From positions 26,259-60,367 of the forward strand of contig NZKY01000051.1 in assembly GCA_002694035.1 (NCBI GenBank): a stretch of 34,109 bases of DNA. The letters are read 5' to 3'. Below, in pieces: positions 1 through 34,109 of this stretch. The position numbers were made by a program, and so were the translations under genes. Source of the stretch: Opitutia bacterium. GTDB taxonomy: Bacteria; Verrucomicrobiota; Verrucomicrobiia; Opitutales; Seribacteraceae. Within the stretch, counting starts at the first letter, position 1; every line of letters begins with the position of its first letter. The notes below the pieces were generated by a model. It saw only the letters and a program-made list of their open reading frames with translations, was not told where the DNA came from and did no database searches.

Positions 1-26
1 CTCAAATATATTCAATAACACCTTCC

Positions 27-43
27 AATCGCAAGCGATTTTT
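27..43 (+). terminator. weak hairpin plus T-run 3' of gcvH
   Basis: AATCG and CGATT flank a CAAG loop and are followed by a five-T run that begins within the stem on the plus strand. This resembles a small intrinsic terminator for a plus-strand transcript entering from the left. Read from gcvH the hairpin is present but no T-run follows. The stem is only five base pairs, so the call is weak. Confidence 0.3.
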
Positions 44-45
44 AA

Positions 46-441
46 CTAGGTTTCAGTATTACCAATTTCTGATGAATATTGAGTATGATTAAGCAAAGTC
101 TCGAGATTTGCATTAGATTTGGGCAAAATTCTGATCATCCACCCATCAGAATATGGGTCCGAATTAACCTTCTCAGGAAAATCATTTAATTCATCATTAA
201 CTTCTGTAACTTTACCGGAAATAGGCATGTATAAATCAGACGCAGCCTTAACAGATTCAACTACACCAAAAACTTCTCCATTTTCAAATTCATCACCCAC
301 AGAAGGCATCTCAACATATGTAACATCACCGAGGTTCTCTTGAGCATGATCAGTAATTCCAATTAAGAAGCTACCACCTTCTTCCTCCACGATCCACTCA
401 TGATCTTTTGTGTAAAATAAATTTGACGGAATTTTGCTCAT
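46..441 (-). CDS. gcvH: glycine cleavage system H protein
   Basis: This is the lipoyl carrier of the glycine cleavage system, which shuttles the aminomethyl group between the P, T and L proteins in the cytoplasm. The 131-residue length fits the family. The biotinyl/lipoyl-like fold is clear, with KDHEW near residue 12 and the lipoyl-lysine motif ESVKAASDLY placing the modified lysine at residue 65. The ATG start gives the usual N-terminus; no Shine-Dalgarno is visible upstream. It lies 49 bases downstream of glgC on the same strand and may be read through from it. No gcvT or gcvP is present in the window, so its partners must be elsewhere or beyond the left edge. Confidence 0.95.
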   Translation of the reverse strand: MSKIPSNLFYTKDHEWIVEEEGGSFLIGITDHAQENLGDVTYVEMPSVGDEFENGEVFGVVESVKAASDLYMPISGKVTEVNDELNDFPEKVNSDPYSDGWMIRILPKSNANLETLLNHTQYSSEIGNTET

Positions 442-490
442 GTATTTTTCGTTATTTTGATTAAGCTAATGAAGCAAGAAGATTCGAAAA

Positions 491-1774
491 TTAATTCCCT
501 ATTTTCGTCCCTGAAGGAACAACCCCATTTTTAACAACAACTAAAATACCATCTCTAGCGTAAACTCCTTTAAAATCATCTGCCCATCCTTCCTGCAAAC
601 CATCTGGAGAAAGAAATACATCCGAACCGATTCTAGCATTTTTATCTATTATTGTATTCTTTATCACAGAATTATTTCCAACTCCAATTTCGGGAAGTTC
701 AGAAATACTACTGGGTAAATCGAATTCATCTTTGGACTCAAAATAATCTGCTCCCATCATAACAACATTTTCAAATTTGCATGAATCACCAACCATTGAG
801 CGTACACCAAGCATGCATCGAGAAAATATAGACCGTCCAATCATACAACCACTTGCTACTGTTGTTTGGTCCATATTACAATCGGTCAACTTAGCTGTTG
901 GAAGGATATCTGGATAATTGTAAATCGGAAATTCTTCATCATAAAAATTAAAAGATGGCACAGGCTCGGTGAGCTGTAAATTAGCATCAAAAAATGCTTT
1001 TACGGTTCCGATATCCTCCCAGTAATCATCGAATATATGACATCTAATATCTTTTTGCTCAACTAAAGAAGGAATAATCTCCTTGCCAAAATCTTTAGAA
1101 TCACCAGCTAAAGCATCAAACATCGTCTGGGCATTGAATACATAAATTCCCATAGAAGCTAAAACTCTATCTTCAATTACTCCATCTGACTTTAATTCTT
1201 GAGGAACTAAGCTGGAAATAACTTTGAGGTCAGTTGGCTTTTCAACAAATTCGGAAATTTTAGCATCTTCTCCTAGGCTTAATAGACCAAGCCCATATGC
1301 ATCGCTTAGAGGTACTGGTTTAGCTGCAACTGTAACTTCTGCTTTACGATATAAATGCTCATCAATCATTTTCGAAAAATCCATTCGATAAAGCTGATCA
1401 CCCGAAAGTATAACAAATAAATCATCAGGCTCTGCGTGAAAATGAACAATATTTCTTCGTACTGCGTCGGCTGTGCCTTGGTACCAATCATCACCAAATT
1501 CAGTTTGTTCGGCAGAAAGTATTTCGACAAAGCCCCTTCCAAAACGATCAAATCTGTATGCGTCTTGAACATGACGATGTAAAGAAGCAGTGTTGAATTG
1601 ACTAAGGAGGTAGATTTTATTGAACCCGGAATTTATACAATTACTTATCGGAATATCAACCAACCTGTATTTACCAGCAAGCGGAACAGCGGGCTTACAC
1701 CTTAATTTGGTTAATGGATATAGTCTCGTGCCTCGCCCACCTCCCATAATTACACAATGTACCTCTCTTTTCAT
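491..1774 (-). CDS. glgC: glucose-1-phosphate adenylyltransferase (ADP-glucose pyrophosphorylase)
   Basis: It makes ADP-glucose from ATP and glucose 1-phosphate, the committed step of bacterial glycogen synthesis. The 427-residue protein carries the nucleotidyltransferase signature GGGRGTRLYPLT at residues 11-22, the FVEKP motif that binds the sugar phosphate, and a C-terminal left-handed beta-helix of hexapeptide-like repeats from about residue 300. The frame stays open to 1897, but the extra 41 residues are Cys-rich and unlike the family. The ATG at 1774 follows an AGGAAG ribosome site, one of the few clear ones here, and gives the normal N-terminus MKREVHCVIMGGG. It diverges from trpE; gcvH follows on the same strand. 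No other glycogen genes are present. Confidence 0.95.
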   Translation of the reverse strand: MKREVHCVIMGGGRGTRLYPLTKLRCKPAVPLAGKYRLVDIPISNCINSGFNKIYLLSQFNTASLHRHVQDAYRFDRFGRGFVEILSAEQTEFGDDWYQGTADAVRRNIVHFHAEPDDLFVILSGDQLYRMDFSKMIDEHLYRKAEVTVAAKPVPLSDAYGLGLLSLGEDAKISEFVEKPTDLKVISSLVPQELKSDGVIEDRVLASMGIYVFNAQTMFDALAGDSKDFGKEIIPSLVEQKDIRCHIFDDYWEDIGTVKAFFDANLQLTEPVPSFNFYDEEFPIYNYPDILPTAKLTDCNMDQTTVASGCMIGRSIFSRCMLGVRSMVGDSCKFENVVMMGADYFESKDEFDLPSSISELPEIGVGNNSVIKNTIIDKNARIGSDVFLSPDGLQEGWADDFKGVYARDGILVVVKNGVVPSGTKIGN

Positions 1775-1844
1775 ATCAAATCTTCCTGAACCTTTTAAAT
1801 AATATTGCTTAAATTTACATCTACATGTGGAAATAGAAATAATG

Positions 1845-1860
1845 TTTGTGCAATCACAAA
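1845..1860. promoter_or_regulatory. dyad TTTGTG-CAAT-CACAAA between glgC and trpE
   Basis: A perfect 6+6 base inverted repeat with a four-base centre lies in the 174-base divergent intergenic region, about 70 bases upstream of the glgC start and about 90 bases upstream of trpE. It could be an operator for either gene. The half-site spacing does not fit the CRP consensus. No function is shown by the sequence itself. Confidence 0.3.
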
Positions 1861-1876
1861 AACTAATATTGTTGAA

Positions 1877-1907
1877 TTGACGCCAAGCATGCTTCAATTT
1901 CTATAAA
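1877..1907 (+). promoter_or_regulatory. candidate sigma70 promoter for trpE with embedded palindrome
   Basis: TTGACG at 1877-1882 resembles a -35 box and TATAAA at 1902-1907 a -10 box, with a rather long spacer of 19 bases. The spacer contains the perfect 10-base palindrome AAGCATGCTT at 1885-1894, a position where a repressor would block polymerase. The nearest downstream gene is trpE, whose ATG is about 40 bases away. Confidence 0.4.
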
Positions 1908-1948
1908 ATTAGTTACTCGAAATTTCACGTTAATTAGGCTTCATCTTA

Positions 1949-3436
1949 ATGCAAACTTCACCTACCCTTGAAGATTTCAAGGAACATTCTAAAAATTTTG
2001 ATATAATTGCTGTAAGAGCAGAATTTACTGCTGATACCGAGACTCCACTTTCTGCTTATGCCAAATTGTCCAAGAAAAAACCTGCTTTTCTTTTTGAATC
2101 TGTTGTTGGAGGAGAACAGGTAAGTAGGTTTTCTTTTGTTGGTTGTAATCCTAAGAAAGTTATATCCTGTAACCAAGCGGAGACCACAATTATTGAAAAA
2201 GGTTTACCCCAAAGAAAATTTCCCACTCCCGAAGACCCTTTAAAAATAATCGAAGATGAAATGGCCGGAATTAAATATTTGGGATTTGATGATGAAAAAA
2301 GGTTTTCCGGAGGGGCAGTTGGTTATGTCTCATATGAATATGCAAATAGAATCGAAAGAACTGTGCCCATTCATAAACAAAACGACTTAAATTTACCTCT
2401 TCTTTATTTTATTGTTGCTGACCTAGTTCTAATTTTTGATCACGCACATCAATCACTAACAGTTTGTGTTAATGTCATTTCAGGAAACGATCCAGAAAAA
2501 TCATACAACGAGGCATGCCAAAGAATTAAAGAGACGATAAAAGATTTGTCGGAACCTACTAACCTCTCCCCCGCTAAAATTAATCAAGCTAAAAATATAG
2601 ACACATTAGAAGGAAATATTTCGAAAAGAGATTTTGAAGGGATAGTCGCAAAAACGAAAGAATTTATTCGTTCAGGAGATATTATACAGGCTGTTCTATC
2701 ACAAAGATTTTCAATACCCTACAATGGAAGTTCGATTAATTTATATCGTGCCATTCGTGCAGTAAACCCTTCTCCCTATATGTTTTTGCTTGAAGATGAA
2801 GATTTTTCTATCGTTGGTGCTTCCCCTGAGGTCCATGTCAGACTCACTGGTGAAAATGTTTTAATACGTCCGATTGCAGGGACTCGCCCTAGAGGTAAAA
2901 ATGAAAATGAAGATAGAATCTTTGAAAAAGATCTTTTAAAAGATGAAAAAGAAAAAGCGGAACACCTGATGCTAGTTGACTTAGCTCGTAATGATATTGG
3001 ACGAGTCTGTCAAATTGGTACCATTCACGCTGCCGAGTTCATGACAATAGAGAGATACTCTCATGTAATGCATATCGTTTCTGAAATTGTTGGTAAAATT
3101 AATCCTGACTTGAATGCATTTGACCTTTTGCGAGCCACTTTTCCTGCTGGTACCGTGAGTGGTGCACCTAAAGTACGAGCGATGCAAATCATTTCAGAAT
3201 TTGAAAATATGCAGAGAAATGTATACGCGGGTGCATTGGGTTATTTTGGCTTTAATGGAAATCACGACTCATGTATTGCCATAAGGTCTGGAATTATAAA
3301 TGATGGAACTGTCTACTTACAAACAGGTGCAGGTGTAGTTTCCGATTCAATACCCGAAAACGAATATCAAGAGACAATTAATAAAGCCAAGGGAATGCTC
3401 AAAGCGATAGCTTTAGCAAAAGATATTTCAAAATAA
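1949..3436 (+). CDS. trpE: anthranilate synthase component I
   Basis: It converts chorismate to anthranilate, the first step of tryptophan synthesis, together with a glutaminase subunit (TrpG) not encoded here. The 495 residues have the N-terminal anthranilate synthase domain with the LFES element at 48-51, which corresponds to the tryptophan feedback site in the family. The chorismate-binding domain follows, with PIAGTRPRG, DLARNDIGRV, TFPAGTVSGAPK and QTGAGVVSDS. These distinguish it from salvage-type chorismate enzymes. The ATG start has only a distant AGG upstream. It is first in a two-gene run with the sigma factor gene 23 bases downstream. No leader peptide with Trp codons is seen, so attenuation of the E. 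coli type is unlikely. Confidence 0.95.
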   Translation: MQTSPTLEDFKEHSKNFDIIAVRAEFTADTETPLSAYAKLSKKKPAFLFESVVGGEQVSRFSFVGCNPKKVISCNQAETTIIEKGLPQRKFPTPEDPLKIIEDEMAGIKYLGFDDEKRFSGGAVGYVSYEYANRIERTVPIHKQNDLNLPLLYFIVADLVLIFDHAHQSLTVCVNVISGNDPEKSYNEACQRIKETIKDLSEPTNLSPAKINQAKNIDTLEGNISKRDFEGIVAKTKEFIRSGDIIQAVLSQRFSIPYNGSSINLYRAIRAVNPSPYMFLLEDEDFSIVGASPEVHVRLTGENVLIRPIAGTRPRGKNENEDRIFEKDLLKDEKEKAEHLMLVDLARNDIGRVCQIGTIHAAEFMTIERYSHVMHIVSEIVGKINPDLNAFDLLRATFPAGTVSGAPKVRAMQIISEFENMQRNVYAGALGYFGFNGNHDSCIAIRSGIINDGTVYLQTGAGVVSDSIPENEYQETINKAKGMLKAIALAKDISK

Positions 3437-3459
3437 ATTGGCTACATGAAATCTAACCC

Positions 3460-4371
3460 ATGCAAAAACAAGAACAAGAATCTTTAAATATTTATCTTCG
3501 GCAAATTTCTACAATTCCTCTTATTTCAGTCAAAGAAGAAATTGAACTTGCTAAAAAAATTAAAACCGGTGATGAAAAAGCAAGGGAAATTATGATCACA
3601 GCAAACTTGAGGCTTGTTGTAAAAATTGCCCAGCAGTACTCAAATATCGGACTTTCCCTATTAGATCTGATTAATGAAGGAAATATTGGACTAATGAAAG
3701 CTGTAGAAAGATTTGATCCAAGAAAAGGTGGAAAATTAAGTACTTATGCAGCTTGGTGGATTAAACAGTCGATCAAAAGAGCATTAGCTAACCAAAGTAA
3801 AACAATTCGGTTACCAGTTCATATGGTAGACAGGGTTACTCAGATGAGAAGAACTGCAGCAGGACTTTCTGAAAAACTTGGGAGAGAACCTACAGACGAA
3901 GAGCTTGCTGCAGAAATGAACTTACCAGTCTCAAGAATATCACATCTTAAATCAGTAAGTAAAAAACCTGCCTCCTTAGATACTCCCATCGGCGAAGATG
4001 ATTCATCAACTTTAGGTGAATTGGTCCCAGATGAAAAAGCGAAAAATCCTTTTGAAAAACTTCAAATCAAAAGCCTGATAGGTGATGTTAATCAGGTGCT
4101 TTCTCAACTTGAGCCAAGAGAGGCTGATATTATTCGTCTTCGCTTCGGTTTAGAGGGTAGAGATCCTCTTACTTTAGAGGAAGTTGGTGCCAAAATTGGT
4201 GTGACAAGAGAGAGAATCAGACAACTGCAGGAGCAAGCACTTCGTCAGTTGCGAAAAAACATGGCAACATATCAAAAGCAAAGAACTGCTGAAGAGATCG
4301 AAGAAGAGAAAAAAATTGAAGAAAGAGGGAGAATTCTCAAAGGAATCCTCCAACAAGCTAAAATAATTTAA
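3460..4371 (+). CDS. RpoD/SigA-family sigma factor, compact form
   Basis: It directs RNA polymerase to promoters. The 303 residues contain region 1.2, a complete region 2 (residues 46-110, including the -10-recognising segment STYAAWWIKQSIKRAL), region 3 (115-170) and region 4 (211-268) with the helix-turn-helix LEEVGAKIGVTRERIRQLQE. Region 1.1 and the non-conserved insert of long primary sigmas are absent, so it is either a short primary sigma or a group 2 sigma. The tail after residue 270 is rich in Glu and Lys. It lies 23 bases after trpE and converges with rpsA with 16 bases between the stops. Family membership is certain; its place in the sigma hierarchy is not. Confidence 0.9.
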   Translation: MQKQEQESLNIYLRQISTIPLISVKEEIELAKKIKTGDEKAREIMITANLRLVVKIAQQYSNIGLSLLDLINEGNIGLMKAVERFDPRKGGKLSTYAAWWIKQSIKRALANQSKTIRLPVHMVDRVTQMRRTAAGLSEKLGREPTDEELAAEMNLPVSRISHLKSVSKKPASLDTPIGEDDSSTLGELVPDEKAKNPFEKLQIKSLIGDVNQVLSQLEPREADIIRLRFGLEGRDPLTLEEVGAKIGVTRERIRQLQEQALRQLRKNMATYQKQRTAEEIEEEKKIEERGRILKGILQQAKII

Positions 4372-4387
4372 ATTTTAAATATTTTTA

Positions 4388-6058
4388 TTACTCTTCGCCT
4401 TCTGCTGAAGTTGCTTCATCCAAGAGATCGCCTAAGGATGTAGTCAAATCTTCACCCACCTCATCATAAGCAGCAACTTCCTTGGCTAACGCATCTTCGT
4501 CATAGTCAGCGGCTTTAATACTAAGTCCGATTCTTCTTTCCTCTTTGTCAATCTTTATGACTCGGGCAGAAACTTCATCTCCTTCGCTGAGATGGTCTTT
4601 TACTTTTTCCACTCTGTCTTCGGAAATCTGGCTGATATGAACAAGTCCATCTATATCATGCTCAAGTTGAATAAAGGCTCCATAACCAGCAACTCTTGCA
4701 ACTTTACCTTTGATAACATCACCCATTTTATAAAGTCGATCGATATCTGCCCAAGGGTCTTGTGTGAGTTGTTTCATACCTAGTGAAATTCGTTGGTTGT
4801 CGACATCGACTTCTACTACCTCAGCGTCAACTTCATCTCCTTTTTTAACCATTTCACTGGGATGGTTAATTTTACGAGTCCAACTCATATCAGACACATG
4901 GACCATTCCGTCTATGCCTTCTTCTAGTTCAATGAATGCACCATATGAAGTAAGATTTCGAACTTTACCACGAACCCTAGCACCAGGAGGATAGTTGTGT
5001 GTAGCCATATCCCAAGGGTTTACATCGAGTTGTCTGAGTCCTAAAGATATTTTTTGATCTTCTTTCTCAATTCCGAGTACAACAGCATCAACTTCATCAC
5101 CGACACTTAAAACTTCTCCAGGTTTGGTGATTCTTTTAGTCCAAGACATTTCAGTTACATGAACAAGTCCTTCGACCCCTTCCTCCAACTCAATAAATGC
5201 GCCATATGGAACCAAATTAACAACCTTACCACGCACCTTCGCATTAATCGGAAATTTTCCTTCAATGTCATCCCATGGATTGGAAGAAAGTTGTTTAAGG
5301 CCGAGTGATACTCTTTCCCTGTTTGAGTCAATATCTATGATACAAACGGTAATTTCCTCACCTGTTTTTACCATTTCACTGGGGTGAGAAACTCGACCCC
5401 AACTCATATCAGTAATGTGTAAAAGACCGTCTAGTCCATCAAGATCTATAAAGGCACCATAATCAGTAATATTCTTAACCATGCCCCGACGCGTTTCACC
5501 TGGTTTAATCTTTGAGAGAATTTCTCGTTTCTTGTCTTGTCGTCGTTCTTCAATAAGTTCACGTCTTGAAACAACAATATTCTTTCTTTCTCGGTTAATC
5601 TTTACTACCTTAAAGTCGAAAGTCTGCCCAACAAATTGATCAAGGTTCTTGGGTGCCTGAATATCTACTTGAGAAGAAGGCAAAAATGCATCCACTCCAA
5701 TGTTAACTACAAGTCCACCCTTAACTTTAGAACGAACTCTTCCAGTTATAACTGATCCTTCCTCGCAAGTATTTACAATCTTTTCCCAATTTTTCTTCTG
5801 CTCCGCCTTATCGAAAGAGAGTTGTGGATTTCCATCCCTATCTTCTAATCGCTCAAGAAAAACCTCCAAATCAGAACCTATTTCTAAATCACCTAAATCA
5901 AGAAATTCATGAGCAGGTATGGTTCCTTCTGCTTTTCCTCCGAAGTCAATTACAACTTCAGTAGGTCTGATTTCCATTATGGTACCGGTAATCACGGAAC
6001 CTTCTTTTAATAATTCAATTTTGCTCTCTGCGAGCAATTCTTCCATTACAGCACTCAT
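4388..6058 (-). CDS. rpsA: 30S ribosomal protein S1
   Basis: It binds mRNA on the 30S subunit and helps load messages that lack a strong ribosome site. The 556-residue protein carries six S1 RNA-binding repeats, as in E. coli. The third to sixth are the most regular, with motifs such as DYGAFIDLDGLDGLLHITDMSW and its variants, followed by an acidic tail. The frame is open to a TTG at 6085, but the ATG at 6058 (MSAVMEELL) fits the family and is preferred; an ATG four codons later is possible. No Shine-Dalgarno precedes it. S1 may matter especially here because most genes in this window lack a recognisable ribosome site. Confidence 0.95.
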   Translation of the reverse strand: MSAVMEELLAESKIELLKEGSVITGTIMEIRPTEVVIDFGGKAEGTIPAHEFLDLGDLEIGSDLEVFLERLEDRDGNPQLSFDKAEQKKNWEKIVNTCEEGSVITGRVRSKVKGGLVVNIGVDAFLPSSQVDIQAPKNLDQFVGQTFDFKVVKINRERKNIVVSRRELIEERRQDKKREILSKIKPGETRRGMVKNITDYGAFIDLDGLDGLLHITDMSWGRVSHPSEMVKTGEEITVCIIDIDSNRERVSLGLKQLSSNPWDDIEGKFPINAKVRGKVVNLVPYGAFIELEEGVEGLVHVTEMSWTKRITKPGEVLSVGDEVDAVVLGIEKEDQKISLGLRQLDVNPWDMATHNYPPGARVRGKVRNLTSYGAFIELEEGIDGMVHVSDMSWTRKINHPSEMVKKGDEVDAEVVEVDVDNQRISLGMKQLTQDPWADIDRLYKMGDVIKGKVARVAGYGAFIQLEHDIDGLVHISQISEDRVEKVKDHLSEGDEVSARVIKIDKEERRIGLSIKAADYDEDALAKEVAAYDEVGEDLTTSLGDLLDEATSAEGEE

Positions 6059-6207
6059 AGCTAGGTATTTAGATATCGATGGCAAAAAGCTAAATCGCTA
6101 AAGGCGAAATAATACGCCAACGGGTTAAGGGTTAAAGATTGATTAAAAACAATTTTATAAATAAACAGCTTTTCAATTTATTTCAAGATTAATGTTCAAA
6201 GCAAGTT
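6059..6207. other. rpsA leader and hisG-rpsA intergenic region
   Basis: This is 149 bases without a gene. Read towards rpsA it contains a tandem TTAACCC repeat (complement of 6121-6136) and a small hairpin GGCG/CGCC at 6104-6119, about 45 bases before the start codon. Such a leader hairpin could take part in S1 autoregulation, which is known for E. coli rpsA, but nothing here proves it. I found no convincing promoter. Confidence 0.3.
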
Positions 6208-7083
6208 TTATGGCACGAGTTTATTCAATGGAAATTCAACTATACCTTCTGCACCCAACCTTTTTAAGGCGGGAATTAACTCACGAGAAACTTTTTTTTC
6301 AATTACAGTTTCTATTGCAACCCAAGTATCATCACTCAGATTTGAAATAGTAGGCTTTCTGAGTGAAGGTAGGTCCGAAAGAACATCGTTGATTTTTGAA
6401 CGTTCTAAATTCAGTTTCAATCCAACTTTCGATTCCGCATGCAAAGCAGCCTTTAACATCATGGCTATGTTTTCGATTTTTGCTCGTTTTTCATTATTTT
6501 GCCAACTCGTGCTGTTTGCAATTAACACTGTGTTGGTTTCCATTAAAACATCAACAATCCGAAGTTTATTAGCTCTAAGAGAACTTCCTGTTTCCGTTAA
6601 ATCGACTATTGCATCAACTAACTCAGGTACCTTTACCTCAGTCGCCCCCCATGAAAATTCAACCTCTGCAGTTACTCCATTTTTATTCAGATATGACTTA
6701 GTGTAATTTACAAGTTCAGTCGCAATTGTAGCACCTTCGAGATCAGCCACAGTTTTAACTTCTGAGGATTCGGGAACAGCGAGAACCCACTTTGATACCC
6801 TATTTGAAGATCGACTGTAAACAAGATCACAAACAATTTCGACATTTGAATCATTTTCTAAAACCCAATCTCTTCCAGTTAACCCACAATCAAAAAATCC
6901 ATCTTCAACATAACGACTCATTTCTTGGGCCCGAACAAAGCGACCATCAATTTCAGGGTCGTCCCAACAAGGTGTATAGGAACGAGATCCTTTTGTTATA
7001 TGGAACCCAGCTTTGCTGAAGAGCTTTATCGTTGGATCCTCTAAACTTCCTTTGGGAATGCCAAAATTTAATAATTTATTCAT
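6208..7083 (-). CDS. hisG: ATP phosphoribosyltransferase, long form
   Basis: It condenses ATP with PRPP, the first and feedback-controlled step of histidine synthesis. The 291-residue length and the C-terminal segment after about residue 215 mark the long, hexameric HisG type with its own histidine-binding regulatory domain, independent of HisZ. The N-terminus FGIPKGSLEDPT and the PRPP-binding segment DLTETGSSLRAN support this. It stands alone without other his genes. An eight-base-pair hairpin ends only two bases before the ATG (separate entry), an unusual arrangement that could control translation or transcription. Confidence 0.95.
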   Translation of the reverse strand: MNKLLNFGIPKGSLEDPTIKLFSKAGFHITKGSRSYTPCWDDPEIDGRFVRAQEMSRYVEDGFFDCGLTGRDWVLENDSNVEIVCDLVYSRSSNRVSKWVLAVPESSEVKTVADLEGATIATELVNYTKSYLNKNGVTAEVEFSWGATEVKVPELVDAIVDLTETGSSLRANKLRIVDVLMETNTVLIANSTSWQNNEKRAKIENIAMMLKAALHAESKVGLKLNLERSKINDVLSDLPSLRKPTISNLSDDTWVAIETVIEKKVSRELIPALKRLGAEGIVEFPLNKLVP

Positions 7084-7085
7084 AA

Positions 7086-7111
7086 AAAGTGTTCCAAAAC
7101 ACTTTGTTTTT
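7086..7111 (-). promoter_or_regulatory. 8-bp hairpin abutting the hisG start codon
   Basis: AAAGTGTT (7086-7093) and AACACTTT (7098-7105) pair perfectly around a four-base loop. On the minus strand the hairpin ends in a T-run directly followed by the hisG ATG. On the plus strand it is followed by GTTTTT. It looks like a bidirectional intrinsic terminator placed across the ribosome-binding region of hisG, so it could end transcription from the exonuclease gene, occlude hisG translation, or both. Confidence 0.5.
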
Positions 7112-7152
7112 CGATGCTTAGCAAGAACATTTCAAATGTTTAAATAAAAGAC

Positions 7153-8019
7153 CTAATACCTTTTATCGACTTCCATCAAAGATTGCTTCATTTCAAGTTC
7201 TGTAAAAATCTCTTTTATCTTATCAACATTAGGACTTATGGATGAAACCAACTTCAATTCAACATTTGGCTCTAATTCCACAAGAGAGCGATTCCTCCTT
7301 AATAGTTCTCGTTCCTCATAGATTAAACTGCAGAATCTTTTTGGTGAAATTCTTCCTGCATTTTGAATAATATTTTCTAAATTATCATATTCTTTTAGCC
7401 ATTTTGTGGCAGTCTTTGGTCCAACTCCTACTAACCCTGGAATATTATCAGACTGATCCCCGATTATTGACAAATAATCAAGAATTCTGGATGGAGGGAC
7501 ACCAAATTTTTCAATCACACGATCGACATCTAATATCCGCCACCCCAATCTTGGATTAGCAGTTGGAGGAGGAAGTAATTGTTTGATTTTAGGAGCGACT
7601 AATTGAGCTAAATCCTTATCCGCACTAACAATAAGAACTTCTTCTAGTAATTTTTCTTTCAAAATTCGGACTGCTGATGCTATGAGATCATCTGCTTCCA
7701 GACCTTTTTTCTCATAAACCCCATACCCAAAAGCTTCAGAAAGCTTTTTGATCCATTCCAACTGATCTTGAAAACCTTCTGGAGGCAATCCTCTGTTTTC
7801 CTTGTAGGAAGGAAGCAATTCTTCCCTTTTGGTCGCTCCACCCAAATCAAAAAAAACATGAATTTGATTTGGATTGAATTCATCCTCTAATTTCCAAAAA
7901 GACTTGACCCACCCATGAACCATATTCGTTGGAAATCCATCTGATCGATTGAGCTCTCGTATTCCGTAAAAAGAACGAAAGGCAAGATTATGCCCATCAC
8001 ATAGAAGTATATTTGCCAT
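7153..8019 (-). CDS. stand-alone 5'-3' exonuclease / flap endonuclease (PolA N-terminal-like)
   Basis: It resembles the 5' nuclease domain of DNA polymerase I (288 residues, no polymerase part) and probably removes RNA primers or 5' flaps. Metal-binding acids are in place: Asp8, Asp58, EADD at 108-111, SADKD with Asp134 and Asp136, and GDQSDN with Asp188 and Asp191. A helix-hairpin-helix DNA-binding segment (GLVGVGPKTATKWL) follows. SYKENR at 71-76 matches the conserved DNA-contact region. It is like E. coli ExoIX (XNI) in being separate from a polymerase, but keeps the full acid set. The gene is 55 bases downstream of mtaB and on the same strand. Confidence 0.85.
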   Translation of the reverse strand: MANILLCDGHNLAFRSFYGIRELNRSDGFPTNMVHGWVKSFWKLEDEFNPNQIHVFFDLGGATKREELLPSYKENRGLPPEGFQDQLEWIKKLSEAFGYGVYEKKGLEADDLIASAVRILKEKLLEEVLIVSADKDLAQLVAPKIKQLLPPPTANPRLGWRILDVDRVIEKFGVPPSRILDYLSIIGDQSDNIPGLVGVGPKTATKWLKEYDNLENIIQNAGRISPKRFCSLIYEERELLRRNRSLVELEPNVELKLVSSISPNVDKIKEIFTELEMKQSLMEVDKRY

Positions 8020-8074
8020 AATTTAAAGTGATATCTCAATTAATCTGAAAGCAAGAAAAATTAACTCGAGATAA

Positions 8075-9367
8075 TTAATTTAGTACAATTCCCTTTGAAA
8101 ATTCTGGATATGTTTCAATCAGTTTTACATTTATAAGCTTGTTTGGCTTGGTCAGATCACATTTATCCAAAAGAACCTTTACATAGTTGTCCGTGTAACC
8201 GGAAATCATATTGCCCTTGGGGTTTTCAAGTAAAACTTCTACAATCTTACCTTCATGCTTTTTGAAAAATTCCATTCTTTTGGAAGAAGAAAGTCTCCTA
8301 AGATGAGCACTTCTTTTTCGGCGTTCATCCATCCTGACTTGTTTTTGCATTCTGTATGCAGCCGTTCCTTTTCTTTCTGAAAATGTGAATACATGACAAT
8401 AGCTGAAAGGAAAATTCATAAAGGTTTCACAAGTTTCCTCAAAGTGATCGTTGGTTTCTCCAGGAAAACCGACCATTAAATCAGTACCGATACAAACCTT
8501 AGGAATTTTACTTACAGCACGTTCAAAAAATTCTGACATTTCCAGAAGAGAATATTTTCTTTTCATCAAATTTAATATTTCATCTGAACCGGACTGCATA
8601 GGTACATGTAAATATGGCATAAGCGGATGAGAATTATCAGCCATCCAATCAAAAATAGCTTCAGGGATAGTCGTGGGTTCAATACTACTAATTCGAATCC
8701 GTTTTAATCCATTAAAAGCGGAAATCATTTCTATCAAATTAAGAAAGTTTTTAGATTTTGAAGAATATGTACCTAAATTTACTCCAGTTAGAATAATTTC
8801 TTGTACACCACTTTGAACCATTCTGCCTACTTCACTTATTAAATCATCAAGCTCTCTAGATCTTGCTCTTCCTCTAGAAAAAGGGATTACACAAAATGAA
8901 CACATAAAATCACATCCATCCTGTATCTTCAAATTTGCTCGTTGCTCAAACTGTGGATCTCCAACAAAACCGATACTAAAATCTTCCCGACTTATTCTGT
9001 CTCGTACAATAACTGGAGTTGAAGGTTTTATATCATCAACATGATCAAGAAAATTCATTTTGTCATGATTTCCTATTACATAATCAACTCCTTTAATCAT
9101 AGCTATTGAATTAGCATCCATTTGAGAATAACAACCAACAACTACAGTTAATGCTTCGGGATTTTGCCTAATAAAACGGCGGATTACATTTCTTGATTTT
9201 GCGTCGGCTTCATTAGTAACCGTGCATGTATTGATTACTCCCAGATCAGCCTTCTCGCCGAAGGCCACAATTTCGTAACCCGAAGCTTCCAATCTACCCT
9301 GCATCTCGACTGCTTCATACTGATTCAACCTACAACCAAGTGCTTTTACGGAAGCTTTTTTGCTCAT
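8075..9367 (-). CDS. mtaB: tRNA (N6-threonylcarbamoyladenosine37)-C2 methylthiotransferase
   Basis: A radical-SAM enzyme with two iron-sulfur clusters that adds a methylthio group to t6A37 of tRNA. The 430 residues show the N-terminal UPF0004 domain with cluster cysteines 12, 48 and 79, the radical-SAM motif CDFMCSFC (cysteines 152, 156, 159) and a C-terminal TRAM RNA-binding domain from about residue 370. The LGCRLNQYE N-terminus is typical of MtaB rather than MiaB or RimO. A TTG at 9376 would add three residues; the ATG at 9367, preceded by AAAGG, is preferred. It begins 26 bases after the WecG-like gene and could share its transcript. Confidence 0.9.
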   Translation of the reverse strand: MSKKASVKALGCRLNQYEAVEMQGRLEASGYEIVAFGEKADLGVINTCTVTNEADAKSRNVIRRFIRQNPEALTVVVGCYSQMDANSIAMIKGVDYVIGNHDKMNFLDHVDDIKPSTPVIVRDRISREDFSIGFVGDPQFEQRANLKIQDGCDFMCSFCVIPFSRGRARSRELDDLISEVGRMVQSGVQEIILTGVNLGTYSSKSKNFLNLIEMISAFNGLKRIRISSIEPTTIPEAIFDWMADNSHPLMPYLHVPMQSGSDEILNLMKRKYSLLEMSEFFERAVSKIPKVCIGTDLMVGFPGETNDHFEETCETFMNFPFSYCHVFTFSERKGTAAYRMQKQVRMDERRKRSAHLRRLSSSKRMEFFKKHEGKIVEVLLENPKGNMISGYTDNYVKVLLDKCDLTKPNKLINVKLIETYPEFSKGIVLN

Positions 9368-9393
9368 TATACCCAAACCTTTGATTAGAAATT

Positions 9394-10131
9394 CTACTTA
9401 CCAGGAAATTCACTCCCAAACCTAATAAGCAAGAATGCCAAACGAATTGATTTAAAATATCTAGGAACGAAAACTTTTGGACTTTGTAAACAACGAATAA
9501 ACCAGCCTAAATAAAACCGATCTGCCCATTGTGGTATTTTTGCTTGTTCACCAGAAAGAAAAGCCAAAGCAGCTCCGGTGCAAATAATTAAAGGATTGTA
9601 ATTCAATCTTTGCTTCAAAAATAAACCTAGAGATTCCTGAATTCCACCTCCAATTTGAATAAAAATGACATTAGGTTTTAACTTTTCTATCTTACCCAGG
9701 AGCATCTCATCATTTATTTTTTTTACTCTTTCATAAGTTGGGGCGATGTAAGTTTGGTAATCCAAGATTTTGACTCCGTAAGTTTCATTAATCCAAGTGC
9801 GATGAGATATATCCTGTATTTGATCTGGCATAATCCAAAAAGAAGAATCAAACGATTCAAAATGATCAAGAAATGATTTCAGAAAAGCATAACCTGAAAT
9901 CCTCTTAATTTTATTTTTGCTAAAAAAGTTTACCCAAAGGCACATAAACCCACTGTCTGGTATTACTAAATCTGCATTTCTTAGAGCTTCGTAATAGTAA
10001 GGGTTTTTGAGATCACAGGCGAGCCCAGGACCAGACGGTGCAACAATTAAACCACCTTTTCGGGCAAATTTTATTGAATCAACCAATTTACCGCAAAAGA
10101 AGTCTATTCCCAATATTTTCAAAAGACTCAA
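9394..10131 (-). CDS. WecG/TagA/CpsF-family glycosyltransferase (GT26)
   Basis: Members transfer N-acetylmannosamine (uronic acid) or glucose to a polyprenyl-diphosphate-linked sugar, the second step of many surface glycans. The 245 residues include PSGPGLACDL near 32, ADLVIPDSGFM near 53-63 (the donor-site region with the conserved Asp) and IFIQIGGGIQESL further on, all family-like. There is no ATG near the N-terminus. The TTG at 10131 is chosen, and a TTG three codons later is possible. It follows the sugar phosphotransferase by 35 bases, so the two probably act in sequence at the inner membrane. The sugar specificity cannot be read from the sequence. Confidence 0.85.
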   Translation of the reverse strand: MSLLKILGIDFFCGKLVDSIKFARKGGLIVAPSGPGLACDLKNPYYYEALRNADLVIPDSGFMCLWVNFFSKNKIKRISGYAFLKSFLDHFESFDSSFWIMPDQIQDISHRTWINETYGVKILDYQTYIAPTYERVKKINDEMLLGKIEKLKPNVIFIQIGGGIQESLGLFLKQRLNYNPLIICTGAALAFLSGEQAKIPQWADRFYLGWFIRCLQSPKVFVPRYFKSIRLAFLLIRFGSEFPGK

Positions 10132-10166
10132 GTTAAACTCAAAAACTGAATTTAAAAATATGCAGC

Positions 10167-11588
10167 TCAGTATGCACTCTTGGGCGGAAATAAAACTTGA
10201 AAAATTGTCCTAAAGACGATTTCACAATCCAACCAAATCGTCCAATTGCCAACATAGTTAAAGTCTAATTCAATTCTTCGCTTAACTAATTCAGGGTCTG
10301 TAAATTCTCCTCTCAGTCCTCTGCATTGAGCTGGACCAGTGACCCCAGGCTTTACAAACTGCCTGATTTTGTAAGATTTGTAATCTTTGTTAAATAAAAA
10401 ATCGTGCTTGGCTAGATATGGTCTAGGTCCAACTAAACTCATATCGCCCCTCAATACATTGAAAAATTGTGGAATTTCATCAATGCTAAATCTTCTCATG
10501 AATGCACCAAATCGAAAAATTCTTTTGTCACCTAGCTTAGCTTGTTCAGCTTCATCCCTGATTCCTTCGACATCGTGAACCATGGAACGGAATTTATAAA
10601 TTGTAAATGGCAGTCCACCCAAGCCCACTCTCTCCTGCGTGAAAAATAAAGGGCCAGGTGATTGAAAAATTTGAAAAATCTTTATAACAAACATGAATAG
10701 CGGAAGTAAAACAATGAGCGTTGGCACACAAATAATGAGGTCGAAAATTCGTTTTATCATTTTGTTAAAAGGGCTCTCTAGCGGTTCATTTTGCAAAGAA
10801 AAGAATTGTCTTCCTGATTCTTCGACAAAAACTAATCTTGACTCGAAAAATCCGCACAAATTATTGTAAACTAGAATTCTACATCCGAACTTTGCACCCA
10901 TATCGGAAACCGTGCTTATCCAATTTTCCATTGTATTGTTAGGGAGTAATATAATTTGGTGAATTTTATTCTTCTCAAGATATCCACCCAAGACTTCGAC
11001 ATTTCCGAGCCAAACCAATTCTGTTGAGGTAGGTTTACAAGAATCTGTGGTAAAAGTCCCTTCAAAGCTGTAGCCCTTTTGCACATATCTCTTTACCCAA
11101 CTGTTCAATTGATCAATTGACTGTGAATCACCGATAATTAAACTTTTACGATCTAATAATTCAAAGCCAATTACTCGCTTAAAAATACCTGGTAAAGCAA
11201 AGTTCAAAAAAGCAAGCATTGGCCAACTAGTCGAAATGTAAAAAATTAAAAATTTTCTACTAGTTTCGTTGTCCTTTGTTGCAAAATAAGAGGCAAAAAC
11301 AAAGAATGCAATAAGAGCTATTTGAAAATTTGCTTTTAATAGAGATTCTCTTATTCGCCCCCATCCATTTTTGATAAAAAATAAGCCATATTGTTGAAGT
11401 GACCCAAAAGTTGCTACAGCTAACCCAGAAATCGCAACGAGTGCATAATTCCAAGGAAGGTTAATTAGCGAGAAATTTAATCTTTCCCAAATATCCAAAG
11501 ATACCCAAAACCACAAAAAGATAGAACACAACAATATGATTTTGTGTAATGTAGCATAACCCCTATCTCTGTGATTAAACATAATCAT
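10167..11588 (-). CDS. exopolysaccharide polyprenyl glycosylphosphotransferase (WbaP/WcaJ-like)
   Basis: It transfers a sugar 1-phosphate from a nucleotide sugar to undecaprenyl phosphate and so starts a lipid-linked polysaccharide. The 473 residues begin with four to five membrane segments (about 12-130), then a Rossmann-like CoA_binding_3 region (about 145-250), a reentrant/TM helix near 285 and the catalytic bacterial sugar transferase domain. That domain has SPGPLFFTQERVG, YKFRSMV, the acidic pair in RRFSIDEIPQ, and GDMSLVGPRPY. The ATG at 11588 is followed two codons later by another ATG (11582). A promoter-like element lies so close that the transcript could be almost leaderless. It diverges from the GbsR-like gene. 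Confidence 0.92.
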   Translation of the reverse strand: MIMFNHRDRGYATLHKIILLCSIFLWFWVSLDIWERLNFSLINLPWNYALVAISGLAVATFGSLQQYGLFFIKNGWGRIRESLLKANFQIALIAFFVFASYFATKDNETSRKFLIFYISTSWPMLAFLNFALPGIFKRVIGFELLDRKSLIIGDSQSIDQLNSWVKRYVQKGYSFEGTFTTDSCKPTSTELVWLGNVEVLGGYLEKNKIHQIILLPNNTMENWISTVSDMGAKFGCRILVYNNLCGFFESRLVFVEESGRQFFSLQNEPLESPFNKMIKRIFDLIICVPTLIVLLPLFMFVIKIFQIFQSPGPLFFTQERVGLGGLPFTIYKFRSMVHDVEGIRDEAEQAKLGDKRIFRFGAFMRRFSIDEIPQFFNVLRGDMSLVGPRPYLAKHDFLFNKDYKSYKIRQFVKPGVTGPAQCRGLRGEFTDPELVKRRIELDFNYVGNWTIWLDCEIVFRTIFQVLFPPKSAY

Positions 11589-11590
11589 AA

Positions 11591-11619
11591 ATAATACTTT
11601 AGCTTTGTAGTTGTATCAA
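11591..11619 (-). promoter_or_regulatory. strong candidate promoter for the glycosylphosphotransferase gene
   Basis: On the minus strand TTGATA (11619-11614) and TATTAT (11596-11591) each match the sigma70 boxes at five of six positions and are separated by exactly 17 bases. The -10 box ends only two bases before the first ATG. The predicted transcript start near 11585 would leave two or three bases before the second ATG at 11582. Confidence 0.5.
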
Positions 11620-11717
11620 GATTGTAATGATCACTTGTAAAATGCGAAATTGGTAAGTTGATTAAAATTGGCTCTTGCAAATTTCATTATTTTTTGAAAT
11701 GAATGAAAATCTAAGTT

Positions 11718-12224
11718 TTGCCCCCTTTAAATACAGATTCTTTTGTTAAAGACTCTCCCGATCGATTACTTGAATTAGAGTCGATTGATTTTTTTGTTCG
11801 ACTGATGGGAATTCTTGGTTTGCCCAGATCAGTAGGGGAAATTTATGGGTTGCTCTATTTTTCAGAAATTTCTTTAACTATGGATGTTATAGCTTCAAGA
11901 CTTGAAATTAGTATTGGTTCGGCAAGTCAAGGTTTAAGAACCCTCAAGTCACTCAAAGCAATTCGATCTACATATGTTCCTGGTGATAGAAGAGACCACT
12001 ACTCCGCGGAAACTGAATTTAAGAGGTTATTCTCGTCTTTTATCAAAGACGAAATTATGCCCCATCTCGAAAGTGCAAAAGATAGAATTCACAGGATGGA
12101 GAAAATACTTCAGCAAAATAAAAACAACAAAGACTTTCACCAAATAAGACTCGAAAAGCTAAAAAAACTTACCAAAACAGGAAGTAGACTTCTTCCTGCT
12201 CTTACTGGACTGCTGAAATTTTAA
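11718..12224 (+). CDS. GbsR/MarR-like winged-helix transcriptional regulator
   Basis: A 168-residue DNA-binding protein. The winged helix-turn-helix spans about residues 30-90 (GEIYGLLYFSEISLT then DVIASRLEISIGSASQGLRT). The wing with Pro-Gly-Asp-Arg-Arg follows, then a helical C-terminal dimer region. This fits the GbsR family better than classic MarR. In-frame ATGs upstream are closed by a TAA, so the TTG at 11718 is the earliest start. The stop overlaps the next ATG as TAATG, so the NusG paralogue is translationally coupled to it. The pairing suggests this regulator controls transcription of the polysaccharide locus; its ligand is unknown. Confidence 0.8.
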   Translation: MPPLNTDSFVKDSPDRLLELESIDFFVRLMGILGLPRSVGEIYGLLYFSEISLTMDVIASRLEISIGSASQGLRTLKSLKAIRSTYVPGDRRDHYSAETEFKRLFSSFIKDEIMPHLESAKDRIHRMEKILQQNKNNKDFHQIRLEKLKKLTKTGSRLLPALTGLLKF

Positions 12225-12769
12225 TGCAAAAAGAAGAGCTAAAAGACTGGTCAGTAGGATGGTATTGTCTAAGAGCAAAGCCGAGAATGGAAGTGCTTGC
12301 AGCTCAAACATTAAAAACATTGCCTGACATTGAAGTTTTCCTTCCCCGAACTATCAGACCAAGAAAAGATGGTTCATCTCCAGCACGGCCTCTTTTTCCA
12401 GGATATTTTTTTGCAAGGTTCGATCCTGTTATCCATCATCGAAATGTTCATTTTGCAAGAGGAGTTTCGTATGTCGTTAGAAGGGATGAAATTCCTGTAC
12501 ATGTTCCATCTCAGGTTATGATGGAACTTAAGCTAATCTCACCCAATGGAATTTTAGAAATTCCTGATAAACCACATTGTATTGGGGATAAAGTTAAAGC
12601 TATTGCCGGATTATTTAAAGGAGATGAAGGGATTGTCACTCAACTCATTCCAGCAAAAGAGAGAGTTAAAGTGCTTTTTGAAATTTTAGGCCGTCCGACC
12701 GAAGTGGAAATCAATGAACAATCCCTTGATTTTCCAAGTTCTCATCCAATTGGTACAGACACTGATTGA
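12224..12769 (+). CDS. RfaH/UpxY-like NusG paralogue (operon-specific antiterminator)
   Basis: It probably binds RNA polymerase at a specific DNA signal and suppresses pausing and termination in a long operon. The 181 residues have an NGN domain (about 12-105: WYCLRAKPRMEVLAAQTL, RPLFPGYFFARFDP, IHHRNVHFARGVSYVVR) and a KOW domain (about 119-168: GDKVKAIAGLFKGDEGIV). The middle of the NGN domain is strikingly like E. coli RfaH, including the PLFP.Y.F..FDP stretch and an I-H then RGVS pattern where RfaH places DNA-contact residues (His71 and Arg79 here). A general NusG would normally sit beside secE and rplK; this one opens a polysaccharide locus, and an ops-like element lies 54 bases after its stop. 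Confidence 0.88.
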   Translation: MQKEELKDWSVGWYCLRAKPRMEVLAAQTLKTLPDIEVFLPRTIRPRKDGSSPARPLFPGYFFARFDPVIHHRNVHFARGVSYVVRRDEIPVHVPSQVMMELKLISPNGILEIPDKPHCIGDKVKAIAGLFKGDEGIVTQLIPAKERVKVLFEILGRPTEVEINEQSLDFPSSHPIGTDTD

Positions 12770-12794
12770 ACTTACTTTTGAATTTGATAATAAT
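12766..12794 (+). promoter_or_regulatory. possible promoter upstream of the ops element
   Basis: TTGAAC (12766-12771) and AATAAT (12789-12794) are separated by 17 bases and match the consensus boxes at four and five of six positions. Transcription would start near 12801, placing the ops element about 20-35 bases into the leader. The -35 box overlaps the stop of the NusG-like gene. The call is tentative, and read-through from the regulator genes is an alternative. Confidence 0.3.
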
Positions 12795-12816
12795 TGGCTT
12801 TGTGACACAGCAAACG

Positions 12817-12834
12817 GCCAAGGGCGGTAGCTTG
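12817..12834 (+). promoter_or_regulatory. ops / JUMPstart element
   Basis: The segment GGCGGTAGCTTG (12823-12834) contains the complete conserved ops core GGCGGTAG and differs from the enterobacterial ops sequence at one of twelve positions. The preceding bases extend the match: GCCAAGGGCGGTAGCTT (12817-12833) agrees with the 3' half of the JUMPstart consensus, recalled from memory, at 15 of 17 positions. In E. coli the element pauses RNA polymerase and recruits RfaH to the non-template strand. Here it sits in an 82-base leader between an RfaH-like gene and the downstream plus-strand genes. I saw no second copy in the window. Confidence 0.75.
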
Positions 12835-12851
12835 TAAAATGAATATTTTTA

Positions 12852-14636
12852 ATGTTTAATTTAAATTTAAGATATTTGCTTTCCGTTTGTGCACTTTTTT
12901 TCGTTTGCATCTTATTTTTTCTATCTGAGTTTCTTATTCCACATCTTAAAAAATGGAAATCAAACAAATTGCTTAATTTGTCAAAAGTATATCATGATGA
13001 ATCAATAAGTACAGAATCTGACCTGCTAGCCGAAGGAGTAAGAAAAGCTAGAATCGCTAGCCTCTTGGACCCCAATAATGATTCTACAAGAGAAAACTTT
13101 TTATCTTTATTATTCCGTTTCAAACCATCGCAAGCACTTCAAAAATGGTCCCAAATTGCTAATTCGAATAAAGCAAACGATGAGGAAAGAGCAATTCTTC
13201 TTAAAAGAAGCATTAGTACTCTAAAAAATGATTTATTGATGACAACCGAAAGAAAAATTGCTGGAGAAATAGCCATTGAACAATTAAACGAACTATTAAA
13301 AAATAACACCTGGTTGGATTCTCCCGACAACTCACTCATTGCATCAGAACTATTTGCCGAAACAGGAGATACCAACAGAGCTTACAAATTAACTGAAAAT
13401 TCTATTGAGAATCATCCGGCTCATGCAGAAAGTTTGTTTCTTTTTTCCAGACTCACGGTACATCTAAACCGTAAGGACAAGCTTCCCCTACTCGGCAGCA
13501 GACTAGCTAAACTGGCCACAAGAAAAGGTAAAACCGGCGTGGATGCTATTCGACACATGACCTTATTACATCTGTTGAATCCGCTTTCGGAAAGCAGTCT
13601 CAAAAAATGCCTTGAATTACTTCGTTCCAATACTAAATCTGAACCAATAGATTTCATGCGCATATATGCATTACAGTATGAATCAGCGGAAGAGATAAAA
13701 AAGAAGCAAATTATAGAATCTTGTGCGGACCAATTTGACCTTGAGCAAAACAAAGAATTGATGATTTTCGCGCGCTGGCTTGGCAGACTTGGTGCTTTCG
13801 AACAAATGACTGAATACATTTCTGCAAATAGAGCCAAAGTCGAGGAAGAACTATTCAAACTTCGAATGAATGCGTTAGCTCAAATTAAAGATTTAGAGTC
13901 TATTCATTTTGAAGTAAACAACGCACCAATAATACCAGAGAGGTGGAGACTTGTTATAGAATCGAGAGCTTTCGCTATGGAAGGAAATTATAAAGAAGCA
14001 ATCAGAGTACTAAACAGGCTTCTGCCTGTCCTCGGGAATGACCCAAGACTAGTCCGTAGTGTATGCGAATATCTTGAAAAATCGAATGATGTAAAGAGTC
14101 TTACCCATGTACTTTCAAAATTGGCTTTACAACCAATTCATGAAAGTTTTGCTTTAAAAAAATTAATGCAATTTCAGAGCAAATCTGCGTCACTTGAAGA
14201 ATTACTTGGATGGATGTCAAAACTTTCAAAGCTTCACGGCAAAGATCCTTTTTTTAGTCAAAGTTACTTGTATTTTGAATTACTTGACCCATTTCTAGCC
14301 ACCCCATCAAGGAAATTAAGTTCATTACTTGAAGAAGCAAAGACAAATTTACTCTCTGAACCATCCGCTCAAAACAGAATTTCCCTTGCTCTTGCCGAGT
14401 TAAGAAATGAATCCCCAGATAAAGCTTTGGTTGCACTCGGAAACCTAAAAAATTGGAGAAATTGGCAACAAACTCGTCCTGCGTGGTCCTTCATAGCCTC
14501 AATGGTCTTCCATTTAAATCATGATTCCGAAAAATCAATAATCATTAGGAAATCGATTGATTTTGAAAATATTGATCGAGCTGAAAAGGAAAGTCTTGTC
14601 AGCTTATTTCCAAATAAATTTCCAAATTCCGAATAA
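12852..14636 (+). CDS. membrane-anchored helical-repeat (TPR-like) protein
   Basis: I do not recognise a named family. The 594-residue protein has one N-terminal membrane segment (about 8-30, with no lipobox) and then a long, entirely helical region of degenerate TPR-like pairs, for example ELFAETGDTNRAYKLTENSI and AFAMEGNYKEAIRVLNRLLP. The repeats probably lie outside the membrane as a protein-interaction scaffold. It starts 17 bases after the ops element and ends 14 bases before the exosortase gene, so it is likely an accessory of the sorting or polysaccharide machinery. It is far shorter than the PEP-CTERM-associated TPR lipoprotein, which I therefore do not assign. The ATG has no Shine-Dalgarno. 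Confidence 0.75.
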   Translation: MFNLNLRYLLSVCALFFVCILFFLSEFLIPHLKKWKSNKLLNLSKVYHDESISTESDLLAEGVRKARIASLLDPNNDSTRENFLSLLFRFKPSQALQKWSQIANSNKANDEERAILLKRSISTLKNDLLMTTERKIAGEIAIEQLNELLKNNTWLDSPDNSLIASELFAETGDTNRAYKLTENSIENHPAHAESLFLFSRLTVHLNRKDKLPLLGSRLAKLATRKGKTGVDAIRHMTLLHLLNPLSESSLKKCLELLRSNTKSEPIDFMRIYALQYESAEEIKKKQIIESCADQFDLEQNKELMIFARWLGRLGAFEQMTEYISANRAKVEEELFKLRMNALAQIKDLESIHFEVNNAPIIPERWRLVIESRAFAMEGNYKEAIRVLNRLLPVLGNDPRLVRSVCEYLEKSNDVKSLTHVLSKLALQPIHESFALKKLMQFQSKSASLEELLGWMSKLSKLHGKDPFFSQSYLYFELLDPFLATPSRKLSSLLEEAKTNLLSEPSAQNRISLALAELRNESPDKALVALGNLKNWRNWQQTRPAWSFIASMVFHLNHDSEKSIIIRKSIDFENIDRAEKESLVSLFPNKFPNSE

Positions 14637-14650
14637 TAAAGACATTTAAT

Positions 14651-16297
14651 TTGTTAAATAAATTACAGACTGGATTGGGCCTTACTAGCATATGCATGAT
14701 TTGGGCAATGTTAATAATTCAGCTCTCTGTTACTTGGCTAGTAAGCGAACAGTATTCACATGGTTTTCTAATTCCCCTGTTGTCTTTTTATCTTCTGCTG
14801 AAAAGCCCTTCAAATAAAATAATCGAGGGCAAGACTTCTTTTTTACAGGGAAAAGCTTGGATCTTCCTTGGAATACCCCTGATGATTTCTTTAATTCCTA
14901 TTTGGATCATCACTGGTGCAAACTCTGACTGGAGGCTTATTAATGTAGTTCTATTTGTAATAGTTTTTCTATTAACACTAATTCCATTTTATGATCATGG
15001 CGGATGGATTAATATCAAATATAAAATATTCCCGCTTCTATTCTTTGCTGTGGCAATTCCATGGCCTCTGGCTACAGATCTTCAATTAACTCAATGGTTT
15101 CAAATTAGAGTCTCTTCCATTATTGTGGATATTCTCCAACTCATGGAACATGAGGCAAGCCTTCAAGGCACAGTGATTGATGTAGGTGTTTTTGGTCAAA
15201 TAGGAATTGATCAAGCATGCAGCGGAATTAATGGCCTCCAAGCTTCTTTTGTGGTTTCTCTTTTCTTTGGTGCTTATTACCGGTTTAAAATAGTAAACCG
15301 AATTATTCTTTTTATATCTGGAGGTATTATTGCAATCATACTAAATTTATTGAGAGCCTTCTCACTATCATTTATAAAAGTTAAAGGTAAAGGTCACCTT
15401 CTGGAACAAACCCTATTTTCAATTGGAACATGGGACTTTCCTTCACTTCATGATTTGGTAGGTTGGATTGAAACCTCAATTATTTTTGTTTTGATTTTTT
15501 TACTAGCACGCTCCGCTAGAGGAGGACTATTTCTAAAAATTCTCGGTAACGAACCAAACAACTGGAAAAACTTATCAACATTTCCATCCGTAATTTACAG
15601 CATAATGCTGATACTTTTCACAAGTATTTCTTTTGGGCTCTCCGAATATCATTTTCGAAGTCAAGAGAAAGAGTTCTTAAACATGCCAAAATTGAAATTA
15701 AACTTGAATAATGGATTGATATTTAAGGAGAAAATTCAAATTTCAAATCAGATCGCCGCACAACTACACTTTGAAAGTGCCCATTCTTATCAATGGCAAA
15801 AGGAAACTTCCTCTCGCTTCAACCCATACACTCAAAAAAGAAGTATCAACCCAACGAAAGAATACTGGCAAGCGTTCGAAGCAAACTGGGATTCAGGGGG
15901 TGCATGCACTGCTGTGCTGTCAACCCACTCACCGGAATCTTGCCTACCTTTAACTGGACTTACTCAGATTAATCCACCTATCGGACAAAAGCCTATTCTT
16001 ATACCTATCAAGATAGAAAATCGAGAAGTTCTTTTCGAAGCATATGAATTCTCTCGGAACTATCGCAAACTATTTGTTTTCAGATGCTTTTGGCCACACA
16101 AACTTGCTCCGGGACAAACCAATCTCTTTCCCCGCGGCGGATACAACTTTGAAGGCCGAATAAGATCCGCCTTACGTGGTCAACGTAATGTTGGAGGCAC
16201 CATGCTAGCACTTGCTCTCGCCAATGTAGATTCTTTGGATTCTGCTATTGTTAAACTTCAATCTCTTTCAAATCAAAGATTGAGCTTATCCGATTAG
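14651..16297 (+). CDS. exosortase with C-terminal EpsI-like domain
   Basis: A membrane transpeptidase-like enzyme predicted to process proteins with a C-terminal PEP-CTERM-type tail and link them to the envelope. The 548 residues start with about eight membrane helices (to about 290). The exosortase catalytic set is present: Cys190 in IDQACSGINGLQ, Arg235 in LNLLRAFSLSF, and His267 in SLHDLVGW. From about residue 305 one more membrane helix leads into an EpsI-like soluble domain with HSPESCLPLTGL, resembling the SPE-C motif of EpsI; in many bacteria EpsI is a separate gene. The TTG at 14651 is the chosen start. No PEP-CTERM substrate is encoded in the window. Confidence 0.87.
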   Translation: MLNKLQTGLGLTSICMIWAMLIIQLSVTWLVSEQYSHGFLIPLLSFYLLLKSPSNKIIEGKTSFLQGKAWIFLGIPLMISLIPIWIITGANSDWRLINVVLFVIVFLLTLIPFYDHGGWINIKYKIFPLLFFAVAIPWPLATDLQLTQWFQIRVSSIIVDILQLMEHEASLQGTVIDVGVFGQIGIDQACSGINGLQASFVVSLFFGAYYRFKIVNRIILFISGGIIAIILNLLRAFSLSFIKVKGKGHLLEQTLFSIGTWDFPSLHDLVGWIETSIIFVLIFLLARSARGGLFLKILGNEPNNWKNLSTFPSVIYSIMLILFTSISFGLSEYHFRSQEKEFLNMPKLKLNLNNGLIFKEKIQISNQIAAQLHFESAHSYQWQKETSSRFNPYTQKRSINPTKEYWQAFEANWDSGGACTAVLSTHSPESCLPLTGLTQINPPIGQKPILIPIKIENREVLFEAYEFSRNYRKLFVFRCFWPHKLAPGQTNLFPRGGYNFEGRIRSALRGQRNVGGTMLALALANVDSLDSAIVKLQSLSNQRLSLSD

Positions 16298-16443
16298 ATC
16301 TTAAAAAAAGTTTAATCGACAGGTTTCACTTTTGATTTACTAACTCCCTATGAACAATCTCTCGTTAATTGCTTATTGGATGTTATAATTGCAATAACTA
16401 GAAATTTCATTTTCTAATTACAACTCTTCGAAAATAATACCTT
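16298..16443 (+). promoter_or_regulatory. intergenic gap with extended -10 promoter
   Basis: This is the largest gap within the plus-strand locus. It contains TGTTATAAT at 16381-16389, a perfect extended -10 element (TG, one base, TATAAT). No good -35 box precedes it, which extended -10 promoters tolerate. Transcription would begin near 16396, about 50 bases before the ATT-start methyltransferase. A weak CGATTA/TAATCG inverted repeat at 16291-16318 overlaps the exosortase stop but lacks a T-run, so a terminator is not supported. Confidence 0.45.
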
Positions 16444-17298
16444 ATTAATAATAAAATCTACCTAAACCTTGGATGTGGTTCTCAAATAAACCCAGAATGG
16501 ATAAATCTTGATGTTAATCCTTACATCGAAGGAGTTAAAACCTGGAAAGCATCTGATGGAATTCCTGCAGAGGATAATTCAATTGATGTTATTTACCATT
16601 CACACTTCTTAGAGCACCTCTCTTATGAAGATGGTAAAAAACTTACTGAAGATTGTTTTCGTAGTCTTAAAAAAGGTGGTATTTTAAGGGTAGCAATTCC
16701 TGATTTAGAAGAAATTTGCAAAGAATATCTATCATCTTTGAAAAGGATCGATAATAAAGAGTTAAATTCAAGTCTAGATGCAGAATGGATGCGTTTAGAG
16801 TTAATTGATCAAATGACAAGAACTTATTCTGGTGGAAAAATGCTAGATTTTCTTAAATCCAATCCGAAAAACGAAGATTTTGTAATCTCAAGGTGTGGTG
16901 AACAGGTAAAATCCATTATTGAGGCTAATTCGAAAAAGAAGGAATTTATAATGCCCGAAAAAAAAATCCCTCTCCATCTCAAATTTAAGCTGCAAATTAA
17001 AAAACTTCTTAAATCCTCTTGGTTTAGAGACCAAATTATCAAACTAATATTACGAAAATCTGAATTAGATGCACTTCTAATTGGGCGTTTTCACCTCTGT
17101 GGAGAAAAGCATAAATACATGTACGATCGAATATCTTTAGCAAATTTTTTGAAAGAAATCGGATTTGTATGTATTACCAGACAAACTCATATAACCAGCC
17201 TAATATCAAACTGGAATAATTATTTACTTGATAACACTATATCAGGAAGTCCAAGAAAACCTGATTCACTTTACATGGAAGCAATCAAACCTAGCTAA
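16444..17298 (+). CDS. SAM-dependent methyltransferase, probable ATT start
   Basis: A class I methyltransferase of 284 residues. Motif I is YLNLGCGS at residues 6-13, followed by the WINLDVNP acidic-loop region and HFLEHLSYEDGKK and LKKGGILRVAIPDLEE, as in the small sugar or lipid methyltransferases of glycan loci. The frame opens after a TAA at 16435. It contains no ATG, GTG or TTG until TTG 16738, which would delete the whole SAM-binding half. The ATT at 16444 gives the N-terminus MNNKIYLNLGCG, just right for the family. Either ATT is the start or the gene has lost its start codon. The reading frame is otherwise intact. The epimerase gene follows after 13 bases. Confidence 0.75.
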   Translation: MNNKIYLNLGCGSQINPEWINLDVNPYIEGVKTWKASDGIPAEDNSIDVIYHSHFLEHLSYEDGKKLTEDCFRSLKKGGILRVAIPDLEEICKEYLSSLKRIDNKELNSSLDAEWMRLELIDQMTRTYSGGKMLDFLKSNPKNEDFVISRCGEQVKSIIEANSKKKEFIMPEKKIPLHLKFKLQIKKLLKSSWFRDQIIKLILRKSELDALLIGRFHLCGEKHKYMYDRISLANFLKEIGFVCITRQTHITSLISNWNNYLLDNTISGSPRKPDSLYMEAIKPS

Positions 17299-17311
17299 AA
17301 TCTTTAAAATC

Positions 17312-18316
17312 ATGAATTGGAATAATAAAAAAGTACTCATAACAGGAGGAGCATCCTTCATTGGTTCTCATCTTTCAGAACAGTTGGTTAAGAAAGGAGC
17401 TTTGGTTCGGGTTGCAGAGAATTTCTCTAGTGGAGAAAGAAAACATCTGGATAATGTAGATTGTGAAATAATCGAGGGAAACCTCCTCGATTCTGACTTT
17501 TGCAAACGAGCTACCAAAGACATTGAAGTCCTCTTTCATCTAGCTGCAGATCATGGAGGGCGTGGCTACATTGACTCTCACCAAGTCGAATGCTCGACCA
17601 ATATGATTCTGGATGGACAGGTCTTTAGGCATGCTCACCAAAATGGAGTAGAAAAGATCGTATTTGCTTCTTCTGGTTGTGTGTATCCGACCTCAGAACA
17701 GATGGATGTTACTAAAGAAGTCTTTCTCCATGAAAAAATGGTGAAGCCTCCTTATGAAGCAGATGATCTTTATGGATGGGCTAAATTAATGGCCGAATTA
17801 AGCCTCAAGGCATACCATCAGCAATTAGATCTAAAGACTGCTTCTTGTAGGTATTTTACTGTCTACGGCCCAAGATGTACGGAGAACCACGCAGTTATGG
17901 CAATGATCGCAAGGGGTTTCCTTAAGCTAGACCCCTTTGAGGTTTGGGGAAATGGTGAACAAATTCGCAACTGGACATATGTTGATGACATTGTATCAGG
18001 GACAATTGCAGTTGCAGAAAAAATACACGATGGAACTTCTATCAATTTGGGAACGATGGAGAGGATAAAAGTAAAAGAATGTGCAAAACAAGTTATTGAT
18101 ACATTAAATCCAGGTGCAACCATCAAACTTCTCACAAATAAACCAACAGGACCACTCAATCGAGTTGCCAGTAATGCTTTGGCTAAGGAACTTCTCGGTT
18201 GGTCTCCTCAAACTAGATTTTCTGACGGCCTGAAAAAAACTATCGATTGGTATGTTGCCACCAAAAGTAAAGATCAAGCAAACGCTGATTTGAAGACGAA
18301 ACTAGTCGGTAGATAA
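17312..18316 (+). CDS. NAD-dependent nucleotide-sugar epimerase (extended SDR)
   Basis: It likely epimerises or otherwise converts a nucleotide sugar for the polysaccharide. The 334-residue protein has the dinucleotide-binding TGGASFIGSHL at 11-21, the FHLAADHGGRGYI stretch that recalls GDP-mannose 3,5-epimerases, Ser120/121 in FASSGCVYP, and the catalytic pair Tyr154 and Lys158 in LYGWAKLMAE. The exact substrate is uncertain; GDP-mannose- or UDP-sugar-linked reactions are both possible. A TTG at 17228 would add 28 residues that overlap the previous gene and are not family-like, so the ATG at 17312 is used. The Wzm-type permease gene begins 10 bases after its stop. Confidence 0.88.
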   Translation: MNWNNKKVLITGGASFIGSHLSEQLVKKGALVRVAENFSSGERKHLDNVDCEIIEGNLLDSDFCKRATKDIEVLFHLAADHGGRGYIDSHQVECSTNMILDGQVFRHAHQNGVEKIVFASSGCVYPTSEQMDVTKEVFLHEKMVKPPYEADDLYGWAKLMAELSLKAYHQQLDLKTASCRYFTVYGPRCTENHAVMAMIARGFLKLDPFEVWGNGEQIRNWTYVDDIVSGTIAVAEKIHDGTSINLGTMERIKVKECAKQVIDTLNPGATIKLLTNKPTGPLNRVASNALAKELLGWSPQTRFSDGLKKTIDWYVATKSKDQANADLKTKLVGR

Positions 18317-18326
18317 ATATATCATT

Positions 18327-19178
18327 TTGCAAAAACAAAGCATAACTGTTCTAAAACCATCCGCAGGCTGGACGGGGTTTGATTTTGCCGGGATCTGGCA
18401 GTACCGAGACTTGCTTTACTTACTTGTAAGGCGGGATTTTCTAGCTCAGTACAAACAAACTATTTTAGGCCCTGCTTGGTTTGTACTTCAACCTTTGTTT
18501 CTTACTGTCGTTTTTACGCTAATATTTGGAAAATTTGCTCAAATTCCAACCGAAGGACTCCCTCCCCTACTCTTTTATAACTCCGGTTTGATCATCTGGA
18601 GTTACTTCTCTCATTGCTTTACAGGAAATGCCTCCGTGTTTACTGCAAATGCTGGGATTTATCAAAAAGTATATTATCCGAGACTCATTAATCCACTAGC
18701 AAACTGCGTTTCCGGACTATTAGGCTTTTCCGTACAAGCCCTTTTTTTTGTAGGTTATTTTTGCGTTTATAAAATTTTTATTCCAACAGCTTCACACTTT
18801 GAGATGACTTCGGCCATGTTGACTATTCCTTTGCTTATTCCTTTGGTTGCATCCCTCGGTCTCGGTATGGGCTTATGGATGTCTGTACTTACTGCCAAGT
18901 ACCGCGACTTCAATCAAATCACTGGATTCCTTGCACAGGCACTGATGTACGCAACGCCAATCATATACCCTTTATCGGAAGTTCCAGAACAGTATAGATT
19001 CTGGGCATCACTCAACCCTATGGCCTCAGTTGTTGAATCCTTCCGCTTTGCACTCCTTGGAAAAGGCTCCTTTTCATTTCATCTATTGTGTTACTCAACA
19101 ATAGTTGCTGTGTTACTTCTGCTTTCGGGAATATACTTTTTTAAAAGAACCGAGAGGCGAGTGGTCGATTACTTGTAA
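18327..19178 (+). CDS. ABC-2 type polysaccharide export permease (Wzm-like)
   Basis: The membrane half of an ABC exporter for lipid-linked O-antigen or capsule-type polysaccharide. The 283 residues have the N-terminal amphipathic region with YRDLLYLLVRRDFLAQYKQT, then LGPAWFVLQPLF and five to six membrane helices, and end in the typical FFKRTERRVVDYL. There is no early ATG; the TTG at 18327 gives a normal-length N-terminus. Its stop is three bases before the ATG of the ATPase gene, so the pair is certainly co-transcribed. Its presence says this locus uses the ABC-dependent rather than the Wzy-dependent export route. Confidence 0.92.
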   Translation: MQKQSITVLKPSAGWTGFDFAGIWQYRDLLYLLVRRDFLAQYKQTILGPAWFVLQPLFLTVVFTLIFGKFAQIPTEGLPPLLFYNSGLIIWSYFSHCFTGNASVFTANAGIYQKVYYPRLINPLANCVSGLLGFSVQALFFVGYFCVYKIFIPTASHFEMTSAMLTIPLLIPLVASLGLGMGLWMSVLTAKYRDFNQITGFLAQALMYATPIIYPLSEVPEQYRFWASLNPMASVVESFRFALLGKGSFSFHLLCYSTIVAVLLLLSGIYFFKRTERRVVDYL

Positions 19179-19181
19179 ATT

Positions 19182-20462
19182 ATGAAAGAATCTCTTGTTA
19201 TCCAAGCAAACAACCTTTCCAAAAAATATAGGTTGGGTACAATTGGGATGACTAGTCTGCGCGAAGACCTCAGCCGTTGGTGGACTAGGAGTAAAAATGG
19301 GATCCCAAAACATGGTTTCGACCAAGCAGGTATTGACCCCACCCGAATGATCAACGACCATGAATTCTGGGCCTTACACGATCTGAATTTTGAAATCACT
19401 CGGGGAGAAGTTGTTGGTCTGATTGGGGCAAATGGATCTGGAAAATCAACGCTTTTGAAAATTTTATCCAGAATTACTGAACCTTCTGAAGGCAAGGTAA
19501 AGGTCAAAGGCAAAGTAGCCTCATTACTTGAAGTCGGAACTGGCTTTCACCCCGAACTGACTGGGCGTGAGAATGTTTTTGTCAACGGGGCAATTCTTGG
19601 GATGACCAGACGAGAAGTGGACAAAAAATTTGATGAAATTGTTGATTTTGCCGGAGTTGCCGACTTCATTGATACTCCAATCAAAAGATATTCCTCTGGA
19701 ATGACGGTACGCTTAGGCTTTGCTGTAGCGGCTCACCTAGAACCAGATATTCTGATTGTGGATGAAGTACTGGCAGTTGGCGACTTAAGATTCCAAAATC
19801 GTTGCATCAACCAAATGAAAAGCATAGCTGAATCTGGTAAAACCGTGCTTTTTGTAAGTCATCAAATGGCGACGGTCGAGAATTTATGTAAATCGGCTTT
19901 CCTACTCAACATGGGTCAAATCATATATTCAGGTAAAACATCCGATGTCATAAAGAAGTATCGCGAAGATATGGAGGAAAGTGCCAATTTACCAATTTCC
20001 CAAAGAATGATTCGGGAAGGAAGTGGTAAATGTAAATTGTCGGGGATTGAGTTTAGAAACGATCAGAATAAGGTTGTCGATTCTTTGATTTCTGGGAAAT
20101 CGGCTACCATAAAACTGTTTTTTGATATCTACGAAGAAATAACTGCCCCCATGAGCCTTAGCCTTGGCATATCAAACTCCACTCATGTAAGGATTGCTCA
20201 TTTATGTATGAAAACTTTTGGAAAATGGATTTTGCCTACATCACAAAAATCTTTCCAAGTAAACTTATCCCTTTCAAAACTTGAACTCAATCAGGGTAAA
20301 TATTATGTCACCTCTTTTTTGGATGATGAAAGTGGGCAAATAATTGACTGGGTAACTGATGCCTTCGTGATCAACGTATTGCAGTCTGATTTCTACGGTA
20401 CTGGAATGGTTCCTCCTACCAGCCAAAGTATTTTTTTAATGGATCATTCCTTTTCCTTTTGA
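19182..20462 (+). CDS. polysaccharide ABC exporter ATPase with C-terminal glycan-binding domain (Wzt-like)
   Basis: The ATPase that drives export through the Wzm-like permease. The ABC domain (about 5-245) carries Walker A GANGSGKST at 82-90, signature YSSGM at 170-174, and Walker B ILIVDEVLAVGD with the catalytic Glu195. The 426-residue length leaves a C-terminal beta-sandwich of about 150 residues (265-420), as in Wzt proteins that recognise the capped non-reducing end of the polymer. This implies that the exported glycan carries a terminal modification, and the methyltransferases downstream are natural candidates. The stop overlaps the next start as TTGA. Confidence 0.93.
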   Translation: MKESLVIQANNLSKKYRLGTIGMTSLREDLSRWWTRSKNGIPKHGFDQAGIDPTRMINDHEFWALHDLNFEITRGEVVGLIGANGSGKSTLLKILSRITEPSEGKVKVKGKVASLLEVGTGFHPELTGRENVFVNGAILGMTRREVDKKFDEIVDFAGVADFIDTPIKRYSSGMTVRLGFAVAAHLEPDILIVDEVLAVGDLRFQNRCINQMKSIAESGKTVLFVSHQMATVENLCKSAFLLNMGQIIYSGKTSDVIKKYREDMEESANLPISQRMIREGSGKCKLSGIEFRNDQNKVVDSLISGKSATIKLFFDIYEEITAPMSLSLGISNSTHVRIAHLCMKTFGKWILPTSQKSFQVNLSLSKLELNQGKYYVTSFLDDESGQIIDWVTDAFVINVLQSDFYGTGMVPPTSQSIFLMDHSFSF

Positions 20463-21118
20463 ATTCAGTAATATCTGGCCTTAAAAAATTCAAACACGAC
20501 TTGGAATTTGTTCAGAGTAATTCTCAAGAATTTTCATTATGGCTCCACATCGAATTGTGGATAAAGGATTTTCTTTTTAAAAAAAGTCCACTTGATGCCG
20601 GTTTCCCTTGGATAAACTATTCCGTAATCCAATTCTTACATCACTATATCAATCCAAAAATGCAAATATTGGAATTTGGAGCTGGAGGGTCCAGTATTTT
20701 TTTTCTAAATCGAGGAGTCAATTTATTTTCAATTGAACATGAAGAGATATGGATTGATAAAGTTAAAAAAAGAGTTCCTTTTAGCGAATTTGCGCGATGG
20801 TCTCCTAATTTAGTTTTACCTAGAGAAAGAAACTTCTCTATTCCTAATGTCGATGATTATCTTGCTCCCCTGAAGAAGATTTCAGATGCGTCTATTGACA
20901 TAGTATTCGTCGACGGAAGACATCGCGTCGCATCCATTATGCGATCAATGAATTTGCTAAAAGATGGCGGGATTATCATTTTGGATAATTCTGACAGAAC
21001 TCATTATGAAGATGCTTTTAAACTTTTAGAAGATTGGCCATTACAAAACACCGCATGTATTACAAATGCTTCTGAGTTTGTCACTCCTGCTGCTATTTGG
21101 AAAAAACCTATTTCTTGA
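20459..21118 (+). CDS. class I SAM-dependent methyltransferase
   Basis: The 219 residues contain motif I ILEFGAGGSS at 70-79, an acidic post-I segment FSIEHEEIWIDKV, and IDIVFVDGRHRV followed by LKDGGIIILDNSDR, the usual strand 4 and 5 motifs. The fold is clear, the target is not. The start is a TTG whose last two bases are part of the preceding TGA (TTGA overlap), so it is translationally coupled to the Wzt-like gene. Its position right after the exporter ATPase with a cap-recognition domain makes it a candidate for the terminal methyl cap, by analogy with known ABC-exported O-antigens. That is inference only. Confidence 0.8.
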   Translation: MNSVISGLKKFKHDLEFVQSNSQEFSLWLHIELWIKDFLFKKSPLDAGFPWINYSVIQFLHHYINPKMQILEFGAGGSSIFFLNRGVNLFSIEHEEIWIDKVKKRVPFSEFARWSPNLVLPRERNFSIPNVDDYLAPLKKISDASIDIVFVDGRHRVASIMRSMNLLKDGGIIILDNSDRTHYEDAFKLLEDWPLQNTACITNASEFVTPAAIWKKPIS

Positions 21119-21987
21119 AAAAGAAAATAATCATTCGGCAAGAATATGGACAATTGGGGAACATACTTTTTCGCTTATCTAATGCATTGGCATACGCTGT
21201 TGAATATGATTACAAAATTGAAGATTACACCCTCGCGTTTTGCAATTATCATGATGGCAGTTCAAACATTAGATTTTTTGAAAATTACTTTCCATTCCAT
21301 TTTTTTGAGTATCCCCGTCCAAAGTCGCGATTGATTAATAGAATAAAATGGAAATTTCGAGATAAGACTTATCGGAAGGTAAAGATTTTAGAAAACTTCG
21401 ACCCTAGCTTTGATCTAAATGATTTACCGCCTAAATCCAATTACGAACTTAAGGGATTTCATTTCACTGCAAAAAACTTGGTCAGGAAACATCGTGAAAA
21501 AATCTGCCAAATTCTAGGCTTTCGGAGTTCCCTTAAAGCTCCAATAAGTTCCTTAATTAACAAAGCCAAATCAAAATATGATGTTCTTCTAGGAGTTCAT
21601 ATCCGTGAAAATGATTTCAAAGATTTTTACAATGGAAAATATTTTGTGCCTGTTAAACATTATCTTAAATTAATCGATCAATTCAAAAAACTAAAATCTG
21701 AAGAATCGCTTGGAGTTCTAATCTGTTCTGACAGTACGAAAATATTAAGAGAGGTTAAAGAGCAACATCCTGATTTCATCTTCCCCAATGGCTCTGTTGC
21801 ACAAGACATGTATGCTTTATCTCAATGTAACTATTTAATCGGTCCGCAAGCCACTACTTTCAGTACTTGGTCAACTTATCTCGGAAATATTCCACTTCTT
21901 CAAGTCACCAAAGATTCAAAGTTTGAATCTTTGAATCTTTTCAAGGTGGTTTCACGATTAGAACCCTTTAACCCCAGCCCTTCGTAA
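21115..21987 (+). CDS. GT11-like alpha-1,2-fucosyltransferase family protein
   Basis: A probable inverting glycosyltransferase of 290 residues. The start has YGQLGNILFRLSNALA (11-26), like the GQLGN-type opening of GT11 fucosyltransferases. LLGVHIREND at 158-167 matches their HxRxxD motif, with Asn in place of Gly. DMYALSQCNYLIGPQATTFS near the end fits the family's donor-site motif. Divergence is enough that a different sugar is possible. The start at 21115 is a TTG in a TTGA overlap with the previous stop, matching the junction just upstream; an in-frame GTG or TTG further up is not needed. No GDP-fucose synthesis genes are in the window. Confidence 0.72.
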   Translation: MKKKIIIRQEYGQLGNILFRLSNALAYAVEYDYKIEDYTLAFCNYHDGSSNIRFFENYFPFHFFEYPRPKSRLINRIKWKFRDKTYRKVKILENFDPSFDLNDLPPKSNYELKGFHFTAKNLVRKHREKICQILGFRSSLKAPISSLINKAKSKYDVLLGVHIRENDFKDFYNGKYFVPVKHYLKLIDQFKKLKSEESLGVLICSDSTKILREVKEQHPDFIFPNGSVAQDMYALSQCNYLIGPQATTFSTWSTYLGNIPLLQVTKDSKFESLNLFKVVSRLEPFNPSPS

Positions 21988-21988
21988 A

Positions 21989-23155
21989 TTGAATAAATAT
22001 TCCCCAAGCAGACTCAAAAAAATTTCAGTTTTACTTTGTTCCTTGACGCTTTCATTGGGTATTGCTGAGGTTTGTATGAGGTTCTTTTATGACGCTCACT
22101 TTGTCATCTCAGGTTGGAACGGACAATATCTTGGAGTTGATGAAATAAATCATCATGGTTCCAGGGGTAGAAAAATATCCTTTGAACAAACAAAAAAACC
22201 TAAGGTTTTATTACTTGGAGACTCACAAGTGGTTGCAAGTGCTTCAAAATTAGAGGAAATGCCTGAATCTCAATTGGAAAGGATCCTTGAAAACAGAATT
22301 TCATGCACTTCCCTCGCGGCAGGAGGCTGGGGGCAAGATCAACAACTTCTTAACTTAAAACGTTTCTTCCATACTCAAAAAGCGGATCTTGTAGCCCTAT
22401 GGTTCACTCCTATGAATGACATTGCAAACAATTTGTTCCCGACTCATTTCCCAGAAAATGGTTGGGCGAAGCCGACTTTTTGGCTTGAAGAAGACTTTCT
22501 TACCGGCCCCAACGAGAGACAAAACTCCCTCATATATGCGACGCCGAGAATTAGGATATTAGAACCTTTCAAACTTTTGTATGATCGGCCCTTTATTTTT
22601 GATCGCGATCAAGAATGGGAAAGAAAAATACTCCCAGAAAACGATCAATCTATCACCCATAATCCGCCAGAAACCGAGATCAATTCCTTCATCGATAGGT
22701 TAGATATCAATTCCTCGGACCACTGGTTTTATAAATATGAAAATTTTGAAAATGGGAAAAACAGTTTTTCTCTTTGGATAGACAAAGTTAGCCCAAGGAT
22801 GGAATATGGATTAAAACTCACAAATAAACTTCTTCATGAAATCAATGAAGTATGCAATGCAAACAACTCAAAGTTATTGATTTTTTGGACGGAATTTCAA
22901 CCCGGATTTAATGAATTCCCCAGTAGGCAGTTCAAACAACCCTTCGAATACTTTCGAGTTAAAGAAAAAATCTACCGCTTTTCCCATGATGCATATTCAG
23001 CAAACATGAAGAAAATCATGGAGGGACTTTCAGTTTTTCCAATTTCAATCAAAATGGAAAAATGGTGGCGAAACAATCAAGATTCACACTTGAACACTAT
23101 TGCAAACAATCAAGTTATGGCTGAATTAGCACCGATTATAACATCGATGCTTTAA
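21989..23155 (+). CDS. SGNH-hydrolase-type esterase/acyltransferase, membrane-anchored
   Basis: The 388-residue protein has an N-terminal membrane segment (about 10-29) and then a GDSL/SGNH fold. The nucleophile block is VLLLGDSQVV at 73-82, with Ser79. The oxyanion Gly region is AAGGWGQDQQ, and the terminal Asp-His pair is in QDSHLN (Asp365, His367). In glycan loci such proteins commonly add or remove O-acetyl groups outside the cytoplasmic membrane, which is the likely role here. The start is a TTG one base after the preceding stop. The distance between the second block and the DxH pair is longer than in small esterases, leaving an unassigned middle region. Confidence 0.75.
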   Translation: MNKYSPSRLKKISVLLCSLTLSLGIAEVCMRFFYDAHFVISGWNGQYLGVDEINHHGSRGRKISFEQTKKPKVLLLGDSQVVASASKLEEMPESQLERILENRISCTSLAAGGWGQDQQLLNLKRFFHTQKADLVALWFTPMNDIANNLFPTHFPENGWAKPTFWLEEDFLTGPNERQNSLIYATPRIRILEPFKLLYDRPFIFDRDQEWERKILPENDQSITHNPPETEINSFIDRLDINSSDHWFYKYENFENGKNSFSLWIDKVSPRMEYGLKLTNKLLHEINEVCNANNSKLLIFWTEFQPGFNEFPSRQFKQPFEYFRVKEKIYRFSHDAYSANMKKIMEGLSVFPISIKMEKWWRNNQDSHLNTIANNQVMAELAPIITSML

Positions 23156-23164
23156 TTTAAAATT

Positions 23165-24379
23165 TTGAGAATAGCATTCCTTACATCGATTTATCCAAAG
23201 CACGCTGAGGAAATTTACAAACAAAACCCCAAACTTTCTAAACAAACTTCTGATGAACAAATGGAATTCATCAGATGGCATGCACTTTCTTCCTATGTGA
23301 GATGGTTTGAATTGCTTGAAAAATTAGGATTCAAAACATGTCAATTCAATCGAAATGTGCCTGAGATATCGTATGCTTGGGCAAGAGAGAATCATTTTAA
23401 TCCGTCTTCAAATGATCCAGTTTTAGAAATAGGAAAAGAGAAAATTCGTAGATTTCAACCTAATATAATATTTTGCTTTGCACCTACACTATATGTGGGA
23501 AATCGTTTTCTTGATGAGGTTTCAGGTGAGATAAAACCCAAAGTGAAACTAATCGCGTGGTACGGAGCGAATGTCGGGGATGAGAATATGTTCAATCGAT
23601 TCGACCTAACTTTATCAAACTCAAAACATTTAGTTAATCGTCTCAGGAAAAAAGGGATTTCTGCAGAATGGCTACAACATTCATTCGATCCAATTATTTT
23701 AGAAAAAATTTCTTTACCCAATACAAGAAAAAACAAAATGGCATTTTTTGGAAATCTTGATTTAGCGACCCCTGACTTTAAATCACGTACAGAACTACTA
23801 GAGGAGCTTACATCAAAAAATCGATATTTCGATATTTTTGGAGATAGTTACACTCCCAAGGTTAAAGAAAGATTTAAGCATAGAACAATTAGATATAGGC
23901 ATTCTATTGCTTCGAAAGTTTCAAAATACTGGAAGAATTCCAAAATTATGAATTGGTCTAATGCAAATAATTTACCTAAAAGTCCTTGGTTATTGCCTAC
24001 AGAATTCGCAAAAAAAATCAACAAACCAAAGTTTGGCAATGAAATGCTCCAAGAATTGTGTAAATATCAAATCGGTTTCAATTATCATAACCAATTTACT
24101 GGAAATTATGCATGTAATATGCGTCTTTTCGAAAATACAGGTTTAGGTTGCGCACTCCTTACTGATAACAAAATGGACATAAATGAATACTTTGAAAATG
24201 AGAAAGAAGTACTAACTTATAATAATAAAAATGATGCAATCGAGAAAATGAATTTCCTTCTTAACAACCCAGATTATTCAAAAAGGTTAGGCAAAAAAGC
24301 TCAGGTCAAATGCCTGAGTTCTCACAATACAAATAAAATTTTAAAAATCCTAAAAGATTATTTGATAAAGACAATTTAA
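23165..24379 (+). CDS. CgeB-like glycosyltransferase (GT4-type fold)
   Basis: The 404 residues open with the Rossmann strand MRIAFLTSIYPKHAEEIYK. Mid-protein segments LIAWYGANVGDENMFNRFD, LTLSNSKHLVNRLRKKGI and AEWLQHSFDP are typical of CgeB/DUF3880-type transferases. The C-terminal GT4 domain has the conserved loop MRLFENTGLGCALLTD with the donor-contact Glu, and ends in repeated helices around NNPDYSKRLGKKAQ. A retaining GT-B transferase acting at the cytoplasmic face is expected; the sugar is unknown. The TTG start follows the previous stop by nine bases. Confidence 0.82.
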   Translation: MRIAFLTSIYPKHAEEIYKQNPKLSKQTSDEQMEFIRWHALSSYVRWFELLEKLGFKTCQFNRNVPEISYAWARENHFNPSSNDPVLEIGKEKIRRFQPNIIFCFAPTLYVGNRFLDEVSGEIKPKVKLIAWYGANVGDENMFNRFDLTLSNSKHLVNRLRKKGISAEWLQHSFDPIILEKISLPNTRKNKMAFFGNLDLATPDFKSRTELLEELTSKNRYFDIFGDSYTPKVKERFKHRTIRYRHSIASKVSKYWKNSKIMNWSNANNLPKSPWLLPTEFAKKINKPKFGNEMLQELCKYQIGFNYHNQFTGNYACNMRLFENTGLGCALLTDNKMDINEYFENEKEVLTYNNKNDAIEKMNFLLNNPDYSKRLGKKAQVKCLSSHNTNKILKILKDYLIKTI

Positions 24380-24381
24380 TT

Positions 24382-25746
24382 ATGATAGCACCTCTTCAAT
24401 TCAATAAACTACCAAAATGGAAAATTTTTATACTTCTGTATATATTCAATTTATCCAAAAATTTAATGGAATCTAAATTTTCATCATTTTCGTTCATCTT
24501 ATTTCGTGTATGCTTTTGGATCGCTCCTCATTGGGATGATTTATGGTTAAATTATTTAAAATTACTTTACAAGAAGTCAAAATTCAGAAAAGCTGCACTG
24601 CTGTATAAAAAGTCGATATACTTAAGCCCAACTTTTTCCACTGTTCACAAACTTGGTGAATTTATATCTAAAAGAGGAAACTTAAATGATAGTTTCCACC
24701 GCGAATTCATAAATCTTATCAAAGATAATGAACTGAGAACTATGGTATTCTCCTTATGCAAATCAAAAGAATTATATCATCCATCAAAGTTTTGGCTATA
24801 TCATCTTGTTTTTAATATTATACAAATTGAACTGAACGGTATTGAAAATTTCAAGAGGTCAGTAAACAAAAACTATTTTGGATGGTCTCATCACGAGGAT
24901 ATTATTTCCCAAATTGAAACGATACTTAGCAATTTTACTGTAAATGAAAGTGAAATTTTTAACAATATTGACAAAAAGGTTTTAAGCACTAATCAAATGA
25001 AGGAAGATCTGACAGATGATGGATGGAGAGACTATGTCAGGTTGGTAATTCTTCTCTATAAATTTTCGTCATCTAAGGATGATGAAAACTTATTCTCTAG
25101 CGTTAAAGAGTCAACACTAGGTAATCCAATTTTAGTTGATATTGATGAAGCAAAAATTAGCCAAGATTTACCAAACACCATCTTTGAAATTAACACTTTT
25201 ACAAAATATTTGAAAAATGATGAACGTAAAAAATTAAATGTTATTGAACTAGGTGCTGGTCATGGAAGAATCGGTCACACAATGTTGCAAAAGTATACAA
25301 ACATGAAATATACTATCATTGACATACCTCCTGCACTTTTTATTTCACAATGGTATCTCTCCAATTCATTCGAAGATAAAAAAGTGTTCAAATTTAGGGA
25401 TTTCGATGATTGGGATAGTGTAAAAGATGATTTTGAAACTTCCGATATAAGGTTCCTTCTCCCGCACCAAGTTGAGATGTTACCAGATAAATACTTCAAC
25501 TTATTTGTAAATATAAGTTCTATGGGTGAAATGGTCAAAGATCAGATAGAAAATTGGTTCTTCCACATCGATAGATGCACTGAAGGGATTTTCTTTTTGA
25601 AGCAATATTCAGACTTAGAAAATAGTTTTGATTCTATAAATATTTCAAAATCTGATTATCCGGCATCAAGCAAATGGCAAACGCTTAGTGATAAGACTAA
25701 CCCTCTTTTCTCCTCATTTTTTGAAACGGTATATAGAATAAATTAA
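24382..25746 (+). CDS. putative sugar O-methyltransferase with helical N-terminal region
   Basis: The 454-residue protein has a helical N-terminal half that includes one TPR-like hairpin (about 55-90). A methyltransferase domain follows, with motif I NVIELGAGHGRIG at 286-298, the post-I TIIDIPPALF and FNLFVNISSMGEM. This C-terminal arrangement is that of the family annotated as putative sugar O-methyltransferase in glycan clusters. The ATG lies two bases after the previous stop. The gene and its right neighbour look richer in A+T than the exporter genes. Its stop overlaps the proposed ATT start of the next gene. Confidence 0.8.
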   Translation: MIAPLQFNKLPKWKIFILLYIFNLSKNLMESKFSSFSFILFRVCFWIAPHWDDLWLNYLKLLYKKSKFRKAALLYKKSIYLSPTFSTVHKLGEFISKRGNLNDSFHREFINLIKDNELRTMVFSLCKSKELYHPSKFWLYHLVFNIIQIELNGIENFKRSVNKNYFGWSHHEDIISQIETILSNFTVNESEIFNNIDKKVLSTNQMKEDLTDDGWRDYVRLVILLYKFSSSKDDENLFSSVKESTLGNPILVDIDEAKISQDLPNTIFEINTFTKYLKNDERKKLNVIELGAGHGRIGHTMLQKYTNMKYTIIDIPPALFISQWYLSNSFEDKKVFKFRDFDDWDSVKDDFETSDIRFLLPHQVEMLPDKYFNLFVNISSMGEMVKDQIENWFFHIDRCTEGIFFLKQYSDLENSFDSINISKSDYPASSKWQTLSDKTNPLFSSFFETVYRIN

Positions 25747-27058
25747 AAAGAACAGAATAGCTATATTATTTGAAGAAGAGTTTCTTGGTGTTTATCCAAG
25801 TTTAATTAATGCTATTAGAATATTATCTCAAAAAAATTTTGCGATCGATATTTACACAGTGGAGCGGGAAAACAGTTTTCCACTTCCACCTCAATTCAAT
25901 AAAAATGTAAAGATTAGATCTATTAAGCAGTTCTTAAACTACAACAGAAATAATTTTGTAATAAATACACATAAAGATTCTCATTATACAGAAAATAAAT
26001 CAAATTGGATTAAGTCAATAATACCAGAATACATTAAAACCAATTTCAGATTTTTAAGAGATTTATACAAAGTAAATATTGAGGCTTTAGATTCTCAAAT
26101 TATGTGGCTTTATGACAAGCTACGATTCATGTTTTTCTGCATTTCGTATCATTGTTACTTTAGGTACGAAATAATTATATCAATTGATAATATTGGTCTT
26201 GTAACATCAAAATTCTTAAACTTTTTAAAAAAATCTGAAATTTATTATTGGTCCCTTGAAATTGACACAAATAAAAGTAATCTTTTTGTTTATAGGTTAT
26301 TCGAAGTCTTATACACTAGTTGTCTTTCTTCAACACGCGAAATAATTATCCAAGAAAATTCGAGGCTAAAAGTTTTGTCTAACCATTATTCGGTAGATTT
26401 TAATGGCAGAAATATTTATTTTATTCCCCACAGTCCGATCAATTCAAAAAAATTTTTAAACAGAAATTTTTTTAAACAAAAATTTAAATTTAGAGAAAAT
26501 AAAAAGATAATTTTACATGCTGGATGGATCCATGATGCGATGTGCGTCGATCAGTTAGCTTTAGTATCCAGATATTGGAAAAATAAATATCAGTTAGTAT
26601 TGCATGAAAGAGAAAAGCGATCAGCTGAAGAACCATTTATAAAACATATACATTCTTTAAGTGGTAAACGCTTGAAACTCTCTTTAGATCCAGTTTCTTT
26701 TGATAATATAGACGATGTTTTTTCATCTGCAGATATAGGAATTATTGCGTATGATAAAAGATATGGTGGTGGCAGAGAGAATGTATTCAAAGCTTCTGGT
26801 AAACTTGGTCAGTATCTTAAGTGTGGAGTTCCAGTTATTGCTCTCAATCTACCTGGTTATTCAGAATTATTTTCTAAATATAACTGCGGGTTAGTTTTTA
26901 ATCATTTTGGTGAAATTGAAAATTGTATAGATCAAATCTTTTCAAATTATCAATTTTACCGAGATGGTTGTTTTAAATGCTTCGAAGAGGAGTTTGATTT
27001 CTCGAAATATTTCAATCGGCTATTACTTTCAATAAGTAATCACTATAAAACAAATTAG
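25742..27058 (+). CDS. GT4-type glycosyltransferase, probable ATT start
   Basis: A GT-B fold transferase. The C-terminal half has KIILHAGWIHDAM (donor-domain strand), DVFSSADIGIIAYDK and ASGKLGQYLKCGVPVIALN, the family's donor-binding loop. In the same frame the DNA upstream of GTG 25859 encodes KKNRIAILFEEEFLGVYPSL, a typical first Rossmann strand that cannot be dispensed with. Between the in-frame TAA at 25739 and that GTG there is no ATG, GTG or TTG. The first codon is ATT 25742, overlapping the preceding TAA as ATTAA. Started there the protein has 438 residues, normal for the family. The region is very AT-rich. Confidence 0.75.
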   Translation: MKKNRIAILFEEEFLGVYPSLINAIRILSQKNFAIDIYTVERENSFPLPPQFNKNVKIRSIKQFLNYNRNNFVINTHKDSHYTENKSNWIKSIIPEYIKTNFRFLRDLYKVNIEALDSQIMWLYDKLRFMFFCISYHCYFRYEIIISIDNIGLVTSKFLNFLKKSEIYYWSLEIDTNKSNLFVYRLFEVLYTSCLSSTREIIIQENSRLKVLSNHYSVDFNGRNIYFIPHSPINSKKFLNRNFFKQKFKFRENKKIILHAGWIHDAMCVDQLALVSRYWKNKYQLVLHEREKRSAEEPFIKHIHSLSGKRLKLSLDPVSFDNIDDVFSSADIGIIAYDKRYGGGRENVFKASGKLGQYLKCGVPVIALNLPGYSELFSKYNCGLVFNHFGEIENCIDQIFSNYQFYRDGCFKCFEEEFDFSKYFNRLLLSISNHYKTN

Positions 27059-27083
27059 AGAATCTTTATAGTTTTAACATATC

Positions 27084-27488
27084 GTGATACAAAAAATCGT
27101 TCACAACAATACATTATTAAGCATAATTGTAAGAAAAAGCTTCAGCGATTGTGGTATCCACTTTTTTACTCCTAACAATTTCTCACAACAACTTGCATAT
27201 ATGTCTCATCCTAGTGGTAAAGAGATTACACCCCATATTCATAAACCAGTAAGAAGAGAAGTTTTATATACGCAGGAGACCTTATTTATTCGTAAAGGAA
27301 AACTTCAAGTTGATTTTTACTCAAAGGAACAAGAGTATATTGAAAGTCAGCTATTAGAATCTGGAGATGTCATATTACTAATCGAGGGAGGTCATGGTTT
27401 CAAAGTATTAGAAGATTTGGAGATGTTTGAAGTTAAACAAGGGCCCTATGCTGGGGACGACGATAAAATTAAGTTTATTCCCGCGTAA
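27084..27488 (+). CDS. small cupin-fold protein of glycan loci
   Basis: A 134-residue single-domain beta-barrel. ITPHIHKPVRREVLYTQE (residues 48-65) supplies two metal-ligand-like histidines and a Glu. LFIRKGKLQVDFY, ESGDVILLIEGGHGFKVLE and the final strands complete the cupin motifs. It resembles the WxcM/FdtA-related cupins that accompany sugar-modifying enzymes, but it is not clearly a 3,4-ketoisomerase. The start is GTG, 25 bases after the previous stop. Its stop overlaps the next ATG as TAATG, tying it to the following methyltransferase and, after that, the aminotransferase. A sugar isomerase, epimerase or binding role is inferred. Confidence 0.7.
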   Translation: MIQKIVHNNTLLSIIVRKSFSDCGIHFFTPNNFSQQLAYMSHPSGKEITPHIHKPVRREVLYTQETLFIRKGKLQVDFYSKEQEYIESQLLESGDVILLIEGGHGFKVLEDLEMFEVKQGPYAGDDDKIKFIPA

Positions 27489-28249
27489 TGGTGTTCGAAA
27501 AATATGCTCAATACTATGACTTGCTTTATCAAGAAAAGGATTATCAAGGTGAAAGTAACTATGTCATGTCACTTCTATCTAAATTCAAACCTGAAGCAGA
27601 AAAATTATTGGAGTTTGGCTCAGGTAGCGGAATTCATGCAAGAATACTAGCAAACGCTGGTTTTAAAGTTTATGGAATTGAGAAAAGTCAACAAATGATT
27701 GATTTAGGAGAAGTTTCAAATGCCGAAATTGATAATAAAGAGAATTTTTCCATTAAAAAAGGCGATTGTACTAACACATATATAGATAATGACTTTGATG
27801 CAGTAATATCGCTTTTTCATGTATTCAGTTACCAAACAAGTGATGACTCTGTTATTGGAATGCTTAAAAATGCCTATCGACAATTAAAAAAAGGCGGAGT
27901 TTTAATTTTTGATTTCTGGTATGCTCCAGCGGTATGGACAATTGGTCCAACTCTAAAAGTAAAAAGAGTTCAAAATGATGAAATTTCGATTACAAGAATT
28001 GCTGAGCCAAAATGCTCTAAGCCAAAAAATATCGTAGAGGTTAATTATCAAACTTTTATCAAAAATCGAAGTTGCGGAAAAATTTCCGAAATTAAAGAAA
28101 CCCATGTCATGAGAGCGTTTAATATTAATGAAATCGTACAATTTGCCAAAGAATGTGGCTTTGTATTACTACTTTCTGAAGAATGGATAACAGGTAATCA
28201 ACCATGCGACCAAACTTGGGGGGTGTGTTCTATTCTGCAAAAAAAATAA
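27488..28249 (+). CDS. class I SAM-dependent methyltransferase
   Basis: The 253 residues begin MVFEKYAQYYDLLYQEKDY, the classic N-terminus of many small-molecule methyltransferases. Motif I LLEFGSGSGIHARILA follows at 40-55, then GIEKSQQMI, DFDAVISLFHVFSY and LKKGGVLIFDFWY. It is a soluble enzyme of the type acting on nucleotide sugars or amino sugars. It sits between the cupin and the DegT-family aminotransferase, overlapping the cupin stop by one base. N-methylation of the amino group made by the neighbour would be plausible, but O-methylation cannot be excluded. Confidence 0.85.
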   Translation: MVFEKYAQYYDLLYQEKDYQGESNYVMSLLSKFKPEAEKLLEFGSGSGIHARILANAGFKVYGIEKSQQMIDLGEVSNAEIDNKENFSIKKGDCTNTYIDNDFDAVISLFHVFSYQTSDDSVIGMLKNAYRQLKKGGVLIFDFWYAPAVWTIGPTLKVKRVQNDEISITRIAEPKCSKPKNIVEVNYQTFIKNRSCGKISEIKETHVMRAFNINEIVQFAKECGFVLLLSEEWITGNQPCDQTWGVCSILQKK

Positions 28250-28253
28250 ATCA

Positions 28254-29378
28254 GTGAACAAATTTATTCCGGTTAACGAACCCAAACTAAAGGGCAACGA
28301 AAAGAGGTACCTTGAAGAGTGTATTGATACTGGATGGATTTCTTCAGAAGGACCATTTGTTGAGAGACTTGAAAATGCCATGGCCGAATTATGCAATCGT
28401 AAGCATGCCTTTGCAGTTTGTAACGGTTCTGCCGCATTGGAACTTGCAATCAAAGCAATCGGGGTCGGACCAGGAGACGAGGTTATAATGCCAACTTTTA
28501 CAATTATATCCTGCGCCCTAGCGGTATTCAGAGTAGGTGCCAAACCAGTTTATCTAGACTCTGACTCAAAAACTTGGAACATAAACACAGCAGATATTGA
28601 AGCACTAGTTAATGAAAAAACAAAAGCGATTATGGTCGTCCACATTTATGGACTGACTGTCGATATGGACCCTCTTCTTAACATTGCCAAAAAATATAAT
28701 CTAAAGGTAATTGAAGATGCTGCTGAAGTAATTGGCCAAACCTACAAAGGACAACCATGCGGAACTTTTGGCGATATTAGCACCTTCAGTTTTTATCCGA
28801 ATAAGCATATTACAACAGGTGAAGGTGGAATGGTTCTCACAAACAATCAAGAAGTTGCTGAACGATGTGAATCATTAAGAAATCTTTGCTTTGGTAAAAG
28901 AGAAAGGTTCATTCATAAAGAAACCGGATGGAATTTCAGAATGAGTAATCTTCAAGCAGCAGTCGGTGTGGCTCAATTTGAACAATTAGAAAATAATCTT
29001 AAGAAAAAAAGAAAGATTGGCTTTTTATACCAAAAACATTTTCAAAAATGTGAAGCATTTACCTTACCCTTGGAAAAAACTGATTACTGTAAAAATATTT
29101 ATTGGGTTTTTGGAATGGTGTCGAAAGATTCTAAAAGGAAAAATAGATGGTGGATGAGAAAATTAGCAGAATTTGGAATTGGCACCCGCCCTTTTTTTTA
29201 CCCTTTACACAAACAACCATGTTTTTCCCATTTATTAAAAGTAAAGAAAAAACTTGATTGCAGTGAAAGTCTCGCTGATTTCGGATTTTATTTACCTAGC
29301 GGACTGACTCTGACTGAAGAAGAAATTTTTAAAATATCAACCACCCTTTTAAAAATTACAGAAATTAACAATGAGTGA
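28254..29378 (+). CDS. DegT/DnrJ/EryC1 aminotransferase, perosamine synthase-like
   Basis: A PLP enzyme that transaminates a keto-nucleotide sugar. The 374 residues contain CNGSAALELAIKA (55-67), TFTIISCA, the PLP-contact Asp155 in IEDAAEVIGQ, and the Schiff-base Lys184 in FSFYPNKHITTGEGGM. This run closely follows GDP-perosamine synthases, though other 4-aminotransferases share it. The required 4,6-dehydratase is not in the window. The start is GTG, four bases after the previous stop, and the end overlaps the next gene by eight bases. It implies an amino sugar in the polymer. Confidence 0.9.
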   Translation: MNKFIPVNEPKLKGNEKRYLEECIDTGWISSEGPFVERLENAMAELCNRKHAFAVCNGSAALELAIKAIGVGPGDEVIMPTFTIISCALAVFRVGAKPVYLDSDSKTWNINTADIEALVNEKTKAIMVVHIYGLTVDMDPLLNIAKKYNLKVIEDAAEVIGQTYKGQPCGTFGDISTFSFYPNKHITTGEGGMVLTNNQEVAERCESLRNLCFGKRERFIHKETGWNFRMSNLQAAVGVAQFEQLENNLKKKRKIGFLYQKHFQKCEAFTLPLEKTDYCKNIYWVFGMVSKDSKRKNRWWMRKLAEFGIGTRPFFYPLHKQPCFSHLLKVKKKLDCSESLADFGFYLPSGLTLTEEEIFKISTTLLKITEINNE

Positions 29379-30471
29379 TAGGCCTCTTCTTTCTTTGATT
29401 CTTTGTTCTCGAAATGACTCTTACATGGGTAATTCTCGTTGGCGACTGGAGACTTCCATAAACTTGGCATTAAAAAACGCAATTAAAGCAAAATTTCTCG
29501 ATAACCTTGAAGTAATTGTCTGTGATTGGGGAAGCAAAATACCCTTAAGCAAAGCCTTGCATCTCATTCCTGAAGCTGTAGAGAAAGTAAAATTCGTATA
29601 CATACCGCCTGAACTCGCAAAAGTTAAACAAAGAGATAGCAAATTTCCTGAAGTAATTGCGCTGAACGCTGCGGCGAGAAGAGCGAACGGCGAATACATA
29701 GGAAGAATAGACAACGATACTGTTGTCGGTAATGATTTTTTCAAAAAGTTCGAAAAGCTGAATAAAAACAATCCTTCGTCCAATTTCGACCTTTCAAATG
29801 CTTTTCTTTTTGTCGAAAGAAGGAGCGTACCATTTAGAATAAGTAGGCTTTCCCTAAATCTTAATCAAATAAATTCATTCATTGAGTGTTTTAAAAATCA
29901 TTTTCAAGTTGAATCTGCTACTAATTGGGGAAAAGAATTCTGGTGGAGTCCAGTTGGAATAATGCTTTTTCACAGAGATATTTGGAATAATACCAAAGGT
30001 TATGATGAAAAACTTATATATTGGGGATGGATGGAAGGTGATTTAGCACTTAGACTCGAGAAAAAACATGATATTGTAGAATTTAGTAAGTATGTAGGAC
30101 ATCATTTCTACCATCTAGAACACTATCCTAGTCTAACTGCCTATAAAGACCGGAATGGACCTGCAACACCTAGAAAGAAAAATGAGCCTGTTTTTGAAAA
30201 CTTGTCCTATTCCGTAAATGATGAGGACTGGGGACTATGGTCGTCTAACGAAGTGTTAATTCAAAATTATAAATTAATTAAAAAAAATGATTGGCTATTT
30301 TTTTTGATAAATAAAATATTCTTTATCCCCATGGTTTTGAATGGTTTGTTTTTGAGAAAGATTGATCAGATACGGATGCATGGTGTCAGCTATATTAAAG
30401 AAAAATGGAATAGAATGAGAATTTTCATTGGAGACAAAAAAAATTGTATCTTGAAAATCATAGTTAGTTAA
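29371..30471 (+). CDS. GT2-type glycosyltransferase with galactosyltransferase-like C-terminal motif
   Basis: A GT-A transferase of 366 residues. SLILCSRNDSYMG opens the fold, and GEYIGRIDNDTVV at 107-119 supplies the metal-binding DxD (Asp114, Asp116). YDEKLIYWGWMEGDLALRL (around 220-240) is the Glyco_transf_7C-type acceptor segment with the catalytic acidic residue. The C-terminal 60 residues are basic and hydrophobic, suggesting contact with the inner face of the membrane. The ATG lies inside the preceding gene's last codons (overlap of eight bases). The sugar is unknown; galactose or N-acetylgalactosamine is only a family hint. Confidence 0.85.
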   Translation: MSDRPLLSLILCSRNDSYMGNSRWRLETSINLALKNAIKAKFLDNLEVIVCDWGSKIPLSKALHLIPEAVEKVKFVYIPPELAKVKQRDSKFPEVIALNAAARRANGEYIGRIDNDTVVGNDFFKKFEKLNKNNPSSNFDLSNAFLFVERRSVPFRISRLSLNLNQINSFIECFKNHFQVESATNWGKEFWWSPVGIMLFHRDIWNNTKGYDEKLIYWGWMEGDLALRLEKKHDIVEFSKYVGHHFYHLEHYPSLTAYKDRNGPATPRKKNEPVFENLSYSVNDEDWGLWSSNEVLIQNYKLIKKNDWLFFLINKIFFIPMVLNGLFLRKIDQIRMHGVSYIKEKWNRMRIFIGDKKNCILKIIVS

Positions 30472-30472
30472 C

Positions 30473-31336
30473 ATGAAAAGTTTTGATATTGATGAATTAA
30501 AATCAACTATTGAAAAGGATGGTTTTGCCGACCTGACCGGTTTGATAACTTCAAATTGTATAAAAGAGATTAATTCAAAAATCGAAAAAGCAATGAACCA
30601 ACCTCACTGCAATGGTGCAAGGGGTTATATAAAACAAGGTTGCCAAAGATATTTAGCTGACACTCTTACTTATGGAAAAGAAATTATCGATGTCTATACA
30701 AATGAAACTTTGATAGAATTAGCAGAAAAATATTCCAGCGATAAAGTTCATTTGTCTAACTATAGAATTTACAGTACCTATCCCTCCGAAGATTTCAAGA
30801 TGTGGTGGCATCTGGACAACAAGATCGACACATACGACTTTGAAAATAATTGTTTCGTTCAAGAAGTTGTACCTGATGATAAAGGTTTGATATTTTTAAT
30901 GTATTTGTCTGATGTTGAAGATGGTGGCGTCCAACTTGTAAAAGGAAGTCACAAATGGTCTAGAAATCATGATTGTGAAGGTTTTGATCACATGGAGAAT
31001 GATTTTCATAAGGAAATAGTTACTTTTAACAATCGTCCCAAGGGTACATTTATTGCATACGATTACGCCACAATTCATAGAGCAAAACCTTATAATGGAG
31101 GACAAGTTCGAACCTCCATGTTCGGGCAATTGTCCCCCTCAAGAATGCCAGTTGGCGAACCTATCCTGCTAAATACAAGAGACTTGAATGGTCTAACAAA
31201 GAAGCAAAAACAGGTTCTAAACTTTGGGCAGGAACCATCAACTTTAAATTGGCCTATAGGCGAAATAAACGAGCTGTGCTCGAGTCAGAAGCAAAAATTC
31301 GACCTAAAAGAAAAATTTAAAAATTTATTTCGATAG
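30473..31336 (+). CDS. phytanoyl-CoA dioxygenase (PhyH) family Fe(II)/2-oxoglutarate oxygenase
   Basis: The 287 residues have a double-stranded beta-helix with the iron ligands His113 and Asp115 (MWWHLDN) and His202 (ATIHRAKPY). Arg213 (QVRTSMF) is a candidate 2-oxoglutarate contact. The segment YLSDVEDGGVQLVKGSHKW (144-162) is diagnostic of PhyH-type enzymes. It should hydroxylate, or oxidatively modify, a small molecule, a sugar or a lipid. Its place inside a tight glycan operon (start one base after the previous stop, on ATG) argues for a role in making or decorating the polymer. The substrate cannot be read from the sequence. Confidence 0.85.
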   Translation: MKSFDIDELKSTIEKDGFADLTGLITSNCIKEINSKIEKAMNQPHCNGARGYIKQGCQRYLADTLTYGKEIIDVYTNETLIELAEKYSSDKVHLSNYRIYSTYPSEDFKMWWHLDNKIDTYDFENNCFVQEVVPDDKGLIFLMYLSDVEDGGVQLVKGSHKWSRNHDCEGFDHMENDFHKEIVTFNNRPKGTFIAYDYATIHRAKPYNGGQVRTSMFGQLSPSRMPVGEPILLNTRDLNGLTKKQKQVLNFGQEPSTLNWPIGEINELCSSQKQKFDLKEKFKNLFR

Positions 31337-31359
31337 AAATTAATCATCTGTTATCAACT

Positions 31360-32139
31360 TTGTTTTCAAGTCGTAAAAGTGACGACTCGGTCTGTTATTC
31401 CGGATCTTATAAATCATGGAGCGATGCAAAATCTGCATCTAAAGGATACAATCAACAAAATATTTTTGACAAAAAAATAGCTTCGTTAGAAAGAATTTTA
31501 TCAAACGAAAAAAAGTGCGAACGAGACACAATTTTATATGATCATTATCAATACTCATTACCTACAATTCTAGGTATAAATTTTGCCTCGAATCGTTATG
31601 ATGAAACCATTTCAGTTTTGGATTACGGAGGAGGCCTTGCGAGTTCGTTTTTTCGTAACCTTAAGGTATTAGAGAAATATAATCTTAATTGGACAATAGT
31701 TGAGCAAGAGCAACTTGTTACCGCAGGACGGGAAAAATTGGCAAATTTTAATCAAATTTCTTTTTTAAACATATTTGAGTTTAATAATTTTCATAAACAA
31801 CTTCACTTCGATGTGGTTCTTTTAGGAAGTAGTATTCAATTTTTTGAAAATCCTTCTACTGTAATTGCAAAACTGAATAAAACATGCGTCAAATCGATTG
31901 TTGTGGAACAGACGCCATTTGTTGAGCATGGACCATCGAAAATCACTGTTCAAAATATCAAACAACCGATCTACGAGTCCTCTTATCCAGTATGGCATTT
32001 TAACGAAATGGAATTTCATTCATGGATCAGCCCAACCTTTGAAGAAGAATATCGTTTTGTGAACCCTCACATAAAAAATAATTGCCAAGGATTTTCATCA
32101 GTACTTGTTGATTTAGTTTTTGTAAAAAAAAGGAATTAG
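31360..32139 (+). CDS. TIGR04325-like methyltransferase
   Basis: The 259 residues begin with a W-containing GSYKSWSDA segment, then a class I SAM-binding motif VLDYGGGLASSFF (near 86-98), WTIVEQEQLV, and DVVLLGSSIQFFENP. This order is that of the family named TIGR04325 methyltransferases in glycan clusters. VEQTPF and the aromatic tail are also typical. The TTG at 31360 is annotated. An in-frame ATT at 31339, two bases after the previous stop, would add seven residues and fits the local habit of ATT starts. The stop overlaps the proposed ATT start of the next gene (ATTAG). Confidence 0.8.
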   Translation: MFSSRKSDDSVCYSGSYKSWSDAKSASKGYNQQNIFDKKIASLERILSNEKKCERDTILYDHYQYSLPTILGINFASNRYDETISVLDYGGGLASSFFRNLKVLEKYNLNWTIVEQEQLVTAGREKLANFNQISFLNIFEFNNFHKQLHFDVVLLGSSIQFFENPSTVIAKLNKTCVKSIVVEQTPFVEHGPSKITVQNIKQPIYESSYPVWHFNEMEFHSWISPTFEEEYRFVNPHIKNNCQGFSSVLVDLVFVKKRN

Positions 32140-33106
32140 TACGAATAATTACTGTACATATTTTGATAGCAACTTTTTATCCGCCGGCTATAGCTTGCTA
32201 AAATCTATAGAAAAACATGATAAGAATTCCTTAAAATATGTTCTATCACTTGATCACAAAACAGAAAATTTCTTGGACCATACTGATGTAAGCGGTTTAA
32301 AAATTATTAAAATCAATGAGTTAGAAGAATCTTTTCCCAATTTACAAATAGCAAAGAAAAACCGTTCTAAAGTTGAATATTATTGGACTCTGACACCTTT
32401 GGTCCTCTATTATATAATCTTCAAAAAGCATTTCTGTAGTTCTTTAACATATCTGGACGCTGACCAATTGTTTTTTTCAAGCCCTGACATTGTTTTTAAT
32501 GAATTTAAGAATGCTGACATCGTTATTATGCCGCATAGATTTCCAAAGCAACTTAAATACTTAGAGAATCATGGAATATACAATGTCAGCTGGCTTACCT
32601 TCAATAATTCTGACAATTCAAAAAGATGTCTTAAATGGTGGAGTGAAGCCTGTATCGAATGGTGTTATGGTCGAGTTGAAGGTAATAAATACGGAGATCA
32701 AAAATATTTAGACCAATTCCCAAAGTTATTCAAAAATGTACACATAATTAAAAATGAAGCATGCGGATTAGCTCCATGGAATATATCTGAATATGATTAT
32801 CGTGAAAATTTGATACTATTCCACTATCAATCTTTGAGACGCGTAACGGATTGGCTCTACACCATAAGTTTACCATCAACAAACAAATCTGCATTAAATA
32901 AGATTAAACCATATTTAAAGCAGGTCATAGAAGCCCTGAACTCCAATTCACAGGAAATATCAATTTCAGATTCTGATAAGTCAATTTTAATGGGCGAAGA
33001 TTCTACAGTAATTATTAAATTCTCAAATCTGATAATTTTCTTAAAACGAAGATGGTTAGTTAAAATCTTCTTTGGCATTATTAAGAAAATTAGAATATTT
33101 ATATGA
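32135..33106 (+). CDS. GT8-like glycosyltransferase, probable ATT start
   Basis: A GT-A type transferase. [15 protein letters not shown] contains the DxD motif, and [15 protein letters not shown] and [11 protein letters not shown] are typical of GT8-like nucleotide-sugar transferases. The first strand is [19 protein letters not shown], but no ATG, GTG or TTG precedes it. The only later candidate, TTG 32195, would remove that strand. After the in-frame TAA at 32123 the codons are AAA AAA GGA ATT, and ATT 32135 overlaps the preceding TAG as ATTAG. Started there the protein has 323 residues. The basic, hydrophobic C-terminus suggests membrane association. Confidence 0.75.
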
Positions 33107-34109
33107 AAATTTTAGTGACTGGTTCATCTGGGCTTATTGGTTCTGAAGTCTGTACTTTTTTCTCAAATTTAGGTCATATCATACATGGTATTGACAACAA
33201 TCAGCGATCTATATTCTTCGGACCACAGGGAGATACATCTTGGCGTCTCAAGGAACTTAAGGATACCTTGCCCTCGTTTCAGCATCATGAACTCGACATA
33301 AGAGATCGTTCAAAAGTTTTGGCATTAGTAAAAGAAATCACACCAGATGCAATTGTTCATACAGCTGCTCAACCCTCCCATGATAAGGCTGCTTCTATAC
33401 CATTTGATGATTTCGATGTTAATGCGGTCGGCACTCTCAATCTTCTTGAAGCTTGTAGACAGGATTGTCCTGATACTCCTTTTGTTCACATGTCCACAAA
33501 TAAAGTCTATGGTGATGGTCCTAATTCTATCAATTTGAAGGAACTTGAATCAAGATGGGAATACGATGACCCCTTCTTTAAAAATGGAATCCCAGAAACT
33601 TTTTCTATTGATCAATGTAAGCACTCGTTATTCGGTGCTTCTAAGGTTGCCGCAGATGTTATGGTGCAAGAATACGGCCGATATTTTGGAATGGCCACAT
33701 GTTGTTTACGTGGAGGTTGCTTAACTGGTCCTTCTCATTCTGGAGTAGAACTCCATGGGTTTTTAAGTTATTTAGTTAAGTGCAACATAGAAAATAGAGC
33801 TTACAAAATATTTGGTTACAAAGGAAAACAGGTACGCGACAATATTCATTCAGAAGATGTTGCACGATTTATCGAATGTTTTCTGCAGACTCCGAGATCG
33901 GGAGAGGTTTATAATTTGGGAGGTGGAAAAGCAAATAGCTGCTCGATCTTGGAAGCTTTTGAAATTTGTGAAGGTTTTTCAGGCAAAAAACAAAAATATG
34001 AATATTTGGATGAAAACCGTATTGGGGATCATATCTGCTACTACAGTGACCTAACCAAAATTAAGAACCACTATCCTAAGTTCGAAATCAAACACTCTCT
34101 AGATGATAC
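33103..34109 (+). CDS. NAD-dependent epimerase/dehydratase, CDP-paratose 2-epimerase-like (partial at right edge)
   Basis: An extended SDR that runs off the window without a stop; 335 complete codons are visible. It has the dinucleotide motif [10 protein letters not shown] at 6-15, [10 protein letters not shown] at 129-138, [20 protein letters not shown], and [16 protein letters not shown]. These place it with proteins annotated as CDP-paratose (tyvelose) 2-epimerases or related enzymes. Where YxxxK is expected the sequence reads HSLFGASK, so Phe177 stands in for the catalytic Tyr while Lys181 remains. The ATG overlaps the preceding TGA (ATGA). Its likely job is to make a nucleotide-sugar donor for the cluster. 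Confidence 0.85.

Follow-up and report, generated by a model that had tools for sequence, protein, structure and literature searches.

An RfaH-like NusG paralogue paired with a JUMPstart-like ops site and an RNA hairpin in Verrucomicrobiota: a candidate cis-encoded antitermination module

Results

Gene order at the locus

The window is the whole 34,109-nucleotide stretch of DNA analyzed here, from an Opitutia bacterium whose genome assembly amounts to 2.88 Mb (93% complete). A co-directional array on its plus strand is headed by the gene of a GbsR/CudC-like winged-helix regulator (11718..12224), which scores 70 bits against NF047500 CudC (cut-off 218) and 14.5 bits against MarR_2 (cut-off 27); it is called GbsR-like here. 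The next gene, 12224..12769 on the plus strand, begins on the last base of the regulator gene and encodes an RfaH-like NusG paralogue of 181 amino acids with NGN and KOW domains (PF02357, 37.9 bits, cut-off 22.2; PF00467, 24.2 bits, cut-off 22.3). Downstream of it on the same strand are an RNA hairpin (12794..12821), seen in the minimum free energy structure of the window sequence, and the ops element GGCGGTAGCTTG (12823..12834); both the gene ending at 12769 and the element had been named in a first-pass annotation of this DNA and are confirmed by sequence, and the hairpin had not been mentioned there.

The first gene 3′ of ops (12852..14636, plus strand) has weak TPR matches (PF13428 TPR_14, 25.6 bits, cut-off 23.5) and is followed by an exosortase gene (14651..16297, plus strand; PF09721, 119.8 bits, and a TIGR04178 signature that exceeds its cut-off). 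The remainder of the co-directional glycan array (16738..34107, plus strand), assigned from the ORF list and profile matches, runs off the window and holds two epimerases, a Wzm/Wzt-type ABC exporter, glycosyltransferases, methyltransferases, a DegT aminotransferase, and some unmatched genes. There are 20 same-strand ORFs between ops and the window end; the gaps between them do not exceed 112 nt, apart from one of 440 nt before 16738.

That 440-nt gap extends from the exosortase gene to 16738, and the portion from 16738 has no Pfam match; a methyltransferase-like frame (LNLGCG recognized by eye) is open at about 16440-17298 on the plus strand, well upstream of the first ATG/GTG/TTG at 16738. 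On the minus strand, at 9394-11588, divergent genes for a sugar transferase (EPS/WcaJ type) and a WecG/TagA-type glycosyltransferase point away from the regulator pair.

Promoter-like sites at 11500-13000 number five, against 4.8 in shuffles. A promoter between the paralogue and the hairpin was considered and dropped, the interval having a single weak match (12766-12794) and the bases before the hairpin looking unconserved by eye in 28 loci. A check for Shine-Dalgarno-like stretches within 22 nt of the start came up empty for all 21 window genes examined, which makes the loss of such a stretch useless here as a sign of RfaH-type ribosome loading.

The ops element in its own genome

The ops core GGCGGTAG..T lies before polysaccharide genes at 12823-12834. 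The 17-mers CCAAGGGCGGTAGCTTG and CCAGGGGCGGTAGCGTG, from the window and the E. coli K-12 rfb JUMPstart, are identical at 15 of 17 positions, exactly the match claimed in the first-pass annotation. Against the Rfam JUMPstart model RF01707, the window scores 19.5 bits (match 12808-12834), under the gathering score of 35.

The longer string GGGCGGTAGCNTG, which contains GGCGGTAGCTTG, occurs once in the 2.88-Mb genome (reversed control, 0) and the shorter GGCGGTAGC three times (reversed control, 8); on reading, no similar hairpin was seen at the other two GGCGGTAGC places in this genome, and the covariance model built from the family hairpins (below) gives one match in it at E ≤ 1. Within the window, GGCGGTAG with at most one mismatch is found eight times, once exactly, against 4.46 expected; the core alone is therefore unremarkable, and it is the position and the conservation that are remarkable. 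A chance origin of the adjacency is rejected on the genome count, the family conservation, and the hairpin covariation.

Conservation of the pair across the family

The protein search covered 57 relatives, 46 of which match at E ≤ 0.001, housekeeping NusG included. A strong paralogue (E < 1e-50) is present in 28 of the 37 genomes of the window's family, and in all 28 the site lies 54-69 nt past the paralogue stop codon, so the conservation in sister genomes that the first-pass reading called for does hold. A GbsR-like homologue precedes the paralogue at every one of these 28 loci; the next gene, judged by its N terminus only, is window-like at 21, GDP-mannose-dehydratase-like at six, and unclear at one. 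Nine family genomes lack a strong paralogue: in six, nothing matches below E = 0.07, and the other three (G001, G009, and G030) carry a strong element; two of these three are 67-70% complete and the contig of the third ends at the element. The association of paralogue and element in the family table gives a Fisher p of 3.6e-5, with relatedness ignored. At two other loci of the order with a paralogue (L030 and L031), no site was found in the 420 nt read, and a protein-query search of a set of genome contigs found no relative.

An RNA hairpin directly before ops

In the window, 12794-12799 pairs with 12816-12821 to form a lower stem and 12800-12803 with 12810-12813 to form an upper stem, leaving a 2-nt 3′ bulge at 12814-12815 and a loop at 12804-12809; the G at 12822 is the single spacer base between hairpin and ops. 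As in a JUMPstart RNA, this stem-loop stands immediately ahead of GGGCGGUAGC. Throughout the family, the lower stem of the hairpin counts 4-6 bp and the upper stem 3-4 pairs or more, with a 2-nt bulge between them on the 3′ strand; one base (G0) separates stem and ops in 25 of 27 rows and none in L003 and L004, and half of the lower stem is broken in L022. Please note that the window hairpin by itself is no more stable than shuffles (z = −0.33).

In the 27 family sequences (from which L006, a near copy of L005, was left out, as from one other alignment), 93.3% of the cells are paired and six of the ten pairs are doubly changed, and none of 500 shuffles reached as high by any measure. The hairpin was first spotted by eye in the family loci and the model was then built from the same loci, so this family pair count is no independent test. 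A wider set of 76 rows (75 distinct), made up of family, trans, and class copies and the E. coli rfb site, is 93.8% paired, with eight of ten pairs and 54 cells doubly changed against 14.1 cells in shuffles; this alignment was fitted to the model, and the shuffles ignore relatedness. The covariation supports an RNA hairpin at 12794-12821.

An inverted repeat behind a regulator gene may also be viewed as a DNA operator of the GbsR-like protein, with the ops-like bases being part of the operator. Winged-helix regulators of the GbsR-like class are expected to bind inverted repeats, and a GbsR-like gene lies upstream of all 28 family cis copies, all 15 family trans copies, and 17 of the 23 non-family copies. 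However, columns 7 and 58 hold U-G in 60 of the 75 rows, which is a pair in RNA and a mismatch in a DNA palindrome and therefore speaks for RNA. The loop, variable in sequence, ranges from 4 to 11 nt over the 27 rows, unlike a fixed dimer site, and the ops half is outside the repeat, invariant, and at a constant distance from the hairpin in 25 of 27 rows. We consider the operator explanation very unlikely, and we retain the RNA hairpin.

Base conservation within ops

Seven positions of ops (2, 3, 4, 5, 7, 8, and 9) are invariant in all 27 cis and all 15 trans family copies, and position 11 is T in 40 of the 42; positions 1, 10, and 12 are variable. The position table was compiled without L114, L138, and L151, which were also omitted from one hairpin alignment. 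Position 6 is T in 39 of the 42 family copies, with two C in genus g3 and one N; in the 21 non-family copies it is C in 15, T in five, and A in one, departing from the E. coli ops in most of them.

In E. coli, changes at G4, G5, A7, and G8 abolish RfaH recruitment and changes at C3 and T6 weaken it, and these central bases are all dispensable for pausing (PMC5995543). The recruitment bases are kept in the family though dispensable for pausing, so the conservation fits reading by a protein. In the paused complex, ops forms a hairpin of its own with the pairs G2:C9 and C3:G8 (PMC11001881), and the bases that form these pairs are all retained in the family copies.

One non-family element (L154, G088:C17:473-6519; element at contig positions 4473-4519) has a normal hairpin, a changed core TGCGGACGC that deviates also at position 7, and an RfaH-like neighbor with L at R73; this element and gene are possibly a pair that diverged together. 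A rule by which base 6 follows residue 73 was looked for by eye and given up, no strict one being seen (R occurs with C in L140, and Q with T in L157 and L145).

The RfaH-like protein

Among six NusG-type NCBIfam models, the best match of the paralogue is TIGR01955 RfaH, at 82.8 bits and below its cut-off of 144.5; the others include UpxY NF033644 (48.5 bits, cut-off 100), LoaP NF033641 (37.2 bits, cut-off 125), and NusG (34.3 bits). All 20 relatives scanned match the UpxY, LoaP, and NusG models as well. A tree of 78 rows, from which L279 (wrong frame) and six other rows were left out and in which UpxY, LoaP, and TaA are absent, places the paralogue group apart from housekeeping NusG (100/100). 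E. coli RfaH groups with Verrucomicrobial rows (97/97), a placement that is unsure from long branches, and a single group of all Verrucomicrobial rows is weakly supported (60/23); with these long branches, the branching order among RfaH from E. coli, alphaproteobacteria, and Verrucomicrobiota is uncertain.

By MAFFT alignment with E. coli RfaH, the ops contacts H20, R23, Q24, and T72 are T, T, P, and A in the window, respectively, and K10 and R73 are kept. The family rows keep K10, mostly keep R73 (H or Q in some), and have replaced most of H20, R23, Q24, and T72, and the alphaproteobacterial L202-L205 retain H20, R23, Q24, T72, and R73. A local alignment shifts the first helix and pairs other residues than MAFFT does; the register depends on the aligner, so single-residue statements in the N-terminal region are uncertain. 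Most ops-reading residues being changed, DNA specificity of the E. coli type is not to be assumed. The proposal that this is a DNA-specific kind of NusG is accordingly favored by the tree and the best-scoring model and disfavored by these residues.

The position of E48, which is part of the autoinhibitory salt bridge in E. coli RfaH (PMC13015549), is R in the window, R, K, or Q in the family rows, and E in many other class rows. AlphaFold2 predicts the KOW domain as a four-strand β barrel with no helical hairpin (mean pLDDT 81.4), and the predictor may miss a second fold; the best RfaH matches in the PDB are polymerase-bound forms, the recruited form included.

The loss of most known ops-contact residues, together with a conserved and covarying RNA hairpin, brings to mind LoaP, which binds an RNA hairpin in its leader (PMC12691694): the paralogue could recognize the hairpin, GGCGGYAGC would then act mainly as a pause that gives time, and the non-template DNA would go unread. 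The LoaP element, however, is a UNCG-type hairpin (PMC12691694), and the loops here vary in sequence and length; ops positions 3-5, 7, and 8, invariant here, are dispensable for pausing in E. coli (PMC5995543); and the LoaP model score falls far short of its cut-off. LoaP-like recognition thus seems unlikely to us, and a protein that reads the ops bases remains our preferred reading.

Trans copies before wzz operons

At E ≤ 1e-6, the covariance model finds 44 copies in the 37 family genomes, of which 28 adjoin the paralogue, 15 lie elsewhere (in 14 genomes), and one is truncated at the end of its contig. With the single match in the window's own genome, this agrees with the first-pass expectation of few and well-placed copies. 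Each of the 15 trans copies lies behind a GbsR-like homologue, and the hairpin begins 23-35 nt past the stop codon of that gene in 14 of them; in the remaining one (G016), the GbsR-like frame is broken. At this last locus (L129/L297, G016:C11:65416-68115), the wzz frame is interrupted as well and the element is intact, as in a decaying copy or an assembly error near a contig end.

A single-query search finds a wzz gene downstream of all 15 family trans copies. The gene is present in 16 of 42 family genomes (G336-G340 were part of this search only and are outside the 37 used for the paralogue), the element stands before it in 17 of 17 loci scanned, and none of six family genomes lacking the paralogue (G003, G010, G011, G014, G017, and G027) has it. 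The trans locus that was scanned (L122) encodes Wzz (PF02706), a UDP-glucose/GDP-mannose dehydrogenase, an epimerase, and a Gfo/Idh/MocA oxidoreductase, all above Pfam cut-offs. Judged from these sequences, the factor is likely used in trans at a second, wzz glycan operon, because 15 copies in 14 family genomes precede such an operon. The window's own genome has no such wzz gene and no second element, so its factor probably serves its own operon only.

The short distance between the regulator stop and the hairpin in 14 of the 15 trans copies could put the hairpin within reach of ribosomes, as would be expected if the hairpin were a translation- or ligand-controlled attenuator, i.e., an RNA switch following the regulator gene with the RfaH-like gene as a mere neighbor. 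Against such a switch, no terminator-like site was found on the plus strand at 11500-13000 and nothing in the window matches Rfam at gathering score; furthermore, the element accompanies the RfaH-like gene over 286 class genomes, and ops is common to the E. coli JUMPstart. An attenuator is therefore extremely unlikely in our judgment, and the hairpin is best considered together with ops and the RfaH-like gene.

Distribution in the class and phylum

A hairpin-ops pattern scanned across 84,980 named genomes gave 32 hits, every one of them titled as Verrucomicrobiota or a member of it; Haloferula luteola and Cerasicoccus maritimus are among the carriers. Still, the pattern was derived from Verrucomicrobiota, so this gives its reach within the phylum and not its absence elsewhere. 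In 286 class genomes, the covariance model has a match at E ≤ 0.01 in 86 and at E ≤ 1e-4 in 33. An RfaH-like gene (E < 1e-30) is found in 31 of these 33 element genomes versus 101 of the 253 others (Fisher p = 1.1e-9, with thresholds picked after viewing the lists, relatedness ignored, and the two sets taken as the same 286 genomes). Both regulators lie upstream at 12 of the 23 non-family element loci, and the GbsR-like gene alone at five; the remaining six have neither. L138, which matches weakly (E = 3.8e-5) and belongs to a family genome, is outside these 23.

At 60 other class RfaH-like loci, hand-picked from about 130 genomes for family spread and excluding the 20 best element loci, NGCGGNAGC occurs within 350 nt downstream in 15 (2.61 expected), and 45 are without a linked site. 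One of the 15 (L269) looks like chance, and visual inspection shows no clear hairpin at two (L251 and L253). Universal among the family genomes seen, the adjacency is patchy across the class as a whole. Loci from seven class families (L214-L228, L258-L259, and L270; families f10, f13, f19, f21, f22, f38, and f29) are RfaH-like with no NGCGGNAGC in the 350 nt downstream, and such lineages may rely on a different recruitment signal or on a site farther away. At six RfaH relatives on alphaproteobacterial plasmids (L200-L205), the ops core has six matches in three loci, none just downstream on the strand of the gene, and the covariance model has no match better than E = 0.099.

Discussion

Comparison with known systems

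The RfaH-ops system has been characterized in detail in E. coli. There, as here, an NGN-KOW paralogue of NusG goes with a JUMPstart-type element (RF01707) in which the 3′ arm of a hairpin ends one base before GGCGGTAGC(G/T)T, ahead of surface-polysaccharide genes; in the Rfam model, the 5-bp stem of the E. coli K-12 rfb JUMPstart stops one base short of GGCGGUAGC, the same place as in our hairpin. The geometry is therefore shared; the hairpin of the Verrucomicrobiota is longer, carries a 2-nt bulge, and differs in sequence. The systems differ further in that the factor here is encoded beside its target and behind a GbsR-like gene, with most contact residues replaced and a KOW domain predicted as a β barrel. 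RF01707 passes its gathering score in one of 38 genomes (G015:C28, a family trans copy, 35.4 bits), using an arm upstream of the one in our model, and our covariance model gives 24.3 bits on the E. coli rfb site with a 5′ arm that differs from the Rfam stem; since the 5′ arms differ, these two cross-hits rest mainly on the common 3′ arm and ops.

UpxY of Bacteroides is likewise a specialized NusG paralogue in its own surface-polysaccharide operon; it acts, however, in the 5′ leader upstream of upxY (PMC7819879), whereas the site here is downstream of the paralogue. LoaP of Bacillus shares with our system a NusG paralogue for long operons and an RNA hairpin in the leader, and it reads its UNCG-type hairpin without a discernible pause (PMC12691694), in contrast to the variable loops with ops directly after them described here. 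A further comparison is with the monomorphic β-RfaH proteins, with a predicted β KOW, some ops-binding residues lost, and genes beside long operons (PMC13015549); these are active without ops in a reporter (PMC13015549), whereas our family strictly keeps the adjoining ops.

The JUMPstart stem-loop was noted by Weinberg and colleagues from gammaproteobacteria (PMC2864571). A survey assigns about 95% of RfaH proteins to Proteobacteria and reports RfaH in 23 of 117 phyla, Verrucomicrobiota not being named in its available sections (Wang et al. 2020, PMC7593976); with so many phyla reported, RfaH-like proteins in Verrucomicrobiota may be already known. A search of the open-licence literature gave no description of a Verrucomicrobial RfaH-ops pairing among the matches listed. 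What seems to be new, within a known kind of system, is the paired site with its hairpin, together with the regulon.

A model for the module

We propose that the pair is probably a cis-encoded RfaH-like antitermination module at a JUMPstart-like site, which would carry RNA polymerase through a long glycan operon. This proposal starts from the gene, the site, the covarying hairpin, and their conservation, placement, and association, and adds pausing, recruitment, and antitermination at ops by analogy with E. coli.

Transcription from at or before the GbsR-like gene would yield some regulator and RfaH-like factor and then meet the JUMPstart-like site. The base of the nascent RNA hairpin would then be 10-12 nt behind the RNA end (10 nt from C9, 12 nt from U11), a distance close to that in known hairpin pauses; the E. 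coli ops pause itself has been set apart from pauses of the RNA-hairpin type (PMC11001881). In the paused complex, the non-template strand would expose the ops bases (GGCGGYAGCNT), and the polymerase would load the RfaH-like protein made from the gene just upstream. The loaded factor would exclude NusG and Rho and take the polymerase across the glycan/exosortase operon (over 20 kb), and in relatives, the same site would gate the second glycan operon in trans. With regulators before the gate and structural genes after it, the cell could keep a basal amount of factor and make glycan conditionally.

The least certain points are the absence of a fold switch in the protein and its reading of ops through an altered surface. 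Somewhat doubtful, though possible, is the fuller picture of a non-switching factor and a two-signal pause (an exit-channel RNA hairpin plus a non-template ops hairpin), in which a changed surface would read the same G5 and stem, with T or C at position 6, and which would make up an ops-guided antitermination regulon outside the Proteobacteria. The interpretation put forward in the first-pass annotation is supported overall, its circuit remaining a prediction from sequence.

Implications

A JUMPstart-like site and hairpin tied to a NusG paralogue in many Verrucomicrobiota bear on the age of this code. If the fuller picture is true, the DNA code has outlasted the residues by which it was read. 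The first-pass annotation had offered a factor and code either very old or transferred together; an independent arrival at the same pause sequence may be a third option. The loci also supply natural variants, both of ops loops with C for T at position 6, a point that PMC11001881 leaves open, and of readers without most of the known contact residues. For the bacteria themselves, the module predicts which glycan operons would be controlled together in those Verrucomicrobiota that carry it.
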